Source: Anaerolineaceae bacterium oral taxon 439
Lineage (GTDB): Bacteria; Chloroflexota; Anaerolineae; Anaerolineales; Anaerolineaceae
Assembly (NCBI GenBank): GCA_001717545.1
Contig: CP017039.1
Coordinates: forward strand, 2,232,001 to 2,296,000
DNA: 64,000 nt
Direction: 5' to 3'
The notes beneath the pieces are model-generated. The model was given only the letters and a program-made list of their open reading frames with translations, had not been told where the DNA came from and did not search any database. The first letter of the stretch is position 1. Each line of letters starts with the position of its first letter. The translations under genes and the position numbers were made by a program. Shown here piece after piece: positions 1-64,000 of this stretch.

Positions 1-87
1 CTATTAAGTTAAAATAATTGTAAGTTGTTTTTTTACGTTTTCCATTAAATCAATCTTAAGCAAGCGCGTCTGAGGATATGGAGAAGC

Positions 88-807
88 ATGCCAAATAAAA
101 ACATCATTCAGGTAAACCATCTATCCGTGAAATATCGGGACATCGTCGCCGTCGACGACGTATCCTTCGAGGTAAGGGAGAACGAAATCTTCGGCATGAT
201 CGGGCCCAACGGCGCAGGAAAAACCTCGCTCGTCGAGGCGATCGAAGGTCTTCGAGACACCTCTTCGGGCGAAATCTCCATATTGGAGATGAACCCCAAA
301 GCTGACAGAATAAAACTTTATAACCAGATTGGCGTTCAATTACAGCAGACGTCTTATCCGGATCAGGCAAAAGTTGAGGATATCTGCAAACTGTTTTCCT
401 CCTTTTACGATAACCCGGCCCCGTACGACAGGCTATTATCCGATATGAGGCTGGACAGGCGAAGAAAGACTTATATCAATAAACTATCCGGCGGCGAAAA
501 GCAGAAGCTGTCGATTTTATTATCCTTACTGGGTTCGCCCAAAATCGTTTTTTGGGACGAGCTGACGACCGGATTAGACCCGCTCGCGAGACATGAAGTC
601 TGGGACATGATCCGGGAATACAAAAAAGACGGATTAACGATCGTTCTGATTACGCATTTCATGGACGAAATCGAAAACCTATGCGATCGGGTCGCTTTGA
701 TGAAAGCCGGGAAAATGATTTACATTGGGACGCCCAAAGAAGTTATCGAAAACTTTCAGGCGAAAAATCTCGATGAAGTGTTTCTGAAAATATCTGTCTC
801 TGAATAA
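88..807 (+). CDS. ABC-2 type transporter ATP-binding protein
   Basis: ATPase of a two-component ABC-2 export system. A canonical nucleotide-binding domain is visible: Walker A GPNGAGKTS near residue 41, the signature LSGGEKQK near residue 134, Walker B IVFWDELTTGLDP near residue 152, and an H-loop in LITHFMDE. At 239 residues it is a single-domain ATPase without a long C-terminal extension. The membrane partner starts 18 bases downstream, so the two are one operon. Such pairs export drugs, lantibiotics or lipids, or serve as sensors; nothing here identifies the substrate. The ATG follows a GGAGAAGC ribosome-binding site. Family assignment is firm, cargo unknown. Confidence 0.93.
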   Translation: MPNKNIIQVNHLSVKYRDIVAVDDVSFEVRENEIFGMIGPNGAGKTSLVEAIEGLRDTSSGEISILEMNPKADRIKLYNQIGVQLQQTSYPDQAKVEDICKLFSSFYDNPAPYDRLLSDMRLDRRRKTYINKLSGGEKQKLSILLSLLGSPKIVFWDELTTGLDPLARHEVWDMIREYKKDGLTIVLITHFMDEIENLCDRVALMKAGKMIYIGTPKEVIENFQAKNLDEVFLKISVSE

Positions 808-825
808 AAAGCAGGAGGATCAGGA

Positions 826-1578
826 ATGAAGAATAAAGCAATAAAAGCGTGTCTCAGATTTGAATTTATGATGTTCTGCCGGAATTTCATTACCGCCTTT
901 TTCCTCCTGATTTTTCCTGCAATGATGCTGATCATTTTCGGGAGTATTTACGGAAATAAACCAAACGCGCTGTACGGAGGTTTTGGCGCTATCGATATGT
1001 TCATTCCAGCTTATTCAGGCATCGTGATATCCGTAACGGGTTTGATGAATATTCCGCTGACGCTCTGCGAATACCGGGAAAAAGGTGTTTTTAAAAGATA
1101 CAGGGCCACGCCTTCGGATCCATCATCCGTCATTTTGGCGCAGCTCATAATAAATTCAGTAATGACCATGATCGGAATGGCTTTTCTGATCATCATCGGA
1201 AAACTTGTATATCAGGTTAAATTACCAGCCAACATCGTCCAGTGTCTGCTGCTTTTTTTGATATCCATATTCTGTATATTCGCCATAGGCTTTTTCATCG
1301 GCGGCCTTGCCCCAGGCATGAAAGCTGCAAATTCAATCGCGTATCTTATTTTTTTCCCCATGCTCTTTTTATCCGGAGCGACGATTCCTTACGAAATACT
1401 GCCTCCGGCCGCGCGCCAGGTTTCAAAGTTCTTTCCCTTGACCTATACCGTATCAGCGATGAAATCGGTCTGGAACGGCGGAACGATATCCGAAAATATC
1501 AATGCGCTTCTTCTATTACTCGTTTTCGGCGCAGTCTTCTGGACGCTGAGCCGGTACGCTTTTAAGTGGGAAACATAA
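826..1578 (+). CDS. ABC-2 type transporter permease
   Basis: Integral membrane half of the exporter whose ATPase lies just upstream. It is 250 residues, the usual length for a six-helix ABC-2 permease. It starts with a cytoplasmic helix and a first membrane segment (FITAFFLLIFPAMMLIIFG). The family signature region lies around residues 165-210, with SIAYLIFFPMLFLSGATIP followed by a short re-entrant stretch and FFPLTYTVSAM. The start is preceded by AGGAGG in AAAGCAGGAGGATCAGGAATG. The gene ends the operon; the next gene has its own promoter. Substrate unknown. Confidence 0.92.
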   Translation: MKNKAIKACLRFEFMMFCRNFITAFFLLIFPAMMLIIFGSIYGNKPNALYGGFGAIDMFIPAYSGIVISVTGLMNIPLTLCEYREKGVFKRYRATPSDPSSVILAQLIINSVMTMIGMAFLIIIGKLVYQVKLPANIVQCLLLFLISIFCIFAIGFFIGGLAPGMKAANSIAYLIFFPMLFLSGATIPYEILPPAARQVSKFFPLTYTVSAMKSVWNGGTISENINALLLLLVFGAVFWTLSRYAFKWET

Positions 1579-1642
1579 GAATAAAACCAGAAGCGTATCG
1601 TCCGCCCCCATATCTCCGCCGCCGACCGCCTCGGTGATCAGA

Positions 1643-1711
1643 GGGAATCAACGCTTCACAAAATTCAGATTTTCCGGAGTTTGTAGATTTGAGTTAACAA
1701 ACTTGATTCCC
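1643..1711. repeat. 9-bp inverted repeat GGGAATCAA / TTGATTCCC
   Basis: GGGAATCAA at 1643-1651 is the exact reverse complement of TTGATTCCC at 1703-1711, separated by 51 bases. The right arm overlaps the -35 hexamer of the promoter at 1703-1731. It could be a spaced operator pair or a remnant of mobile-element ends; only the symmetry is seen. Confidence 0.4.
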
Positions 1712-1731
1712 CCGTCCATTTGCGGTATAGT
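1703..1731 (+). promoter_or_regulatory. sigma70-like promoter before a truncated ATPase gene
   Basis: TTGATT (1703-1708), a 17-base spacer and TATAGT (1726-1731) form a good sigma70-type promoter about 28 bases before the ATG at 1760. The gene it drives is only a fragment, so the promoter has outlived its function. Confidence 0.55.
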
Positions 1732-1759
1732 AGCGTATGAAGAGAAAGGAGACGGCGCG

Positions 1760-1897
1760 ATGCTGACCGCGAAATTAAAAAACCGCGACCTGTACCTGAA
1801 CCGCATGATCGCGTTTCAGGATACCGGGATGATTAAGGTCATGACCGGGATTCGCCGCTGCGGAAAGTCCAGCCTGATGAAAAGAACGTGTTGCTGA
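1760..1897 (+). pseudogene. Truncated AAA ATPase (ATP-binding/DUF4143 type), N-terminal fragment
   Basis: Only 45 codons remain. The fragment reads like the N-terminus of the large family of ATPases annotated 'ATP-binding protein, AAA_14/DUF4143': a short lead, LKNRDLYLNRMIAFQDTGMI, then KVMTGIRRCGKSSLMK carrying the Walker A lysine and serine. After that the frame changes to RTCC and stops; full-length relatives have about 400 residues. A good ribosome-binding site (AAAGGAG) and promoter precede it, so the 5' end is intact and the rest is deleted. The next bases form a long hairpin and then the 3' end of lacZ, which suggests a deletion junction near 1890. A functional mini-protein is unlikely. 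Confidence 0.7.
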
Positions 1898-1900
1898 CGG

Positions 1901-1950
1901 GCTGCCTGAACCAGCTGGCTTCCATCAGATTTCCAGCCGGTTCAGGCAGC
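1901..1950. terminator. 18-bp stem hairpin between ATPase remnant and lacZ
   Basis: Arms 1901-1918 and 1933-1950 pair over 18 bases with a single mismatch around a 14-base loop. It sits between the stop of the truncated ATPase and the converging end of lacZ. No clean U-run follows on either strand, so it is a hairpin of terminator-like position rather than a textbook intrinsic terminator. Confidence 0.5.
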
Positions 1951-1973
1951 GCCATCGCCTCCTGACAGTTACC

Positions 1974-5174
<3,201 letters not shown>

Positions 5175-5188
5175 TTATCCAGTTCCAT

Positions 5189-5218
5189 AAAATATGCGTC
5201 TTTTTCAGCCTGTCTCAA
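5189..5218 (-). promoter_or_regulatory. Candidate lacZ promoter
   Basis: Read on the minus strand: TTGAGA (5218-5213), an 18-base spacer and TATTTT (5194-5189), about 50 bases upstream of the lacZ start. Both boxes are imperfect and the spacer is one base long, so this is the best candidate rather than a certain promoter. Confidence 0.4.
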
Positions 5219-5355
5219 AGAATTCAGGATTCCTGCGGTATGACGTTCGTAACTTTATACGCGAAGAAAAAGTGATGAATGTCATTTTTTCAAGAATAGG
5301 GGTAACAGACGCCGTTTTTTTCTCGTTTTCCGCCTATACATAGCGATGTTTTGTA

Positions 5356-5370
5356 CTGAAACAATTTCAG
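5356..5370. promoter_or_regulatory. Palindrome CTGAAA-CAA-TTTCAG upstream of mgl promoter
   Basis: A perfect 6+6 palindrome with a 3-base centre, placed 16 bases before the -35 box of the mgl promoter and between the divergent lacZ and mgl genes. Its TGAAA...TTTCA form resembles operators of the LacI/GalR family in size and symmetry, although their usual central CG is missing. An activator or repressor site is inferred. Confidence 0.45.
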
Positions 5371-5386
5371 AGGCGTTTCAAGCTTT

Positions 5387-5415
5387 TTGACAACTCGTCT
5401 GAAAAACGGTAGGAT
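5387..5415 (+). promoter_or_regulatory. mglBAC promoter
   Basis: A perfect TTGACA (5387-5392), an optimal 17-base spacer and TAGGAT (5410-5415) lie about 60 bases upstream of mglB. A 12-bp perfect inverted repeat begins at the last base of the -10 box, so initiation from this strong promoter is probably blocked by a bound repressor. Confidence 0.75.
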
Positions 5416-5445
5416 TAAGATGTTCAGAGTTAACTGAACATCTTA
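5416..5445. promoter_or_regulatory. Operator-like 12-bp perfect inverted repeat at the mgl start site
   Basis: TAAGATGTTCAG (5416-5427) and CTGAACATCTTA (5434-5445) are exact reverse complements around AGTTAA. The repeat abuts the -10 box and covers the expected transcription start. That position fits a repressor operator; as RNA it would also fold into a 5'-leader hairpin that could stabilise the message. No regulator gene is adjacent. Confidence 0.6.
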
Positions 5446-5476
5446 TCAGCCCACTCATAAAACAGGAGGAAAAAAC

Positions 5477-6484
5477 GTGAAGAAATTCTTATCAGCATTC
5501 ATAGCACTTATCATAGTCCTGTCGCTTTCCGGAGCCGTTTTCGCCGCTGACAAACCCGTGATCGGTGTCCTGATCTACAAATACGACGACACGTACATCT
5601 CAACCGTCCGCAACGCAATCGAGAAGTACGGCGCCGACGTCCTCGATATTACGATGCAGGACGGTAAAGGCGATCAGGCGACTCAGAACGACCAGGTCGA
5701 CGTATTTATCGCCAAGGGCGTCGACGCGCTCGTCGTCAACATGGTTGACGCCGCCGCCGCGCAGGGCGTCGTTGATAAAGCGAAAGACGCCGGGATCCCG
5801 GTCGTTTTCTTCAACCGCGAACCCGCCGCCGACGTTCTCAAGTCCTACGATAAAGCCATCTTTATCGGCACCAACGCGGCCGACGCCGGCATCATGCAGG
5901 GCGAACTGATCGCCAAGATCTGGGGCGACGGATCAGCCTATGACCTGAATAAAGACGGCGTAATTCAGTACCTGATGTTCCAGGGGGAACCGGACAATCC
6001 GGAAGCAATCGCCCGGACCGACTATTCCGTCAAGACAGCGGAAGAGCTCGGGCTCAAGATGGAGCCTGCGAACGAAATTATCGTCTGCAACTGGGATACC
6101 GCCTGCGCGCAGTCGTCGATGGAACCGATTATCAACAAGGGAACCAACGTTGAGTTCATTATCGCCAACAACGACGGTATGGCCGAAGGCGTTATCAACG
6201 CCCTCGTCGCTGACGGCAAAAACACCGGCGAAGAAGGGGACCCGGTCATCCCGGTCGTCGGCGTCGACGCGACCGACGCGGCGATCGAACTGATCACCAA
6301 GGGTAAGATGGCCGCGACCGTCAAGCAGGACGGAGACGCGATGGGGAAAGCGATCGTTGAAATCACCCTCAACGTCGCCGCCGGAAAAGATCCGCTCGAC
6401 GGGACCGATTATAAATTCGACGACAGCGGCGTCGCCGTCCGTATCCCCTACGTGCCGTTCGATATCGAAAGCGTGGGGAAATAA
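5477..6484 (+). CDS. mglB: Galactose/glucose ABC transporter substrate-binding protein
   Basis: Secreted sugar-binding protein of a CUT2-family importer. A classic signal peptide (about 23 residues, ending GAVFA) is followed by the periplasmic-binding-protein type 1 fold. The stretch [20 protein letters not shown] near residue 155 matches the EF-hand-like calcium loop of the E. coli galactose-binding protein, which supports MglB over a ribose or xylose binder. The 335 residues match the family length. Ribosome-binding site AGGAGG lies 8 bases before ATG. It is first in mglB-mglA-mglC, with a hairpin after it that should favour higher binding-protein yield. Because lacZ diverges from it, galactose or a galactoside is the likely ligand. 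Confidence 0.93.
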
Positions 6485-6517
6485 TTTTTCCTGCTATTCG
6501 ATCGAATCATCATCAAG

Positions 6518-6552
6518 AACATACACCGGGGTGCTCTGCTCCGGTGTATGTT
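6518..6552 (+). terminator. Hairpin between mglB and mglA
   Basis: Arms 6518-6529 and 6541-6552 pair perfectly over 12 bp around an 11-base loop and are followed by only three T residues. A strong hairpin straight after a binding-protein gene usually protects its 3' end and causes partial termination, giving more MglB than MglA/MglC. Confidence 0.7.
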
Positions 6553-6575
6553 TAACAGAGAAAGGAGCCCCATTG

Positions 6576-8084
6576 ATGTCTGAATATATCCTGGAAATGA
6601 CCGATATCGATAAAACCTTTCCCGGGGTCAAAGCCTTAAATCATGCGCAGCTCAACGTCCGTCCCGGAACCGTCCATGCGTTGATGGGGGAAAACGGCGC
6701 CGGTAAATCCACCTTAATGAAGTGCCTCTTCGGCGTTTATATCGAAGACAGCGGAGAAATTCGAATCGACGGGAAGTCGGTCCGCTTCACCAACCCCAAG
6801 CAGGCGCTCGACAACGGCGTCGCCATGGTTCATCAGGAGCTCAATCAGGTCCTGCAGCGATCCGTCATGGAAAATATCTGGTTAGGCCGCTTCCCGCTGA
6901 AGTTCGGCCTCGTGGATCATGACAAAATGCTTTCCGAAACGAAGCGCGTCTTCGAAGACCTCGATATCCGTGTGAATCCGGCGATGACGATCGGAAAGCT
7001 ATCCGTCGCTCAGCGACAGATGGTCGAGATCGCCAAAGCCGTATCCTATAACGCCCGGATCCTCGTTCTCGACGAACCGACCTCGTCCCTGACGGAACAG
7101 GAAGTCGACCACCTCTTCCGAATTATTGCCAAACTCCGCACGCAGGGGATCGGAATTATCTATATTTCGCATAAAATGGAGGAAATCCTCCGGATCTCAG
7201 ACGAAGTCACGATCATGCGCGACGGACAGTGGGTCGCGACCCGCGACGCCAAATCGCTCAGCACCGACGAGATTATCCAGCTGATGGTCGGACGCGAATT
7301 GACCAACCGCTATCCGCAGAAAACCAACGCCCCCGGCGAAACGATCCTCAACGTCGTCAGCCTGACCGGCAAATACCAACCGACCTGCACGGACGTTACG
7401 TTCGACCTCCGCAAAGGCGAAGTCCTCGGGATCGCCGGTCTCGTCGGCTCCCGTCGGACCGAACTCCTCGAAACGATTTTCGGTATCCGGACGCGCGAAT
7501 CCGGCGAAATAACCCTTTACGATACGAACGGGCTCGGGAAAAAAGTCTGGAATAAAGACTCAAATCAGGCAATCCGCAACGGCTTCGCGCTCATTACCGA
7601 AGAACGGCGCGCGACCGGTATTTTCGGCGGGCTCAGCGTTTCCTTCAACTCCATCATCGCGAACATCAAAAACTACGCGAAAGGATTCCTCCTTTCGAAT
7701 AAATCAATCGGGAAGGACACCCAATGGGTCATCGACGCAATGAACGTCAAGACCCCGTCGCAGTACACCCATATCCGCGACCTCTCCGGCGGCAATCAGC
7801 AGAAGGTCATTATCGGCCGCTGGCTGCTGACCAATCCGGAAATCCTGCTGCTCGACGAACCGACGCGCGGAATCGACGTCGGCGCGAAGTACGAAATCTA
7901 CCAGCTAATCCTCAATCTCGCGAACGACGGGAAAGGAATTATCATGGTTTCGTCAGAGATGCCCGAGCTGCTCGGGATCTGCGACCGGATCGCCGTGCTG
8001 TCGAATGGGATCCTCGCCGGGATTCTCGATCGGGAAGAAGCGACGCAGGAAAAAATCCTCGCGCTCGCGGCAAAATACATTTAA
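6576..8084 (+). CDS. mglA: Galactose/methyl galactoside import ATP-binding protein
   Basis: Energises sugar import. Two fused nucleotide-binding domains are present. The first has Walker [11 protein letters not shown] near residue 39, [13 protein letters not shown] and Walker [16 protein letters not shown]. The second has a degenerate Walker A ([12 protein letters not shown], no GKS/T), the intact signature LSGGNQQKV and [14 protein letters not shown] degenerate second site is normal for CUT2 ATPases. The 502 residues match E. coli MglA. The reading frame is open further upstream, but ATG 6576 has the ribosome-binding site AAAGGAG and aligns with the family start ([17 protein letters not shown]). 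Confidence 0.94.
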
Positions 8085-8102
8085 CCAAAAGGGGAGCTCT
8101 CC

Positions 8103-9263
8103 ATGGAAAAAACCAAAGCTTTTATACTTAATTACGCCTTGTATATCATCCTGGGCGTCCTCATCGTCATCGTTATTATCATTGAGCCATCATTCCTGAA
8201 CGCGCGGAACTTCCTGAAAATCCTGGAACAGGCGTCCACCCGCGGGATTCTCGCCCTGGGCGTCGCCGGGCTGATCGTTCTCGCCGGGACCGACCTCTCC
8301 GCGGGGCGTATCCTCGGGACCTGCGCCGCGATCTCCGCGTCCATGCTGCAATCCGTCACCTATGGCTCGCGCATGTACCCGCAGTTCGAATCGATCCAGA
8401 CGCTCTGGGTTCCTTTCCTGATCGCCTTTTTAGTCGGAATCGCCGCCGCGATCCTGATCCAGTATCTTCTCAAATCGCCGCTCGGATTCCTCCTCCCGAT
8501 CATCGCCGTAACCGTGCTGGGGATATACTACCTGACGCAGCGGCAGATCGTCCCGGTCTGGCTCCCGCTGATCTTCTCGATCATGATCGGTACCGTCTTC
8601 GGCCTGATCAACGGCTTCGGCGTCGCCAAGCTTCACCTGCACGCGTTTATTATCACGCTGGGGACCCAGCTGATCGCCTACGGCACGACCTGTATTTATA
8701 TCGACAGTCAGAAAGGCGGCGCGCAGCCGCTCTCCTCGCTCGACAGTCAGTACTCCAGAATCGTCACCGGAAAAATCCAGCTCGGGAATACGCTTTATAT
8801 CCCCTATCTCGTGATCTACTTCGCGATCGCCGCCTTCGTGCTGCATATCATCTGGACCCGCACCACGATCGGAAAGAACATGTTCGCGATCGGCGGCAAT
8901 ACGGAAGCGGCGGAAGTTTCCGGCGTCAATATCTCCCGCTCAATTCTATATGTCTACCTGATTTCCGGGGTCCTTTACGGAATCGCCTCGTACCTCGAAG
9001 CGGCGCGCGTCGGTTCGGTCACGACCCAGACCGGTTTGAACTATGAACTGGACGCGATTTCCGGCTGCGTGATCGGCGGCGTATCCTTTACCGGAGGCGT
9101 CGGGACGATTCCCGGCGTTGTCATCGGCGTTATTATTCTTCAGGTCATCAACTACGCGCTCTACTATCTCGGCGTTAACGCCTATCTCCAATACATCATC
9201 AAGGGCCTGATTATCATTCTGGCCGTCTCGATCGACGTTCGGAAATACCTGAAGAAGAAATAA
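8103..9263 (+). CDS. mglC: Galactose/methyl galactoside ABC transporter permease
   Basis: Membrane subunit of the mgl importer, of the RbsC/XylH/MglC family. The chain is 386 residues, about 50 longer than E. coli MglC. The extra length lies around residues 85-150, where additional hydrophobic segments (LWVPFLIAFLVGIAAAILIQ, GFLLPIIAVTVLGIYYL) are inserted, as in MglC proteins of clostridia and spirochaetes. The conserved loop GGNTEAAEVSGVN and the C-terminal GVVIGVIILQVINYALY are present. It starts 18 bases after mglA, with GGGGAG as ribosome-binding site. Confidence 0.92.
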   Translation: MEKTKAFILNYALYIILGVLIVIVIIIEPSFLNARNFLKILEQASTRGILALGVAGLIVLAGTDLSAGRILGTCAAISASMLQSVTYGSRMYPQFESIQTLWVPFLIAFLVGIAAAILIQYLLKSPLGFLLPIIAVTVLGIYYLTQRQIVPVWLPLIFSIMIGTVFGLINGFGVAKLHLHAFIITLGTQLIAYGTTCIYIDSQKGGAQPLSSLDSQYSRIVTGKIQLGNTLYIPYLVIYFAIAAFVLHIIWTRTTIGKNMFAIGGNTEAAEVSGVNISRSILYVYLISGVLYGIASYLEAARVGSVTTQTGLNYELDAISGCVIGGVSFTGGVGTIPGVVIGVIILQVINYALYYLGVNAYLQYIIKGLIIILAVSIDVRKYLKKK

Positions 9264-9308
9264 ACCGAAAAGAGACTCGGGACAACAAAGGAAAGGGAGC
9301 CAAACCGC

Positions 9309-9476
9309 ATGGATCAGCAAAAAGAACCGCGAACGCCGGAAACGGAAGATCGAAAAAGACCGCTGCGCAGCCGGCTATACGATAAACTTCCGGTAACCGT
9401 CGCCATGATGGATAAAATCATTATCGGCGTTGCCGCGTTGATCCTGATCCTGATCCTCGTCGGCATCCTGACCTGA
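9309..9476 (+). CDS. Small single-span membrane protein in the mgl operon
   Basis: A 55-codon gene 45 bases after mglC with a good ribosome-binding site (AAAGGGAG). The first 35 residues are very polar and charged (MDQQKEPRTPETEDRKRPLR...), the last 20 form one hydrophobic helix (IIIGVAALILILILVGILT) ending at the stop. An N-in/C-out tail-anchored topology is inferred from the basic residues before the helix. A terminator follows 50 bases later, so it is the last gene of the operon. No family was recognised; it could be a transporter accessory subunit. Confidence 0.6.
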   Translation: MDQQKEPRTPETEDRKRPLRSRLYDKLPVTVAMMDKIIIGVAALILILILVGILT

Positions 9477-9526
9477 GAAACGGAAATCGGCCGCGCTGAA
9501 ACGGAAACGCGCGCCGGCCAGAACGC

Positions 9527-9562
9527 AAAAACCTTCCCCTGCAAAAATCGGGAAGGTTTTTT
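9527..9562. terminator. Bidirectional intrinsic terminator (mgl / livF ends)
   Basis: Stem AAAAACCTTCCC (9527-9538) with GGGAAGGTTTTT (9550-9561), followed by T residues on the plus strand and by a U-run in the minus reading too. It closes the mgl operon and also lies just beyond the converging livF end. Confidence 0.88.
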
Positions 9563-9638
9563 ATCGGTTAATCCGCTGTCATCCGCGATTCGGTCCCGAT
9601 TCGGAAGGACAAGGCGGAGCGGGAGGATTTCGCCCGGC

Positions 9639-10370
9639 TTATTGGACAACGCCGCGTCTGGACGGCTGTTTACCGAGATACGCCTCGCGAATCTCCGCGT
9701 TCTGCGCCAGCTCGCGCCCGGGGCCATGCATCGTAATCTTCCCGGTCTCCAGGACGTACGCGTAATCCGCCGTGCGCAGCGCCATATTCGCGTTCTGCTC
9801 AACCAAAAGGATCGTCACGCCCATTTCGTTAATCCGCTTAATAATCGCGAAAATCCCCTGAACGACCTTCGGCGCCAGTCCTAACGACGGCTCGTCCATC
9901 ATGACCATCTTCGGCCGGCTCATCAACGCGCGCCCGACAGCCAGCATCTGCTGTTCTCCGCCGGAAAGCGTCCCGGCCGATTGCCAGCTGCGCTCCTTCA
10001 ATCGCGGAAAAAGATCGTAGACCCAATCCAGATCCCTCCTGATTTCCGCGGCGTCGGTCCTTAAGTACGCCCCGATTTTCAGGTTCTCCAAGACCGACAT
10101 ACTCGCGAAAATCCGCCGTCCTTCGGGAACCGTCGCAATTCCGGCGGCGATCGTTTTATGCGTCGGCTGGTTCGTAATATCGTTCCCGTCAAAGATAATT
10201 TTTCCGCTCCTGACCCGGACCAGTCCGACCGAAGAACGGAGCGTCGTACTCTTTCCCGCGCCGTTCGCCCCGATCAGCGTTACGATCCTGCCTTCGGGGA
10301 CCTCGAACGAAATTCCGCGGAGCGCCTGGATCCCGCCATACGCGACTTCGAGATTTTCAACTTTAAGCAT
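9639..10370 (-). CDS. livF: Branched-chain amino acid ABC transporter ATP-binding protein LivF
   Basis: Second ATPase of the Liv-type (HAAT) importer. Visible motifs: Walker A GANGAGKST near residue 35, signature LSGGEQQML near residue 134, and Walker B MVMMDEPSLGLAP. The 243 residues match the family. The start is set at ATG 10370 (MLKVENLEVAYGGIQALRG), the conserved LivF beginning; it overlaps the end of livG by 8 bases, so translation is probably coupled. The frame is open further upstream, but those residues do not resemble the family. It is the last gene of livJHMGF. Confidence 0.93.
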   Translation of the reverse strand: MLKVENLEVAYGGIQALRGISFEVPEGRIVTLIGANGAGKSTTLRSSVGLVRVRSGKIIFDGNDITNQPTHKTIAAGIATVPEGRRIFASMSVLENLKIGAYLRTDAAEIRRDLDWVYDLFPRLKERSWQSAGTLSGGEQQMLAVGRALMSRPKMVMMDEPSLGLAPKVVQGIFAIIKRINEMGVTILLVEQNANMALRTADYAYVLETGKITMHGPGRELAQNAEIREAYLGKQPSRRGVVQ

Positions 10371-11211
10371 CCTCCACCCCCAGATAAGCCGCGATAACAT
10401 GTTCATTTTCCTGAATTTCAGACGGAATTCCTTCCGCGATCTTGCGTCCGAAATCGAGAACGTAAATCCGGTCGGAAATATCCATGACAAGAGTCATATG
10501 ATGTTCAATCAGGAAAACGGTCAGGTTGAAATCTTCCTTCGTCTTTTTAATAAACGCCGAAAGTTCGTCCGTTTCCTGCGGATTCATTCCCGCCGCCGGC
10601 TCGTCCAGCAGCAGGAAGCGCGGTTTCGTCGCCAACGCCCGCGCGATCTCGATTCGCCGCTGCTGACCGTAGGGAAGCGACGACGCAATTTTATCTTTAA
10701 CATGGTACAGCCCCTGCATCTCCAGCAGCGCGGCCGCCTCCTCGCGCATCCGCTTTTCCTCGGCAAAATTCAACCGCAGCGCCGCCATAAAGAAGTTACT
10801 CGCCAGGTGCAAATGCATTGCCGCCAGAACGTTATCAAAAACAGTCAGATGCTTAAACAGGCGGATATTCTGGAACGTCCGAGCCATACCCAATCTGGTA
10901 ATCTGATCCGGCGTTTTCCGAACGACGTCGCTGCAAATCTGGTTGGGATCGCCCTGGTACAGCCTGCGCATTTTTCCCTGCGGACGATTCGCGACCATCA
11001 GCTCCCCGTCGAAGAAAACGCGGCCGTTCGTCGGCTCGTAAACGCCGGTAATAAAGTTGAACGCGGTCGTCTTCCCCGCGCCGTTCGGCCCGATCAGCGC
11101 CACGATCTCGTTCGGAAAAACCTCCATCGAGAAGTTATCGACGGCGACGACCCCGCCGAATTGCATCGTACAATTTTCTACACGCAAAATTGGCGCGGCG
11201 TTATTTGTCAT
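10363..11211 (-). CDS. livG: Branched-chain amino acid ABC transporter ATP-binding protein LivG
   Basis: First ATPase of the importer. Walker A GPNGAGKTTAFNFITG near residue 42, the LivG-specific motif GMARTFQNIRLF, a signature (LPYGQQRRIEIARAL) and Walker B FLLLDEPAAGMNPQE are present. At 282 residues it is slightly longer than typical LivG. A roughly 25-residue insert after the Walker A region (about residues 72-98) contains DPNQICSDVVRKTPDQITR, a known variation in this family. It overlaps livM by 11 bases and livF by 8. Confidence 0.93.
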   Translation of the reverse strand: MTNNAAPILRVENCTMQFGGVVAVDNFSMEVFPNEIVALIGPNGAGKTTAFNFITGVYEPTNGRVFFDGELMVANRPQGKMRRLYQGDPNQICSDVVRKTPDQITRLGMARTFQNIRLFKHLTVFDNVLAAMHLHLASNFFMAALRLNFAEEKRMREEAAALLEMQGLYHVKDKIASSLPYGQQRRIEIARALATKPRFLLLDEPAAGMNPQETDELSAFIKKTKEDFNLTVFLIEHHMTLVMDISDRIYVLDFGRKIAEGIPSEIQENEHVIAAYLGVEDA

Positions 11212-12304
11212 GCGAACCTCCCTGCCCCCGCGCCTCAGTCCGTTTCGGAAGCAGGCGGTTCAGGAGCCCCGCGGCTGCGTCCCAACTGAACTCCCGGTCG
11301 CCCATGATCCCCTTCCGGTAAAAGAGAACAACGATCATCAAAAGAACCGAAAAAATAACCATCCGGAATCCCGGCCGGAAAAGCGGAACGCTCACGCCCG
11401 CGATCGCCAGCGGCTCGTCAAAAAAGCGCAGGAATTCACGTCCGCCGGTAACCAGGAACGACGCCAGGACCGAGCCGCTGACCGACCCCATCCCCCCCAG
11501 CACGACGATCAGCAGAATATCGTACGTCAGCGTCACGCGGAACGTTCCGGAATCGATCGACCCCATAAACATCGCCAGCAATCCGCCCGCCACGCCGGTA
11601 AAAAACGAACTGATCACGAAGGATAATTCTTTATGCCTGAAAAGATTGATCCCCATCGCTTCAGCGGCGATCTCGTCCTCGCGAATCGCCAGGAACGCTC
11701 TGCCGTATGAGCTGCGTAAAATCAGGACCATCAGGAAAATACAGATTCCCGCCAGAATAAACGGCGTAAAAATCGTATCGAAGCGAAGGATTTTCTTCAA
11801 TCCATAGGACCCGTTCGTAATCGTGTCCATCTGCGGACTGGCGATAACCGCGCGGATAATCTCGGCGAACCCCAGCGTCGCAATCGCCAGATAATCCGAA
11901 CGCAGCTTTAAGATCAGTACCCCGATCAGCGCCGCAATCGCCGCGGCGAGCAGCCCGCCGATCAGCAGCGCGATCAGATAATGCACTTCAACGTTCGCGA
12001 GCCACGGGGCAATTCCACTGATATAGTAGACATTCGGACGGGCCGCAACCGGAATCGTCAGCACGCCAACGATATAAGCGCCAATCGCCATGAACCCGGC
12101 CTGCCCTAACGAAAAGAGACCGGTGAACCCGTTCATCAGGTTCATCGCCACGGCGACAATCGCGTAAATCGCCGACCGTTCGAGAATCGTAATCACATAA
12201 CCGTTTCCGCGTGGGTCCTGCTCCAGCGTGTAAAACCAGACCGCCAGCAGCGCCATGACAAGAACCGTGAGAATTATTTTTGAAAGGTTGTTCAGTCGGA
12301 TCAT
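11201..12304 (-). CDS. livM: Branched-chain amino acid ABC transporter permease LivM
   Basis: One of two membrane subunits. Its 367 residues contain about nine hydrophobic segments and the LivM signature region (SGSYGRAFLAIREDEIAAEAMGIN-like, around residues 200-230) that docks to the ATPases. Its start codon overlaps the livH stop as ATGA (12304-12301), with GGAGAAGG just upstream; the in-frame sequence further upstream lies over livH and is not coding. The C-terminus ends in a charged tail (RTEARGQGGSHDK). Confidence 0.93.
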   Translation of the reverse strand: MIRLNNLSKIILTVLVMALLAVWFYTLEQDPRGNGYVITILERSAIYAIVAVAMNLMNGFTGLFSLGQAGFMAIGAYIVGVLTIPVAARPNVYYISGIAPWLANVEVHYLIALLIGGLLAAAIAALIGVLILKLRSDYLAIATLGFAEIIRAVIASPQMDTITNGSYGLKKILRFDTIFTPFILAGICIFLMVLILRSSYGRAFLAIREDEIAAEAMGINLFRHKELSFVISSFFTGVAGGLLAMFMGSIDSGTFRVTLTYDILLIVVLGGMGSVSGSVLASFLVTGGREFLRFFDEPLAIAGVSVPLFRPGFRMVIFSVLLMIVVLFYRKGIMGDREFSWDAAAGLLNRLLPKRTEARGQGGSHDK

Positions 12305-13182
12305 ACCTTCTCCGTAATTGCTTCGCCGAAAAGACCCGTCGGCTTGAAAAGCAGCATCAAAACCAGAATGACAAAGGTGAACGCGTCGCTGAAGGTTGAG
12401 AACCCCGCCGCGACCATGAACGTTTCGCCCAGACCTAAAATAAATCCCCCGATCATCGCGCCCGGAATACTCCCGATTCCGCCCAGAACCGCCGCCACGA
12501 AGCATTTCAACCCCGGAAGCGAACCGCTGAACGGATTCACGGACATCCGGTCGGTAAAGTACAGGATCGAGCCGACCCCTGCCAGGAGGGAACCGATCGC
12601 GAACGTCGCGCTGATCACACTGTTCAGCTGCACCCCCATCAGTTTCGCGGTCTCGAAATCGGTCGCGACAGCGCGCATTGCCATCCCGATCTTCGTATGA
12701 TTGATCAGCTGAACCAACGCCCAAACCAGGATCACCGTGATTACCGGCGTAATAAACGTCACGAGCGACGACGACAGCGTTCCGATCTGAAAAACCCGCT
12801 TCAGTATTGGAATCTCCGGATATCCACGCGGCAGCGCAGTAAACAGGTAAGTCGCCAGATTTTGAAGCAGGTACGATACGCCGATCGCCGAAATCATAAT
12901 CGACATCCGCGGCGCAGATCGCAGCGGACTATACGCAAACCGTTCAATAACGACGCCCAAAACGGCCGTCCCGACTAATACCACCGGCAACGCTAATTGC
13001 CAGGGCATCGCCGCGATCGAAAAAATCATGAAATACCCGGCCATCATGAAAATCTCGCCATGCGCAAAATTAATCAGGCGCAGCACCCCATAAACCATCG
13101 TGTATCCGATCGCGATCAGCGCGTAGGCGCCGCCCAACGATATCCCCGCTAAAGTATGTTGAAGTACGGTTTCTAAACTCAT
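12301..13182 (-). CDS. livH: Branched-chain amino acid ABC transporter permease LivH
   Basis: Membrane subunit pairing with LivM. The 293 residues start with the highly conserved LivH N-terminus (LAGISLGGAYALIAIGYTMVYGVLRLINFAHGEI, split here by description only) and contain the EAA-like loop MRAVATDFETAKLMGV near residue 185. Eight or so membrane spans. It lies downstream of livJ after a hairpin and is joined to livM by an ATGA overlap. Confidence 0.93.
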   Translation of the reverse strand: MSLETVLQHTLAGISLGGAYALIAIGYTMVYGVLRLINFAHGEIFMMAGYFMIFSIAAMPWQLALPVVLVGTAVLGVVIERFAYSPLRSAPRMSIMISAIGVSYLLQNLATYLFTALPRGYPEIPILKRVFQIGTLSSSLVTFITPVITVILVWALVQLINHTKIGMAMRAVATDFETAKLMGVQLNSVISATFAIGSLLAGVGSILYFTDRMSVNPFSGSLPGLKCFVAAVLGGIGSIPGAMIGGFILGLGETFMVAAGFSTFSDAFTFVILVLMLLFKPTGLFGEAITEKV

Positions 13183-13281
13183 AAAATATAACTCCCGCTC
13201 AATTAAGCTCGGGCGCGCCGCCCGCCGCAGAAGCGTCCAAGACCGTTATCCTTCTCGAACGGCGCGGAACGATAAGACAAA

Positions 13282-13313
13282 TAAGGCGCCGGTTTTACGT
13301 CTTCGGCGCCTTA
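13282..13313 (-). terminator. Hairpin between livJ and livH
   Basis: TAAGGCGCCG (13282-13291) pairs perfectly with CGGCGCCTTA (13304-13313) around a 12-base loop. There is no long U-run, so a partial terminator or 3'-end stabiliser for the binding-protein transcript is the likely role, as after mglB. Confidence 0.65.
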
Positions 13314-13402
13314 CAATTTCCTGAATCCTTCCGGCGCTTCAGAAGCACAATCCGTCTGATCTGGTACGTGCCTGAAGCTGGAGAACCAGACTCAGACAAA
13401 GC

Positions 13403-14566
13403 TTATTCCGCAACAGTAACGGTCTGCAGGAACTTGAATTTTCCGTCCTCGATAACCTTAATAAACGCCATATCCTTGATCGCATCGCCATTTTCGTCGA
13501 AAGCGATTTTACCGGTTACAGCCTCGAATTCAAGTTCCGTCAGCGCGTCGCGAATCGCGACCGGATCGACCGAATCCGCCTGCTCCATCGCGCGGTACAG
13601 CGCCAGATAGGCGTCGTAGCTAAGCGCGGCAACCGCCGGAATAATTTCGGGCTGTCCGTTTTCAACAAGAAACGGCTTGAATCCCTCGACGAATTTCCTC
13701 GCCTCCTCGGTTTCCGGAGCCGCGTCGTCGAAGAACGTCGAGACGACGACGCCTTCCGCGTCAGCCCCGGCGTTATCGATAATCGTCGCGTTCTCCCAGG
13801 TATCGCCGCCCATGATCTGCGCCGTAATCCCCAATTCTCGCGCCTGTTTAATAATCAACGACGCGGTCACGATCGACGACGGCGCGAAAATAACGTCCGG
13901 ATCGGCGGCTTTAATATTGCCAAGGATGGCCTTGAAGTCGGTCTGATTCGTCTGGAACTGCTCCTGCGCGACGATTCCGTCTTCGCCGGCGAGCGCGACG
14001 AACGCGTTCGTGAAGAAGCTCCCCAGCCCGGACGAATAGTCGTCGCCCAGCTGCGTAATAACCGCGGCTTTCTTCGCGCCGTTCTGGAACGCGTAGTTTG
14101 CCATGACCGTACCTTGGAACGGATCGAGGAAAGCGACGCGGAAATAAAAATCGTTTCCGAACGTAACCTGCGGATTCGTACAGGAAGCGCCCATCGCCGG
14201 GATCATCGCATCAGCGAAAATCTCGCCCGCCGCGATCGAAACGCCCGAACCGTAAGAACCGACGACCGCGGTAACGTTCTTACTGACCAGGTTCTGCGCA
14301 GCGGTTACCGCCTCGGTCTTATCGCTCTTATTATCAACTTCAAACAGGTTGATTTTATAAGTTTTACCGCCGACCGTAATCTCCGGATAAACCTGATTCG
14401 CGTATCGGACGCCGAGAACCTCCTGGAAACCGCCGCCGCCGTTTTCGCCCGTAACCGGTTCGAAAACGCCGATTGTAATTTCGCCGTCTACCTGCGCATA
14501 CGCAAACCCGACAGCAGCCAATAAAGAAACAGCAAGCAACAGCGACAATGCAATAATCTTCTTCAT
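13403..14566 (-). CDS. Branched-chain amino acid type ABC transporter substrate-binding protein
   Basis: Extracellular receptor of the adjacent Liv importer (LivJ/LivK, Peripla_BP_6). Start ATG 14566 is chosen because GGAGG precedes it by 6 bases and because it gives a good signal peptide (MKKIIALSLLLAVSLLAAV...FAYA, cleavage near residue 23). There is no lipobox cysteine, unlike the paralogue at 50125. The mature part begins DGEITIGVFEPVTGENG, the usual first strand of the fold. At 387 residues it has typical length. The ligand cannot be read from sequence; branched-chain or other amino acids are likely. Confidence 0.9.
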   Translation of the reverse strand: MKKIIALSLLLAVSLLAAVGFAYAQVDGEITIGVFEPVTGENGGGGFQEVLGVRYANQVYPEITVGGKTYKINLFEVDNKSDKTEAVTAAQNLVSKNVTAVVGSYGSGVSIAAGEIFADAMIPAMGASCTNPQVTFGNDFYFRVAFLDPFQGTVMANYAFQNGAKKAAVITQLGDDYSSGLGSFFTNAFVALAGEDGIVAQEQFQTNQTDFKAILGNIKAADPDVIFAPSSIVTASLIIKQARELGITAQIMGGDTWENATIIDNAGADAEGVVVSTFFDDAAPETEEARKFVEGFKPFLVENGQPEIIPAVAALSYDAYLALYRAMEQADSVDPVAIRDALTELEFEAVTGKIAFDENGDAIKDMAFIKVIEDGKFKFLQTVTVAE

Positions 14567-14611
14567 CAGAACCTCCATCAATATAAAGTTGTACACGAGA
14601 TTTACTTTTGC

Positions 14612-14641
14612 ATTATAGCACATCCTTTTTTCATCCTGCAA
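14612..14641 (-). promoter_or_regulatory. Promoter of the liv operon
   Basis: On the minus strand a perfect TATAAT (14617-14612) is preceded at 18 bases by TTGCAG (14641-14636), about 45 bases upstream of the substrate-binding protein start. The -10 is convincing, the -35 weak. Confidence 0.55.
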
Positions 14642-14684
14642 CAGGAAAACTGTAAAGGATCTGCGTTTCAAATTTCAATGTGAG

Positions 14685-14710
14685 TTGTCAAGGGTCACAT
14701 ACCCTTGTCA
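14685..14710. repeat. Inverted repeat TGTCAAGGGT / ACCCTTGTCA
   Basis: Two 10-base arms (about 14687-14696 and 14701-14710) that pair with one mismatch lie between the divergent liv operon and asd. The position is suited to an operator for either direction. Only symmetry supports this. Confidence 0.35.
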
Positions 14711-14764
14711 TAAAATCCTGCGGCAGAGCGCGAAATCGCCGCCGTCCTACAGTAAAGTTAACAC

Positions 14765-14848
14765 ATGGACCAACGCGAAGCCTCAGCGATCAACATTACG
14801 AAAACGGCGAACGGCATGACTCGCCGCACTTGCGTTTTAACCTCCTGA
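14765..14848 (+). CDS. Possible threonine-rich leader peptide before asd-hom
   Basis: A 27-codon frame (MDQREASAINITKTANGMTR...) lies between the liv promoter and asd. Five of its residues are threonine and two are isoleucine, and an intrinsic terminator at 14886-14909 follows 37 bases after its stop. GCGAAGCCTCAG (14772-14783) can pair with CTGAGGCGTTCGC across the stop codon (one bulge), giving an alternative fold. This is the arrangement of a thr-type attenuator in front of threonine-pathway genes. No clear ribosome-binding site precedes the ATG and the Thr codons are spread out, so this is a hypothesis. Confidence 0.3.
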   Translation: MDQREASAINITKTANGMTRRTCVLTS

Positions 14849-14885
14849 GGCGTTCGCAAACTTAATCCTGGATCGGAAAAAGTTG

Positions 14886-14909
14886 AAACTGCCTCTCGGG
14901 GCAGTTTTT
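14886..14909 (+). terminator. Terminator/attenuator upstream of asd
   Basis: AAACTGCC (14886-14893) pairs with GGCAGTTT (14900-14907) around a 6-base loop and runs into TTTTT. It lies 53 bases before the asd start and no complete gene ends just upstream on this strand, so it probably controls read-through into asd-hom. Confidence 0.65.
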
Positions 14910-14961
14910 CTTTGAGCGGTTCGAATCCCGAATACTCTATCGTTGAAAGGAAACATCACAC

Positions 14962-16032
14962 ATGCAGTCTCAGTCTATCCACAAAATCCCTGTCGCTGTC
15001 CTGGCCGCAACCGGTTCCGTCGGTCAGCGTTTTATCAGCCTGTTAGCGAATCATCCCTGGTTCGAAGTCGCGGAAATTACGGCTTCGGACCGTTCCGTCG
15101 GCCAACGCTACGAAGACGCCTGCCATTGGCTGCTGCCTGAACCGATGCCCGAGAGGGTCGGAAAGATGGTCCTGCTCCCAACGGAAGCTTCCGCGCTGAC
15201 GCGGTCAAAAATCGCGTTTTCCGCGCTTCCCGCCGACGTCGCGAAAACGGTCGAATCCGACGCCGCGAAAGCCGGCCTGTACGTCTGCTCCAATGCGTCC
15301 GCGTACCGGAAGGATCCGCTCGTTCCGATCCTCGTTCCGGAAGCGAACCCGGATCATATCGGTATTCTCAACGTTCAGCAGAAAGAATACGGCTGGAGCG
15401 GCGGGATCCTGACGAATCCAAACTGCACGACGACCGGGTTCGTCGTCCCGCTGACAGCGATCGATCGAAAATTCGGACTGGAACGCGCGATCGTTTTTTC
15501 GATGCAGGCGATTTCAGGCGCGGGCTATCCCGGCATCCCATCCATGGATATCCTCGGCAACGTCATTCCGTATATCGGCGGCGAGGAAGAAAAACTCGAA
15601 TATGAACCGGCGAAGATTATGGGCACGTTCGACGGAGCGCAGATTCATCAGCATCCCTTTAAAGTCTCGGCGCATACCAACCGGGTCGCCGTCGTCGACG
15701 CGCATACAATCTGCATTTCGTTCGAACTGCGCGAAAAAGCGTCGGTACCGGCGCTGATCGAGGCGCTCGAAAGCTTCGAATACAGCCCGCTTCTTCAGGG
15801 ACTCCCCTCGCTGCCTGAGAAGGCGATCGTCTATCATCGCGAACCCAACCGGCCGCAGCCGCGCCTCGACCGCGGGCTCTACGGCGGGATGGCGTCGCAT
15901 GCCGGACGGCTGCGCCCCTGTTCCATTTTCGACTATCGCATGGTAACCTTATCTCATAACACAATCAAAGGGGCGGCTGGCGGGTCGATCGTCAACGCCG
16001 AACTGTTAGCCCGGACAAAATTTGGAATGTAA
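14962..16032 (+). CDS. asd: Aspartate-semialdehyde dehydrogenase
   Basis: Reduces aspartyl phosphate to aspartate semialdehyde, the branch-point intermediate for lysine, methionine and threonine. The N-terminal Rossmann motif AATGSVGQRFISLLANHPWF and the catalytic-cysteine segment LTNPNCTTTGFVVPL (about residues 151-165) are clear, with a conserved histidine later in FKVSAHTNRVAV. The sequence resembles the archaeal/fungal subclass rather than the E. coli one, as is usual for several deep bacterial phyla. 356 residues. Ribosome-binding site AAAGGA. hom follows after 12 bases, so the two form a threonine-branch operon. Confidence 0.94.
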   Translation: MQSQSIHKIPVAVLAATGSVGQRFISLLANHPWFEVAEITASDRSVGQRYEDACHWLLPEPMPERVGKMVLLPTEASALTRSKIAFSALPADVAKTVESDAAKAGLYVCSNASAYRKDPLVPILVPEANPDHIGILNVQQKEYGWSGGILTNPNCTTTGFVVPLTAIDRKFGLERAIVFSMQAISGAGYPGIPSMDILGNVIPYIGGEEEKLEYEPAKIMGTFDGAQIHQHPFKVSAHTNRVAVVDAHTICISFELREKASVPALIEALESFEYSPLLQGLPSLPEKAIVYHREPNRPQPRLDRGLYGGMASHAGRLRPCSIFDYRMVTLSHNTIKGAAGGSIVNAELLARTKFGM

Positions 16033-16044
16033 AGGAAGAAACGA

Positions 16045-17070
16045 ATGAAAAATGTAAGAATCGGTATGATCGGTTTCGGGAACGTCGGCCAGGGCTTCGT
16101 TCAGGTCATTGCGCAGAAACGCGAACTGTTGCGCGGCGAGTATGGGATTAATCCCCTGATTACCGCGATTTCGGATAAAGTCAAAGGATCGCTCCGGAAC
16201 GACGACGGCCTCGATCTCGGCCTCCTCCAAAAGGTTCCGGTCAGCTTCGCGGATTTCGAAACGAACGAAATCGTCGGCTGGGATGCGCCCGAGATGATCG
16301 CCGAATCGCGATCGGACGTCATTCTCGAACTATCGATCGCGAATTATGAAACGGGCGAACCGGCGCTCTCATACATGACGCAGGCGCTCAACGCCGGGAA
16401 ATCCGTCATCACCAGCAACAAAGGACCGATTGCCTTAAGCTATCGATCGCTGAACGGTCTTGCGCAGAAAAACGGCGTCGGGCTGGGGATCGAAGGAACC
16501 GTCATGAGCGGGACGCCGGCGATCCGCGTCGGGAAAGAGCTCCTCTATTCGGCCGGGATAACCGCCGTGCGCGGTATCTTTAACGGAACCTGCAACTATA
16601 TTCTCAGCGAAATGAAGAGCGGACGCTCCTTCGAAGAAGCCTTATCCCTGGCGCAGAAGCTCGGTTTTGCAGAGGCCGACCCGACGCTCGATATCAGCGG
16701 CATGGATACCGCGATGAAAATCGCGATCCTATCCGAAGTTCTTTTCGGCGAACGGATCGTCCCAACGGAGATCCCCGTTACCGGAATTTCCGACCTGACG
16801 ACCGAAGATATCCGCGAAGCCGCCGACCAGAAATGCGTTCGGAAGCTGATCGGAACGATCCAAACAACGAACGACCGTCCGGAACTTTCGGTTAAACCGG
16901 TCTTGCTTCCGTTTAACGATCCGCTGGCGCAAATCAACGGCGCGATGAACGCAATTCAATTTGAAACCGACTTCCTCGGACAGGTCACGTTGATCGGTCC
17001 GGGGGCGGGCCGGCTGGAAACCGCCGACGGCCTGATCCAGGATCTGATCAGCCTCTTCCGGGAAAAATAA
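16045..17070 (+). CDS. hom: Homoserine dehydrogenase
   Basis: Converts aspartate semialdehyde to homoserine with NAD(P)H. The N-terminal nucleotide-binding motif GFGNVGQGF, the SNKGPIAL segment and the catalytic-domain signature GIFNGTCNYILSEM are visible. At 341 residues it ends right after the catalytic domain. The C-terminal ACT domain of Gram-positive Hom is absent, so classical threonine feedback through that domain is not possible; regulation may instead act on transcription. A terminator follows 27 bases after the stop. Confidence 0.93.
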   Translation: MKNVRIGMIGFGNVGQGFVQVIAQKRELLRGEYGINPLITAISDKVKGSLRNDDGLDLGLLQKVPVSFADFETNEIVGWDAPEMIAESRSDVILELSIANYETGEPALSYMTQALNAGKSVITSNKGPIALSYRSLNGLAQKNGVGLGIEGTVMSGTPAIRVGKELLYSAGITAVRGIFNGTCNYILSEMKSGRSFEEALSLAQKLGFAEADPTLDISGMDTAMKIAILSEVLFGERIVPTEIPVTGISDLTTEDIREAADQKCVRKLIGTIQTTNDRPELSVKPVLLPFNDPLAQINGAMNAIQFETDFLGQVTLIGPGAGRLETADGLIQDLISLFREK

Positions 17071-17096
17071 CCGGGGAGCCAGATAAAATCATCATC

Positions 17097-17125
17097 GAGG
17101 ACGGATACCCCTCCGTCCTCTTTTT
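17097..17125 (+). terminator. Terminator of asd-hom
   Basis: GAGGACGGA (17097-17105) pairs with TCCGTCCTC (17112-17120) around a 6-base loop and is followed by TTTTT. It separates hom from the converging PAP2 gene. Confidence 0.88.
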
Positions 17126-17138
17126 CCATCCTGAAAAC

Positions 17139-17744
17139 TCAAAGTCCCGCTCCGGTCAGCGCCGGAAGCCAGCGGGCGCGATCGAAAACGATCGGACAGG
17201 CGGCGAAGACGGACGCTGAAACCGACGCCATCCCGAAACCGAGGGCCAGCCCAAGCGCAAAGCCCGCCAACACGTCAGAAACATAATGCACCCCCGTGAC
17301 GACCCGCGACAGGGTCATCAGCAGCGCCCAAATCCAGACCAGAACCGCCGCCCACCCGGGTAAGAACCCGCTCGCCAGCGCCGCGATCAAACCGCCGCGA
17401 ACCGCATGCCCCGAAGGGAAAGCGTAGGGATCGAAACGACGGTAGACCGCGCCCCAGTCCCCCTTCGGCCGGGAACGCCCGATCAGCGCTTTCAGCCCCA
17501 GGACGAGAAACGCCGTGATCGCGGTCGACAACCCCAGATAAGCGAAATTGCGCTGCGCCGCGCCCCGGGAAAAGATCCAGCCGATCAGCAACAGCCCGCA
17601 AACCGTCCACGAATCGCCGCTCTGCGCCAGGAGCGCGGCGAAACGGAAGCTCATCGGCGCCGAGGCGAAACGGCGAAACCACGCCGCCAGCCGCGTATCG
17701 AGCGCCGATAACCTTTCTTTTACCGTCCGCAGCGGCAGCAGCAT
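17139..17744 (-). CDS. PAP2-family membrane phosphatase
   Basis: Membrane-embedded lipid or undecaprenyl-pyrophosphate phosphatase. The three PAP2 motifs are intact: KALIGRSRP, the PSGH motif in FPSGHAV, and SRVVTGVHYVSD with the catalytic histidine and aspartate. About five membrane spans, 201 residues. The start is taken at ATG 17744; a TTG one codon earlier is also possible. It lies 7 bases behind the SUMF1-like gene and is probably cotranscribed with it. A role in recycling undecaprenyl pyrophosphate is possible but not shown. Confidence 0.88.
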   Translation of the reverse strand: MLLPLRTVKERLSALDTRLAAWFRRFASAPMSFRFAALLAQSGDSWTVCGLLLIGWIFSRGAAQRNFAYLGLSTAITAFLVLGLKALIGRSRPKGDWGAVYRRFDPYAFPSGHAVRGGLIAALASGFLPGWAAVLVWIWALLMTLSRVVTGVHYVSDVLAGFALGLALGFGMASVSASVFAACPIVFDRARWLPALTGAGL

Positions 17745-17751
17745 CAATTAT

Positions 17752-18834
17752 TTACCATTGCAGGTTTAATACGCTCGACGCCAACGTCCATCCCTGACAG
17801 CCGGTCTTCGTCGAAACGCGGATCCAGAACGTGTAATCCCGCTCAATCGGTCCTTCGTAAACCGTCAGGATCGAACCATTCGCCGCGATGCATTCAAGCG
17901 TCTGATCCACGCCGGGATTTTTCAAAATGAAGATGCCTTCCCGCTGACCGGACTGAACGAAGCCATAAGACTGATCCGGGGACTCGGTCGGGACGAAAAG
18001 TCCGTCATACGGCGTCGCCGCCTGAGTGTCCATCGCGCAGCGGAATCCGATCATCGGACTGCTCTCCGTCGGCGAAAGATGTCCCCGGTTGGTAAGATGC
18101 TCCTGCGCATAGTTCGAAGCGAACGACGCGCCGCGGACGACTTTCTCGGTCCCATCCGCCGGTCCAACCGGATCCTTCTTCTCGCTGACGGCATAATACC
18201 CGGGATCATACCAATCCGATACCCATTCCGCAACGTTGCCCATCATGTCAACCACGCCGGAACTGCTCGCGCCCGAAGGATACCCGCTCCCAATCTCCGT
18301 ATCGCCGGGAACACCGCTGGTATTCGCCTGATACGGGCGCGGAAGAAAATCGCCCCACGGGAATTTCCGGTATCCGTCGATCCCCATTCCGGCGCGTTCC
18401 CATTCCGCTTCGGTCGGAAGCCGCTTGCCGACGAATTCACAATAATTCTTCGCATCCTCCCAGGTCACGTTCACGACAGGATAGGCGCCATACGCATCGG
18501 AATAATAATTCTTCCGCGTCTGCGAACTCAACGACGTCGGCTCCGCGCATACCCCTGCCTCGACGCATTTTTTATACGCGCGGATCGTAACCTCATACTT
18601 ATCAATCGAATATGCACTTAATTCAACCAGGTGAAGCGGCTTCGATTCCTCTCTCGCGTAATAATCAGCGTCCGGCGCGCCGATCGAATACTTCCCGGCC
18701 GGCATCTTCGCCATATTTTCCATCAACGCCGGATTGCCGGCCGCCGCGCCCTGCGCCATGACCGCCGTCGTCAGTATTAAAGCGCAGAGAACGCCTATCA
18801 AAGCCCATCCGTATCTATTTTCTTTATTCGTCAT
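17752..18834 (-). CDS. SUMF1/formylglycine-generating-enzyme-like secreted protein with C-terminal SH3-like domain
   Basis: 360 residues. A short cytoplasmic N-terminus and one hydrophobic segment (WALIGVLCALILTTAVMAQ) act as signal or anchor. Residues about 40-255 are a SUMF1-type domain: PAGKYSIGAPDAD, the calcium/fold motif YSIDKYEVT, LPTEAEWERAG, and GNVAEWVSDWYDPGYY. In true formylglycine-generating enzymes two cysteines follow RGG; here the stretch is VVRGASFASNYAQEHL with no cysteine, so sulfatase activation is unlikely. Residues about 300-360 look like a bacterial SH3 module (SILTVYEG...FWIRVSTKTGCQGWTLASS). It follows the dehydrogenase with a one-base gap. Confidence 0.85.
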   Translation of the reverse strand: MTNKENRYGWALIGVLCALILTTAVMAQGAAAGNPALMENMAKMPAGKYSIGAPDADYYAREESKPLHLVELSAYSIDKYEVTIRAYKKCVEAGVCAEPTSLSSQTRKNYYSDAYGAYPVVNVTWEDAKNYCEFVGKRLPTEAEWERAGMGIDGYRKFPWGDFLPRPYQANTSGVPGDTEIGSGYPSGASSSGVVDMMGNVAEWVSDWYDPGYYAVSEKKDPVGPADGTEKVVRGASFASNYAQEHLTNRGHLSPTESSPMIGFRCAMDTQAATPYDGLFVPTESPDQSYGFVQSGQREGIFILKNPGVDQTLECIAANGSILTVYEGPIERDYTFWIRVSTKTGCQGWTLASSVLNLQW

Positions 18835-18835
18835 A

Positions 18836-19738
18836 TTATTTATTTTCCTCCAACAAATGAATCCCAGCCAGCTTCTCGATTACGCGAAAAACCGCCGAAT
18901 TGTCCAAAGCTCCGTCGCCGCACTGAATCATCGATTCGTACAGCTGCGCATCCAGCGCCGCCGAAGGAATCGGGATTCCATATTCCCGCGCTGTCTCGAC
19001 AACAATTGTCAAATCCTTCGACATCATCTCGGACTTGAACCCGGGAGCCAATTCGCCGTTAAAAATCCGCTCCGGCTTCGTATCCAGCGTCCAGCACTGC
19101 GCAGCGCCGGCGCAAATTGCCTGTGTAACTTTCTCGGGATCAGCGCCGGCCTTCTTCGCGAACAGGAGCAGCTCGCCCATCGCGACCATCTGCGCAGCGA
19201 CCATGATCTGATTCGCGCATTTGGCAATCTGACCGCAGCCGCTCCCTCCAATATAGGTTACTTTCTTCGCGAACGCGTTCAGCGCCGGAAACGCCGTTTC
19301 CAAAGCGTCCGGATCGCCGCCAACCATGACGGTTAACGTCCTGTTAATCGCGCCGAGCTGCCCGCCGCTGACCGGCGCGTCCAACGCCATGACCCCAACT
19401 TCAGCCAGTTCCGCGGCGACCTTTCGCGCGGAGCCCGGCTTGATCGTCGAGTTATCGATAAAAATCAACCCCGGATGCGCCCCTGCAAGGATCCCATCCG
19501 CGCCGAGGACGACCTCTTCAACCGTATCCGAATTCGGGACGTTGGTAAAAACGATATCAACGCGGCGCGCAACTTCCGCGGGACTGAACGCCTCCCCGGC
19601 CCCCTCCCGGACCAACTCACGAACCGCCTCGCGGCTGCGATTATGGACGATAACCGGGAAGCCGGCTTTCAGGAGATTCCGCGCCATCGCCTTCCCCATC
19701 AGCCCCAACCCGATATACCCGATTTTCATCGCCGTCAT
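18836..19738 (-). CDS. Beta-hydroxyacid dehydrogenase (3-hydroxyisobutyrate dehydrogenase / tartronate semialdehyde reductase family)
   Basis: NAD(P)-dependent oxidoreductase of small beta-hydroxyacids. The dinucleotide motif GYIGLGLMGKAMARNLLKAG opens the protein, followed by the substrate motif DAPVSGGQLGA (about residues 118-128) and the catalytic-lysine segment GCGQIAKCANQIMVA. About 300 residues, standard for the family. The start is placed at ATG 19738, preceded by GAGGG; ATG 19729 is possible. GarR (tartronate semialdehyde reductase), HIBADH and related enzymes cannot be separated from sequence alone. It leads an operon with the SUMF1-like and PAP2 genes, which is an unusual grouping. 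Confidence 0.88.
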   Translation of the reverse strand: MTAMKIGYIGLGLMGKAMARNLLKAGFPVIVHNRSREAVRELVREGAGEAFSPAEVARRVDIVFTNVPNSDTVEEVVLGADGILAGAHPGLIFIDNSTIKPGSARKVAAELAEVGVMALDAPVSGGQLGAINRTLTVMVGGDPDALETAFPALNAFAKKVTYIGGSGCGQIAKCANQIMVAAQMVAMGELLLFAKKAGADPEKVTQAICAGAAQCWTLDTKPERIFNGELAPGFKSEMMSKDLTIVVETAREYGIPIPSAALDAQLYESMIQCGDGALDNSAVFRVIEKLAGIHLLEENK

Positions 19739-19999
19739 TCCAAATCCCTCAGCTTTCTTCATGTACGATCAGAAACGCAGGACGGTTCCGCCCCGCAAGT
19801 TGAACTTTCTCAAGCATTATTATAGGTCAACTTTCGCGATTCGGACCCAATCTTAACCTTAAGTTCCGCAGAATGCGCCGAAACGGACTGCCTCGGACGG
19901 AACCGGCTATCACGAATCGCCGATTTTACAGAATGGTTTCAAATTCCTTACACTATAATAGCATCAGCAAACCAGAACCAAAGAAACCGGGAGAACGCC

Positions 20000-20860
20000 A
20001 TGGGATTTCATATCGTAACCGACAGCAACGCGGATTTATCCGCCGCGGACCGGGAAAGTTTTTCGGATTTCAGCTATCTTCACGTCCCTTATTTTATCAA
20101 CGACGTCGAAGGCGACCCAGGAATCACGGGGCATGAATTTTTCGAAGCCATGCGCAACGGCGCGAACACCCGCACCGCGCAAATCAACCCGCCGACCTTC
20201 ATCGCGCTCTATGAGGAACTGATCGCGGAAGGGAAACGCGAGTTCCTCAGTATAACGCTGTCCTCGAAGCTGTCCGGACTCTACGAATCCGCAGTGAACG
20301 CCGCGAATACCGTCATGAAAAAGCATCCTGACACAACGATTCTCGTCACAGATACAATCTCCGCGTCGATCGGCATGGGGCATCTCGTCAAATCAGCCGT
20401 CGAGGCGCGCGATCAGGGAAAATCGCTCAGCGAAACCCGCGACCTGATCGAAGCCCGGAAACACCGCATCTGCCACTGGTTTACCGTCGGAGACCTGACT
20501 TACCTGAAACGCAGCGGGCGCCTTTCCGCGGGCGCGGCATGGTTCGGAATGGCGCTCAACATCAAACCCGTCCTGCATATCGACTCAAGCGGGAAACTCG
20601 TCCCTGTCGAAAAGAAAATCGGCCGCGCCAAAGCCATCCAGCGCCTCATCGATCACTACAGCGAGACCGCTCTCAACCGGGAAAAGGGGATCGTTTACGT
20701 CCTGCATGCCGATATCCCCGAAGAAGCGAACAGCGTCAAAACGGCGATCGAAGCTCAAACCGGCACAAAAAACGTCATCCTGACGGAAATGGGGCCCGTT
20801 ATCGGGTCTCACGTTGGTCCCGGGACGCTCGCGGTCATATTTTCAGGCACGGAACGGTAA
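20000..20860 (+). CDS. DegV family fatty-acid-binding protein, copy 1
   Basis: DegV-fold protein of 286 residues. In Firmicutes such proteins (FakB) carry a fatty acid to the kinase FakA. The N-terminal ITDSNADLS-like segment (here IVTDSNADLS), the SSKLSGLYESA loop, and the C-terminal GPVIGSHVGPGTLAVIF signature are all conserved. Ribosome-binding site GGGAG. A close paralogue follows 130 bases downstream. No FakA-like kinase is in the window, so whether both copies work in fatty-acid activation is open. Confidence 0.93.
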   Translation: MGFHIVTDSNADLSAADRESFSDFSYLHVPYFINDVEGDPGITGHEFFEAMRNGANTRTAQINPPTFIALYEELIAEGKREFLSITLSSKLSGLYESAVNAANTVMKKHPDTTILVTDTISASIGMGHLVKSAVEARDQGKSLSETRDLIEARKHRICHWFTVGDLTYLKRSGRLSAGAAWFGMALNIKPVLHIDSSGKLVPVEKKIGRAKAIQRLIDHYSETALNREKGIVYVLHADIPEEANSVKTAIEAQTGTKNVILTEMGPVIGSHVGPGTLAVIFSGTER

Positions 20861-20990
20861 GGAATCCTGCCCGGCGGACATGCAGGCAAGAATTATAAAG
20901 TACAATTATTGACAATATTAAACGTTTGGCGATTTTATCAGGAAAACGAAGAACCCCGCCAAATGAACCATAGTAGGAAAGGAAACCGAC

Positions 20991-21851
20991 ATGTCTTTCT
21001 ATATCCTCGCTGACAACTGCAGCGATTTACCCGCATCGCGAAACACGACCTGTAAAGATTTTCAAATCCTGAATTTGAGCTTCTTTCTCGATAACGCGCC
21101 GGGAGACCCGACGATCCGCAGCGCAGACTTTTATAATAAGTTGCGCGCAGGTTCGATGTCACGGACGAGCCAGATCAACCCGCCTGAATTCGAAGATGTC
21201 TTCCGGAGAATCATCGCGCAGGGATATCACGAAATCCTCTACCTCGCGTTCAGCTCCGGACTCAGCGGAACGTATCATTCCAGTACCGTCGCGGCGCAGA
21301 ATATCATGAAGGAGAATCCGAACGTCCGGATCCTGACCGTCGACACGCTCGCCGCCGCGCTCGGCGAAGGGCTGATCGTCGATAAGGCGGTCGAGGTCCG
21401 CGATCAGGGGAAGACAATCGACGAAGTCGCGCAATGGGTCGAAGAGAATAAGCTGAAAACCGCGCATTGGTTCACTGTCGACGATCTGAACTTCCTGAAA
21501 CGCGGCGGACGGATTTCCGCCAGCGCCGCCTGGTTCGGGAGCGCGCTGAAAATCAAGCCCGTCCTGCATGTCGACAACAACGGCAAGCTCATCCCCATGG
21601 AGAAGAAGATCGGGCGGAAGAAATCGCTGGCGCGGATCGCCGAAATCGTCCGTGAAACCGCCGTCAACCCGGAAGATCAGACAATCTACATCGCTCACGG
21701 AGACTGCATCGACGATGTTGAGGAGACGAAAGAGATGATCCGAAAAGAAGCTGGAACGACGAAATTCTTCGTGAACGACCTCGGGCCTGTTATCGGGTCG
21801 CATTCAGGCCCCGGGACGCTCGCCGTTTTCTTCTTTGCGAAAGGCCGGTAA
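20991..21851 (+). CDS. DegV family fatty-acid-binding protein, copy 2
   Basis: Tandem paralogue of the preceding gene with the same length (286 residues) and parallel motifs: ILADNCSDLPAS at the N-terminus (the usual TDS is replaced by ADN), SSGLSGTYHSS, the HWFTVDDLNFLKRGGRISA block that in copy 1 reads HWFTVGDLTYLKRSGRLSA, and GPVIGSHSGPGTLAVFF at the end. The two copies may prefer different fatty acids, as FakB1/FakB2 do. Ribosome-binding site AGGAAAGG. Confidence 0.93.
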   Translation: MSFYILADNCSDLPASRNTTCKDFQILNLSFFLDNAPGDPTIRSADFYNKLRAGSMSRTSQINPPEFEDVFRRIIAQGYHEILYLAFSSGLSGTYHSSTVAAQNIMKENPNVRILTVDTLAAALGEGLIVDKAVEVRDQGKTIDEVAQWVEENKLKTAHWFTVDDLNFLKRGGRISASAAWFGSALKIKPVLHVDNNGKLIPMEKKIGRKKSLARIAEIVRETAVNPEDQTIYIAHGDCIDDVEETKEMIRKEAGTTKFFVNDLGPVIGSHSGPGTLAVFFFAKGR

Positions 21852-21863
21852 AGATTAAGATGG

Positions 21864-21889
21864 AGTCTGGTCCCGAGTGGGGCCAGACT
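21864..21889 (+). terminator. Hairpin after the degV pair
   Basis: AGTCTGGTCCC (21864-21874) pairs with GGGGCCAGACT (21879-21889) with one G-U pair and a 4-base loop, 12 bases after the degV stop. The following bases are only moderately T-rich. Confidence 0.65.
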
Positions 21890-21926
21890 TCGATTTGCTG
21901 TGATTTACCCCTATTTACTTCCACTA

Positions 21927-22147
21927 ATGGAAAAATTCGTGTTTCTTCCTTTTAACACCGAAATAAAAGATATAGAAAGACTGGCTAATGTTATTTATTA
22001 AGTCTCTTAGATCAGGAAATGGATAAAAGTTGGCTATTTGTATATGAAGTCGTTCCTGTTGACAAACTTAGAGATGAATGGAAAAACATGAAAAAATTCG
22101 GTGTCTCTTTTATCAACAAAGAATTATCTGATAGGCTATTCCTCTGA
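21927..22147 (+). pseudogene. AT-rich relic with two short frames, possibly one broken gene
   Basis: Between degV and the end of alaS lies an AT-rich stretch unlike its GC-rich surroundings. It holds a 24-codon frame (21927-22001, MEKFVFLPFNTEIKDIERLA...) and, shifted by one frame and overlapping its end, a 42-codon frame (22019-22147) reading MDKSWLFVYEVVPVDKLRDE and onward to a stop. Both read like real protein, and a single frameshift near 21995 would join them into a protein of about 70 residues. No family was recognised. It may be a decayed transferred gene or two small genes. Confidence 0.35.
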
Positions 22148-22177
22148 ATTCTCTTATCGACAATTTCAAGTTATTTA

Positions 22178-22215
22178 TTTAAAAAAACACCGGCGCCTTC
22201 CGCTGAAGACGCCGG
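22178..22215 (-). terminator. Terminator of alaS
   Basis: On the minus strand, an 11-bp stem (22215-22205 with 22201-22190, one G-U pair) with a tiny loop is followed by a run of seven U residues (plus-strand A-run near 22181-22187). It lies within 40 bases of the alaS stop. Confidence 0.85.
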
Positions 22216-22223
22216 GCTCCCCC

Positions 22224-24965
22224 CTACCCCTCCGCACGCTCGCGTATCATCTCCCGCGCAGCGGCCATCGCAGCGTCCGCCTTCGACACGTCCTTCCCGC
22301 CGCCCTGAGCCATCGTCGGCCGGCCGCCGCCCTTCCCGCCGACCAGCGCCGTCATCCTCCGGATCAGCTCGTTCGCGCTCAGCCCGCGCTTCGCCAGCGC
22401 CTCGGAAACCGACGCGATAAATTGCACCTGCCCACCGAGTACCGTTCCCAATACCGTCACCGCGTTCTCATGCTCCGACTTGAAGCGGTCCGAAAGCTGC
22501 CGCAGGGCATCCATCTCCATCCCCGGAACCAGCATCATCAGCGTCGGGATCCCATGAATCTCCTCCGAACGCCCCTTCAGGTCCCCCAGCTTCTGAATCA
22601 GCGCGCTCCGCTTCACTGCGTCCAGCTCCTTCGCCAGCTCCTTCAGGTTCTGACGCGTCTCGACTGCGTGTTTGAGAAGATCCTCGCGGCTGACGTTAAA
22701 CACGCGCGTCATCTCGTGGACCAACAGGTTCTGGACCCGGATAAACTCGATCGCGGCACGGCGCGTAATCGCCTCGATCCGACGGATCCCGGTCGCGACG
22801 CTGCCCTCGCTGAGAAGAATAAACGGCCCGATCTCCGCCGTATTGGAAACGTGCGTCCCGCCGCAGAGCTCCGCCGAAACCGGCGTCTCCCCGTCGAGAA
22901 TCCGCAGCACGCGGACCCGATCGCCATATTTTTCGTTGAAAATCGCCATGACCCCTTCGTTCATCGCGTCGTCCAGATTCTCGATCGTCGTCATGACCGG
23001 ATATCCGGCGAGGATATCCTGATTAACGATCCGTTCGATCTCCGAAAGCTCCTCCGCCGTCAGCGCGCGATTCGAATTAAAGTCAAAGCGGAGCCGGTCG
23101 GGCGCAACGAGCGAACCCGCCTGACGCGCCTGATCGCCGATAACCCGATGAAGCGCCGCGTGAAGAAGATGCGTCGCGGTATGATTCGCCTGAATATCGC
23201 GCCGCCGCTCCAGGTCGATTTCGACGACGGCCGCCTTCCCAGCCTCGACCGTCCCGGAAACGACCGTCCCGGAATGCAGTATCAGCCCGTTCAGCGGCCT
23301 TCGGACATCCTTCACCTCAAAGACGAACGACCCGTCCGCCGCCCGGATCGTCCCGGTATCGCTGACCTGCCCGCCCATCTCCAGATACAGATTCGTCGCG
23401 CCGACGATCAGCTCCGCATCCTCGCCCTCGCCAATCGCCGCATACGGCGCCCCGTCGGACAGCGCCAACAGCAGCGTCGTTTCCACCGGCTCGCGCTGAT
23501 ACGGATCATAGCGGACCCCCTCCGCCGGAAGCTTCCCGCCGGAAATCAGCTCATTCAGGTATACGCCGTACCGCTCGGCCTCCTCGCCGGTCATCTTCCC
23601 AATCGCCTTTCCCGCGCCGGAAGCGATCCGATGCGCCTCGGCGGCGGCCCGATAACCCTCGCGATCGACGTCGAACCCCTGATCGCGGACGAGATCGTAG
23701 GTAATCTCAATCGGAAGCCCATGCGTCGAGTACAGGTCAAAGCAGACCGCCCCGTCGATAACCGTCTTCCCCACGGCGCGCATCCCCGCCAGGATCTCGT
23801 TCAGCTGATGAATCCCGGCGTCGAGCGTCTTATTAAACCGCTCCTCTTCCGCGATCAGCCCTGAAAGAATCGCGTCACGCGACCGCCGCAGCTCCGGATA
23901 AGCGTCCTGATACGTTTCGATCATCGCTTCCGCGACCTTGTGCATGAACGGTTCGGTCAGGCCCAGCTGATGACCGAAGCGGACCGCGCGCCGGATAATC
24001 ATGCGGCAGATATAATTTCGCCCGATATTCCCCGGAACGACCCCGTCGGCGATCAGGAACGACGCCGCCCGCGCATGGTCGCAGATCACGCGGTAAGGAG
24101 TGAAATTCGCCGCCATCTCCGCGTCGTCCGTCCCGGTCAGCCGCTGAATCGTTTCCAGCGCAGCTCTGAACAGGTCGGTCCGATAATTGGAATCGACGCC
24201 CTGAAGGATCGAGACGATCCGCTCGAACCCCATCCCCGTGTCGACGAACTTCTGCGTCAATGGGAGAAGCTCGTTCGGACCGACGCGGTTATACTGAATG
24301 AAAACCAGGTTCCAGAGCTCCAGAAACCGCGAACAATCGCCATTCACGGAACAGACGTGCCCGGGGATGTCCCGCTTATCGCAGTGATCCGGCCCCAGGT
24401 CGATATGAATCTCGGAACAGGGACCGCAGGGCCCCGTATCCGCCATCTCCCAGAAATTTTCCTTGCGCCCGAAATAGCGGACATGATCCGGATTCATCCC
24501 CGGCTGACGCTTCCAGATTTCGAACGCCTCCGCGTCGGCCTCGATCTCCCCGCGCTCGTCCTTGAAACAGGTCGCCCAAAGCTTGCTCCTGTCCAGCCCC
24601 CAGACCTCGGTCAGCAGCGTCCAGGCCCATTCGATCGCTTCCTTCTTGTAATAATCGCCGAAGGACCAGTTCCCCAGCATCTCGAAAAACGTATGGTGCG
24701 TATCGTCCCGGCCGACCTCGTCGAGATCATTATGCTTTCCCGCTACACGCATGCATTTCTGGCTGTCAGCGGCGCGTTTATACTCCCGCTTATCCGTTCC
24801 CAGAAAAACGTCCTTGAACTGAACCATGCCGGCGTTGGTAAACAGGATCGTCTGGTCGCCGACCGGAACGAGGGAGGAGGAGCGAACGGCGGTATGGCCC
24901 CGTTCGACGAAAAAATCAATGAATTGTTTTCGAATATCGTTGCCGGAAAGAATCGGATGCTTCAT
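22224..24965 (-). CDS. alaS: Alanyl-tRNA synthetase
   Basis: Charges tRNA-Ala and edits mischarged serine or glycine. 913 residues, normal for a bacterial AlaRS. The aminoacylation domain begins IRKQFIDFFVERGHT with FTNAGMVQFKDVFLG; the editing domain has the zinc-site motifs HTATHLLHAALH (about residue 590) and CGGTH (about residue 690), with the histidines and cysteine intact. The C-terminal C-Ala domain ends in the glycine-rich GGKGGGRPTMAQGGG. Start ATG 24965 matches the family start; a minus-strand TATAAT lies at 25011-25006. Confidence 0.97.
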   Translation of the reverse strand: MKHPILSGNDIRKQFIDFFVERGHTAVRSSSLVPVGDQTILFTNAGMVQFKDVFLGTDKREYKRAADSQKCMRVAGKHNDLDEVGRDDTHHTFFEMLGNWSFGDYYKKEAIEWAWTLLTEVWGLDRSKLWATCFKDERGEIEADAEAFEIWKRQPGMNPDHVRYFGRKENFWEMADTGPCGPCSEIHIDLGPDHCDKRDIPGHVCSVNGDCSRFLELWNLVFIQYNRVGPNELLPLTQKFVDTGMGFERIVSILQGVDSNYRTDLFRAALETIQRLTGTDDAEMAANFTPYRVICDHARAASFLIADGVVPGNIGRNYICRMIIRRAVRFGHQLGLTEPFMHKVAEAMIETYQDAYPELRRSRDAILSGLIAEEERFNKTLDAGIHQLNEILAGMRAVGKTVIDGAVCFDLYSTHGLPIEITYDLVRDQGFDVDREGYRAAAEAHRIASGAGKAIGKMTGEEAERYGVYLNELISGGKLPAEGVRYDPYQREPVETTLLLALSDGAPYAAIGEGEDAELIVGATNLYLEMGGQVSDTGTIRAADGSFVFEVKDVRRPLNGLILHSGTVVSGTVEAGKAAVVEIDLERRRDIQANHTATHLLHAALHRVIGDQARQAGSLVAPDRLRFDFNSNRALTAEELSEIERIVNQDILAGYPVMTTIENLDDAMNEGVMAIFNEKYGDRVRVLRILDGETPVSAELCGGTHVSNTAEIGPFILLSEGSVATGIRRIEAITRRAAIEFIRVQNLLVHEMTRVFNVSREDLLKHAVETRQNLKELAKELDAVKRSALIQKLGDLKGRSEEIHGIPTLMMLVPGMEMDALRQLSDRFKSEHENAVTVLGTVLGGQVQFIASVSEALAKRGLSANELIRRMTALVGGKGGGRPTMAQGGGKDVSKADAAMAAAREMIRERAEG

Positions 24966-25142
24966 GTGTTGTATCGCCTCTTCATAAAGATGAACTATCC
25001 GATAAATTATACTTGACCGGCGCGAAAACTGACCCTTCGCCGCGAATAATTAAGAACGGGCCGGGCCTGAAACAAACGAATACGATGGAAAAACCCACGC
25101 GGCGGGGACACGTGAAGAGGAAAGAAAAACCGGTAAAACCTG

Positions 25143-27278
25143 CTACTTGCCGGCGAGTTCCTCGATCGCGAACGTCGGCTTATCGATCCGAATCGGCTTC
25201 ATATTGTCGATGCCGGCGACATACTGAAACGCGTAAATCGGATCGTCGGGTCCAAAAACGCCGAAATTCATCAGCCCGAAGATCTCGCTGTCCACGACCT
25301 CCCCCGTTTCCAGATCATATCGATGCAGCGACTGCCCCTGCAAGGTCCGAACGCCGGCATAAAAATACAGCGCCTCGCCGTCGCTCTGGAACCGGGAATT
25401 GTAAACCCGCTCCGCTATCAGCCGCGATTCGCCGCTGGCCCGGTCCAGCTCATACAGGTTTTCATCATCCAAAACGGACGTATAGTAAAGCTTATCGCGC
25501 GTCAGGAAAAACCTCGTCGCCCGAACCTCGGAATAGATCGCCTCGCTCCGTCCCGTCGAAAAATCGAACCGATAAAGCCGGTATGCGGCGTCGCTATAAT
25601 AAATCGATTCGCCGTCATACGAAACCCGGTAGGGGTCAACGTTCGTCAGAAAAACCGTCGGATCGCAGCTCATCGGGTCAATCACATCAATCGTATGCGC
25701 CTTCAGCAGGTAAATCTTACGGTCATGAATAAAATACATCAACTCGCTGACAATATCTGAATAGTCGAGTTCCACCCGGCAAATCTCCATGTCGACGTAG
25801 TCCCTGAGTCCCTGCCTGCGAAAAACGTTCGCGATCCCGTGCTGCGTATCCTCCTGAAACGCGTAATACAGCCAATCCGGATCAACATAAATTGCAGCCG
25901 AATGGAAATCGCCGCTGAGCTGCGTAAAAAACGGATCGCGGACCGCGTCGCGAAATTCGAGCGCCGAAGGATCCGGAATCGTCCGGATACCGTATTCCGC
26001 CGAGTAAAAAGCCCCGTCGACGATCGCCATGGAATTTCCCGGCGAACTGTTGAAAATTTCCGGAAGCTCCGACGCGGCAATCCGGTTCGCGGAAGCCAGG
26101 ATCGCGGCCGCGGCGGCGATCGTCGCGATAAAGACTTTATCCAACCCCGCGCGCTGAACCTTCCGCATGAAATCGCCGTTCAGCCGGTAAATCGCCCGGA
26201 TCATCCCCGCGAGCAGCAGCCCCGCGATCAGCAGCGAAACCGCCTGCGCCATGGGCGAGATCGTCGAAAACTCCGGAATGGCCTGGACCCCGCCGCCGTC
26301 GGCCAACCCGAGGACGAAATCGCCGGGGCGGATATACCCCTGCCCGATCATGAACCCCAACGGCGAAGGGAAGAAATACTTATAAACCGCGTTTCCCGGG
26401 AGATAATAAGGCACGGCCAGCAGGCAGACGCTCATGAACGCGCCGTTCAGCGACGAACGGGTCAGAGAGACGAAGAACTGCACGCACGCGCTGAACAGAA
26501 CCGCGCCGATCAGCCGGTAACCGGAAACGATCCCCCAGGCCGCCCAGAAAGACACGTGAAGCGGCGAAGCCTGAAAATAACGCAAACTTTGAAGCGGGTA
26601 ATTTCCGTTCAGCAGGCCGAATTTGAAATGAATCAGAAACGTTTCCACCAGAATCGAAATCAGGGTCAGCCCCACCGCGATCCAGACCGACAGCGACAGC
26701 TTGACACGCGTCAGGCGGTCGCCGCCGCCCGGAAACGTCAGCAGCAACGGGAACATCCCGCAGTCAAATTCGACGCTGAAAAGCGGGAGCAGGAACGCCA
26801 GCATCACAAAAATCATCAACCAGTCCATCCGCTCTTCCGTCAGCAGCGCAGTCCACCCGTTCCCGTCGAGCAGGTACCGTTCATCCGGCTTCTCGCGCGC
26901 GTACAGGTATTGATCGTACATGCGCAGGAACAACGTCTCCTCGTCCCGGAACCCCGTCTCCGCGTCGAACGCCGCGAGGACCTCCGCACGGTCGATTTCA
27001 CCGCTCCGATACCGGACGAGCCATTCTTCAGCCTGGCTGTACGTCCGCGTGTACCGTTCCGCGAGCGCGTCGAGCGTCTCCGCCGTCGCATCGGTAACCC
27101 TTCCGCGAAACGGTTCAAGAAGCGCCCGGTACGCGCCGGCGTTCGCGGCCGTGTAGCTGTCGACACGGTAATGTGAAACATTGAGGATGATAATTTTCAA
27201 CGCGACCCATCCGCAGACGATCAGAAGGTACGCGAAAACCGGGATCCCCTTCCGGATTTCGGTCAGCGAACGATTCAT
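25143..27278 (-). CDS. ABC-2 type permease fused to a C-terminal propeller-like domain
   Basis: 711 residues. The first ~400 form an ABC-2 permease: an N-terminal span (GIPVFAYLLIVCGWVALKI), a long extracytoplasmic loop (about residues 35-150), then several spans (MDWLMIFVMLAFLLPLFSVE, GLTLISILVETFLIHF, AVLFSACVQFFVSL) and a last span near residue 395 (VFIATIAAAAAILASANRI). After it, residues ~430-711 have repeated tyrosine/aspartate-rich blades (ESIYYSDAAYRLYRFDFSTG, DKLYYTSVLDDENLYELDRA, EALYFYAGVR) resembling DUF5050/YWTD propellers. The gene overlaps the preceding permease by ATGA. A fused propeller is odd for an ABC permease and may sense or bind an external ligand. Confidence 0.75.
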   Translation of the reverse strand: MNRSLTEIRKGIPVFAYLLIVCGWVALKIIILNVSHYRVDSYTAANAGAYRALLEPFRGRVTDATAETLDALAERYTRTYSQAEEWLVRYRSGEIDRAEVLAAFDAETGFRDEETLFLRMYDQYLYAREKPDERYLLDGNGWTALLTEERMDWLMIFVMLAFLLPLFSVEFDCGMFPLLLTFPGGGDRLTRVKLSLSVWIAVGLTLISILVETFLIHFKFGLLNGNYPLQSLRYFQASPLHVSFWAAWGIVSGYRLIGAVLFSACVQFFVSLTRSSLNGAFMSVCLLAVPYYLPGNAVYKYFFPSPLGFMIGQGYIRPGDFVLGLADGGGVQAIPEFSTISPMAQAVSLLIAGLLLAGMIRAIYRLNGDFMRKVQRAGLDKVFIATIAAAAAILASANRIAASELPEIFNSSPGNSMAIVDGAFYSAEYGIRTIPDPSALEFRDAVRDPFFTQLSGDFHSAAIYVDPDWLYYAFQEDTQHGIANVFRRQGLRDYVDMEICRVELDYSDIVSELMYFIHDRKIYLLKAHTIDVIDPMSCDPTVFLTNVDPYRVSYDGESIYYSDAAYRLYRFDFSTGRSEAIYSEVRATRFFLTRDKLYYTSVLDDENLYELDRASGESRLIAERVYNSRFQSDGEALYFYAGVRTLQGQSLHRYDLETGEVVDSEIFGLMNFGVFGPDDPIYAFQYVAGIDNMKPIRIDKPTFAIEELAGK

Positions 27279-28486
27279 CCTCCCTCCATTCCTGAGCGGG
27301 AAACCGCCGTAAAAAAGAAGAAAACGCCTGTCAGCAAAAAGGTTAACGAAACCAGCAGCACAACAGAATAAACGGGAAACCCGAAGACGTTCGCGACGTC
27401 AAACCTCGAAAACAACGCGGAAAAATCGAGAAGCGTCGTCGGGATCAGCCAACGCGCGAAAGCAAACGGCGTCGGAACGGACAGGTCCCCCAGCGCATAA
27501 ATCCCCACCCCCAAAGCGAAGCTGATCAGGAACGACAGGAACGGCTTCCCGACCCGCCGCGACACCAGCAAAACGATACCGCCGACAAAGAGAAGCCAGA
27601 GAAGCTCCAGGAGCGTCTTGATCCCGACCGCTTCTCCGATCGTCCCCGAGAAAAACGACAGCGCGAAATCCGCACGGAAATACGACAGATCCACCACGCC
27701 GTACAGCGGATAAGCCGCGCCATGCAGCCCGAAAAAGAGCGCGGTCGCGCCGAGCCGGACCAGCGAAAAAACGATCTCCGTCGCGAGAATCCAGCCCACA
27801 GCCAGAAGCAGCTTGCTTCGGACCGTCGCCGCCCGCCCCCGCTCAACCGTCTTTAAGATCAGCGCCATCCCCGTCGTCGTTTCAATTGAAAAAAGCGGCG
27901 CTAACGAAAAAACGACGAACAGCATCATCAGCAGCGCGCAGCTCCGATCCAGGAGCAGCTCGCGGAACCCGGCCGTATCGTAAAACGCCGTCAGCTCCCG
28001 ACCGCCGTACGCGCCGGCGATCAGGCGGTTCCGGCGCGATTGATAAACGTCGCCGATCGCCTCGAAAAAAGCGATATTCTCCGCCGCCCGCTCGACAATC
28101 GGGTCATTCTTCCGTTTATACGCGAACGCCCAGCGCATTGGATTATAAAAACCTTCCTTAAATAAGTAGTAGTCCGCGCGTTCGTACCCGGTATACATCG
28201 CCGGATCGTACACAATCGAATACGATCCGGCCAAGGCAATCTTCGCCAGACGGTTGAACTCCGAAATCACGAAATCCGACTTATCCGGCGTAATCTCGCC
28301 TTCGCCGATCTCGCGATAGAGCGCCCGATACGCCGGACGCATGAATCTGTCGGACTGCGGGAAATTCCCATAATTCCGGTCCAGCTGCCAGACGAATCCA
28401 ACTTCGATCAGGGTCAGCAGCAGCAAAGCGATCCAGACCGATTTCCGGCTCAGAATCTTCTTAAATTCAGCGCTGATCAGTCCCAT
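27275..28486 (-). CDS. ABC-2 type permease
   Basis: 403-residue membrane protein, second permease of the locus. It begins with the cytoplasmic GLISAEFKKILSRKSVWIALLLL typical of ABC-2 permeases of this class, has a long external loop (residues ~35-180) and about six later spans. It shares layout, including the long first loop, with the permease half of the downstream gene, so the two are probably a heterodimer using the ATPase upstream. It overlaps the ATPase gene by 20 bases and the next gene by 4. Confidence 0.82.
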   Translation of the reverse strand: MGLISAEFKKILSRKSVWIALLLLTLIEVGFVWQLDRNYGNFPQSDRFMRPAYRALYREIGEGEITPDKSDFVISEFNRLAKIALAGSYSIVYDPAMYTGYERADYYLFKEGFYNPMRWAFAYKRKNDPIVERAAENIAFFEAIGDVYQSRRNRLIAGAYGGRELTAFYDTAGFRELLLDRSCALLMMLFVVFSLAPLFSIETTTGMALILKTVERGRAATVRSKLLLAVGWILATEIVFSLVRLGATALFFGLHGAAYPLYGVVDLSYFRADFALSFFSGTIGEAVGIKTLLELLWLLFVGGIVLLVSRRVGKPFLSFLISFALGVGIYALGDLSVPTPFAFARWLIPTTLLDFSALFSRFDVANVFGFPVYSVVLLVSLTFLLTGVFFFFTAVSRSGMEGG

Positions 28487-29351
28487 CGCCGTCCGCTCCG
28501 CAGAAATACAGAAACGCGTCTTCGAGCGTCGCCGGGACCGAAACGCAGCCCGGATCCGGCGCCGTATCGCCGACGATCCGCGCGGTCACCCGGTCCCCCT
28601 CCCGGTACATATTCCCGACGCGATACGTCTTTAAGACCGAATCGATCATCGTTTCCGGAACCGTCCATTCCCAGACCTTCCCCTCAACCTCGGTCAGGAG
28701 CGATTTCGTCGAACCGTCGCGCGCGATCCGCCCGTCTCGAAGCAGGATCACCTCATTCGCAATCAGCTCGATATCGGAAACAATATGCGTCGCGAGAATC
28801 ACGATCCGCCCGGCCGACAAGCTCGAAATCACGTTCCGAAAGCGCGCCCGCTCGATCGGGTCCAGTCCGGCCGTCGGCTCGTCGAGAATCAGGACCGGCG
28901 GATACCCGATCAGCGCCTGCGCAACGCCCAACCGCTGGCGCATCCCGCCCGAATACGCCCCGATCTTTTTATCCGCCGCGTTCGTCAGGTTGACCAGCTC
29001 CAGCGTCTCGGCAACCTGACGTTCCCGCTCGTCCCGGGGAACGTCCTTCAATTCGCAGATATATTCCAGAAACGCCCGCGCGCTGAAGTCGCGGTAAAAC
29101 TGGTTATCCTGCGGAAGGTAGCCGACCGCGGTCCGGAAACCGCTTCCCTTTTCCCCCGTCGGAACCCCGTTCCAGAGCGCGTTCCCCGCCGTCGCGGGGA
29201 TCAGCGCCAGAATCAGCCGGATCAGCGTCGTCTTCCCCGCTCCGTTCGGGCCCAAAATCCCGTAAATTCCCTCGCGGAAAACGCAGCTGAAATCGTCCAG
29301 CGCCGTTTCCGCTCCATACCGCTTCGTCAGTCCAACCGCCCGCAGCTCCAA
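28467..29351 (-). CDS. ABC transporter ATP-binding protein
   Basis: ATPase for the two permeases downstream. Walker A GPNGAGKTTLIRLIL near residue 37, signature YSGGMRQRLGVAQAL near residue 135, and Walker B VLILDEPTAGLDPIE are intact. After the ~215-residue nucleotide-binding domain comes a C-terminal extension of about 75 residues (EWTVPETMIDSVLKTYRVGN...) typical of this ABC-2 subfamily. GGAGG lies 3 bases before the ATG. Cargo unknown. Confidence 0.92.
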   Translation of the reverse strand: MELRAVGLTKRYGAETALDDFSCVFREGIYGILGPNGAGKTTLIRLILALIPATAGNALWNGVPTGEKGSGFRTAVGYLPQDNQFYRDFSARAFLEYICELKDVPRDERERQVAETLELVNLTNAADKKIGAYSGGMRQRLGVAQALIGYPPVLILDEPTAGLDPIERARFRNVISSLSAGRIVILATHIVSDIELIANEVILLRDGRIARDGSTKSLLTEVEGKVWEWTVPETMIDSVLKTYRVGNMYREGDRVTARIVGDTAPDPGCVSVPATLEDAFLYFCGADGDGTDQR

Positions 29352-29366
29352 TCCGCCTCCGATCTT

Positions 29367-30446
29367 CTACTCCTCAGCCAGATCGTTGATCAGCAGCAAC
29401 CGTTCCGATTGCATAAAAGACGCTTCGCCCATTCGAATCCGGGTCAGATCGCCGACCGGAACCGTTACCGCGTACAGCGTATTTCGCCGCGGGTATGAGG
29501 AGACGTCCAGCGTAATCGGAACCGACGTTTCCATTCCATATTCCGCGTCGAAGACGAAATCCGGATGACCGTCGACCGCGATCGGCTCATGGTTCACAAA
29601 AACCGTCGTCCGGTAGGAAAAGCTCGTCCCGCCCGTCCGCAGCAGCTGAAATTGAACCGTCCCGTTTTCGGCTTCGATATACGCGATCGGGACCTGCGGC
29701 TCTCCGATCGGGCGCAGGTAATTCGTCCACATCCGCAGGCTTTCTTCAGCCCGCTCCTCGAACGTCCCGCCCGGCCGCCATTGATTTTCCGGAATCGGCT
29801 GCGTAACCGCCGGAATCCGGTATGCGGCCGCCAGCGCGTCTTCCGCGCTCTCGCCCCTGGAATCCGCTTCCATAATCAGCCGGGTCGGATTGGAGGTGGC
29901 AAGTTCGCTGAAATGACCGTAGCCGGGATGCTCCTTATCGGGTGGGACGTACAACGGTCCAATAACGACCGCGAAATACAGCCCGACGGTATCCCCCTTT
30001 TTCCCCACAACCGGATCGAACAGGATCGTAATCTCGCGCGTCTCGTTCTTTTTAAGCCGGAAAAAATGGACCGGCGCGTCGATCCCTTCCGCTTCGTCCG
30101 CCGGATCGGCCAACCGGTACGGCTGAACGATTCCGTCCGCGAACAGGATATACGCCGCGTTCGCGTCGCCGTCCGGCGCAACCAGCTCATAAGCCAATTC
30201 CACCGGTTCGCCGACGTACCGGATCCGCGTATCCAGCGGATCGTCGTCGTCCCAGGTCTTCGTTTTCGGATACATCCAGATTTGCGGAATCGTCTGCGCC
30301 AGAATGTCCTCGGCCTGCGCGTCGTTCTCGGCAAACGGATCCGTTTCCGCGAAACAGATCCCAAACGTTCCCAGCAATGCTGCGATCACTATTGTAAATA
30401 CTGTTAGCCCACGCATTAATTGTTCATTTTTCATCGCCATATTCAT
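29367..30446 (-). CDS. Secreted protein of unknown function heading the ABC-2 operon
   Basis: About 359 residues with a signal peptide (LTVFTIVIAALLGTFGICFA) and an acidic, mostly beta mature chain: VYEL-like immunoglobulin-type strands (RYVGEPVELAYELVAPDGDA), a tract naming no catalytic motif, and a final strand pair with YAVTVPVGDLTRI. No family was recognised. Three near ATG codons (30446, 30440, 30434) lack a clear ribosome-binding site, so the start is uncertain. It ends 15 bases before the ATPase, so it is probably cotranscribed and may be an exported substrate or accessory of that transporter. Confidence 0.7.
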   Translation of the reverse strand: MNMAMKNEQLMRGLTVFTIVIAALLGTFGICFAETDPFAENDAQAEDILAQTIPQIWMYPKTKTWDDDDPLDTRIRYVGEPVELAYELVAPDGDANAAYILFADGIVQPYRLADPADEAEGIDAPVHFFRLKKNETREITILFDPVVGKKGDTVGLYFAVVIGPLYVPPDKEHPGYGHFSELATSNPTRLIMEADSRGESAEDALAAAYRIPAVTQPIPENQWRPGGTFEERAEESLRMWTNYLRPIGEPQVPIAYIEAENGTVQFQLLRTGGTSFSYRTTVFVNHEPIAVDGHPDFVFDAEYGMETSVPITLDVSSYPRRNTLYAVTVPVGDLTRIRMGEASFMQSERLLLINDLAEE

Positions 30447-30459
30447 CCATACAAAGTGC

Positions 30460-30499
30460 GATGGACTCGCCTTCACGAAGCTGTGAGGGCAAGTCCATC
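30460..30499 (-). terminator. Long hairpin after the frameshifted secreted-protein gene
   Basis: GATGGACTCGCC (30460-30471) and GGCAAGTCCATC (30488-30499) pair over 12 bases with one G-U type mismatch, and TCAC/GTGA inside the loop extend the stem. It starts 7 bases after the restored stop codon of the broken gene and before the next operon's start. No strong U-run. Confidence 0.6.
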
Positions 30500-30505
30500 A
30501 TATTG

Positions 30506-30929
30506 TTAATTCGGACAAATCAAATTTAACTGAAGTGTAATCGGTATCGTGGCAGCACTTGCATCGTGTGTTGTATAAACCATTGCTGATTCAGCAATAA
30601 ATGCAGCCGAAATAGAGGCAGAACTACCTCCAGGCGCTGATTCAGCTTTTTTTCTCCCCCGAGAAGGCCTTGACCCGTTTTCCGATCCTTAACATCCAAC
30701 TTAGCAGTCAAAATAATACCGCAACAGCCACCGTCCTCGATACGCGTTGTTGAGGAAGCTGACCCAGATTGGGTGGTATTACTGGTAGAAAGGATCCCAT
30801 GTATTTGCTTATGAACAGATGGGATATCCGCATATCCGTCTTTATACCCCCTTTCATCCGCAGCAACCGCATAAAACGAGCTCAGCGACAAGTCCTGATC
30901 AACAATACGGCAATCATTAACTTTCTCAT
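30506..30929 (-). pseudogene. Secreted protein gene broken by two frameshifts
   Basis: ATG 30929 has a strong ribosome-binding site (AAGGAG, 7 bases) and opens a signal peptide (MRKLMIAVLL) that hits a stop after 15 codons. In another frame the sequence continues as SLSSFYAVAADERGYKDGYA and runs through TTRIEDGGCCGIILTAKLD to GLLGGE. There it meets an A7 tract (30647-30653 on the complementary strand); after a second shift it reads KKAESAPGGSSASISAAFIA and ends QLNLICPN at 30506. Joined, this is one secreted protein of about 140 residues. Promoter and terminator are intact, so the damage is recent, a sequencing error in homopolymers, or programmed. No family recognised. Confidence 0.6.
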
Positions 30930-30999
30930 TTTACTCTCCTTCGATAGCGCTTCTCTTCTGATGAACCTCCATGCCATCTATTATGCCATCACTCAACTT

Positions 31000-31029
31000 A
31001 TATTAGTTCAAATTCTTTTTGAGTGTCAA
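31000..31029 (-). promoter_or_regulatory. Promoter of the frameshifted secreted-protein gene
   Basis: On the minus strand a perfect TTGACA (31029-31024), an 18-base spacer and TAATAT (31005-31000) lie about 70 bases before the ATG at 30929. Confidence 0.65.
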
Positions 31030-31206
31030 GGATTAAAGTCATAAAAAAAGCCTGAGCTTTTTCCTGTCCAATTTTTATATATGCGAAAGACGCCCTTGCT
31101 CCCCGCCAGATATGACAAAAAATACGCGCTGGAACCACGATTCTTTCCAGGTGTCAGGGGTTAAAAAAACGCCGGTTCATCGTCATCTCCACGCGATATT
31201 CCCAGC

Positions 31207-31212
31207 TATACT
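31207..31212 (+). promoter_or_regulatory. -10 box of a probably leaderless thpR transcript
   Basis: TATACT ends 7 bases before the ATG at 31220, and the gap (TAACTGC) has no ribosome-binding site. Transcription would begin at or next to the start codon. No convincing -35 hexamer. Confidence 0.5.
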
Positions 31213-31219
31213 TAACTGC

Positions 31220-31801
31220 ATGGAAAAAACCCTCCGCCTCTTTATCGCCGTCCCGCTCCCCGACAGCGTCAAAGCGCAGATTTGCGCCGGGCCGCTTTCA
31301 AGCGCGGCGCTGAACCGGCCCGGAATCCGGCCCGTCCCCGCGAACAACCTGCATCTTACGCTGCGCTTCCTCGGGGACACCGCCGAATCGGAGCTGCCCG
31401 CGATCCGCGAAGCGATCGAGACCGCCGCGGCCGGTCTCCGCCCCTTCCGCGCGGAAATCCAGAGCTGCGGCGTCTTCCCGAACCCGGCGGCGGCGCGCGT
31501 CTTCTGGCTCGGCTTCGATCCGCGAGGCGCGGCGCGGCTCCGCGATGTCGCGAAATCGGTCGCCGGTCAACTCGCCCGGGCCGGGATCGACGGCGACCGG
31601 AAGCCCTTCCGGCCGCACATGACTCTCGCCCGCGTCAACGCCGGAACGCTCAGCGAACGCGAAACCGCCGCGATCGTGACGACGCTGCGCGAGGTTTGCT
31701 TCGACCCTGTCCCGGTCCGCGAAATCTGCTGTTTCAGCTCTGACCTGAGCGGGCACGTTCCCGTTTATAAAAAACGCTTTTCGGCTGCGTTTGAGCGTTA
31801 A
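31220..31801 (+). CDS. thpR: RNA 2',3'-cyclic phosphodiesterase (2'-5' RNA ligase family)
   Basis: Opens 2',3'-cyclic phosphates on RNA ends; historically called LigT. The two catalytic HxTx motifs are present: HLTL in NNLHLTLRFLGD (about residue 43) and HMTL in FRPHMTLARV (about residue 133). 193 residues, the family norm. In-frame sequence extends upstream to 31112, but family alignment (MEKTLRLFIAVPLPDSVK) supports 31220. The ATG has no ribosome-binding site and a -10 box sits 7 bases before it, suggesting a leaderless mRNA. rsfS follows after 45 bases with its own -10 box. Confidence 0.92.
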   Translation: MEKTLRLFIAVPLPDSVKAQICAGPLSSAALNRPGIRPVPANNLHLTLRFLGDTAESELPAIREAIETAAAGLRPFRAEIQSCGVFPNPAAARVFWLGFDPRGAARLRDVAKSVAGQLARAGIDGDRKPFRPHMTLARVNAGTLSERETAAIVTTLREVCFDPVPVREICCFSSDLSGHVPVYKKRFSAAFER

Positions 31802-31808
31802 CACCGGT

Positions 31809-31814
31809 TATAAT
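31809..31814 (+). promoter_or_regulatory. -10 box upstream of rsfS
   Basis: Perfect TATAAT 7 bases after the thpR stop and 32 bases before rsfS. Unlike thpR, rsfS has a leader with a ribosome-binding site (AAGGAT). The -35 region would lie in the 3' end of thpR and is not clear. Confidence 0.4.
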
Positions 31815-31846
31815 TTCAAATATATTTTTTATGTGAAGGATACAGG

Positions 31847-32203
31847 ATGAATCAAGACACCCCCACCGCAGCCATTGCCCGACGCATCGTCGAAATTCTC
31901 GAAGAACATAAAGGCGAAGATATCCTTTTCCTCGACGTCTCCGAACAGGTCGACTTTACCGACTATTTCATCATCGTCAGCGCCACCTCCGACCGCATGA
32001 TCCAGGCGCTCGCCGACGCCGTTCAGGATAAAATCCGCGACGAATTCAAGCTTCACAGCAAGCTTCAGGGCGTCAGCGGCGGCGGATGGACGCTGATCGA
32101 TCTGGGCGATATCGTCGTGCATATCTTTTCGCCGGAACGGCGCGAGTTCTACGATCTCGAATCGCTTTGGAAGGAAGCGAAAACGCTCCTGCGAATTCAG
32201 TAA
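31847..32203 (+). CDS. rsfS: Ribosome silencing factor (Iojap/RsfS)
   Basis: Binds ribosomal protein L14 and prevents subunit joining under nutrient limitation. 118 residues covering a complete RsfS domain, with the conserved block VDFTDYFIIVSATSDRMIQA and the C-terminal WTLIDLGDIVVHIFSPERRE (tryptophan, aspartate and the VHxF motif intact), ending in the usual YDLESLW helix. Ribosome-binding site AAGGAT. Usually found near nadD/obg; those are not in this window. Confidence 0.95.
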   Translation: MNQDTPTAAIARRIVEILEEHKGEDILFLDVSEQVDFTDYFIIVSATSDRMIQALADAVQDKIRDEFKLHSKLQGVSGGGWTLIDLGDIVVHIFSPERREFYDLESLWKEAKTLLRIQ

Positions 32204-32228
32204 GCCGGACGATTTTTTCGCGGTTTCA

Positions 32229-32264
32229 AACTAAACGAATCGCTTTGTTCAGCATTGTTTAGTT
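32229..32264. repeat. AACTAAAC...GTTTAGTT inverted repeat, copy A
   Basis: AACTAAAC (32229-32236) and GTTTAGTT (32257-32264) are exact reverse complements 20 bases apart, upstream of the Rrf2-type regulator. A second copy with longer arms lies on the other side of that gene at 33077-33115. As RNA it could act as a weak terminator for rsfS; as DNA it could be an operator. Confidence 0.5.
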
Positions 32265-32487
32265 CTGAAATTGTCGGACAAATTCCAAGGAGATCGCTGA
32301 ATCTTTCAAATTCCGTTTCAAAATTACTCCGTACAATTCGTCCGTCTTAATCAAACCTTAATTCAACACAACGGTTTTATATTGCTATTTTTTTTATTTT
32401 ACTGTAAAATTGGAAAGTAACATATTGGAGATTGGGCCAACCACCAAATCCCCCGGGCTCAATCAGAAAGAATCGGAGAAATTGTCT

Positions 32488-32901
32488 ATGTTAAAGGTAA
32501 GCAGAAAGTTGAATTATGGTTTGCAGTTAATGGTTGCGCTGGCGTTCAATAAGGACAATCAATCGATTGCCACGTCGAAGTACGCGGAACAGCTCGAAAT
32601 TCCGCTCCCGTTCCTGCATCAGATCGCGCACGCTTTGCAGTTGAACGGCCTGATCAAGGCGACGCCAGGACCCAAAGGCGGGTTGCGCCTCGGAAATAAG
32701 GGATTGGAAACTTCCCTGTTCGATATTATCCATGCCCTCGAGGGTCGGTTCTCCGTCCCCGTCGTCGAAGGCGATTCAACGATTGCCGAAAACGAAATCG
32801 CGCTGGGCGTCTGGAAGGAAGTCGGTTCGCGAATGAACGAAATCATGAAAGATTATACGTTAGCCGAACTGATCAATAATCCTGAAGGTTCCGAAAAGTA
32901 A
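32488..32901 (+). CDS. Rrf2 family transcriptional regulator lacking the cluster cysteines
   Basis: 137-residue winged-helix regulator. The Rrf2 pattern is clear: LKVSRKLNYGLQLMVALAF at the start, the recognition helix region QLEIPLPFLHQIAHALQLNG, then the wing ATPGPKGGLRLG and SLFDIIHALEG. IscR/NsrR-type members bind an Fe-S cluster through three cysteines near residues 90-105; this protein has no cysteine at all, so it cannot be a cluster sensor of that kind. The start is set at ATG 32488 (CGGAG, 9 bases upstream) rather than an upstream in-frame start at 32410. It is monocistronic and flanked by matching palindromes that may be its own sites. Confidence 0.87.
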   Translation: MLKVSRKLNYGLQLMVALAFNKDNQSIATSKYAEQLEIPLPFLHQIAHALQLNGLIKATPGPKGGLRLGNKGLETSLFDIIHALEGRFSVPVVEGDSTIAENEIALGVWKEVGSRMNEIMKDYTLAELINNPEGSEK

Positions 32902-32940
32902 ATTCGTTCTTTTGAAGCGAATTTCAGGTTTTTTTCCAGA

Positions 32941-32978
32941 AAAAAGATCCGGCGAATTTTGCAAACCGGATCTTTTTT
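32941..32978 (+). terminator. Terminator of the Rrf2-type gene
   Basis: AAAAGATCCGG (32942-32952) and CCGGATCTTTT (32966-32976) pair perfectly around a 13-base loop and end in a T-run, about 40 bases after the stop. Confidence 0.9.
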
Positions 32979-33076
32979 GTACGTTCAATTCTGAAAGCGC
33001 CGTCTTTACATCCTGAAACCGCTGAAGAAGAATCCGCGTCGGTTCCGGAATGAATCGCGGCCTTCCGCCCTGTCCG

Positions 33077-33115
33077 AACTAAACAAAGCGGATTCAACAC
33101 CTGATTTGTTTAGTT
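33077..33115. repeat. AACTAAACAAA...TTTGTTTAGTT inverted repeat, copy B
   Basis: AACTAAACAAA (33077-33087) and TTTGTTTAGTT (33105-33115) are perfect 11-base inverted arms with a 17-base centre, two bases beyond the stop of the minus-strand lipoprotein gene. It can serve as that gene's terminator, but the outer arms repeat those at 32229-32264, so a shared binding site is possible. Confidence 0.55.
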
Positions 33116-33116
33116 T

Positions 33117-34184
33117 CTACGGCGCGGGCGGCGTCGCTGCCTGCTGTGCGTCGAACGCTTCTTTTGTCTGCGTATACTCGATCGGATCGCGCGTCGGCGA
33201 CGGGAGCGACCAGGTCATCGTGTCTTCGGAAACGCTCCCCTCCTGCCAGGGGAGAAGCTGGAAAAAGTCGCCGTAAGAAACGCCCTTATTAATCTCGTAC
33301 CGCCCCAGCATGAACAGGATATTCTTCGTCTGGTGAATCGTCTGCTGCTTCGTGAACGCGATTTTATACAACGCGCTGCTCACGCGGGAAACCATCTCCC
33401 CGTTCGCGTCCATAATCCCGCCGGAATAAGCGAACGCCTCGATCGGCAGCCCGAACATCTCTTCCAAATCCACCTTGGACATCCCGATTTCACGGCCGTA
33501 ATGCGCCGGATCCGGAGAACCGTCGTAGCCGCAGGAACCGATTTCCCATCCCGCCGCCATCATCTCGCGCACCTCGTCCGCCGAGATACTGTTCTTCTGG
33601 TCGACCTGCTGCGAATAGAGGAAAAGATTCCCAACCATGCCGTACTTCTGCAAAATCGGATAAGCGTTAACGTATTGGCCGCGCTTCGAAGAATCGAACG
33701 TGAACATCACCGGACGCGGCGGAAGTTCCCCGCCTTCATATAATATCCGGATCAGCTGCGAAAGCGTGATACTCGTATACCCCAGTTCGTAAAGCGTCCG
33801 GACCTGCTGTTCAAATTCAAGCGTCGTCACGTTATACGGACTTTCCCATTGATAATACGGATCCTCGTCCGCGTTATTGGCGATATCATGATAATAAAGG
33901 ACGAAGACGTCCGCCTCTCCGGCGGGATACATGATCCACGTCGGCGTTGGAACCAACGTCGCCGTTCCCGTCGCTGTAGGCGTCGGCGTGACGGTCGGAG
34001 TCGGGGTCTCGGTAAACGTCGGCGTCGGGGGCGTCAGCGACGCCAGGCGATTCTGTTCCGCGGTAAACGTCTCGGCCTCAACGGTATATAAAAAACCTTT
34101 CGGCGTGTTCTGATCCGGAATATTGCATGCCGCAAGGAGCAGGACCGCCAGACCGGCAAAGATACGCTCGATGAATTTCCTCAT
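33117..34184 (-). CDS. Lipoprotein with a degenerate polysaccharide deacetylase (NodB) domain
   Basis: 355 residues. The signal peptide ends in the lipobox LLAAC (cysteine at residue 20), so it is a lipid-anchored surface protein. A threonine/proline linker with repeated PTPT units covers residues ~50-85. The NodB-like domain follows: VFVLYYHDIAN, VMFTFDSSKRGQYVNAYPIL and MMAAGWEIGSCGYDG. In active enzymes these read TFDDG and H-x3-H; here the second aspartate is serine and the metal histidines are absent, so deacetylase activity is doubtful and a carbohydrate-binding role is possible. GGAGG lies 3 bases before ATG. Confidence 0.85.
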   Translation of the reverse strand: MRKFIERIFAGLAVLLLAACNIPDQNTPKGFLYTVEAETFTAEQNRLASLTPPTPTFTETPTPTVTPTPTATGTATLVPTPTWIMYPAGEADVFVLYYHDIANNADEDPYYQWESPYNVTTLEFEQQVRTLYELGYTSITLSQLIRILYEGGELPPRPVMFTFDSSKRGQYVNAYPILQKYGMVGNLFLYSQQVDQKNSISADEVREMMAAGWEIGSCGYDGSPDPAHYGREIGMSKVDLEEMFGLPIEAFAYSGGIMDANGEMVSRVSSALYKIAFTKQQTIHQTKNILFMLGRYEINKGVSYGDFFQLLPWQEGSVSEDTMTWSLPSPTRDPIEYTQTKEAFDAQQAATPPAP

Positions 34185-34243
34185 ATGCCTCCAAATAATC
34201 CTATTTTATCATGACCGCTTCGCAGCGCGCCACGATAAAACGT

Positions 34244-35176
34244 CTACGCGAAAATCCATCCCGTAATCGTTTCAACGTACAGGATAAACAACAGCGCGCC
34301 CATCCCAAGCCCGCCGATCAGTTTACGATGGTAGCGTTCGCCGCGCCTGACCCGCTCGACCAGGAGAATCCCCGCCGTAAACAGCGGCAACCCGAAAATC
34401 ATCGGAGAAACCAGCCGCCAGGGAACGCCGGATAAATTCAACGCAACGATCGACACGTATCCCAACGCCGCCGTCAGCGCGTATCCGCGAAAGAACCCGC
34501 GCCGAATCATCGTCGGAAACAACCCCGGCTGAAACGTCGTCCCGAGATCAGCATCCGCCATCGCTTTTAAAAAGCGATAACCGAAATAGAAAAAAAGATT
34601 CGGCACCAGGAAAGCTAAAATCGAAAGCCGGGCCTGAGCCACGTCCTGAAGCGCGACGGTCAGCAGCGCCGGCAGCGCGAAAATTTCCAATCCTTCGAAA
34701 AGCTCCGCCGTCCAATCCCGTGACACGCTCGCGATCCGGTTCAAATCGACAACCGCAAAAAGAACCGTCAGCCCAAGCCAAAGCAGGAGCGGCCCGCGGT
34801 CAACCGCGGCGATAAAGAGCGGGAAAAAACCCGATAGCCCCGCGCAGCAGAAAACCAGCGCCAGAACCGACGCGTTCGTCAGCAACGTCTCAGCCGTATC
34901 CTCCCGGACCGCCCCGACCGCCGTCGTCAGCCGCCGGACCGTCCGGCGCGAAGCGAAATTTCCGCCTCGGATCAGCGCCGCCGTCCTGAAAATCAGCGCT
35001 GCGCCCGAGAAACCGACCGATGCCAGCGCAATCCCAATCAGTTCGATCCAACCAAACGTCGCGCCCCAGAAGAAAAGAACGCCGAGCGTCGCCGCCAGTC
35101 CCAGCAGGATCAGCAGGATTTCCCAAAACGGAACCAGCGCTACCGCCGCCGCAGGATTAAATTCGCGCAATTTCAT
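34244..35176 (-). CDS. Multi-span membrane protein of unknown function
   Basis: 310 residues with about eight to nine hydrophobic segments, for example ILLILLGLAATLGVLFFWGA, VLALVFCCAGLSGFFPLFIA, and a last span GLGMGALLFILYVETITGWI. No catalytic motif was recognised; the aspartate motifs of UbiA prenyltransferases and ABC signatures are absent. The start is set at ATG 35176, which overlaps the stop of the SDR gene as ATGA, so the two are translated together. The frame is open further upstream, but that sequence lies over the SDR gene and is not protein-like. Paired function with the SDR is inferred only from this coupling. Confidence 0.7.
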   Translation of the reverse strand: MKLREFNPAAAVALVPFWEILLILLGLAATLGVLFFWGATFGWIELIGIALASVGFSGAALIFRTAALIRGGNFASRRTVRRLTTAVGAVREDTAETLLTNASVLALVFCCAGLSGFFPLFIAAVDRGPLLLWLGLTVLFAVVDLNRIASVSRDWTAELFEGLEIFALPALLTVALQDVAQARLSILAFLVPNLFFYFGYRFLKAMADADLGTTFQPGLFPTMIRRGFFRGYALTAALGYVSIVALNLSGVPWRLVSPMIFGLPLFTAGILLVERVRRGERYHRKLIGGLGMGALLFILYVETITGWIFA

Positions 35177-35919
35177 TCCCCATTCGCCTTTCCTGCCGCC
35201 GGTTCGTCCGCTCCACGCCGGAACCGGTAGCCGCCGTCGACGATCAGCTCCGTCCCGGTCACGTATGCCGCGCCGATCAGGTACCGGACCGCCTGAAGAA
35301 GGTCGTCGATCTCTCCCGGACGTTCGAGAAGCGTCCGCCGCGACAGCGCGCTCCAACGGTCGCCGTCAGCGCTATCCTTCAGGATCAGGCCCGGAGAAAT
35401 CGCGTTGACGCGAACACGCGGCGCGAACGTCTTCGCCATCAAGCGCGTCAATCCCAAAATCGCCTGCTTCGTCAGGACATACCCGCCGAACGATGTCCAG
35501 TCCTGACGCGCCCCGGAATCGGAAAACAGGATGATCCACCCGCCGTGCGCGTCCTCGGAAATCACGGCGCCCGCCGTTCGGGCCGTCAGCCACGCGCCGC
35601 GCAAATTAACCGAAAACAGCTCGTCCCAATCCGCCGTCGTCAGCGTATCCAGCCTGGACGGGAAGAAAACCGCGGCGCAATGGATCAATCCAATCAGACG
35701 GCCTGAAGCGCGGATCCGCGTGAACATGCGCTCGATCCCGGCCCCGTCGCGTAAATCGGCGCAAACGGCTTCAGCCGCGCCGCCCCGCCGGCGAATCTCG
35801 TCGCAGGTCCGTTCCGCGCCCTCCGCGTTCGAATAATAATGAACCCAGATTCGCAATCCCGGACGCGCCAGACCGAGCGCAAGCGCGGCGCCGATCCGCG
35901 ATCCCGCGCCGGTTATCAA
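35173..35919 (-). CDS. Short-chain dehydrogenase/reductase, possibly pteridine-reductase-like
   Basis: SDR of about 250 residues. The TGAGSRIGAALA nucleotide loop, the active serine in LFSDSGARQ and YVLTK (Y-x3-K) are in order, with HYYSNAEGAE after the first strand and DGGYRFRR near the end. The SD-S arrangement and HYYSN resemble pteridine/dihydromonapterin reductases more than fatty-acid reductases; this is a guess. No ATG or GTG precedes the nucleotide loop in frame: the first usable start is TTG 35919, directly before ITGAG, with no ribosome-binding site. The N-terminus may therefore be slightly damaged or start at a rare codon. Confidence 0.75.
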   Translation of the reverse strand: MITGAGSRIGAALALGLARPGLRIWVHYYSNAEGAERTCDEIRRRGGAAEAVCADLRDGAGIERMFTRIRASGRLIGLIHCAAVFFPSRLDTLTTADWDELFSVNLRGAWLTARTAGAVISEDAHGGWIILFSDSGARQDWTSFGGYVLTKQAILGLTRLMAKTFAPRVRVNAISPGLILKDSADGDRWSALSRRTLLERPGEIDDLLQAVRYLIGAAYVTGTELIVDGGYRFRRGADEPAAGKANGE

Positions 35920-35986
35920 CAGGTTTTCATTCGCCGCATGTTCGTTGATAGGACGATAACTCCGCTTCGCGCTGCCTCAGCCCGGT

Positions 35987-37156
35987 CTATAACGACGCCC
36001 GCAGCATCGCCGCCAGATCGTCGCGGCCGATCGGATATCGATCGCGGACCAGCGCGCCGCCGCCGATTATCAGCGTACTTTCAATCAGCCCCGGAATATC
36101 CGCCTCGTTGAAGCCATGATCCGACAGGCGCAGCCGATCCACGCCGCAGGCAATCTTCAACTCCTCCAACGCGTCAAGGAACCGGGCCGCGTTCCGTTCA
36201 TCGCTCTCGCCCGGGACCGCGACGCCGATCGCGTCCGCGATCAGCGCGTAACGCTCCGGAATCCGACGCGCCCCGAACGCATGAAACGCCCGCGAAATCA
36301 GGATCAGCCCTTCGCCATGCGGAAGGGAAGGAACTTTACCGGAAAGACTGTGCTCGATCGTATGCGCCCCGGTGCAGCTCGAAATACAGATGACCATCCC
36401 GGCCAGCATCGACGCGAAAGAAACGGCGGTCCGCGCTTCTAAGTTCCGTCCGTCCTGAACCGCCGCGGGAAGGTACGAAAAGATATTGCGGATCCCTTCG
36501 ATCGCCCAGACGTCGGACACCGGCGTCGACCGGACCGAAAGATATCCTTCTAAACTATGGAATAACGCGTCGAAACCCTGAAACGCGGTATACGACGGAA
36601 CGATCCCGAGCGTCAGTTCCGGATCGACGATCGACTTGACCGGGAATTCGCAAACCATGCCAACCTTTTCGCCGCTCTCCGTCTTTGTCAGGACCCCGAC
36701 CGGATTACCCTCCGTCCCGGTCCCCGCCGTCGTCGGAATCGCAACGAGCGGAAGCCCCCTGACCGGGAAAGCCTTCCTTCCGCCGCTGCCGACCTGAACG
36801 TAGTCCCAGATATCGCCGGGATTCGTCGTCATCATCGCAATCGCTTTCGCGGCGTCGATCGCCGAACCGCCGCCCAGCCCGATCACGAAATCGCAGCGCT
36901 CCGCTTTGGCGATTTCCGCCCCCGACATGACCGTTTCCCTGACCGGGTTCGGGGTCACGCGATCGAAAAGAACCGTCCGGATCGATCGGCCGGCTAAAAT
37001 CGTCAGCACGCGGTCGAGGATCCCATGCTTCCGGATCGAATTCCCGCCGGTAACGACGAGCGCTTTTTCGCCCGGAAGCGGTTCGGTCTTCAGCTTCTCC
37101 AGCGCGCCGATCCCATAAAATAATTCCGTCGGAATTGAAAATCGATAAGTCTGCAT
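35987..37156 (-). CDS. Iron-containing alcohol dehydrogenase
   Basis: NAD(P)-dependent group III alcohol dehydrogenase, 389 residues. The GGGSAIDAAKAIAMM coenzyme motif and the metal-ligand region are intact: DPELTLGIVPSYTAFQGFDA (aspartate), FHSLEGYLS (histidine), EHSLSGKVPSLPHGEGL (two histidines). Start ATG 37156 follows a near-perfect AAGGAGG by 5 bases; an upstream in-frame start is not needed. It lies 54 bases behind gltX on the same strand. Relatives reduce aldehydes such as butyraldehyde or lactaldehyde; the substrate here is unknown. Confidence 0.92.
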   Translation of the reverse strand: MQTYRFSIPTELFYGIGALEKLKTEPLPGEKALVVTGGNSIRKHGILDRVLTILAGRSIRTVLFDRVTPNPVRETVMSGAEIAKAERCDFVIGLGGGSAIDAAKAIAMMTTNPGDIWDYVQVGSGGRKAFPVRGLPLVAIPTTAGTGTEGNPVGVLTKTESGEKVGMVCEFPVKSIVDPELTLGIVPSYTAFQGFDALFHSLEGYLSVRSTPVSDVWAIEGIRNIFSYLPAAVQDGRNLEARTAVSFASMLAGMVICISSCTGAHTIEHSLSGKVPSLPHGEGLILISRAFHAFGARRIPERYALIADAIGVAVPGESDERNAARFLDALEELKIACGVDRLRLSDHGFNEADIPGLIESTLIIGGGALVRDRYPIGRDDLAAMLRASL

Positions 37157-37210
37157 GACATCCTCCTTTGTCGTCATCGTCAAAACATAGGGCAAAGCCC
37201 AATCTTCAGT

Positions 37211-38701
37211 CTATCCCTGCGCCCGGAGCTCCCGCGCGGCGCGTTGAATCCGACGCAGCGTCAGCTCTTTTCCCAGAATTTCCATCGATTCGAAAAGCGG
37301 CGGACTGACCCGCTGACCCGTAACGGCGACACGAAGGACGCCGAAAACCTGCGCCGGCTTGAGCCCCATCTCCGCGACCAGCTCGCGCATCTCCGGCTCG
37401 CCGATCCTCGGACTGATCTCCGGGAGCGCCGTTAAGACGTCGTAGCTTCTCTCCGCGATCTCGGCGCACTGCGCGGCGGTCAGTCCTTTCTGGATCAGGT
37501 CCGCCGTCGCCGGCACAACCTCGGCGCGGAAGAAAAAACCGGCTAACGCGACCGATTCGTCGAGCGTGACCATGCGCTCCCGGATAATCGGCGCAATTTT
37601 CAGCAGCGTCGCGTCGTCGGCATCGATCCCTTCTTTAAGGAAGAAAGGCTTGATCCGGGCCGCTAAATCCTCGATCGTCAACATACGGATATGGGTTCCA
37701 TTAAAATGGTCCAGCTTGGTAAAATTGATCGCCGCCGGGGACGGAGTCAGGTGCTCCAGCGAAAAATCGCGAACAAGCGCGTCCATCGTGAAAATCTCGG
37801 TATGATCGTCGAAGCTCCAGCCCATCAACGCGATCCAGTTCACGACCGCCTCCGGAAGGTACCCCAAATCGATCAGGTCGGTCAGGAAGAGCGAATATCC
37901 GTCCTTTATAAAATCGGCGGAGTCCCGTTTCGAAACCTTTCCCTTCCCATCCGGCTTCAGGAAAAGCGAAAGATGAATCCATTCCGGCTCGTCCCACCCA
38001 AACGCACGGATAATCAGGTGATGCAGCGGGAGCGTCGGGATCCATTCCGACCCGCGGATCACGTGCGAAATTTTCATGAGATGATCGTCGACCATCGCCG
38101 CCAGGTGATACAGCGCCCAACCGTCCGACTTGACGATAATATAATCGTCGATCGTCCGGTTCTCGACCGTAATCTCCCCGCGGATCAGGTCCCGAACCGT
38201 CGTTACGCCTTCCTTCGGCGTCTTAAAGCGGATCACGTGCGGCTCGCCGGCCGCGACGCGCTTCCGCGCTTCATCCAACGGAATCTCACGGCAGCAGCCG
38301 TCGTAATGCGGAAATTCTTTGCGCTGCTGCTGCTCCTGCTTCATGCGCGACAGCCGCTCCGAAGAGCAGAAGCAATAATACGCATCGCCCTGCTCGACGA
38401 GCCGCTCGGCGTATTGACGGTAGAGCGCTTTCTTATCCGCCTGCCGATACGGTCCGTACTCGCCGCCGACGTCAGGTCCCTCCTGCCAGTCGATTCCGAG
38501 CCAACGCAGCCCGTCGATAATCTCTCTTTCCGCGCCTTCGACGTAACGCTTCTTATCGGTATCCTCGATCCTCAGGATAAAAGTACCGCCCGTTTTTTTC
38601 GCTAAAAGATAATTGTAAAGCGCCGTTCGCCCGCCGCCGAGATGAAGCCGCCCGGTCGGAGAGGGCGCGAATCGAACGCGTACCGGCTTTTGATCTGTCA
38701 T
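37211..38701 (-). CDS. gltX: Glutamyl-tRNA synthetase
   Basis: Class I synthetase, 496 residues. The HIGH motif appears as PSPTGRLHLGGGRTALYN, and the KMSKS motif as KVSKRDSADF (about residue 250). The ILRIEDTDKKRY block and GDAYYCFCSSERL region are typical. The anticodon-binding half is complete, ending RRIQRAARELRAQG. Whether it is discriminating, or also charges tRNA-Gln for amidation, cannot be read off. No glnS was seen in the window. Confidence 0.96.
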   Translation of the reverse strand: MTDQKPVRVRFAPSPTGRLHLGGGRTALYNYLLAKKTGGTFILRIEDTDKKRYVEGAEREIIDGLRWLGIDWQEGPDVGGEYGPYRQADKKALYRQYAERLVEQGDAYYCFCSSERLSRMKQEQQQRKEFPHYDGCCREIPLDEARKRVAAGEPHVIRFKTPKEGVTTVRDLIRGEITVENRTIDDYIIVKSDGWALYHLAAMVDDHLMKISHVIRGSEWIPTLPLHHLIIRAFGWDEPEWIHLSLFLKPDGKGKVSKRDSADFIKDGYSLFLTDLIDLGYLPEAVVNWIALMGWSFDDHTEIFTMDALVRDFSLEHLTPSPAAINFTKLDHFNGTHIRMLTIEDLAARIKPFFLKEGIDADDATLLKIAPIIRERMVTLDESVALAGFFFRAEVVPATADLIQKGLTAAQCAEIAERSYDVLTALPEISPRIGEPEMRELVAEMGLKPAQVFGVLRVAVTGQRVSPPLFESMEILGKELTLRRIQRAARELRAQG

Positions 38702-38749
38702 TTTATTTTTACCCGCCTCTTCTTCGTTTATGATACGTTTAGATTCTAA

Positions 38750-38771
38750 CGCTTTTCTCTTCGGAAAAGCG
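38750..38771 (-). terminator. Hairpin between rodA and gltX
   Basis: CGCTTTTC (38750-38757) and GAAAAGCG (38764-38771) are perfect arms with a 6-base loop, 30 bases after the rodA stop. No U-run, so termination is likely weak or Rho-assisted. Confidence 0.45.
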
Positions 38772-38802
38772 CAGTTCGCAGCAAAGCTGAGATTCTCCGG
38801 CG

Positions 38803-39930
38803 CTATCGGAGCTCTTCCTGTTTGACCTGCCGCGCGGCGACGCTCTCGACCAGCCCGATCATGACCGCCAGCGCCAATGTCGACGATCCACCGTAACTTA
38901 CGAACGGAAGCGTCAGCCCAGTCACCGGCAGGACCTGCAGATTAACGCCGATATTAACCGATGTCTGGAAAAAAAGAAGCGCCCCAACCCCATAGCAGAT
39001 CAACGCGCCGAACAGGTCGGGCGCCTGCATCGCGTTTCGGAAACAGCGCCAGATCATGAACATAATCAGGATAATAATCGACATCGTTCCAACAAAGCCA
39101 AACTCCTGCCCCAGCGCCGAAAAAATAAAGTCGGTATGCCGGACTTTCAGGAACCGGAGCTGAACCTGCGTTCCATTGCCGTACCCCTGTCCGGTCAGCT
39201 GACCCGAACCAAGCGAAATAACCGCCTGGTCAACGTTATAGTTATCGCCATATCGCGCGTTCGGATCCGGAGCGATAAACGTCCGAACCCGGTTCAGCTG
39301 GTATTCCTGAACGAAGGGAACCGTATCCGGCGAAAGCAGGATCCAGATCAGCATCCCGGTAATAAAGAAAAAGCCAAAAAGCCCCAGAATAACCAGATAT
39401 TTCGTCGGCACCTTACTCACCCAAAGCATTGAAAACCAGATCACCATCATAACGATCGACGTACTCATGTTCGGCTGAAGCAGAATAAATAAAACGATTC
39501 CAAACGTAAGCCCGAAGCTGGTCAGGATCCAGCGCATATCATGCGGATCGTACCAGCGATCGGAAAAATACTTCGCCAGCCGGATAATCAGGACCGCCTT
39601 CGCGAATTCCGACGGCTGAAGCTGGAACGGACCGATCCGAAGCCAGCGCGCCGCGCCGAACTGCGCCTGGCCGAAGATATTGAGCGCAAAGAGCAGCACG
39701 ATGATCCCGAAATATAAAAGCCCGGACATCGCGTCCAGATAATGATAATCGAAGATCGTCAGCCCGATAATCATGAACAAGCCGATCACCACGTACTGAA
39801 CCTGACTGTTGACGCTGACTTCAAGATTTCCCGCCAGCGCCGACGTAATCATGACGATTCCGAAAACGCAAAGCACCAGCACAACCGCGAACAGCCAATA
39901 ATCAAAACTGCGCCAGATTTCCCGTTTCAT
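38803..39930 (-). CDS. rodA: Rod-shape peptidoglycan polymerase RodA
   Basis: SEDS-family glycosyltransferase that polymerises lipid II during elongation. 375 residues with about ten spans. The family features are present: LRIGPFQLQPSEFAKAVLII (PSE motif), GSGQLTGQGYGNGTQVQLRF, HTDFIFSALGQEFGFVG with the key aspartate and glutamate, and the C-terminal LPFVSYGGSS signature. It is the last gene of mreB-mreC-mreD-mrdA-rodA, 8 bases behind mrdA, and works with the PBP2 encoded there. Confidence 0.96.
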   Translation of the reverse strand: MKREIWRSFDYWLFAVVLVLCVFGIVMITSALAGNLEVSVNSQVQYVVIGLFMIIGLTIFDYHYLDAMSGLLYFGIIVLLFALNIFGQAQFGAARWLRIGPFQLQPSEFAKAVLIIRLAKYFSDRWYDPHDMRWILTSFGLTFGIVLFILLQPNMSTSIVMMVIWFSMLWVSKVPTKYLVILGLFGFFFITGMLIWILLSPDTVPFVQEYQLNRVRTFIAPDPNARYGDNYNVDQAVISLGSGQLTGQGYGNGTQVQLRFLKVRHTDFIFSALGQEFGFVGTMSIIILIMFMIWRCFRNAMQAPDLFGALICYGVGALLFFQTSVNIGVNLQVLPVTGLTLPFVSYGGSSTLALAVMIGLVESVAARQVKQEELR

Positions 39931-39938
39931 GGATTCCC

Positions 39939-42077
39939 TTACTCCGACTCGTCATACGTCGTTTCCTCCAGCGCGTCGGGCGGCGCCGCGAACCGGACAA
40001 TCTCGCCGTTCTTCTCCGCGTCCATCTCTTTCATCAGGAAGAAATTATCGATAATCCGCCGGACGGTATATCCCGCCGTCGACGAACCTTCCTTTCCGTT
40101 ATAAATAAAGACGACGACGACGATTTCCGGCTTTTCGTAAGGAGCGTAACCGGCGGTCCAGCCATGCGCCGGCCATTTTCCGAAGTCGCAAAGCCCTTTC
40201 TCACGCGCAATATCGTCGCAGTATTCCGCCGTTCCGGTTTTCGCCGACGATTCGTAAATATCGCCCTCGAACGGAGCTTCCCCTGTTCCGCCCGGCTGCG
40301 GAACGCGACGGAGCCCTTCGCGCGTGACCTCGACGACCCAGGGCTCAACCGCCTTATATGTCCCCAGTTCGACCCCGTCCTTGTCATACTCCATAATCTT
40401 CGGGTCCTTCGTAATATCCCAAAGCATCCGCGGCGTAAACGGCAGCACGGTATTCCCGCGCTCGTCCAGGACCTCGCGGATCAGCGTCGGACGCGGCATC
40501 ACCCCGTAAGCCGCAACCGTCGCAAACGACATCATGACCTGAAGCGGGGATGCGGTAATATACCCCTGCCCCATTGACGCCAGGTACGTGTCGCCGGTCG
40601 CCCAGGATTCGCCCATGTTAACTCGTTTCCAGGTCCGCGTCGGGATCATCCCGGTTTCTTCACCGGTCAGCTCGATCCCCGTCCGCTCGCCGTACCCTAA
40701 CGCGTGCGCGTATTGCCCGAGCCGGTCAATCCCCAACCCGACCGGGACCTCGTCCTCATACCCGCCGCCCACCTTGTTAAAATAAATGTTGCAGCTCCAT
40801 GCCAGCGCCGAACGGTAATCGACGTATCCATGTCCCGTTTTAAGATGGCAGACGTACTCCTGAACTGAACCAGGATCGTTCGGCGAATACGAATTCTGCA
40901 TTCGAATCGAACCCGGATCGAAAATCTGGTCTTCCGGATCGAGAACATGCTCGTTCATGACGCCGATCCCGGTCACAATCTTAAACACGGACCCCGGCGG
41001 CTGCGCCACCTGCGTAATATGGTTCAGGAGCGGTTTCGACTGGCTGAGGCTGAGCTGCTCATAGTAGTAAGCCGGAATATAGCGCGTCATGCGGTTGTTC
41101 TCAAACGTCGGCTCGGAAACCAGGCCCAGAATTTCGCCCGTATACGGATCCATCGCTACCGCCGCCCCGTCATGCGTCAACGTACCGGACAGCGAAACCC
41201 GATTATAGAAGTCCATTGTATCCAGAAGCGCCGCGCGCATGACGTTTTGAAGCCGGACGTCGATCGTCAGCTTCACGTTATATCCCGGGACCGCCGCCTT
41301 GGGCGGCTCTAAATCGCGCATCTCCAATCCCGCGACGTCGACCTCGACCACCCTGCGGCCGTTCTTCCCGGAAAGCAGGTCCTGAAGCGAGGACTCAACG
41401 CCGCCGTATCCGAACCGATCTTTATTTAATAGGAAACCGCGTTCTTCCATCTCGTCCGCAACATATTCCGGGATCGGCCCCAGAAAGCCGACGATCTCCG
41501 ACGTACTATAACCCGTCGGATATTCGCGAATCGAATTCACGCGGACCCCCACCCCGGGCATCGTCGCCGAAAGCTCCTTGATCCGCCGGGCCAGCTCCTC
41601 CGGCACGTCGCAGAGAATCCCCGTTTCTGAATACGGCGACAGCGACGAAGCGATGTAGACGATTTGCGTCAGTCCGAAATCGGACGTGCATTCGCCATAC
41701 AGCCGGACCGTATCGTCGTTTAACTCGCCGTTATTGACGGGAATATCGACAAGGCCGGAAAGCGTCCGGAAAATCCGCTGCCGGTCGCCTTCGTCTTCGG
41801 GAAGCTCCGCTGGAACGATAACGATATCGTACGTCGGGATATTCTTCGCCAGAACGACCCCGTTCCGATCGTAAATAACGCCGCGTTTCGTCTGGTCGCG
41901 GACGACGGTAATCCGATTTTCGTCCGCGCTCGCTAAATAAGCTTCTCCGTCAAGGATCTGAATTTCAAATAAGCGCGTCACGTAAAAAATAATAATGACC
42001 GCCATGACGACGTACGCAATCAAAAGGCGTCGATTTTTTAAATCCAGTTTTTCATTTTTAAAGTTATCCTGCATCAT
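39939..42077 (-). CDS. mrdA: Penicillin-binding protein 2 (elongation transpeptidase)
   Basis: Cross-links peptidoglycan as the partner of RodA. About 712 residues: a cytoplasmic N-terminus, one membrane anchor (RLLIAYVVMAVIIIFYVTRLF), the pedestal domain starting FEIQILDGEAYLASADENR, and the transpeptidase domain with SVFK in PPGSVFKIVTG (active serine), SCN in AWSCNIYFNK and KTG in SAKTGTAEY. It is somewhat longer than E. coli PBP2 (633). The start is set at ATG 42077, which overlaps the mreD stop as ATGA. Confidence 0.96.
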   Translation of the reverse strand: MMQDNFKNEKLDLKNRRLLIAYVVMAVIIIFYVTRLFEIQILDGEAYLASADENRITVVRDQTKRGVIYDRNGVVLAKNIPTYDIVIVPAELPEDEGDRQRIFRTLSGLVDIPVNNGELNDDTVRLYGECTSDFGLTQIVYIASSLSPYSETGILCDVPEELARRIKELSATMPGVGVRVNSIREYPTGYSTSEIVGFLGPIPEYVADEMEERGFLLNKDRFGYGGVESSLQDLLSGKNGRRVVEVDVAGLEMRDLEPPKAAVPGYNVKLTIDVRLQNVMRAALLDTMDFYNRVSLSGTLTHDGAAVAMDPYTGEILGLVSEPTFENNRMTRYIPAYYYEQLSLSQSKPLLNHITQVAQPPGSVFKIVTGIGVMNEHVLDPEDQIFDPGSIRMQNSYSPNDPGSVQEYVCHLKTGHGYVDYRSALAWSCNIYFNKVGGGYEDEVPVGLGIDRLGQYAHALGYGERTGIELTGEETGMIPTRTWKRVNMGESWATGDTYLASMGQGYITASPLQVMMSFATVAAYGVMPRPTLIREVLDERGNTVLPFTPRMLWDITKDPKIMEYDKDGVELGTYKAVEPWVVEVTREGLRRVPQPGGTGEAPFEGDIYESSAKTGTAEYCDDIAREKGLCDFGKWPAHGWTAGYAPYEKPEIVVVVFIYNGKEGSSTAGYTVRRIIDNFFLMKEMDAEKNGEIVRFAAPPDALEETTYDESE

Positions 42078-42577
42078 TTTGCTGCATCCACTCGATAAAT
42101 CCAATTCGCGTAATCGTTCAGGAAACTATACGTCGGAAAGGCCAGTAATAAGTTTAACGTCATCGACGGCAGGAAGATCTGCGTAATAACGAACGACAGC
42201 TCGTAGCGGACATCTTCGAGAAAAAGAAGGCCAAACGAAACCGCGACCGAAATCAGCGTCGCCGCGATCGTTACGAAAACCAATAAAATCAACGGCATCT
42301 GCCAGACCCAGCGCTTCAGGATCTGGATCATCAGCCAGACCGCCAGATAAATTATAAAATACCCGTACATCGGCAGCGCGGAATAAAAGGACATCATGAA
42401 CCCCGCCAGCAACGCCATCACAATCGTGAACCGTGTCTCCGAATTCAGCGTCCAGACGATCAGCGCGACCATGACCAGATCGGCCGTTCCGTAAAGAATC
42501 TGAAGCCGGCTGAAAACGCCGACTTCGAGCGTTCCGGCGAGAAACAGGATCACAAGAATCGAAACAACTTCGACCAT
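42074..42577 (-). CDS. mreD: Rod shape-determining protein MreD
   Basis: Small membrane protein of the elongasome, 167 residues with about five spans (VVSILVILFLAGTLEVGVF at the N-terminus, LMIQILKRWVWQMPLILLVF in the middle). Sequence is poorly conserved as usual, but position between mreC and mrdA, the length and the ATGA coupling to mrdA make the call firm. It starts 9 bases after the mreC stop. Confidence 0.9.
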   Translation of the reverse strand: MVEVVSILVILFLAGTLEVGVFSRLQILYGTADLVMVALIVWTLNSETRFTIVMALLAGFMMSFYSALPMYGYFIIYLAVWLMIQILKRWVWQMPLILLVFVTIAATLISVAVSFGLLFLEDVRYELSFVITQIFLPSMTLNLLLAFPTYSFLNDYANWIYRVDAAK

Positions 42578-42586
42578 CAGGCTGGC

Positions 42587-43426
42587 TTACTCCGCTTTTT
42601 TTTCAAGCGGGCTGATATTCGACGGACGGAAGTTCGCGACGACGAGGACCGCCTGAAGCGAGGAAAAGTCTTCCGCCGGCTGAATCGACGCCGACTGGAA
42701 AAGCTCGTTTTCGAGCCGGTTGACGTTCAGGATTTCCCCGATCATGATCTCCGACGGGAATTTTCCGCCCAGACCTGACGTTTGAATCGTCTGACCGAAT
42801 TCGAGCGTGATATCCTGCGAAACGAGTTCGATCGTCAGGTCGGACGTTACCGACCCGCGAACGACGCCGTCGCTGTCAGCTTCGACAATATACGCGTTAA
42901 CCAGCGACGCCGGATCGGTAATCAGCTGGACCCGGGCGGCCGACGCCGTAACCGCGTCGACCCGGCCGACGAGCCCCTTCTCCGTCACGACCGGCATGTC
43001 GAAGGTAATCCCGTCGTCCGAGCCCTTGTCGATCAGGACATACTGTAAAAACGGCGACGGATCTTTACCGATAACTTTCGCCGCGATATACGTTTCCTGC
43101 GGCCTGCCGCGGGCAAAGCCCAGAAGCGAATACAGGATCGCCGCCTCGCGAAGATCCTGTTCCAGCTGAATAATCTCCGTCCTGAGGAGCGCGACTTCGG
43201 CTTTAAGCGACTGATTTTCCGCCTGAAGCTCGGTAACCTCGCGCGGGATGGTAAAAAACTGCATTGCGTTCGAAAATCGTTCCGAAACCATCGACTGAAC
43301 CTGAACGAACGGATCCATGACGCCGCGAAGCAGCGTCGTTAAATAACCGCTGAACGCCAAAAGAATAAACCCGAGCGTCAACAATACGCCGACAACCTGA
43401 CGCCAATTTTTTCTAAATCGATTCAT
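42587..43426 (-). CDS. mreC: Rod shape-determining protein MreC
   Basis: 279-residue elongasome protein: a short cytoplasmic tail, one membrane anchor (WRQVVGVLLTLGFILLAFSG), a coiled-coil with heptad pattern around residues 60-95 (VTELQAENQSLKAEVALLRT), then the beta-barrel domain with VIGKDPSPFLQYVLIDKGSDDG and the GLVGRVDAVTASAARVQLIT motif that defines the family. It lies 66 bases behind mreB. MreC couples the cytoskeletal MreB to PBP2. Confidence 0.95.
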   Translation of the reverse strand: MNRFRKNWRQVVGVLLTLGFILLAFSGYLTTLLRGVMDPFVQVQSMVSERFSNAMQFFTIPREVTELQAENQSLKAEVALLRTEIIQLEQDLREAAILYSLLGFARGRPQETYIAAKVIGKDPSPFLQYVLIDKGSDDGITFDMPVVTEKGLVGRVDAVTASAARVQLITDPASLVNAYIVEADSDGVVRGSVTSDLTIELVSQDITLEFGQTIQTSGLGGKFPSEIMIGEILNVNRLENELFQSASIQPAEDFSSLQAVLVVANFRPSNISPLEKKAE

Positions 43427-43492
43427 GCTGTTAAAATTATAAGGTCATTTTACGCGCAGCTTCCCGCCGCAAAAAACTTAACTCCGATTTAA

Positions 43493-44554
43493 TCAGCGCC
43501 GTGCGAAACGATCGAGGCTGACCGCGAACTGATCGATCGTCGCGCTGTTTTCAAGAACGTACCCCGCCCCGCGCGCGACGCAGGTCAACGGATCCTCCGC
43601 CACCCAGACCCGGATATTCAGCTCTTCGTTGAGCCGATCCGCCAAGCCTAAAATCTGCGACCCGCCCCCGGATAAGCAGATTCCAGTCTCAATCAGGTCG
43701 GCGACAATTTCCGGCGGCGCTTCGTCGATCGCGTCCTTGACCGTATCGACGATCACCTGAATCGAACCGGAAATCGCGTCGCGAATCTCGACCGAAGAAA
43801 CTTCGATCGCCTCCGGAAGTCCGGTTACCAGGTTCCGTCCGCGCGTGACCATCGTCCTCTCCATCGGAAGCGGATGCGCCGAGGCGATCGAAATCTTGAT
43901 CTGCTCCGCCATACGCTCGCCGATATACAGGTTGTAGCGGTTGCGGACGTAATTTAAAATATCCTGATCCAGTTCATCTCCGGCTACGCGAAGCGAACGG
44001 GAGACCACGATTTCGTTCATCGAGAGAATCGCGACCTCGGTCGTTCCGCCGCCAATATCGACGACCATCGTCCCGCGAATTTCATTAATCGGGAGCCCAA
44101 TCCCGATCGCCGTCGCGACCGGCTCCTCGATCAGGTATATTTCGCGCGCGCCTGCCGCCATCCCGGCGTCGTAAACCGCGCGCCGCTCGACGTCGGTCGA
44201 ACCGCAGGGGATCCCGATCACGATCCGGGGCCGCGGGAACGGCGCGATCGTTTGCTGATGCGCCCTGCCGATAAAATAACTCAGCATCGCCTGCGTAATT
44301 TCAAACTCGGATATGACCCCGTCGCGCATCGGTCGAATCACGCTCAGGTTCGCCGGCGTCCGCCCCACCATTTCTTTCGCCTGCGCGCCGATCGCGACCG
44401 GCTGCCGGGTGCGCTTTTCGACCGCAACCCAAGACGGCTCGTTAATAACGATCCCCTTGCCGCGGACGTAAACAAGCGTGTTGGCGGTTCCAAGGTCGAT
44501 CCCAATATCTAACGAGAACAACCCCATGAACCAGTTAAGCGGATTAAATGCCAA
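43493..44554 (-). CDS. mreB: Rod shape-determining actin homologue MreB
   Basis: Bacterial actin that organises wall elongation, 353 residues. The phosphate-1 motif DIGIDLGTANTLVY, the phosphate-2 motif VVDIGGGTTEVAIL and the adenosine motif GICLSGGGSQILGL are intact. The N-terminus carries an amphipathic stretch (FNPLNWFMGLFSLD) for membrane binding. The reading frame starts at TTG 44554, with GGAG 7 bases before it; the next ATG (about 27 bases later) lies inside the conserved region's lead and lacks a site. First gene of the mreBCD-mrdA-rodA operon. Confidence 0.96.
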   Translation of the reverse strand: MAFNPLNWFMGLFSLDIGIDLGTANTLVYVRGKGIVINEPSWVAVEKRTRQPVAIGAQAKEMVGRTPANLSVIRPMRDGVISEFEITQAMLSYFIGRAHQQTIAPFPRPRIVIGIPCGSTDVERRAVYDAGMAAGAREIYLIEEPVATAIGIGLPINEIRGTMVVDIGGGTTEVAILSMNEIVVSRSLRVAGDELDQDILNYVRNRYNLYIGERMAEQIKISIASAHPLPMERTMVTRGRNLVTGLPEAIEVSSVEIRDAISGSIQVIVDTVKDAIDEAPPEIVADLIETGICLSGGGSQILGLADRLNEELNIRVWVAEDPLTCVARGAGYVLENSATIDQFAVSLDRFARR

Positions 44555-44591
44555 TCGGTCTCTCCAATGAAAGATAAGATATCACAAAAAA

Positions 44592-44609
44592 CGTTTCGAA
44601 AACGAAACG
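44592..44609. promoter_or_regulatory. Palindrome CGTTTCG-AAAA-CGAAACG upstream of mreB
   Basis: Perfect 7-base inverted arms 38 bases upstream of the mreB start, in the gap that also separates the host genes from the AT-rich island. It could be an operator for the elongation operon or a leader hairpin. Confidence 0.4.
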
Positions 44610-44861
44610 ATTTAATTCCGCTTTAGATTATACCAAAGTTATAGAACCTTTCCGATCTTTCGTCGTTCAGCGCGGCGCGGCAGGATGAATCGGAATACGT
44701 GTTGTCAAAGTAAATGCAGCCAGACCCAGAGCCGGTTCCTGAATCTTTTAGGCTGATATCACAATCTGGAAGGCTTTTAAATTAGTATAGAGACTATATC
44801 TTTTGTAAAAGCATGGTGATAGTATTAGAAAATAACGACAGTGTTTTCACAAGGAGGAATT
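44610..44861. other. Gap between mreB and the AT-rich island
   Basis: About 250 bases with no gene. The left part (to ~44730) has host-like GC-rich patches; from about 44760 the sequence turns AT-rich. Promoters for both mreB and the island's plus-strand operon must lie here. TAGTAT at about 44787-44792 and similar AT-rich hexamers occur, but no pair of -35/-10 boxes is convincing. No direct repeat, integrase or tRNA end was found at the transition. Confidence 0.4.
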
Positions 44862-46466
44862 TTGATTATAAACGGTTCTGCTTCTTGGGATAGTCATGTC
44901 GTAGAAAATTTGGAAAAAAGTTTTCTTGATGGTCAAAAAGTTGACTTTTTTATTGGTTCTCCAAAATCCTTATATGATTGCGCCCATGAAAGCGCTGAAA
45001 ATAACCCCGACAAGATATTTCTTATCGACGAAACTGACGCCAGCTATACGTTTCTGCAAACATTCTCCGATGCTACCCGTTACGCATACTTTTTGAAGAA
45101 AACATATGGGATTCGGAAAGGCGATCGGATTGGATTACTGCTGGATACAAGTTATACAAGCCTTGCCATGATCTTAGCTATAAATGCGCTGGGGGCAATT
45201 TCTGTCATGCTCCCAACAAAATACAAAATAAATGAAATTGCATTGCTTGTCGAAAAAACCACGCCGAAATTAATAATATATGGGGATAAGTTCAGCTTAT
45301 TACCAGATTTCGAGGTCCCGAATTTAAAATTATTCAAAATCTCAAAAGGCGCGCTTGATCTAACGGAAGAAGCTTATAAGGAAAATCTTTCCTGCCTGGA
45401 AACAAATCTTGAAGACCCTGCGATCATTATTTTTACATCGGGGACCACATCGCAAGCAAAAGGAGTTATCTTAAAAAACTATAACGTTATTCATGCCATT
45501 GTTTCTTATGCGCGAATATTAGGTTTTTCTGGAGACGACAGTTCTGTCCTTTGTACACCTATGTACTATGTTACGGGATTAATTGCGATTTTTGGGCTGT
45601 TGTTGTTTTTAGGCGGAACAATTTATATTCATTCAAAATTCAACGCAGTTCGAGTTCTTGAGACGGTTCGTCGTCACAAAATTACTTTTCTTCACGGGTC
45701 TCCTACGGTATTCTATTTGCTTTTAAATGAGCAGGGAAGTTTTCCCGTTTTACCTTCGCTAAAAAAAATAATTTGCGGCAGCAGCAATCTTCCGAAAGAT
45801 CGAATTTCGGATATTTATAGATGGCTGCCGGAAGTTGATATCCGTACCGTATATGGATTGACAGAAACATCCTCTCCCGGCACAATCATGCCGCATAACA
45901 CAGCAACAAGTTCCGCAATAGGATCTTCCGGGAAACCAATTCCGGGATTTTCAGTTAAGATCGTCGATAATACAGGAAATACATTAGGGCAAAATCAACA
46001 CGGCGAAATCTTAGTCAAAGGTACAAACGTATTCAATCATTACTATGGAATTGACGACAGCCCGCTTATTAATGGATGGTTCCCAACCGGAGATATCGGT
46101 TATATAAACTCTCTCAACTATTTATTTATCGTTGATCGCAAGAAAAATATGATAAACCGTGGCGGAGAAAAGATCTGGAGTTATGACATCGAAAATGAGC
46201 TTTGTAATATTCCGGGAATTATTGACGCAGCAGTAGTGGCAATTCCCGACGAGAAATATGGTGAAATCCCTGCCGCTGCTGTCGTCCAAAACCATGAAAA
46301 TAAGCGGACGAAATCTGAAATTATCAATCACTTAAAAACCAGATTGGCGAATTTTCAAATTCCTGAACGTATTTTATTTTTACGAGAAATTCCACAAACT
46401 GCAAATTTAAAACAAGACAAAAAAAAGATTGTCAATTTATTCTTATCAAGGGAGAAAGAAGAATGA
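44862..46466 (+). CDS. AMP-forming acyl-CoA synthetase (class I adenylate-forming)
   Basis: Activates a carboxylic acid to its CoA thioester via an acyl-adenylate. About 534 residues. The ANL motifs are present: phosphate loop IIIFTSGTTSQAKGV (about residue 193), YGLTETSS, TGDIGYINSLNYLFIVDRKK, hinge MINRGGEKIWSYDIE and a C-terminal lysine in TANLKQDKKK. AAGGAGG at 44851-44857 points to TTG 44862; a GTG at 44841 is in frame but overlaps nothing useful. First gene of the island's plus-strand operon, linked to the next gene by ATGA. It resembles long- or medium-chain and crotonobetaine/carnitine-type ligases; substrate unknown. AT-rich codons throughout. Confidence 0.88.
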   Translation: MIINGSASWDSHVVENLEKSFLDGQKVDFFIGSPKSLYDCAHESAENNPDKIFLIDETDASYTFLQTFSDATRYAYFLKKTYGIRKGDRIGLLLDTSYTSLAMILAINALGAISVMLPTKYKINEIALLVEKTTPKLIIYGDKFSLLPDFEVPNLKLFKISKGALDLTEEAYKENLSCLETNLEDPAIIIFTSGTTSQAKGVILKNYNVIHAIVSYARILGFSGDDSSVLCTPMYYVTGLIAIFGLLLFLGGTIYIHSKFNAVRVLETVRRHKITFLHGSPTVFYLLLNEQGSFPVLPSLKKIICGSSNLPKDRISDIYRWLPEVDIRTVYGLTETSSPGTIMPHNTATSSAIGSSGKPIPGFSVKIVDNTGNTLGQNQHGEILVKGTNVFNHYYGIDDSPLINGWFPTGDIGYINSLNYLFIVDRKKNMINRGGEKIWSYDIENELCNIPGIIDAAVVAIPDEKYGEIPAAAVVQNHENKRTKSEIINHLKTRLANFQIPERILFLREIPQTANLKQDKKKIVNLFLSREKEE

Positions 46467-48049
46467 GAAAACCGGTTTTCATGTCGGGAAAAGACGCCGC
46501 AGAATTGATCCAAGACGGCTCGACCGTCTGCACTATTGGAATGACACTCGTATCGGCAGCAGAGACAGTTCTTAAAGCGATCGAAGAGCGGTTTCTAACA
46601 ACGGGACATCCAAATCATCTAACATTATTGCATTCCTGCGGACAAAGTAACAAGGATCGGGGAATTCAACACTTTGCACACGAAGGATTATTATCGCGGA
46701 TTATTGGCGGTCATTGGGGTCTGCAACCCAAAATGATGCAGCTCATTTCGGACAATAAGATACTTGCATACAATTTACCTCAAGGGCAATTAGCTCAGCT
46801 ATTTCGTTCAATGGCAGGCGGAGAACCGGGCAAAATAACAAAGGTTGGTCTCGGAACATACATTGATCCTCGTCTCGGCGGCGGAAAAATGAATGAGAAA
46901 ACTCAATCGATGCCCGATATCGTTGAAGTGATCAACATTGACAATGACGAATTTATGCGATATTTGCCGGTTCCAATCGATATTTGTATCATTCGTGGCA
47001 CATATATTGACGAAAACGGAAATCTAAGCACAGACGAAGAAGCAATGATGCTTGAAGTTTTTCCTGCTGTTTTAGCATGCAAAAAATTTGGTGGAAAAGT
47101 CATCGCACAGGCCAAATATAAGGTAAAAAGCGGGAGTTTACATTGCAAGCGTGTCACAATCCCAGGCGTCTTTATCGATGCCGCCGTAATTTGCCCGAAT
47201 ATTGACGAGGACCACCGTCAAACACATAGTTTCGTTATGAATCCCGCTTATTGCGGTGATATAAAAACTCCGGATGAAAAGACCGATATTTTGCCCATGT
47301 CAGTCCGAAAAGTTATCGGAAGACGCGCTCTGATGGAACTGAAAGCGGATGATATCTTAAATGTCGGGACCGGTATTCCAAGTGATGTAATCGGGCCAAT
47401 TATGGCGGAAGAAGGAATTGAAAATCTCTGTACTGTAACGGTTGAATCCGGAATTTACGGAGGAACCCCCATGGGAGGGATTGATTTTGGTATTGCAAAA
47501 AACAACTTCGCTTTAGTTCGGCATGATGATCAGTTTGATTTTTATAACGGTGCAGGTGTCGACGTTACGTTTATGGGCGCCGGCGAAATGGATCAGTTTG
47601 GAAACGTTAATGCAACAAAATTAGGATCCAAACCAACCGGAGCAGGCGGATTTATTGATATTACAACAAACGCCAAGCATGTAGTATTCTGTTCAACGTT
47701 TACAGGGAAAGGGTTGGAATGCAACTTTGAAAACGATCAGCTCAATATTACACAAGAAGGGAAAATTATCAAGTTCGTTAAATCCGTTCAGCAGATTTCA
47801 TATAACGGTGATATTTCGAGAAATAAAGGACAAAAAATGCATTATGTAACTGAACGTGCAGTTTTTGAACTCCGTCCTGAAGGCCTGGTTCTTATCGAAA
47901 TCGCACCTGGGATAGATTTAAAAACGCAGATTTTAGACCTGATGGAATTTAGCCCCGTAATTGCCAACGACATTAAATTAATGCCAAAAGCGATATTTTA
48001 TGGAAACAGGCCCTATGGTCTCTGCGAATATTTACTTAGCAAATCGTAA
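46463..48049 (+). CDS. Family I CoA-transferase (propionate/acetate CoA-transferase, YdiF type)
   Basis: Moves CoA between acyl groups without ATP. 528 residues, a fused alpha-beta enzyme as in YdiF and propionate CoA-transferase. The first half has GSTVCTIGMTLVSAAETVL, the second half VGTGIPSDVIGPIMAEEG and TVESGIYGGTPMGGIDFG; the glutamate of VESG (about residue 328) is the expected thioester-forming residue. Translation is coupled to the upstream synthetase (ATGA). Having both a ligase and a transferase gives two ways to activate the same or related acids. Confidence 0.9.
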   Translation: MRKPVFMSGKDAAELIQDGSTVCTIGMTLVSAAETVLKAIEERFLTTGHPNHLTLLHSCGQSNKDRGIQHFAHEGLLSRIIGGHWGLQPKMMQLISDNKILAYNLPQGQLAQLFRSMAGGEPGKITKVGLGTYIDPRLGGGKMNEKTQSMPDIVEVINIDNDEFMRYLPVPIDICIIRGTYIDENGNLSTDEEAMMLEVFPAVLACKKFGGKVIAQAKYKVKSGSLHCKRVTIPGVFIDAAVICPNIDEDHRQTHSFVMNPAYCGDIKTPDEKTDILPMSVRKVIGRRALMELKADDILNVGTGIPSDVIGPIMAEEGIENLCTVTVESGIYGGTPMGGIDFGIAKNNFALVRHDDQFDFYNGAGVDVTFMGAGEMDQFGNVNATKLGSKPTGAGGFIDITTNAKHVVFCSTFTGKGLECNFENDQLNITQEGKIIKFVKSVQQISYNGDISRNKGQKMHYVTERAVFELRPEGLVLIEIAPGIDLKTQILDLMEFSPVIANDIKLMPKAIFYGNRPYGLCEYLLSKS

Positions 48050-48060
48050 AAGGAGAAGAT

Positions 48061-48804
48061 ATGAGATTAAAAGATAAAGTTTCAATTGTCACAGGCGCAA
48101 GTCGCGGCTTAGGAAAAGGCATCGCGATCAAGTTAGCCGAAGAAGGTTCGAAAGTTATTTTGGTAGACATAACGGCTGCAACAGATACCTTCGAAGAAAT
48201 CAAAGCTAAGGATGGAACTGCCTTTATTTACACAATGGACATCACAGATGAAGGCGAGGTCGAAAAAATGATTGAATTCACAATCGAGAAGTGCGGAACA
48301 TTAGATATCTTGGTGAACAATGCCGGCATCAATCGAGATGGAATTCTCCATAAGATGACGAAAAATAATTGGAATGATGTTATCAACGTCAACCTGACCG
48401 GTACTTTTCTCTGCACCAGAGAAGCGTTGAAATATATGCGTTCTAAAAATTATGGGCGTGTTATCAATATTTCTTCCGGCAGCTGGTTGGGGAATATAGG
48501 ACAAGCCAATTATGCAGCTTCAAAAGCTGGGGTTGTCGGATTGACAAAAACAGCTGCAAGAGAAAATGCTAAAAAAGGTATTACATGTAATGTCATCTGT
48601 CCCGGTTTCATTGAAACAGATATGACGCTTCGCCTTAAAGATGTTAATGATGGGGCAGCGTGGGATAGCATGATGTCGAGAATTCCAATGGGATATGCAG
48701 GGAAACCAACTGATGTAGCTAACCTGGTTGCATTTCTTGCATCGGACGAGGCTTCATATATCACTGCCGAAGTTATTAATGTCGGCGGGGGAATGATTGT
48801 ATAA
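48061..48804 (+). CDS. SDR family 3-oxoacyl reductase (FabG/PhaB-like)
   Basis: 247-residue NAD(P)-dependent reductase. The TGASRGLGKGIA loop, NNAG motif, and the catalytic triad in NISSGSWLGNIGQANYAASK (S, Y, K) are complete, with a C-terminal INVGGGMIV like FabG. In this operon, between a CoA-transferase and a thiolase, it most likely interconverts a 3-hydroxyacyl-CoA and a 3-oxoacyl-CoA. GGAGAAGAT precedes the ATG. Confidence 0.9.
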   Translation: MRLKDKVSIVTGASRGLGKGIAIKLAEEGSKVILVDITAATDTFEEIKAKDGTAFIYTMDITDEGEVEKMIEFTIEKCGTLDILVNNAGINRDGILHKMTKNNWNDVINVNLTGTFLCTREALKYMRSKNYGRVINISSGSWLGNIGQANYAASKAGVVGLTKTAARENAKKGITCNVICPGFIETDMTLRLKDVNDGAAWDSMMSRIPMGYAGKPTDVANLVAFLASDEASYITAEVINVGGGMIV

Positions 48805-48815
48805 AGGAAAAAAAT

Positions 48816-50006
48816 ATGAATCTAAAGGAATGTGTAATCGTCAGCGCCGCCAGAACTCCCGTAGGAAATTTTGGTGGAAGCTTAAAAGATATCAGTGCAA
48901 TAGAATTAGGTGCGATGGTCGTTAAGGAAGCTGTTCGCCGCGCAGGCATACCAACAAACCTTATCGACGAAGTCATCGTCGGTCAAGTCGGACAAATCGC
49001 TGAGTGCGGTTTTATTGCAAGAGCAATTAGTTTAAAAGCCAATTTTCCAGAAACAACGACCGCGTTTTCCGTGAACCGTCAATGTGGATCCGGACTTCAA
49101 GCAATTGCGAACGCAGTCATGGAAATTCAAACAGGATTTGCAAATATCGTCGTTGCGGCCGGAACCGAAAACCTTTCTCAGCTTCCATATTATGTTCGCG
49201 ATGCCCGCTGGGGCGCCAGAATGGGGCATAAAGTTTTCGAAGATGGCGTCATTGATATTCTTACTTGGCCCCTTTCAAACAGCCATAATGGAATTTCCGC
49301 AGAAAATGTTGCAAGACAATACAACGTATCTCGGGAGGAACAAGACAATTTTGCATTAGAAAGCCATCGCAAAGCTGTCGCTGCAATCAAGGATGGAAAG
49401 TTTAAAGACGAGATACTGCCGGTTGAATTAGTAGACAGAAAAGGACGAGTCACTATTTTCGACAAAGACGAAGGTCCGCGAGAAAATCAGACAATTGAAC
49501 AGCTCGCGAAATTAAAACCATGTTTTGTAAATGATGGGAAAGGAACGGTCACAGCCGGAAATTCTTCGAGTCTGAATGATGGAGCGGCAGCTATCGTGAT
49601 TATGTCACGAGAAATGGCTCAAAAACTCAAGATAAAGCCCCTAATGACGATACGCGGATTTTCTGTCGCGGGGAATAGTCCCGATCTAATGGGTTATGCC
49701 CCGAAATTTTCCAGCGAGAAGCTTGCCCAAAAGCTTGGTATTGATTTGAAAAAAATTGATATGTTTGAAATTAATGAAGCTTTCGCAAGTCAAGCGTTCG
49801 CCGTTAGGCGGGATTTAGGTTTAGATATGGATAGAGTCAATATCTATGGCGGCGGGATCTCAATCGGGCACCCGATCGGTGCGACCGGTTGTATTCTTGT
49901 AACGAAAGTTTTATACGAGCTTCAAAGATCCGATAAAAAAGACGCTATGGTAAGCATGTGTATTGGCGGCGGGCAGGGAATCAGTATGTACTTTGCAAAA
50001 GATTAG
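48816..50006 (+). CDS. Thiolase (acetyl-CoA C-acetyltransferase family)
   Basis: Cleaves a 3-oxoacyl-CoA to acetyl-CoA and a shortened acyl-CoA, or runs in reverse. 396 residues. The acyl-accepting cysteine lies in NRQCGSGLQAI (about residue 90), the histidine in GGGISIGHPIGATG, and the second cysteine in CIGGGQG near the C-terminus; NEAFA is present. It follows the SDR by 11 bases with AAAGGAAA as ribosome-binding site and is the last gene before a terminator. Together with the SDR it forms the last two steps of a beta-oxidation-like route. Confidence 0.93.
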   Translation: MNLKECVIVSAARTPVGNFGGSLKDISAIELGAMVVKEAVRRAGIPTNLIDEVIVGQVGQIAECGFIARAISLKANFPETTTAFSVNRQCGSGLQAIANAVMEIQTGFANIVVAAGTENLSQLPYYVRDARWGARMGHKVFEDGVIDILTWPLSNSHNGISAENVARQYNVSREEQDNFALESHRKAVAAIKDGKFKDEILPVELVDRKGRVTIFDKDEGPRENQTIEQLAKLKPCFVNDGKGTVTAGNSSSLNDGAAAIVIMSREMAQKLKIKPLMTIRGFSVAGNSPDLMGYAPKFSSEKLAQKLGIDLKKIDMFEINEAFASQAFAVRRDLGLDMDRVNIYGGGISIGHPIGATGCILVTKVLYELQRSDKKDAMVSMCIGGGQGISMYFAKD

Positions 50007-50030
50007 CATTCAAAAAAACACAAAATTCCA

Positions 50031-50074
50031 GAGGGTGCTTATTAGTTTTACGACTCTAATAAACACCCTCTTTT
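50031..50074. terminator. Shared terminator of the two convergent island operons
   Basis: Arms 50031-50045 and 50056-50070 pair over 15 bases with one mismatch around a 10-base loop, followed by TTTT on the plus strand. It lies 25 bases after the thiolase stop and 50 bases beyond the converging substrate-binding-protein stop. Confidence 0.85.
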
Positions 50075-50124
50075 GATTACTTCATCTGCAAGAGAAAGAA
50101 TTTTCCTTCGAAATCATTATTGAT

Positions 50125-51405
50125 TTATTCATATGCCGCGGGATAAATAACTTCAGCTTGGGCAGCATCTTCAGGATATACAGCGACAAGATTACCGCCT
50201 TGGAACTGCCCAATGGTTAATTTCCCAGCTAAATTCGTATGCAGATATTCGTAACTGCCAATCGTCGTACCGTCACAAAACTCGATTACGTTGTAAGGCA
50301 TAATTATTTCAGTGCCGTCATAGAATTTATCCTTGATCGAAATCTTAATTAGTTCATCTCTGATATTGTCATGGGTCAATTCACCGCCGGCATCTAGAAT
50401 ATTCTTTGCTGCTTCAGCAATTACGTAAACAACTGTGAACGCTTCGGCAGAATGACCATTCATAGCTTCTTTCGAAAATTCCTTGAAAGCATCAGAAATC
50501 TTAACACCCTTCGCTCCTTCGATAAATTCTGTTGCAACGGATATACCGTTGGCGCCATTCCCAATCGCTTTAGCATAAGAGGCCTCAGTATAACCATTAC
50601 CTTTACAAATCATTATCGCAGGTTTGTACCCTTGTTCAGCCATGGTGTTTGTCAGCAGAATCGCGTCGGACACGTACTGATCCGCAATCAGGACATCAGC
50701 ATTGGCATCCTTTAATTGCAAAACTTCAGATGTCAAGTCAGCAGCGCCAGAAGAATAAGTCACGATACTTACAACAGTAAAATCGTTTTCGTCCGCAAAA
50801 TGCTTAGCCCATTCAATCGTCTGTTGTCCGACCTCTGAGTTGTCGGCACAAATCGCCATTGTCTTCAGATCGAGGCTGTTCGCGTCGCTATAAGATCGAC
50901 CGAATGCGACCATGTCCCGCATAAACATCATATTTGTCGGTGCAAGCCGGAAAAAGTACTGATACCCATTCGCAGTCAAAGCATCAGATGTCGCATTTGC
51001 AGTAATAAAAGGAACGCCGTATTGTTCGCCTATCTGCGATGCGGTCAAAGTTACGCTGGATTGATAAGCGCCCATAATAATGTCAACTTTTTCCTCATTA
51101 ATCAATCGTTCAGCTTCAACCATTCCGACAGCACTGTCCCCTTGCGAATCGCCCCAAACAACTTTAAGCTGATATCCGTTGATTCCTCCGCTTGCATTAA
51201 TTCTATCAATCGCGAAATTAATTCCGAACTGCATTGTCTTTCCGGAATCCGCCATTGAACCACTTAAAGGATAAAGACCACCGATCAAAATGGTTTTATC
51301 CTCATCTGTCTGCGATCCGGAAGACTTTTTATCGCATCCTGAAAAAGCCATCGTTATAACCAGCAGACATAAAACAACAGCATAAAACGTTTTTCTATTT
51401 TTCAT
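50125..51405 (-). CDS. ABC transporter substrate-binding lipoprotein (Liv/HAAT type)
   Basis: Receptor of the island's importer, 426 residues. The signal peptide ends in a lipobox (ITMAFSGC, cysteine at residue 24), so it is membrane-anchored by lipid, unlike the soluble paralogue at 13403. The mature chain begins ILIGGLYPLSGSMADSG, the first strand of the Peripla_BP_6 fold, and NEEKVDIIMGAYQSSVTLTA follows. It is divergent from LivJ at the ligand pocket level as far as can be seen by eye. Encoded last in an operon with glycerate kinase and an SDR, it probably binds the island's organic-acid substrate rather than leucine. AAGGAG precedes ATG. Confidence 0.88.
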   Translation of the reverse strand: MKNRKTFYAVVLCLLVITMAFSGCDKKSSGSQTDEDKTILIGGLYPLSGSMADSGKTMQFGINFAIDRINASGGINGYQLKVVWGDSQGDSAVGMVEAERLINEEKVDIIMGAYQSSVTLTASQIGEQYGVPFITANATSDALTANGYQYFFRLAPTNMMFMRDMVAFGRSYSDANSLDLKTMAICADNSEVGQQTIEWAKHFADENDFTVVSIVTYSSGAADLTSEVLQLKDANADVLIADQYVSDAILLTNTMAEQGYKPAIMICKGNGYTEASYAKAIGNGANGISVATEFIEGAKGVKISDAFKEFSKEAMNGHSAEAFTVVYVIAEAAKNILDAGGELTHDNIRDELIKISIKDKFYDGTEIIMPYNVIEFCDGTTIGSYEYLHTNLAGKLTIGQFQGGNLVAVYPEDAAQAEVIYPAAYE

Positions 51406-51449
51406 TTTTTTCTCCTTTTATAAATTTACGAAAACATATGTTGTTTTCG

Positions 51450-52172
51450 TTAGAAACCAAGATATGCTTTTTTGATATCAGGATTTAGCAGCAATTCTTC
51501 AGCTTTTCCTTCAATCGAAATTCGGCCGTTCTCAATTACATACCCCCTGTCGGCTAATTTCAGAGCTTTTCTTACGTCCTGCTCAACAAGTATGATCGCA
51601 ATGCCTGATTCGCTCGCTATTTGCCGGGATATATCAAAAATATTATCCACAATATTCGGAGCAAGTCCCAATGATGGCTCGTCAATAAGCAGCAGCTTCG
51701 GCAACCCCATCACACCCCTGGAAAAAGCGACCATCTGTTGTTCTCCTCCTGATAAAGAACTGGCTAATTGATTCGCACGTTCTTTTAACTTAGGGAACCA
51801 GGAAAATACCTTCTCCAGCGATTCCTTCTTCCTGCGTCTCGATTCAGAGCTGCTGCATCCTAATTCAAGATTTTCATAAACCGACATTTCCGGGAATAGC
51901 TGCCGTCCTTCAGGAATAAGGATGATACCGTGATCAATATATTCACGCGCCGTTCGCCCAGCCAAATCGATATCCTTATAACGAATCGATCCACCGCAAG
52001 GATTTATCATCCCGCTGCAAGCATTAACTGTCGTACTTTTACCCGCGCCATTACTCCCGACAATCGCAACAATTTCTCCTTCATTAATATATATCGACTC
52101 TTTCCAAATCACTTGTATATCGCCATATTTAACTTCAAGGTTTTCTACTTCAAAAAGTCTATCGCCCGACAT
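51450..52172 (-). CDS. Island importer ATP-binding protein, LivF type
   Basis: 240-residue ATPase with Walker A GSNGAGKST near residue 39, signature LSGGEQQMV near residue 139, and Walker B LLIDEPSLGLAP. It parallels LivF at 9639 but is AT-rich and clearly not a recent copy. It lies 2 bases after the LivG-type gene and before the substrate-binding lipoprotein. Confidence 0.9.
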   Translation of the reverse strand: MSGDRLFEVENLEVKYGDIQVIWKESIYINEGEIVAIVGSNGAGKSTTVNACSGMINPCGGSIRYKDIDLAGRTAREYIDHGIILIPEGRQLFPEMSVYENLELGCSSSESRRRKKESLEKVFSWFPKLKERANQLASSLSGGEQQMVAFSRGVMGLPKLLLIDEPSLGLAPNIVDNIFDISRQIASESGIAIILVEQDVRKALKLADRGYVIENGRISIEGKAEELLLNPDIKKAYLGF

Positions 52173-52174
52173 AT

Positions 52175-52915
52175 TTAATGGTCTCCTTTCCCCAAATAAA
52201 TTTCAATTACTAATGGGTTATTCATAACCTGTTCGGGTGAACCCTCAGCTACCTTTTCTCCGTGATGCATTACGATCACCTCCTCGCAAAGATTCGTAAC
52301 CGCATGCATAACATGTTCGATCAATAAGATCGTCGTCCCGTTTTCATTAATCTTGCGAAAAAGGTCAATAGCTTCACCAATTTCAGTCGTGTTTAATCCG
52401 GCCATTACCTCATCCAATAGCAGGAGATCAGGATCGGTTGCTAAAGCTCTTGCGACTTCAAGCCTTTTTCTATAAGGCGTTCCCATTTCTCCAGGCAGCC
52501 AACTACGACGTTCAAAAAGACCGGTAAATTGAAGAATCTCCTCAGCAAAACTTTTAGCAGCGCTCGCAGACCTGAATTTTTTCCGACCAAATAAGGCGCC
52601 AGAAATAACGTTATCCAATACCGACATATGCCGCAGCGGTTTCATAATTTGAAAAGTCCGCGCAATTCCCATATCTGAATAACTATGAGAGGGCATTCCG
52701 GTGATATCTTTCCCTTTGTAAAAAATTTTGCCGGAAGTAGGAACGAAAACACCGCTAATCATATTAAAAACCGTCGTTTTTCCTGCGCCATTTGAACCGA
52801 TAATGCCGGTAATCGAACCTTCTTCAACCGTAAAACTAACGTCTGAAACTGCCCGTAAACCGCGAAAATTCTTAGTCAAGCGCTCAATTTTAAGCATTTC
52901 AGAGATATCGCTCAT
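52175..52915 (-). CDS. Island importer ATP-binding protein, LivG type
   Basis: 246 residues. Walker A GSNGAGKTTVFNMISG near residue 38, MGIARTFQIMKPL in the LivG-specific position, and Walker B LLLLDEVMAGLN (valine-methionine in place of the usual proline-x). The signature is replaced by LPGEMGTPYRKRLEVARALA, a pattern common in LivG proteins that lack LSGGQ. The start overlaps the LivM-type stop by ATGA. Confidence 0.9.
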   Translation of the reverse strand: MSDISEMLKIERLTKNFRGLRAVSDVSFTVEEGSITGIIGSNGAGKTTVFNMISGVFVPTSGKIFYKGKDITGMPSHSYSDMGIARTFQIMKPLRHMSVLDNVISGALFGRKKFRSASAAKSFAEEILQFTGLFERRSWLPGEMGTPYRKRLEVARALATDPDLLLLDEVMAGLNTTEIGEAIDLFRKINENGTTILLIEHVMHAVTNLCEEVIVMHHGEKVAEGSPEQVMNNPLVIEIYLGKGDH

Positions 52916-53934
52916 TGTTCAACTCCTTCCGCATCAAGAAGCGGACCTCGTTCAAGCGTGAGTTTCTTTTTTTGCTGCATTGAATTCCACCAGCCAAATA
53001 ACCCAGATGGTTGGAATAAAACGACCGCTATCAAAATAATAGAATAGACGACTAAGTTTGAACCAGGGAGCTGGCTTCCAAGCGTTGAATTCAGATATTG
53101 TGATAGAGGGACAATAATCAACGATCCTAAAAGCGGTCCTTCCACCGTGCTGATTCCGCCGATAACAGCAGGCAATACGAATTCCAATGATTTATTCTGC
53201 ATCATCAATTCTGGACTAATATACCGGACATAGCAGGCATAGAACACACCCATTATCCCGGTCAGACCACAGCTTATAAAAGCTGCGATCATTTTATATT
53301 TTTGTGGCTCAATACCTATCGCGCTCGCCGTTCCTTCATCTTCACGAATTGTTTTAAATGCGTATCCAAGTTTAGATTCACTAATATACCTTACGATAAG
53401 ATAAAGAATAAAGAGTAGAAATAATCCAACATAGAAGTAGTGGGTTTTGTTCCTGAAAGCCAGCATCCAAAACGATTCTTCTCTCACAATTTTAAGGATC
53501 ATGCCTTGTCCGGAACCGACAAATTCCCAATTTATAAAAATATTCCGAAACGCCTCGCCAAAGGCAATTGTTGCAAGTGAAAAGTATGCCCCTTTCAATC
53601 CGAAACACGGACTCAGCAATAAGGTCATTACAATTCCTACAACAAAGAAAGCAATTATCATCGAAATCCATGGGGAAATATCCAAAAAACTATATAATAC
53701 TGCGCCAATGTAGGCTCCCAAAGCGGCAAACGCACCATGGCCAAGCGAAATTTGTCCGATCATCCCACCTAAAATACTCCACGCAAGAGAACAACCTGCG
53801 ATATAGACCGTCATGATAAGAATGGCCAGTATGTATGGCTTCTGAAATACAATAGGAAGTGTAGCCGAAACAAGAAAACAGCAAACAATAACTATGATTG
53901 ACTTATTTTTAGAAAAGAATTCCCTTGCTTCCAT
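52912..53934 (-). CDS. Island importer permease, LivM type
   Basis: 340-residue membrane subunit with about nine spans and the LivM loop YAFKTIREDEGTASAIGIEP (around residue 195), the ATPase-docking segment. The final charged tail (MQQKKKLTLERGPLLDAEG) is longer than the LivM at 11201 has in sequence terms. Gap to livH is 3 bases. Confidence 0.9.
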   Translation of the reverse strand: MEAREFFSKNKSIIVIVCCFLVSATLPIVFQKPYILAILIMTVYIAGCSLAWSILGGMIGQISLGHGAFAALGAYIGAVLYSFLDISPWISMIIAFFVVGIVMTLLLSPCFGLKGAYFSLATIAFGEAFRNIFINWEFVGSGQGMILKIVREESFWMLAFRNKTHYFYVGLFLLFILYLIVRYISESKLGYAFKTIREDEGTASAIGIEPQKYKMIAAFISCGLTGIMGVFYACYVRYISPELMMQNKSLEFVLPAVIGGISTVEGPLLGSLIIVPLSQYLNSTLGSQLPGSNLVVYSIILIAVVLFQPSGLFGWWNSMQQKKKLTLERGPLLDAEGVEQ

Positions 53935-53937
53935 TTG

Positions 53938-54813
53938 TTAAGCCCTTCTTTTTGCCTGGATTCGATGTTTTATAATCAGGATCACTACAAAGCACAAATA
54001 AACTAAGGTTTCTTTATAAGCAGAGCCGACAACAACGGCGCCAACCGTCTCAAGACAACCAAGAACCAGGCCTCCAAAGAACCCACCTACAATATTCCCC
54101 AACGTTCCAATTGTCACCACAATAAAAGATCTGGTTCCATACGTAACTCCCACTGTGGGAAAAACATAGTAATAAGACATCAGACAAGCCCCGGCTATGC
54201 CCGCAATCGCGGCGCCCAACCCATAAGTACACGCATAAACAATTTTTGAATTTATCCCGCAGACATCGGCGCCAAGTCTATTTTGTGAAGTTGCGCGGAT
54301 TTGTTTTCCGATAGTTGTTTTTTTAAGGAACAAGAATAATAACACAGTGATAATTATCAATATTCCGAAGCTGATTAATTTATTTGCGCTGATCAGTGCG
54401 CCGCCGATCGAAATTGTTGTATTACCAAGATGGCTCGGCACCGTTTTGTAATTCGTACCAAAGATTAGTTGCATGCTGCTGCTAAATAAAATACCAAAAC
54501 CCGCGGTAAGAAATAACACATTTGTATCATCATCGTCGATCCGAATTGATCTCGTAATTAATGTCGCTTGCAGAAGAACGCCGAAAATGAACATTGCAAT
54601 CACAACGATCGGAATTGATTCGAACGGGCCCAGACCGATCATCTCATATAAGACATAGGAACAGTACATTCCTAACATCAGTAATTCGCCCTGACAAAAG
54701 TTAATCACTTTCATAACGCCGAAAATAATCGTTAAGCTCATCCCAATCAGAGAATAAATCCCTCCAATCATGATCCCATTGAGCAAAGCTTGGAACAGTG
54801 TATTTAAATTCAT
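53938..54813 (-). CDS. Island importer permease, LivH type
   Basis: 291-residue membrane subunit. The N-terminus LLNGIMIGGIYSLIGMSLTI and the conserved GVMKVINFCQGELLMLGMY are of the LivH type (the usual NFAHGE is NFCQGE here). The coupling loop IRATSQNRLGADVCGINSKI lies near residue 180. It starts 15 bases behind the SDR gene, with a strong AGGAGG site. Confidence 0.9.
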   Translation of the reverse strand: MNLNTLFQALLNGIMIGGIYSLIGMSLTIIFGVMKVINFCQGELLMLGMYCSYVLYEMIGLGPFESIPIVVIAMFIFGVLLQATLITRSIRIDDDDTNVLFLTAGFGILFSSSMQLIFGTNYKTVPSHLGNTTISIGGALISANKLISFGILIIITVLLFLFLKKTTIGKQIRATSQNRLGADVCGINSKIVYACTYGLGAAIAGIAGACLMSYYYVFPTVGVTYGTRSFIVVTIGTLGNIVGGFFGGLVLGCLETVGAVVVGSAYKETLVYLCFVVILIIKHRIQAKRRA

Positions 54814-54827
54814 ATCTTTTCCTCCTT

Positions 54828-55598
54828 TTACTTGCCAAGGTAACCGCCATCAACCGGGATAACCGCTCCGGAGATGTATTCTGAAAGATCCGAAGCAAGA
54901 AATGCAGCTAAACCCTGAATATCTTCAACCTTTCCCCAACGTCCCATTGGAATCCTCGATGTAATTTCTTGATAAAAAGAGGGGCTGTTGCTCCTTATAT
55001 CTTCTGTTAACTCGGTTTCGATATATCCGGGAGCAATCGCGTTAACCCTAATTCCTTTCTGAGCCCATTCATTTGACAATGCTTTTGTTAATTGTGCGAC
55101 ACCTCCTTTACTGGCCGAATATGCAGGGATGAAAACACTACCGAAAAAAGAGCACATCGACGCAATATTGATGATGGTGCCTTTTCCTTGTTGGCACATT
55201 AATTTAGCCACTTTCTGTGAAACAAAAAAGACAGCATTTAAGTTTATTTCCAATATTTCACGCCATTTTTCTTCGGGATAATCCAATGCCGAACTTCGAA
55301 ATTGAGCCCCTGCGGAATTCACTAAAATATCAATTTTTCCGCCCAAATAATCTCTGGTAATTTCTATACACTTATCGAAATTATCAGTTTTCATCAGATC
55401 AACAGGAACAAAATTTACTTTTGCATCTTCTGTAGACAAACTTTTAGCAACTTCTTTACCCGATTCACTTCTGCCCCAAATGACAACTTCGGCGTTCAAT
55501 TGATGGTAAGCTTTCGCAATACTCAGGCCTATACCCCTTGTGCCGCCGACAACAAGAGCTTTCTTATTTAGTAAATTAAGTTCGCCAATACCTAACAT
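54828..55598 (-). CDS. SDR family oxidoreductase (gluconate/2-deoxygluconate dehydrogenase-like)
   Basis: 256 residues. It has the VGGTRGIGLSIA nucleotide loop, NSAG (normally NNAG), and the catalytic ASMCSFFGSVFIPAYSASKGG (serine, tyrosine, lysine in order). The IRVNAIAPGYIETELTE segment and DGGYLGK end are typical of polyol/gluconate 5-dehydrogenases. It overlaps the glycerate kinase gene by 7 bases (ATGTTAG). In this operon it is likely to oxidise or reduce a hydroxyacid on the way to glycerate; the substrate is unknown. Confidence 0.87.
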   Translation of the reverse strand: MLGIGELNLLNKKALVVGGTRGIGLSIAKAYHQLNAEVVIWGRSESGKEVAKSLSTEDAKVNFVPVDLMKTDNFDKCIEITRDYLGGKIDILVNSAGAQFRSSALDYPEEKWREILEINLNAVFFVSQKVAKLMCQQGKGTIINIASMCSFFGSVFIPAYSASKGGVAQLTKALSNEWAQKGIRVNAIAPGYIETELTEDIRSNSPSFYQEITSRIPMGRWGKVEDIQGLAAFLASDLSEYISGAVIPVDGGYLGK

Positions 55599-56743
55599 TC
55601 TTTTTCCTTAAGTTGAATTCCAACGTTAATCGCTCTCATTACGCGTTCTGATGCATTCTCCAAATATTTTCCGGCATGAACACAAGCCTCCTCAATTGTC
55701 ATAGGTTTACAGACAGATGGTTCAAGCGTCGAAATTCCCGATTTATATAATGGCTCAACCCCATCAGAAATTGAACCGCCAAGCGCAATAACGGGCTTGT
55801 TATATTTTGTTGATCTCGACCTGATTCCCGCAATCACTTTCCCAAAAACTGATTGTTCATCAATTTTCCCCTCGCCGGTCACAACTAAATCCGCCCATTC
55901 GATTAATTTGTCAATTTCCAACATATCCATGACGAATTCAACGCCGCTTAGAAGTTCCGCGTCTAAAAAACCTAATAAAGCAAATCCGACCCCACCAGCA
56001 GCCCCGACGCCAGGGATTTGCCTGATTTTTTTATGAATTGATTTCTCAACAATATCTGCGTAGTGACTTAAATTTTCATCGAGGATCAAGACCTGGTCTT
56101 CATTTGCGCCTTTTTGCGGTCCATAAATAAATGAAGCTCCATTTTTACCGATCAACGGATTATTAACATCGCATAAAACTTTTAATTTTGATTCGCGTAA
56201 TCTTCTATCAAGACCTTCAGTATCAATTATAGATACCAAGCCTAATGATCCGCCCCCAAAGGAAATTTCATTGCCAGAATTATCTTTGAACGAAACACCC
56301 AAAGCTTGAAGCATACCTACGCCACCGTCATTTGTAGCAGATCCGCCTATACATAGAAAAATCTCTCGGCAACCTAAATCTAATGCGCTCTTTATTAGCT
56401 CGCCAAAGCCAAAGGAAGTCGCGTTCATAATATCCAGTTTATCCATATCGATCAATGTCAACCCTGAAGATTCAGCCATTTCGATAATAGCGCTCCCATT
56501 TTTTAATTCGCCAAACCTTGCAAAGATAAGATCACCGTTAGGGTTACGAACTTGAACCTCGTGATATTTGCCCCCTAAAGACTGTACCAACGAGTCCATC
56601 GTTCCTTCCCCGCCATCTCCTATCGGAGCGCAGACAATATTCGATTCAAGAAAAACCCTACGAATGCCAGATTCAATTCTTGCCGAAGCCTCAAGACTGG
56701 AAAGACTTCCTTTAAATGAATCAGGCGCAATAAGAATATTCAT
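55592..56743 (-). CDS. Glycerate kinase (GarK/GlxK family)
   Basis: Phosphorylates D-glycerate to phosphoglycerate. 383 residues. The family start MNILIAPDSFKGSLSSLEAS, the motif CIGGSATNDGGVGMLQALG near residue 120, NNPLIGKNGASFIYGPQKGA and VGAAGGVGFALLGF are all present. ATG 56743 follows AAGGG by 9 bases and matches the family start. It is the first gene of the minus-strand island operon and is preceded by a CdaR-type regulator; the same pair (CdaR, GarK) controls and completes sugar-diacid breakdown in E. coli. Confidence 0.92.
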   Translation of the reverse strand: MNILIAPDSFKGSLSSLEASARIESGIRRVFLESNIVCAPIGDGGEGTMDSLVQSLGGKYHEVQVRNPNGDLIFARFGELKNGSAIIEMAESSGLTLIDMDKLDIMNATSFGFGELIKSALDLGCREIFLCIGGSATNDGGVGMLQALGVSFKDNSGNEISFGGGSLGLVSIIDTEGLDRRLRESKLKVLCDVNNPLIGKNGASFIYGPQKGANEDQVLILDENLSHYADIVEKSIHKKIRQIPGVGAAGGVGFALLGFLDAELLSGVEFVMDMLEIDKLIEWADLVVTGEGKIDEQSVFGKVIAGIRSRSTKYNKPVIALGGSISDGVEPLYKSGISTLEPSVCKPMTIEEACVHAGKYLENASERVMRAINVGIQLKEKEC

Positions 56744-56791
56744 ACAATAGAACCCTTGTATTTTTATCAAAAGTCTGTTATTAATTGAGCC

Positions 56792-56808
56792 GTGAATTTT
56801 TCGTTCAC
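56792..56808. promoter_or_regulatory. Palindrome GTGAA-CGAAAAA/TTTTTCG-TTCAC in the glycerate-kinase leader
   Basis: GTGAA (56792-56796) and TTCAC (56804-56808) are exact inverted arms with a 7-base centre, between the regulator and the glycerate kinase start and close to the expected promoter (TTGACG about 45 bases further upstream on the minus strand). A candidate site for the adjacent regulator. Confidence 0.4.
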
Positions 56809-56896
56809 TGTAAGAACGATGATAAGTTGGCTACCCTTTTTTGGCAATGTTATGAGAAATAATTTTGATACCGTCAAATTTGGTTCGAGGAATAAT

Positions 56897-58051
56897 TCAC
56901 GAATTGTTAAACCCATTAATTTCAGAGAAATACAGTGCTAATAGCAATGGCCCAATCTCACTGATTTTACGCGGGTTATATCCTGTAACAAGCCTGATTT
57001 TTTCTAACCTGTACTGTAACGTATTTTTGTGAATATAGAGTTTCGCAGAAGCTTTTGATAAAGACCCATCGTATGTAACATAATAATGCAAACATTCCAT
57101 CATTCGTGAAATATCTTCGTCTGAGCACCCTGAAAATATACTCCTGATAAATTTCTTACGAGTATCAGCCTGTATATCATTTAAAATCATGTAGATATTC
57201 TTGCTGTTATACATCAATATTTTTTCATGATTAGCTAATGTGCGAGATATTTGACATGCCATTTCAGCTTCTCTGAATGAACGCCTTACATCATCAATGA
57301 CCTCATTTGCCAAAGTGCCAATACCGGTAACCAAACGGCAGTTGAATGCTTCTTCAACCTCAGTTGAAAGTCTTTCAAGAAAAGAAAAGACACTATTCTG
57401 ATCCTTAGAAACAAAGAAGCAGACTAACTTCATTCCCATAACGAAAAGAAGTTGTTGTGAATTCCTCTCAATGGAATTCCTGAAAATGTCGGAAATCTGC
57501 CGGAATTTTTTCCGGATTTCGGTTTCATCCGGATTTTCCACCTCATCAAAATCGACTTGGGTTACAGAAATAATTCGAGGCAAGTCTAATTGAATACCCA
57601 AAATATTCGCGTTTTTTGATAGAGTGCCGCTATCCTGATTATATAACCATTCTAAAGCAAAATTATTCCTGGCGTCAATCATAACTTGCTTTTGATTTTC
57701 GCGAATCGCCTCCGATATGAGGATTTCTGTCATTTTTTTGATTACCGACCCTAATGCGCCCACTTCTTCGACAGAACCGGTAATCCCGACAACGCCTACG
57801 CATTGTTCATTAATAAATAGAGGCAAATTAATTCCGTTTTTTGCACCGATAAAATTATCCGAAGAATCGACCGTCAATTGTGTAAGTTTCTCTTCAATGA
57901 TTCTTCTCGCCCCGCCATGGAGCGTTCCAATCCGACTGATATCTGTGCTCGCAATAATTACACCCAATTCATCCATAATATTTATATGTTTGTTGATTAC
58001 ATCGCCAATCTCGTCCGCTATCCGCTGCATTTTTGTTTTCGAAATTATCAT
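56897..58051 (-). CDS. CdaR/PucR-type transcriptional regulator (sugar-diacid recognition domain)
   Basis: 384 residues. The N-terminal ~130 residues are a putative sugar-diacid recognition domain (KMQRIADEIGDVINKHINIM, GTLHGGARRIIEEK, VGVVGITGSVEEVGALGSVI). The middle is the GGDEF-like CdaR spacer, and residues ~330-384 form the PucR-type helix-turn-helix (YVTYDGSLSKASAKLYIHKN, TLQYRLEKIRLVTG). In E. coli CdaR activates galactarate/glucarate/glycerate genes. The start is ATG 58051 (AGAGGAT site); an upstream TTG is less likely. It faces the same way as the operon it precedes and probably controls it in response to the acid substrate. Confidence 0.92.
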   Translation of the reverse strand: MIISKTKMQRIADEIGDVINKHINIMDELGVIIASTDISRIGTLHGGARRIIEEKLTQLTVDSSDNFIGAKNGINLPLFINEQCVGVVGITGSVEEVGALGSVIKKMTEILISEAIRENQKQVMIDARNNFALEWLYNQDSGTLSKNANILGIQLDLPRIISVTQVDFDEVENPDETEIRKKFRQISDIFRNSIERNSQQLLFVMGMKLVCFFVSKDQNSVFSFLERLSTEVEEAFNCRLVTGIGTLANEVIDDVRRSFREAEMACQISRTLANHEKILMYNSKNIYMILNDIQADTRKKFIRSIFSGCSDEDISRMMECLHYYVTYDGSLSKASAKLYIHKNTLQYRLEKIRLVTGYNPRKISEIGPLLLALYFSEINGFNNS

Positions 58052-58290
58052 AAGATCCTCTTTCCTATCCAAAGACGAACTGAATAATTCATGATAAGCA
58101 CACCAATTCGTACAATATCTCCCCTTGTAACCAGAAAGTATTTATCAATAATTATCTGACATCAATTTTTGGAGACTCATTTTTTTAATGGATTATATTC
58201 GACTCTATAAGAGAAAACGATAGAGCGTATTATTTGACCCATCTTCCATCCCCACGCAATTCCGAAGCCAATTGTATTAAAATTACAGGT
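58052..58290. other. Right boundary of the AT-rich island
   Basis: About 240 bases without a gene. AT-rich up to about 58225, then GC-rich. A small inverted repeat CTCTAT...ATAGAG (58203-58225 region) lies near the change. TTGTAC/TATAAT-like hexamers for the regulator occur but no pair is strong. No integrase, transposase or att-like duplication was found. Confidence 0.4.
58278..58283 (+). promoter_or_regulatory. -10 box of a probably leaderless ftcD transcript
   Basis: TAAAAT ends exactly 7 bases before the ATG at 58291. AGG touches the ATG and is too close to act as a ribosome-binding site. No clear -35. Confidence 0.4.
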
Positions 58291-59193
58291 ATGAAGAAAA
58301 ACTGCCAGCCAACCCTGATCGAAGCCGTTCCCAATTTCTCCGATGGGCGTAATCCCGAAACGATCGAAGCGCTCCGGAACGCCGTCCGCCTGACCCCGTC
58401 CGTCCGTCTCGTCAACGTTCATCAGGACGCCGACCACAACCGCTCCGTGTTCACGCTGATCGGGGAAGGCGAACCGCTGCGCGAATGCGCGCTGAACCTC
58501 GTCGGCGTCGCCGCCGAACGGATCGATCTCGAAACCCAGCGCGGCGTTCATCCGCGAATCGGCGCAACCGACGTCGTCCCGTTCGTTCCGCTGCGGAACG
58601 CGTCGATGGACGACTGCGTCCGCTTAGCGCGCGAGGCAGCGCGCCAAATTTCCGAACGCTATCCGATCCCGACGTATCTTTACGCGCTGGCGTCGATCCG
58701 CCCGGATCGAACGAAACTGTCTGAGCTGCGCCGGGGAAATTATGAGCGACTGAAAACGGCGATCGGGAACGATCCATATTTCGAACCGGATTTCGGCCCG
58801 AAACGGCTGGCCTCCGCCGGGGCGACCGCCGTCGGCGCGCGCCCGATCCTGATCGCGTACAACGTTTTTCTCGTTTCGAACCGGGTCGACCATGCGAAAG
58901 AAATCGCAAAAAAAATCCGCGAATCGAGCGGCGGACTTCCGGGCGTTCAAGCGCTCGGGCTTCCCGTCGGCGGTCGGGCGCAGGTCTCAACCAACCTCCT
59001 CGATTACCGGAAAACGCCGCTGAATACGCTCTTCGCCGCCGTCAGGACCGAAGCTGAGAAACTTGGCGAATCGGTCGAGCGCGCCGAGCTGATCGGCTGC
59101 CTTCCCGCCGCCGCGCTCGAAGGCGTGACACCGGAAGAAATCGGCCTGTTCGACTGGGACGAGAGTCGGTTGCTCGACCGCAGCGTCGGATAA
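58291..59193 (+). CDS. ftcD: Glutamate formimidoyltransferase
   Basis: Transfers the formimino group of formiminoglutamate to tetrahydrofolate in histidine degradation. 300 residues, only the transferase half; the cyclodeaminase domain of the animal enzyme is absent and no separate gene for it follows. Family motifs: ECVPNFSEG-like AVPNFSDGR, DADHNRSVFTLIG with the catalytic-site histidine, HPRIGATDVVPFVP, and VSTNLLDYRKTPL. No other hut gene lies in the window. Start ATG 58291 is supported by alignment and by a -10 box 7 bases upstream. Confidence 0.93.
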   Translation: MKKNCQPTLIEAVPNFSDGRNPETIEALRNAVRLTPSVRLVNVHQDADHNRSVFTLIGEGEPLRECALNLVGVAAERIDLETQRGVHPRIGATDVVPFVPLRNASMDDCVRLAREAARQISERYPIPTYLYALASIRPDRTKLSELRRGNYERLKTAIGNDPYFEPDFGPKRLASAGATAVGARPILIAYNVFLVSNRVDHAKEIAKKIRESSGGLPGVQALGLPVGGRAQVSTNLLDYRKTPLNTLFAAVRTEAEKLGESVERAELIGCLPAAALEGVTPEEIGLFDWDESRLLDRSVG

Positions 59194-59236
59194 CTTCAGC
59201 GCGGCCCTTTTGACATTATTTTTAAGGAATAAGATC

Positions 59237-59992
59237 ATGCCAGCTTCAAAAAAAAACCGGGACGCGTCCCGCGCGCTCCTTTCCGTTTTGAAAACCGAAA
59301 AAACCGCCCGACTGAACGGCGGTATTTATCATAAGGTCCAGATCGAACTGACCTATAATTCAAACCATATCGAGGGCAGCCGTCTGACAGAAGAACAAAC
59401 CCGATCCATTTTCGATATCCACGCAATCGAATCAGATCAAAGTCCGGTTAACGTCGATGATATTGTCGAAACCGCGAATCATTTCCGCTGTGTCGATCGG
59501 ATCATCGACCTTGCAAGATATCCGTTAACGGCCGCGCTGATCAAAAAGCTGCACGGAATCTTAAAGAATGGAACGAGCGACAGCCGTCTCGGATGGTTCG
59601 CTGTGGGCGATTATAAGCGTCTCCCAAACGAAATCGCCGGAAAAGCGACGACCGCCCCGGAAGACGTTCCCAACGCAATGAAACGGCTGATCGCCGATTA
59701 CGAAGGGAGCAAAACGAAAACGCTCGACGACCTGCTTGGTTTTCACTATGAATTTGAATCGATCCATCCTTTCCAGGACGGGAACGGACGTATCGGGCGG
59801 CTGATCTTGTTTAAGGAGTGCTTACGGTGGAAAATCGTTCCATTTATTATCAGCGACGAACTGAAATTCTTTTATTATCGGGGGCTGCGCGAATGGAAGT
59901 CCGAACGAGGATACCTTCGCGATACCTGCCTCACGGCGCAGGACACTTTCAAAAAAAAGCTCGACTACTTCGAGATCGTTTATGACGACTGA
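59237..59992 (+). CDS. Fic family AMP-transferase with N-terminal inhibitory motif (class II)
   Basis: 251 residues. The Fic core motif HPFQDGNGRIGR (about residue 176) is complete, including histidine, the acidic residue, GNG and both arginines, so it should be able to transfer AMP to a target hydroxyl. A class II inhibitory helix is visible at SNHIEG (about residue 42, pattern S/T-x3-E-G/N), so the protein is self-contained with its own brake. No small antitoxin gene lies next to it. ATG 59237 is preceded by AAGGAA. Target unknown. Confidence 0.9.
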   Translation: MPASKKNRDASRALLSVLKTEKTARLNGGIYHKVQIELTYNSNHIEGSRLTEEQTRSIFDIHAIESDQSPVNVDDIVETANHFRCVDRIIDLARYPLTAALIKKLHGILKNGTSDSRLGWFAVGDYKRLPNEIAGKATTAPEDVPNAMKRLIADYEGSKTKTLDDLLGFHYEFESIHPFQDGNGRIGRLILFKECLRWKIVPFIISDELKFFYYRGLREWKSERGYLRDTCLTAQDTFKKKLDYFEIVYDD

Positions 59993-60015
59993 TTCACGCT
60001 TTTTTCCGCGTGAAA
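59993..60015. terminator. Hairpin TTCACGC / GCGTGAA between the Fic gene and the DUF1385 gene
   Basis: Perfect 7-base arms (59993-59999 and 60009-60015) around TTTTTTCC, directly after the Fic stop and 7 bases before the next gene's -10 box. It may be both a 3' end for the Fic mRNA and an operator. Confidence 0.5.
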
Positions 60016-60021
60016 ATATAC

Positions 60022-60027
60022 TATAAT
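60022..60027 (+). promoter_or_regulatory. -10 box of a probably leaderless DUF1385 gene transcript
   Basis: Perfect TATAAT followed by CAATCGC and the ATG at 60035 (gap 7). No ribosome-binding site. Weak or missing -35. Confidence 0.6.
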
Positions 60028-60034
60028 CAATCGC

Positions 60035-60997
60035 ATGGAAAAAGAAACTCTAACTGAACAAAGATTACCCTCTTACGGAGGTCAGGCGCTCATGGAAGGC
60101 GTTCTCATGCGCGGCATGCGCCACGCCGTCGCCGCCATGCGGACGCCGAAAGGAACGATCGAAGTCGTTCACGAAGAATTAAAAGGGATTTATAAAACCC
60201 GCCTTCGCGATATTCCTTTCCTGCGCGGACTCGTTATCCTCTGGGATTCGCTCGGACTGGGGATGAAATTCCTGATCGTCTCCGCGAACCTGCAAACCGA
60301 TGAAAACGAAAAAATCGAAGGACCGGAAGTCGTTCTCTCGATACTCTTCGCCTTAGTCGTATCGATCGCGCTCTTCTTCCTTGCGCCCGCCGGGGTTGCG
60401 CTGCTGCTGGAACGATTCCTGAGCGTCCCCAACTGGCTTGGAAACGTCGTTGAAGGCATCCTGCGATTGGCGATCGTCCTCGGCTACATGGGCTCCGTTT
60501 CGAAAATCGAAGAGATCAAGCGCGTTTTCCGGTACCATGGCGCGGAGCATAAAACGATTAACTGCTTCGACGCCGGCGAAGAGGTCACGCTCGAAAACGT
60601 CCGGAAACAGTCGCGCCTGCACCCGCGCTGCGGAACGGCGTTCATGGTTACCGTCGTCGTTATCTCAATCGTCATCTTCCTGATCATCGGTCCGTTCACG
60701 CAGTCGATCGCCACCCGTTTACTGAGCAGAGTCCTTCTCGTCCCCGTGATCGCCGGCGTTTCTTACGAATATATCCGCTGGAACGCGAAGCACATGAACA
60801 GCCCGATCGTCAGAGCTCTCTATCGTCCGAATCTCGCAGTTCAATATCTCACCACCGCCGACCCGGACGACAGCATGCTCGAAGTAGCGATTCAGTCGTT
60901 CCTGACCATGCTCGCGTTCGAAAACGGGGAACAGCCTGTCGGCGTAACCGAAACCGCGGAGCTCAATTCAGCCAAGGCGAAAACGCCGGCAGCCTGA
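60035..60997 (+). CDS. DUF1385 family membrane protein (YqhQ-like)
   Basis: 320 residues. The family hallmark PSYGGQALMEGVLMRG opens the protein; further conserved blocks are VFRYHGAEHKTINCFDAGEE, with histidine, glutamate and cysteine that look like metal or catalytic residues, and SRLHPRCGTAFMV. Four or five hydrophobic segments. Biochemical role unknown; the family is widespread in Firmicutes and Chloroflexota. comEA-like gene follows after 9 bases. Confidence 0.9.
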   Translation: MEKETLTEQRLPSYGGQALMEGVLMRGMRHAVAAMRTPKGTIEVVHEELKGIYKTRLRDIPFLRGLVILWDSLGLGMKFLIVSANLQTDENEKIEGPEVVLSILFALVVSIALFFLAPAGVALLLERFLSVPNWLGNVVEGILRLAIVLGYMGSVSKIEEIKRVFRYHGAEHKTINCFDAGEEVTLENVRKQSRLHPRCGTAFMVTVVVISIVIFLIIGPFTQSIATRLLSRVLLVPVIAGVSYEYIRWNAKHMNSPIVRALYRPNLAVQYLTTADPDDSMLEVAIQSFLTMLAFENGEQPVGVTETAELNSAKAKTPAA

Positions 60998-61006
60998 CGG
61001 GACGCA

Positions 61007-61555
61007 ATGAAATTCTTCCGCGGAATCGTTATCGGGGTCGTCGTCGGATTCGCCATCTCCGGCCTGATCCTGATCCTCGTCACGGGAGAAAAAGAAGAAA
61101 CGCTGACGCTGGCCCCACGTCCAACGACGCGGCCGCTGACCGTCGAAATCTACGGCGCGGTGAACCGTCCCGGCGTTTATGAATTCAACGCGCCCCTTAC
61201 GGTGAACGATCTTGCCGATGCTGCCGGCGGACTGACCGGGGAAGCGGACCGGGAACGAAGCCGGCTGGCGACGCGCGTCCGCGACGGCGATCTGATCTGG
61301 ATCCCGACCCGGGTTTCCGAGACTATAACGCTGACCCCTTTTCTTAATTCGCCGGCTTCGAGTAAAATCAACATTAACACCGCCGGTAGCGAAGAGCTCC
61401 AGACGCTGCCCGGAATCGGCGCGAAGAAAGCCGCCGATATTATCGCTTATCGGGAAGCGAACGGCGGGTTCAGCGAAATCAGCGACCTGCTGAACGTCGA
61501 AGGGCTCGGCGAAAAAACGATCGAGCGTTTTTATGACCTGGCAACGGTCGAATAG
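61007..61555 (+). CDS. ComEA-like DNA-binding protein (SLBB plus helix-hairpin-helix)
   Basis: 182 residues: N-terminal membrane anchor (IVIGVVVGFAISGLILILVT), an SLBB-type domain (VEIYGAVNRPGVYEFNAPLT), and a C-terminal double helix-hairpin-helix module (INTAGSEELQTLPGIGAKKA, FSEISDLLNVEGLGEKTIER). This is the layout of ComEA, the DNA receptor of natural transformation. No comEC or comFA is in view, so a competence role is inferred only from domain order. Starts 9 bases after the DUF1385 gene. Confidence 0.88.
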   Translation: MKFFRGIVIGVVVGFAISGLILILVTGEKEETLTLAPRPTTRPLTVEIYGAVNRPGVYEFNAPLTVNDLADAAGGLTGEADRERSRLATRVRDGDLIWIPTRVSETITLTPFLNSPASSKININTAGSEELQTLPGIGAKKAADIIAYREANGGFSEISDLLNVEGLGEKTIERFYDLATVE

Positions 61556-61576
61556 GATAGAAAAGGATCGGGAAAG

Positions 61577-62026
61577 ATGACGGTAAAAGACCAACTCAAC
61601 GAAGCCTTAAAAAACGCCATGAAGGATCATGACGAAGAGAAAAAACTGACCTATCGGATGGCGCTGGCGGCGATTAAATTCGCGGAAAAAGAGGGACAAA
61701 AGGAAGTAAGCGACGAGGAGGCTTTAGAATTGGTTCAGCGCGAAATTAAAATCCGCCGCGAACAGATCGCAGACGCGGAAAAATCGGCGCGATTCGATTC
61801 GATTCCCGCGATCCAGAACGAAATCGCCTGGCTCGAAGCCTTCCTCCCCAGGCAGCTCAGCGAAGCCGAGCTCCAGGTTATCATCGAAGCGACAGCCGCC
61901 GAAATCGGCGTTTCCGGGCCGAAAGATATGGGCGGACTGATGAAAGCCGTACTCCCGAAAGTCAGGGGCGTCGCCGCCAATAACGTCGTCAGTCAGCAGG
62001 TCAGGAAATACTTAGACGCAAAATGA
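61577..62026 (+). CDS. yqeY: GatB/YqeY domain protein
   Basis: 149 residues, a free-standing YqeY domain that resembles the tRNA-binding tail of GatB. Typical segments: MTVKDQLNEALKNAMKDHDE, TYRMALAAIKFAEKE and the C-terminal MGGLMKAVLPKVRG. GGGAAAGATG-type leader. Its stop overlaps the start of the 7TM-HD gene as ATGA. Function in the cell is not established; a role in tRNA-dependent amidation is often suggested from GatB similarity. Confidence 0.93.
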   Translation: MTVKDQLNEALKNAMKDHDEEKKLTYRMALAAIKFAEKEGQKEVSDEEALELVQREIKIRREQIADAEKSARFDSIPAIQNEIAWLEAFLPRQLSEAELQVIIEATAAEIGVSGPKDMGGLMKAVLPKVRGVAANNVVSQQVRKYLDAK

Positions 62027-64000
62027 TTGAGACGGATCAGAGCGCGCTCCACCCTGCCGAAACCGATACCATTCCCGCACGCCGCAGGAAAGGAATAATT
62101 TTTGTCGCTGCTGCGCTGATCTCTTTTTCGATATTGGTTTTTCAGGTCTCAATTCGACAGACCAGCTACACGCTCCGCGAAGGCGACCTCGCAACGCAGG
62201 ACATCCTCGCGCCGCGGAAAATAACGTACGAAAGTAAAATCCTCACGGAACAGGCGCAGGCCGACGCTGAGCGAATGGTCGGGAAGGTCTATCTTCCGGC
62301 CGATCCGACGATCTCCCGGAACCAGGTCCAATTCATGCGCTACTCGTTTCAATTTATATCTGCCGTCCGCGCTGATAAATACGCGAACGAAAGCCAGAAA
62401 ATCGACGACATCCGCAAATTAGCCTACGCGCAGCTCGAAGAAACCGTTATCAAAGAGCTGCTTGAGCTGAGCGAGGACGATTGGAACTCGGTCCAGACCG
62501 AAAGCCAGCGCATCCTGGAGCAGATCATGCAAAATTCGATCCGCGAAGATCAGCTCCAGTCCGAAATCATGAATATTCCGACCATGATCAACTATTATAT
62601 ACGCTCGGACCTGTCGCTCCTGATCGACAACCTGACGCGCCGCTTTATTACGCCCAATTCGCTCTACTCCGAAGAACTGACCGAAAAAAGCAAGGCCGAA
62701 GCCCGCGCCGCCGTCCAGCCCCGCGAACGAACGTACGTCACTAATCAGACAATCGTGTCCAGAGGGCAGATTATTACCGACCTGATCTACGAAGCGCTCG
62801 AAAAACTCGGCCTCGTCCATACGAAGAATACATCCGAACGACTGATATCCGCGGGACTTATGGTCCTGGGGCTATCGTTATTTGCGCTGACCTATTTCGT
62901 CAGCGAAAGCCGATGGAACCGGATCGGGTTGCAGGAGTCGATCCTTATCGCTTCCATTTATATTGTCTTCCTGATTTCGGCCCGGCTCCTGATCCCGAAT
63001 CGGACGATCGTACCGTTCCTTTTCCCGATGACCGCGGCGGGAATGACGATCGCCTGTCTCTCCGGAAGCATGTATGGAATTATCATCTCGCTGGTCCTTG
63101 GCATGCTCGTTCCGTTCGATTTTACAAACGCGTTTGGCTATGCGATGTATTATATTATTTCATCGCTGACTGGGATTATTGTTTTAGGAAAGGGCCGCAA
63201 GATTGCCGATCTCGTTATCGGCGGGGCGGTTTCCGGACTGGTTGGGATTCCGATTATCCTTTTCTTCCAGCTGACCAAAGGAAACTACGCCGACGCGACC
63301 GGGCTGATAACGTTGTCGGCCTCCTCCCTCCTGAGCGGGATTTTGTCCACCGGAATCGCGCTCATCCTCCAATACTCGCTCGCTGGAATTATCGGCGTCG
63401 CGACGCCGATGCAGCTGCTTGAGATTATCCGTCCCGATTCCCCGCTGCTGCAATTCATTTTGACCAACGCGCCGGGAACCTACCAGCATTCGCTCCAGGT
63501 CGCGAACCTCGCCGAACAGGCATCAAAAGCGGTCGGCGCCGATTCGCTCCTGATCCGCGCCGGAACAATGTATCACGACGCGGGAAAAGCGCTGAATCCC
63601 GAGTTTTTTATCGAAAATCAGGTCGGCGATACGATCAATACGCATGAGGATTTATCGCCCGTCGAAAGCGCTCAACTCATCATCCGCCATGTTCCGGACG
63701 GCGTAAAACTGATCCGGCAGTACCGCCTCCCCGCAATTCTGGAAAGCTTTGTCCTGGAACATCACGGAACCAACGTCACCCGCTACCAATATAATCAGGC
63801 GCTGAACCAGGCGCCCGAAGGCGTCGAAGTCGACATCCGCGATTTCACTTACCCCGGCCCATCGCCCCGTTCGAAAGAAACCGCGATCCTGATGCTCGCC
63901 GATACGACCGAAGCCCGGGCACGCGCCGAAAAACCGAAAAATATCGATGAAATTAACGCGATGATCAAGAGCGTCTTCGATTATTACACGACCAACGGCC
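62023..64000 (+). CDS. 7TM-HD family phosphohydrolase (PgpH/YqfF), 3' end outside the window
   Basis: At least 659 codons, open to the window end. It starts with one membrane span (IIFVAAALISFSILVF), a large extracytoplasmic 7TMR-HDED region (YTLREGDLATQDILAPRKIT, REDQLQSEIMNIPTMINYYI), about seven spans (residues ~275-450), and a cytoplasmic HD domain: TYQHSLQVANLAEQ, the metal pair HD in TMYHDAGKA, and HEDLSPVES. PgpH proteins of this layout hydrolyse cyclic di-AMP. Start ATG 62023 overlaps the yqeY stop. The usual neighbours ybeY and era would be expected downstream; they are not in view. Confidence 0.93.
   Translation, partial: MIETDQSALHPAETDTIPARRRKGIIFVAAALISFSILVFQVSIRQTSYTLREGDLATQDILAPRKITYESKILTEQAQADAERMVGKVYLPADPTISRNQVQFMRYSFQFISAVRADKYANESQKIDDIRKLAYAQLEETVIKELLELSEDDWNSVQTESQRILEQIMQNSIREDQLQSEIMNIPTMINYYIRSDLSLLIDNLTRRFITPNSLYSEELTEKSKAEARAAVQPRERTYVTNQTIVSRGQIITDLIYEALEKLGLVHTKNTSERLISAGLMVLGLSLFALTYFVSESRWNRIGLQESILIASIYIVFLISARLLIPNRTIVPFLFPMTAAGMTIACLSGSMYGIIISLVLGMLVPFDFTNAFGYAMYYIISSLTGIIVLGKGRKIADLVIGGAVSGLVGIPIILFFQLTKGNYADATGLITLSASSLLSGILSTGIALILQYSLAGIIGVATPMQLLEIIRPDSPLLQFILTNAPGTYQHSLQVANLAEQASKAVGADSLLIRAGTMYHDAGKALNPEFFIENQVGDTINTHEDLSPVESAQLIIRHVPDGVKLIRQYRLPAILESFVLEHHGTNVTRYQYNQALNQAPEGVEVDIRDFTYPGPSPRSKETAILMLADTTEARARAEKPKNIDEINAMIKSVFDYYTTNG

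Follow-up and report, generated by a model that had tools for sequence, protein, structure and literature searches.

Which compound does a Liv-type ABC importer carry when its genes lie in one run with a glycerate kinase (GK)? In the window, the 64,000-nucleotide stretch of Anaerolineaceae bacterium oral taxon 439 DNA analysed here, the original prediction had described such a run with the order GK-SDR-LivH-LivM-LivG-LivF-SBP, and had proposed a carboxylic acid convertible to glycerate rather than a branched-chain amino acid as the ligand. All seven genes were found in place and in one direction on the minus strand:

50125 to 51405, minus strand: SBP, lipoprotein substrate-binding protein (Peripla_BP_6, 180 bits)
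51450 to 52172, minus strand: LivF-type ATPase (ABC_tran; LivF model 218 bits versus a cut-off of 441)
52175 to 52915, minus strand: LivG-type ATPase (ABC_tran and BCA_ABC_TP_C)
52912 to 53934, minus strand: LivM-type permease (BPD_transp_2; best NCBIfam model UrtC, under cut-off)
53938 to 54813, minus strand: LivH-type permease (BPD_transp_2; best NCBIfam model UrtB, under cut-off)
54828 to 55598, minus strand: KduD-like SDR (adh_short_C2; KduD models best, 269 bits, under cut-off)
55592 to 56743, minus strand: glycerate kinase (Gly_kinase 457 bits; TIGR00045 443 bits versus a cut-off of 168)

The tight spacing claimed for the run was borne out, with overlaps or gaps of at most 14 bp at five of the six junctions (GK/SDR, 7-bp overlap; SDR-LivH, 14-bp gap; LivH-LivM, 3-bp gap; LivM/LivG, 4-bp overlap; LivG-LivF, 2-bp gap) and a gap of 44 bp between LivF and SBP. 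The start of GK was placed at the ATG at 56743, the open reading frame being longer if the TTG at 56770 is used. The part set of a Liv/HAAT-type importer is complete, with one Peripla_BP_6 binding protein, two BPD_transp_2 permeases and two ABC_tran ATPases. The operon is confirmed, and it is larger than had been described.

Three features were absent from the earlier description: a regulator at the head of the run, a convergent operon of four enzymes (44.86-50.0 kb) and a break in base composition around both operons.

44555 to 58233, no strand: putatively inserted low-GC block (borders approximate; GC and GC3 shift)
44862 to 46466, plus strand: class I adenylate-forming acyl-CoA ligase, proposed deoxyribonyl-CoA synthetase (AMP-binding, 234 bits)
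46463 to 48049, plus strand: family I CoA-transferase, proposed to act in CoA transfer from glyceryl-CoA to give glycerate (CoA_trans)
48061 to 48804, plus strand: FabG-like SDR, proposed deoxyribonyl-CoA 3-dehydrogenase (NCBIfam FabG PRK05653.1-3, over cut-off)
48816 to 50006, plus strand: BktB-like thiolase, proposed 3-keto-deoxyribonyl-CoA thiolase (Thiolase_N/C; BktB best NCBIfam subfamily, under cut-off)
56897 to 58072, minus strand: CdaR/SdaR-type sugar-diacid regulator (Diacid_rec 125 bits and HTH_30)

The ligase probably starts at the TTG at 44862, behind an AGGAGG read by eye, in a frame that is open from the GTG at 44841. Neither an acyl-CoA dehydrogenase nor an enoyl-CoA hydratase is among the genes of the four-enzyme operon, so that the substrate should arrive with a 3-hydroxyl group. 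Thiolysis together with a glycerate kinase would yield acetyl-CoA and a glyceryl unit, which points to 3,4,5-trihydroxypentanoate, a 2-deoxy-pentonate, as the substrate. The importer probably carries a sugar acid rather than an amino acid, because the same block also holds the enzymes expected to burn such an acid. Judged from gene content and sequence comparison, the locus is probably an island gained by horizontal transfer that serves the catabolism of 2-deoxy-D-ribonate or a close 2-deoxy-aldonate, with the acid imported by the Liv-type transporter.

Growth of Klebsiella michiganensis M5al on 2-deoxy-D-ribonate requires the cluster BWI76_RS23695-23730 (Price et al. 2019, PMC6365646). As described there, it encodes a CoA-synthetase, a CoA-transferase, a beta-hydroxyacyl-CoA dehydrogenase, a thiolase, an MFS permease, a lactonase, another MFS permease and a glycerate kinase; deoxyribonyl-CoA is converted to glyceryl-CoA and acetyl-CoA, glycerate kinase belongs to the route, and the MFS permeases were important for growth, the lactonase only somewhat (PMC6365646). 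For comparison we used, in place of K. michiganensis, the K. pneumoniae locus CP125156.1 (L022), which has the same gene order. The order ligase, CoA-transferase, dehydrogenase, thiolase is common to the island and the Klebsiella cluster, and these first four genes are spaced identically in the island and L022 (4-bp overlap, 11-bp gap, 11-bp gap). Both also possess a glycerate kinase, which is adjoined in L022 by an annotated sugar-diacid-recognition regulator, as it is by a regulator in the island. The GK-transporter operon is convergent in the island whereas its counterpart is co-directional in Klebsiella. Unlike the Klebsiella cluster, the island encodes a KduD-like SDR and an ABC importer of the Liv type; no SMP-30 deoxyribonolactonase or MFS permease, of which Klebsiella has one and two, respectively, was found among its 12 genes. 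The single good SMP-30 protein of the genome is encoded outside the island and shares 26% identity with the Klebsiella lactonase. As lactonase and MFS permeases are missing, our claim is that the island works like the Klebsiella cluster with another transporter.

Identities between island and L022 proteins amounted to 55.6% for the CoA-transferase, 54% for FabG, 53% for the thiolase, 39% for GK and 36% for the ligase. For the CoA-transferase, the next identity after the Klebsiella enzyme was at most 44.5% among the matches listed (best 40 of 385), and the island and Klebsiella enzymes formed a clade with support values of 100/100 in a 49-row tree and 100/99 in a 44-row tree. When a plasmid collection was ranked by query covered times identity, the same three Klebsiella cluster loci came first for the CoA-transferase (385 records), the ligase (2781 records) and the thiolase (1550 records). 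For the ligase these loci reached 35%, followed by a Thermus ligase at 33%; for the thiolase they reached 53% and the others at most 47% among the matches listed, two records beyond these having a best place of 60-80% identity. The FabG-like SDR is 51-54% identical also to seven loci of the phylum that lie beside related CoA-transferases and so is no closer to Klebsiella, and the regulator is 22% identical to that of L022. GK, the single protein of the genome that matches PF02595, shares 38.6% identity with the GK of the Klebsiella cluster but 45.8-45.9% with the GarK proteins of E. coli and Klebsiella. By these comparisons GK, FabG and the regulator are not specially Klebsiella-like.

In the proposed pathway, the Liv-type importer (lipoprotein SBP, LivHM, LivFG) would stand in for the paired MFS permeases of Klebsiella and bring in 2-deoxyribonate or a close 2-deoxy-aldonate, the predicted ligand of the SBP. 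The ligase would convert the acid to its CoA thioester, the FabG-like SDR would oxidize it at C3, and the thiolase would cleave the product to acetyl-CoA and glyceryl-CoA. The CoA-transferase is predicted to free glycerate and possibly hands the CoA to the next substrate molecule, in which case ATP would be spent mainly for priming; glycerate kinase would then form phosphoglycerate, which would enter glycolysis. The CdaR-type regulator would control at least the GK-transporter operon and may co-regulate both operons. The fuller picture, which we advance only tentatively, is that a Liv/HAAT importer for a polyhydroxy aldonate (2-deoxyribonate) and a complete CoA-dependent pathway, with CoA recycled by the CoA-transferase from glyceryl-CoA onto incoming deoxyribonate, may have been transferred together, as a single island, to a lineage other than that in which the pathway was described.

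The place of the KduD-like SDR in the pathway is left unexplained by the deoxyribonate reading. Encoded between GK and LivH in one run, it is a member of the sugar and sugar-acid dehydrogenases (best PDB match 4hp8, named 2-deoxy-D-gluconate 3-dehydrogenase), and with the SDRs found in three deoxyribonate-like clusters of rhizobia it shares only ~31% identity, so that a separate step needs explaining. Island and enzyme logic could thus be the same while the imported compound is another stereoisomer or a precursor (2-deoxy-xylonate, 2-deoxyribose or its lactone, or a KduD-type sugar acid) that this SDR turns into the pathway substrate; we consider this unlikely, since the island has no lactonase to act after a 1-dehydrogenase and SDR family assignment is a poor predictor of substrate.

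Both operons lie inside the low-GC block, which comprises ~13.5 kb at ~41% GC in a window of ~55% GC. Within it, GC ranges from 37.5 to 44.5% per gene and GC3 from 33.5 to 43%, compared to a GC3 of 68-74% in five genes outside. The flanking genes are adjacent without the block in 5 of the 10 genus relatives inspected, and the block is therefore most simply explained as an insertion of horizontally acquired, foreign-looking DNA. This bears on a still less likely explanation, in which two unrelated modules travel together: one a short operon for 3-hydroxy acids or acetoacetate, the other an independent operon for glycerate or a hydroxy acid that brings its own Liv importer. The convergence of the operons fits this explanation, as does the limited likeness of GK and regulator to the Klebsiella cluster; in addition, related CoA-transferases occur in beta-oxidation settings (near an acyl-CoA dehydrogenase in four of the plasmid loci fetched), and the nearest curated models of the ligase (NCBIfam long-chain-fatty-acid ligase) and the CoA-transferase (Staph_FadX) are fatty-acid ones, both under cut-off. 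However, the CoA-transferase groups with the enzyme type of the deoxyribonate cluster, the four-gene order and spacing are equal, GK and regulator round off the set as in L022, and both operons are missing at the same site in relatives.

The binding protein was compared with known amino acid binders. As predicted, it is a lipoprotein, with the lipobox-like signal AFSGC at its N-terminus (read by eye), and it is unlike the SBP at 13403 (only ~23% identity). It shares 25-28% identity with E. coli LivJ/LivK and scored 92.5 bits with the LivJ/K model (PRK15404), under the cut-off of 477 bits, as did the SBP at 13403 with 113.5 bits. Grouping with leucine, isoleucine and valine binders, which would have spoken against the original prediction, was not seen: the SBP stands apart in a tree in which E. 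coli LivJ/LivK represent the characterised binders. A weak point is the column of LivJ Glu226, which we take to be an acidic ammonium contact: in a MAFFT alignment of 22 rows the SBP has Asn there and a Lys two columns earlier, but Asp or Glu is present in only 7 rows and missing in 15, and the placement depends on the alignment. The closest SBP relatives (36-38%) occur in two genus relatives, both without a CoA-transferase match, so that SBPs of this branch have no fixed link to the pathway. Taken together, the evidence supports a carboxylic acid convertible to glycerate as the ligand and narrows the candidates. That the system is an ordinary branched-chain amino acid importer beside catabolic genes by chance is very improbable: although every transporter part is of the Liv family and the ATPases match the LivF and LivG models of NCBIfam best, the importer scores far under the LivJ/K, LivH, LivM, LivF and LivG cut-offs, the permeases fit urea-transporter models better (also under cut-off), the SBP falls outside E. 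coli LivJ/K, GK overlaps the SDR at the head of the run, and three further Peripla_BP_6 proteins over cut-off are encoded elsewhere in the genome.

Returning to the deoxyribonate reading, the island importer has the same ABC architecture and families as E. coli LivKHMGF/LivJ, from which it differs by its operon with glycerate kinase, an SBP outside LivJ/K and the lack of an acid in the Glu226 column. There is precedent for a change of transporter: at three rhizobial loci that hold lactonase and BKACE-type genes, the place of the Klebsiella MFS permeases is taken by a sugar ABC importer. In a Thermus thermophilus AA2-2 plasmid locus (L106), the gene of a related ligase (33% identity) immediately precedes those of a Liv-type importer; this locus differs in that alcohol and succinate-semialdehyde dehydrogenases follow, and no CoA-transferase, thiolase or GK is annotated in the stretch seen. 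The deoxyribonate pathway described for Pseudomonas simiae and Paraburkholderia uses an SDR dehydrogenase and BKACE, and GK of P. simiae has a regulator of the sdaR type as its neighbour (PMC6365646). This pathway shares the proposed substrate, the end products and glycerate kinase with the island, in which, unlike there, the CoA ester would form before oxidation; BKACE (PF05853) had no match in the genome studied here, the control matching in 1 of 14. A second genome with Liv and the same enzyme set was not found among the genomes sampled, a sample to which most phyla, Bacillota included, do not belong.

Genetic proof of the CoA-type deoxyribonate route is reported for one Klebsiella strain (PMC6365646), and our reading, if true, would extend this route to another lineage. 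The glyceryl-CoA hydrolase is listed as unknown by the GapMind authors (PMC9007349), and the compact island would make the step from glyceryl-CoA to glycerate testable with one purified CoA-transferase. For the Liv family, the analysis provides a specific and easily tested ligand prediction; if it is true, a polyhydroxy acid would join the substrates of this family.

Gene calls and profile searches confirmed the layout from which the original prediction had started: genes for a glycerate kinase (GK), an SDR, LivH, LivM, LivG, LivF and a lipoprotein binding protein (SBP), tightly spaced on the minus strand at 50125-56743. These genes are part of a block of 12 genes, here termed the island, whose other members and neighbours are as follows.

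56897-58072, minus strand as for the GK gene, sugar-diacid regulator with Diacid_rec and PucR-type HTH domains
44862-50006, plus strand, convergent operon of acyl-CoA ligase, family I CoA-transferase, FabG-like SDR and thiolase
43493-44554, left neighbour gene
58234-59193, right neighbour gene

The regulator gene is separated by 153 bp from the downstream GK gene, and the GK-transporter transcription unit may begin further upstream, at the regulator. The convergent operon and the SBP gene end 118 bp apart. Counts of promoters and terminators were at chance level (38 against 33.9 expected and 13 against 14.2 expected, respectively), and no individual site is proposed.

Across about 44.6-58.2 kb the GC content falls from ~55% to ~41%, and GC3 is 33.5-43% in the twelve island genes versus 68-74% in five genes outside. 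Of ten genus relatives with the region examined, five (G010, G008, G001, G002, and G009) have the left and right neighbour genes only 0.6-3.0 kb apart, the left gene being 89-93% identical (82% in one piece); the remaining five showed no left gene in the stretch examined, and three more relatives outside the ten had a right-gene match. The island CoA-transferase had no match at E<=0.001 in 13 genus relatives. Most simply, both operons arrived together. The window carries no tRNA, neither border stretch contains repeats, and the longest word common to the two, direct or inverted, was 10 bases (shuffled mean 9.0, maximum 14). No transposase or integrase was found by Pfam among the 12 island genes. 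An ORF with a HPFQDGNGRIGR motif, which we take to be Fic-type, lies at 59210-59992 between the genes starting at 58234 and 60035; these two genes are direct neighbours in three genus relatives (L125, L126, and L127), where the ORF is missing, and it may be another small gain at this site.

The convergent operon encodes neither an acyl-CoA dehydrogenase nor an enoyl-CoA hydratase, and by the chemistry of beta-oxidation its substrate should therefore already be a 3-hydroxy acid. Thiolysis would then yield acetyl-CoA and a shorter acyl-CoA. Since the genome's single match to the PF02595 glycerate kinase family lies in the same block, glyceryl is the simplest identity for the shorter acyl group, and a 3,4,5-trihydroxypentanoate (a 2-deoxy-pentonate) the simplest substrate. 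A cluster of K. michiganensis encoding a CoA-synthetase, CoA-transferase, beta-hydroxyacyl-CoA dehydrogenase, thiolase, MFS permease, lactonase, a further MFS permease, and glycerate kinase is needed for growth on deoxyribonate, and deoxyribonyl-CoA, 3-ketodeoxyribonyl-CoA, and glyceryl-CoA plus acetyl-CoA were proposed as intermediates (Price et al. 2019, PMC6365646). As the genome has no match to the beta-keto acid cleavage enzyme (BKACE), the CoA route is the only published one left.

As a stand-in for this cluster we used L022, a K. pneumoniae locus (CP125156.1) that was judged from its gene order to be the same cluster; it has the same gene order, with an additional sugar-diacid regulator after GK. 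The island and L022 share the order of the four genes, a 4-bp overlap, and both 11-bp gaps. When the island CoA-transferase was compared by tblastn with the plasmid collection and the best 40 of 385 records were inspected, the top three were from Klebsiella pneumoniae (55%), and the other 37 among those listed reached at most 44.5%. The same three records came first of 2781 with the ligase (35%, next 33%) and first of 1550 with the thiolase (53%, others among the matches listed <=47%); the thiolase search also counts two records, outside the matches listed, with their best place at 60-80% identity. In a maximum-likelihood tree of 49 rows the CoA-transferases of the island and Klebsiella formed one clade with support 100/100, and in a second tree of 44 rows, to which two 48% matches from the phylum of a Variovorax genome (L020) were added and from which seven near-copies were removed, the clade was retained at 100/99. 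In L023, a further copy of the deoxyribonate-type cluster on a K. pneumoniae plasmid, an ISKpn1-family transposase at 13586-14949 separates the thiolase gene from the first of the MFS genes.

Several results speak against the match. The island FabG is no nearer to Klebsiella (54%) than to seven loci of the island's phylum (51-54%). The island GK is 45.8-45.9% identical to the GarK proteins of E. coli and Klebsiella but only 38.6% to the GK of the Klebsiella cluster, and the regulators share 22% identity. The nearest curated models for ligase and CoA-transferase are fatty-acid ones, both under cut-off. Finally, the lactonase of the Klebsiella cluster is absent from the island, the best SMP-30 protein of the genome outside it being 26% identical to that lactonase. 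The seven phylum loci are also the sister group of the island and Klebsiella CoA-transferases, and each of them has a FabG homologue ORF that adjoins or overlaps the CoA-transferase ORF. One of them, L059 from another class of the phylum, carries at 7062-11696 FabG, CoA-transferase, and thiolase adjoining a ribokinase-like ORF, followed by a LacI-type regulator ORF at 11738-12805 (both named by eye). Overall, the comparison supports the assignment of pathway type, most firmly through the CoA-transferase and gene order.

Searches for further clusters of this composition were made with two island proteins. A scan of genome contigs with the SBP gave two weak relatives among 46 stretches, and at E<=1e-60 none besides the island's own was found in 400 genomes of the phylum. 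With the CoA-transferase, 41 matches at E<=1e-100, including the island's own, were obtained in the 400 genomes, the best other at 47%. In the neighbourhoods of 39 of 42 other places (all but G344, G410, and G414) and of one family match, no ligase or GK at E<=1e-12 adjoined the CoA-transferase when overlapping ORFs were pruned, a step that lost two CoA-transferase ORFs, and no ligase at E<=1e-30 did so with unpruned ORFs; several of these stretches end at contig ends. In 398 genomes of the phylum of the Variovorax genome, the two 48% matches adjoin TRAP-type ORFs (named by eye), together with thiolase, FabG, and ligase homologues that match weakly. At E<=1e-150, 369 genomes of the class of that Variovorax genome yielded no match, a negative that carries no weight for want of a positive control.

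The extra SDR of the minus-strand operon is KduD-like by profile and sequence comparison. A role as the deoxyribonate dehydrogenase of BKACE-type clusters was unsupported: it is 31% identical to the SDRs of three rhizobial clusters, below its 37% to Klebsiella FabG, and is therefore probably of a different kind. Its substrate may be a precursor, for instance deoxyribose.

In the transporter slot, the island has a Liv-type importer where Klebsiella has two MFS permeases. A branched-chain amino acid was rejected as the leading reading for its ligand. The SBP scored 92.5 bits against the cut-off of 477 of the LivJ/K model and shares 25-28% identity with E. coli LivK/LivJ. In the tree, which left out the SBP at 13403 (L003), it grouped with the SBPs of two genus relatives (99/98), this group falling inside a ten-member set (95/93) without E. 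coli LivJ/K; the grouping with Leu/Ile/Val binders (represented in the tree by E. coli LivJ/K) that would have spoken against the original prediction was not seen. In the underlying alignment, which left out L019, L020, and L105 (no ORF at E<=1e-5), the SBP carries Asn where LivJ has Glu226, a residue that contacts the amino group; an acid is kept in 7 of 22 rows, including the SBP at 13403. This Asn says 'not LivJ-like', no more. The best PDB sequence match was 8wch. Among 22 non-matching COG0683 proteins from R. palustris, a shift with Leu, Ile, Val, or short amides was seen in very few (PMC3223731). The importer ligand is inferred from context and the absence of LivJ-like features; the earlier proposal of an acid convertible to glycerate is supported.

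The closest SBPs (38%) occur in the genus relatives G006 and G013, within these operons:

L026, 6804-11647, Liv-type operon, transporter genes 42-57% identical to the island's
L027, 5704-10615, Liv-type operon, transporter genes 42-57% identical to the island's

Both SBPs carry the same Lys-x-Asn motif as the island SBP. Since neither relative has a GK within the ~20-kb stretch or a CoA-transferase match anywhere in its genome, this transporter branch works in other settings too. Alphaproteobacterial SBPs of L101, L103, and L104 (30-32% to the island SBP) lie in clusters with a 'putative hydro-lyase', in two cases also with oxoprolinase-type genes, suggesting another ligand other than a branched-chain amino acid.

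Importer exchange has a precedent in three rhizobial plasmid loci, in which a sugar-type ABC importer stands in front of an SDR, a 3-hydroxyacyl-CoA dehydrogenase, a 3-keto-5-aminohexanoate cleavage protein, which we take to be of the BKACE family, and a lactonase 63-65% identical to that of Klebsiella. A BKACE-type cluster was present in three of five lactonase contexts and absent in two (Pseudomonas oryzihabitans and Pseudonocardia). In two rhizobial deoxyribonate-like clusters an enoyl-CoA hydratase/isomerase-family protein directly follows glycerate kinase (L121:13708-14790 and L120:17799-18863); that of L121, the one profiled, is ECH_2 by Pfam. This protein of the two clusters is a candidate for the glyceryl-CoA hydrolase, which the authors of GapMind list as unknown (PMC9007349). 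A second case of the pairing of ligase and Liv-type importer is a Thermus thermophilus plasmid (L106:7971-14016), where an acyl-CoA ligase related to the island's lies directly upstream of the importer and alcohol and semialdehyde dehydrogenases come after it.

None of the literature matches listed describes a Liv-type importer for deoxyribonate; in the retrieved portions of PMC12543098 and PMC8551123, 'deoxyribonate' occurs only within a reference title and another compound's name. The best reading of the island is an acquired CoA-dependent catabolic island for 2-deoxyribonate, or a close 2-deoxy-aldonate: the CoA-type deoxyribonate cluster is of a known kind, and new here would be the variant in which a Liv-type importer fills the transporter slot.
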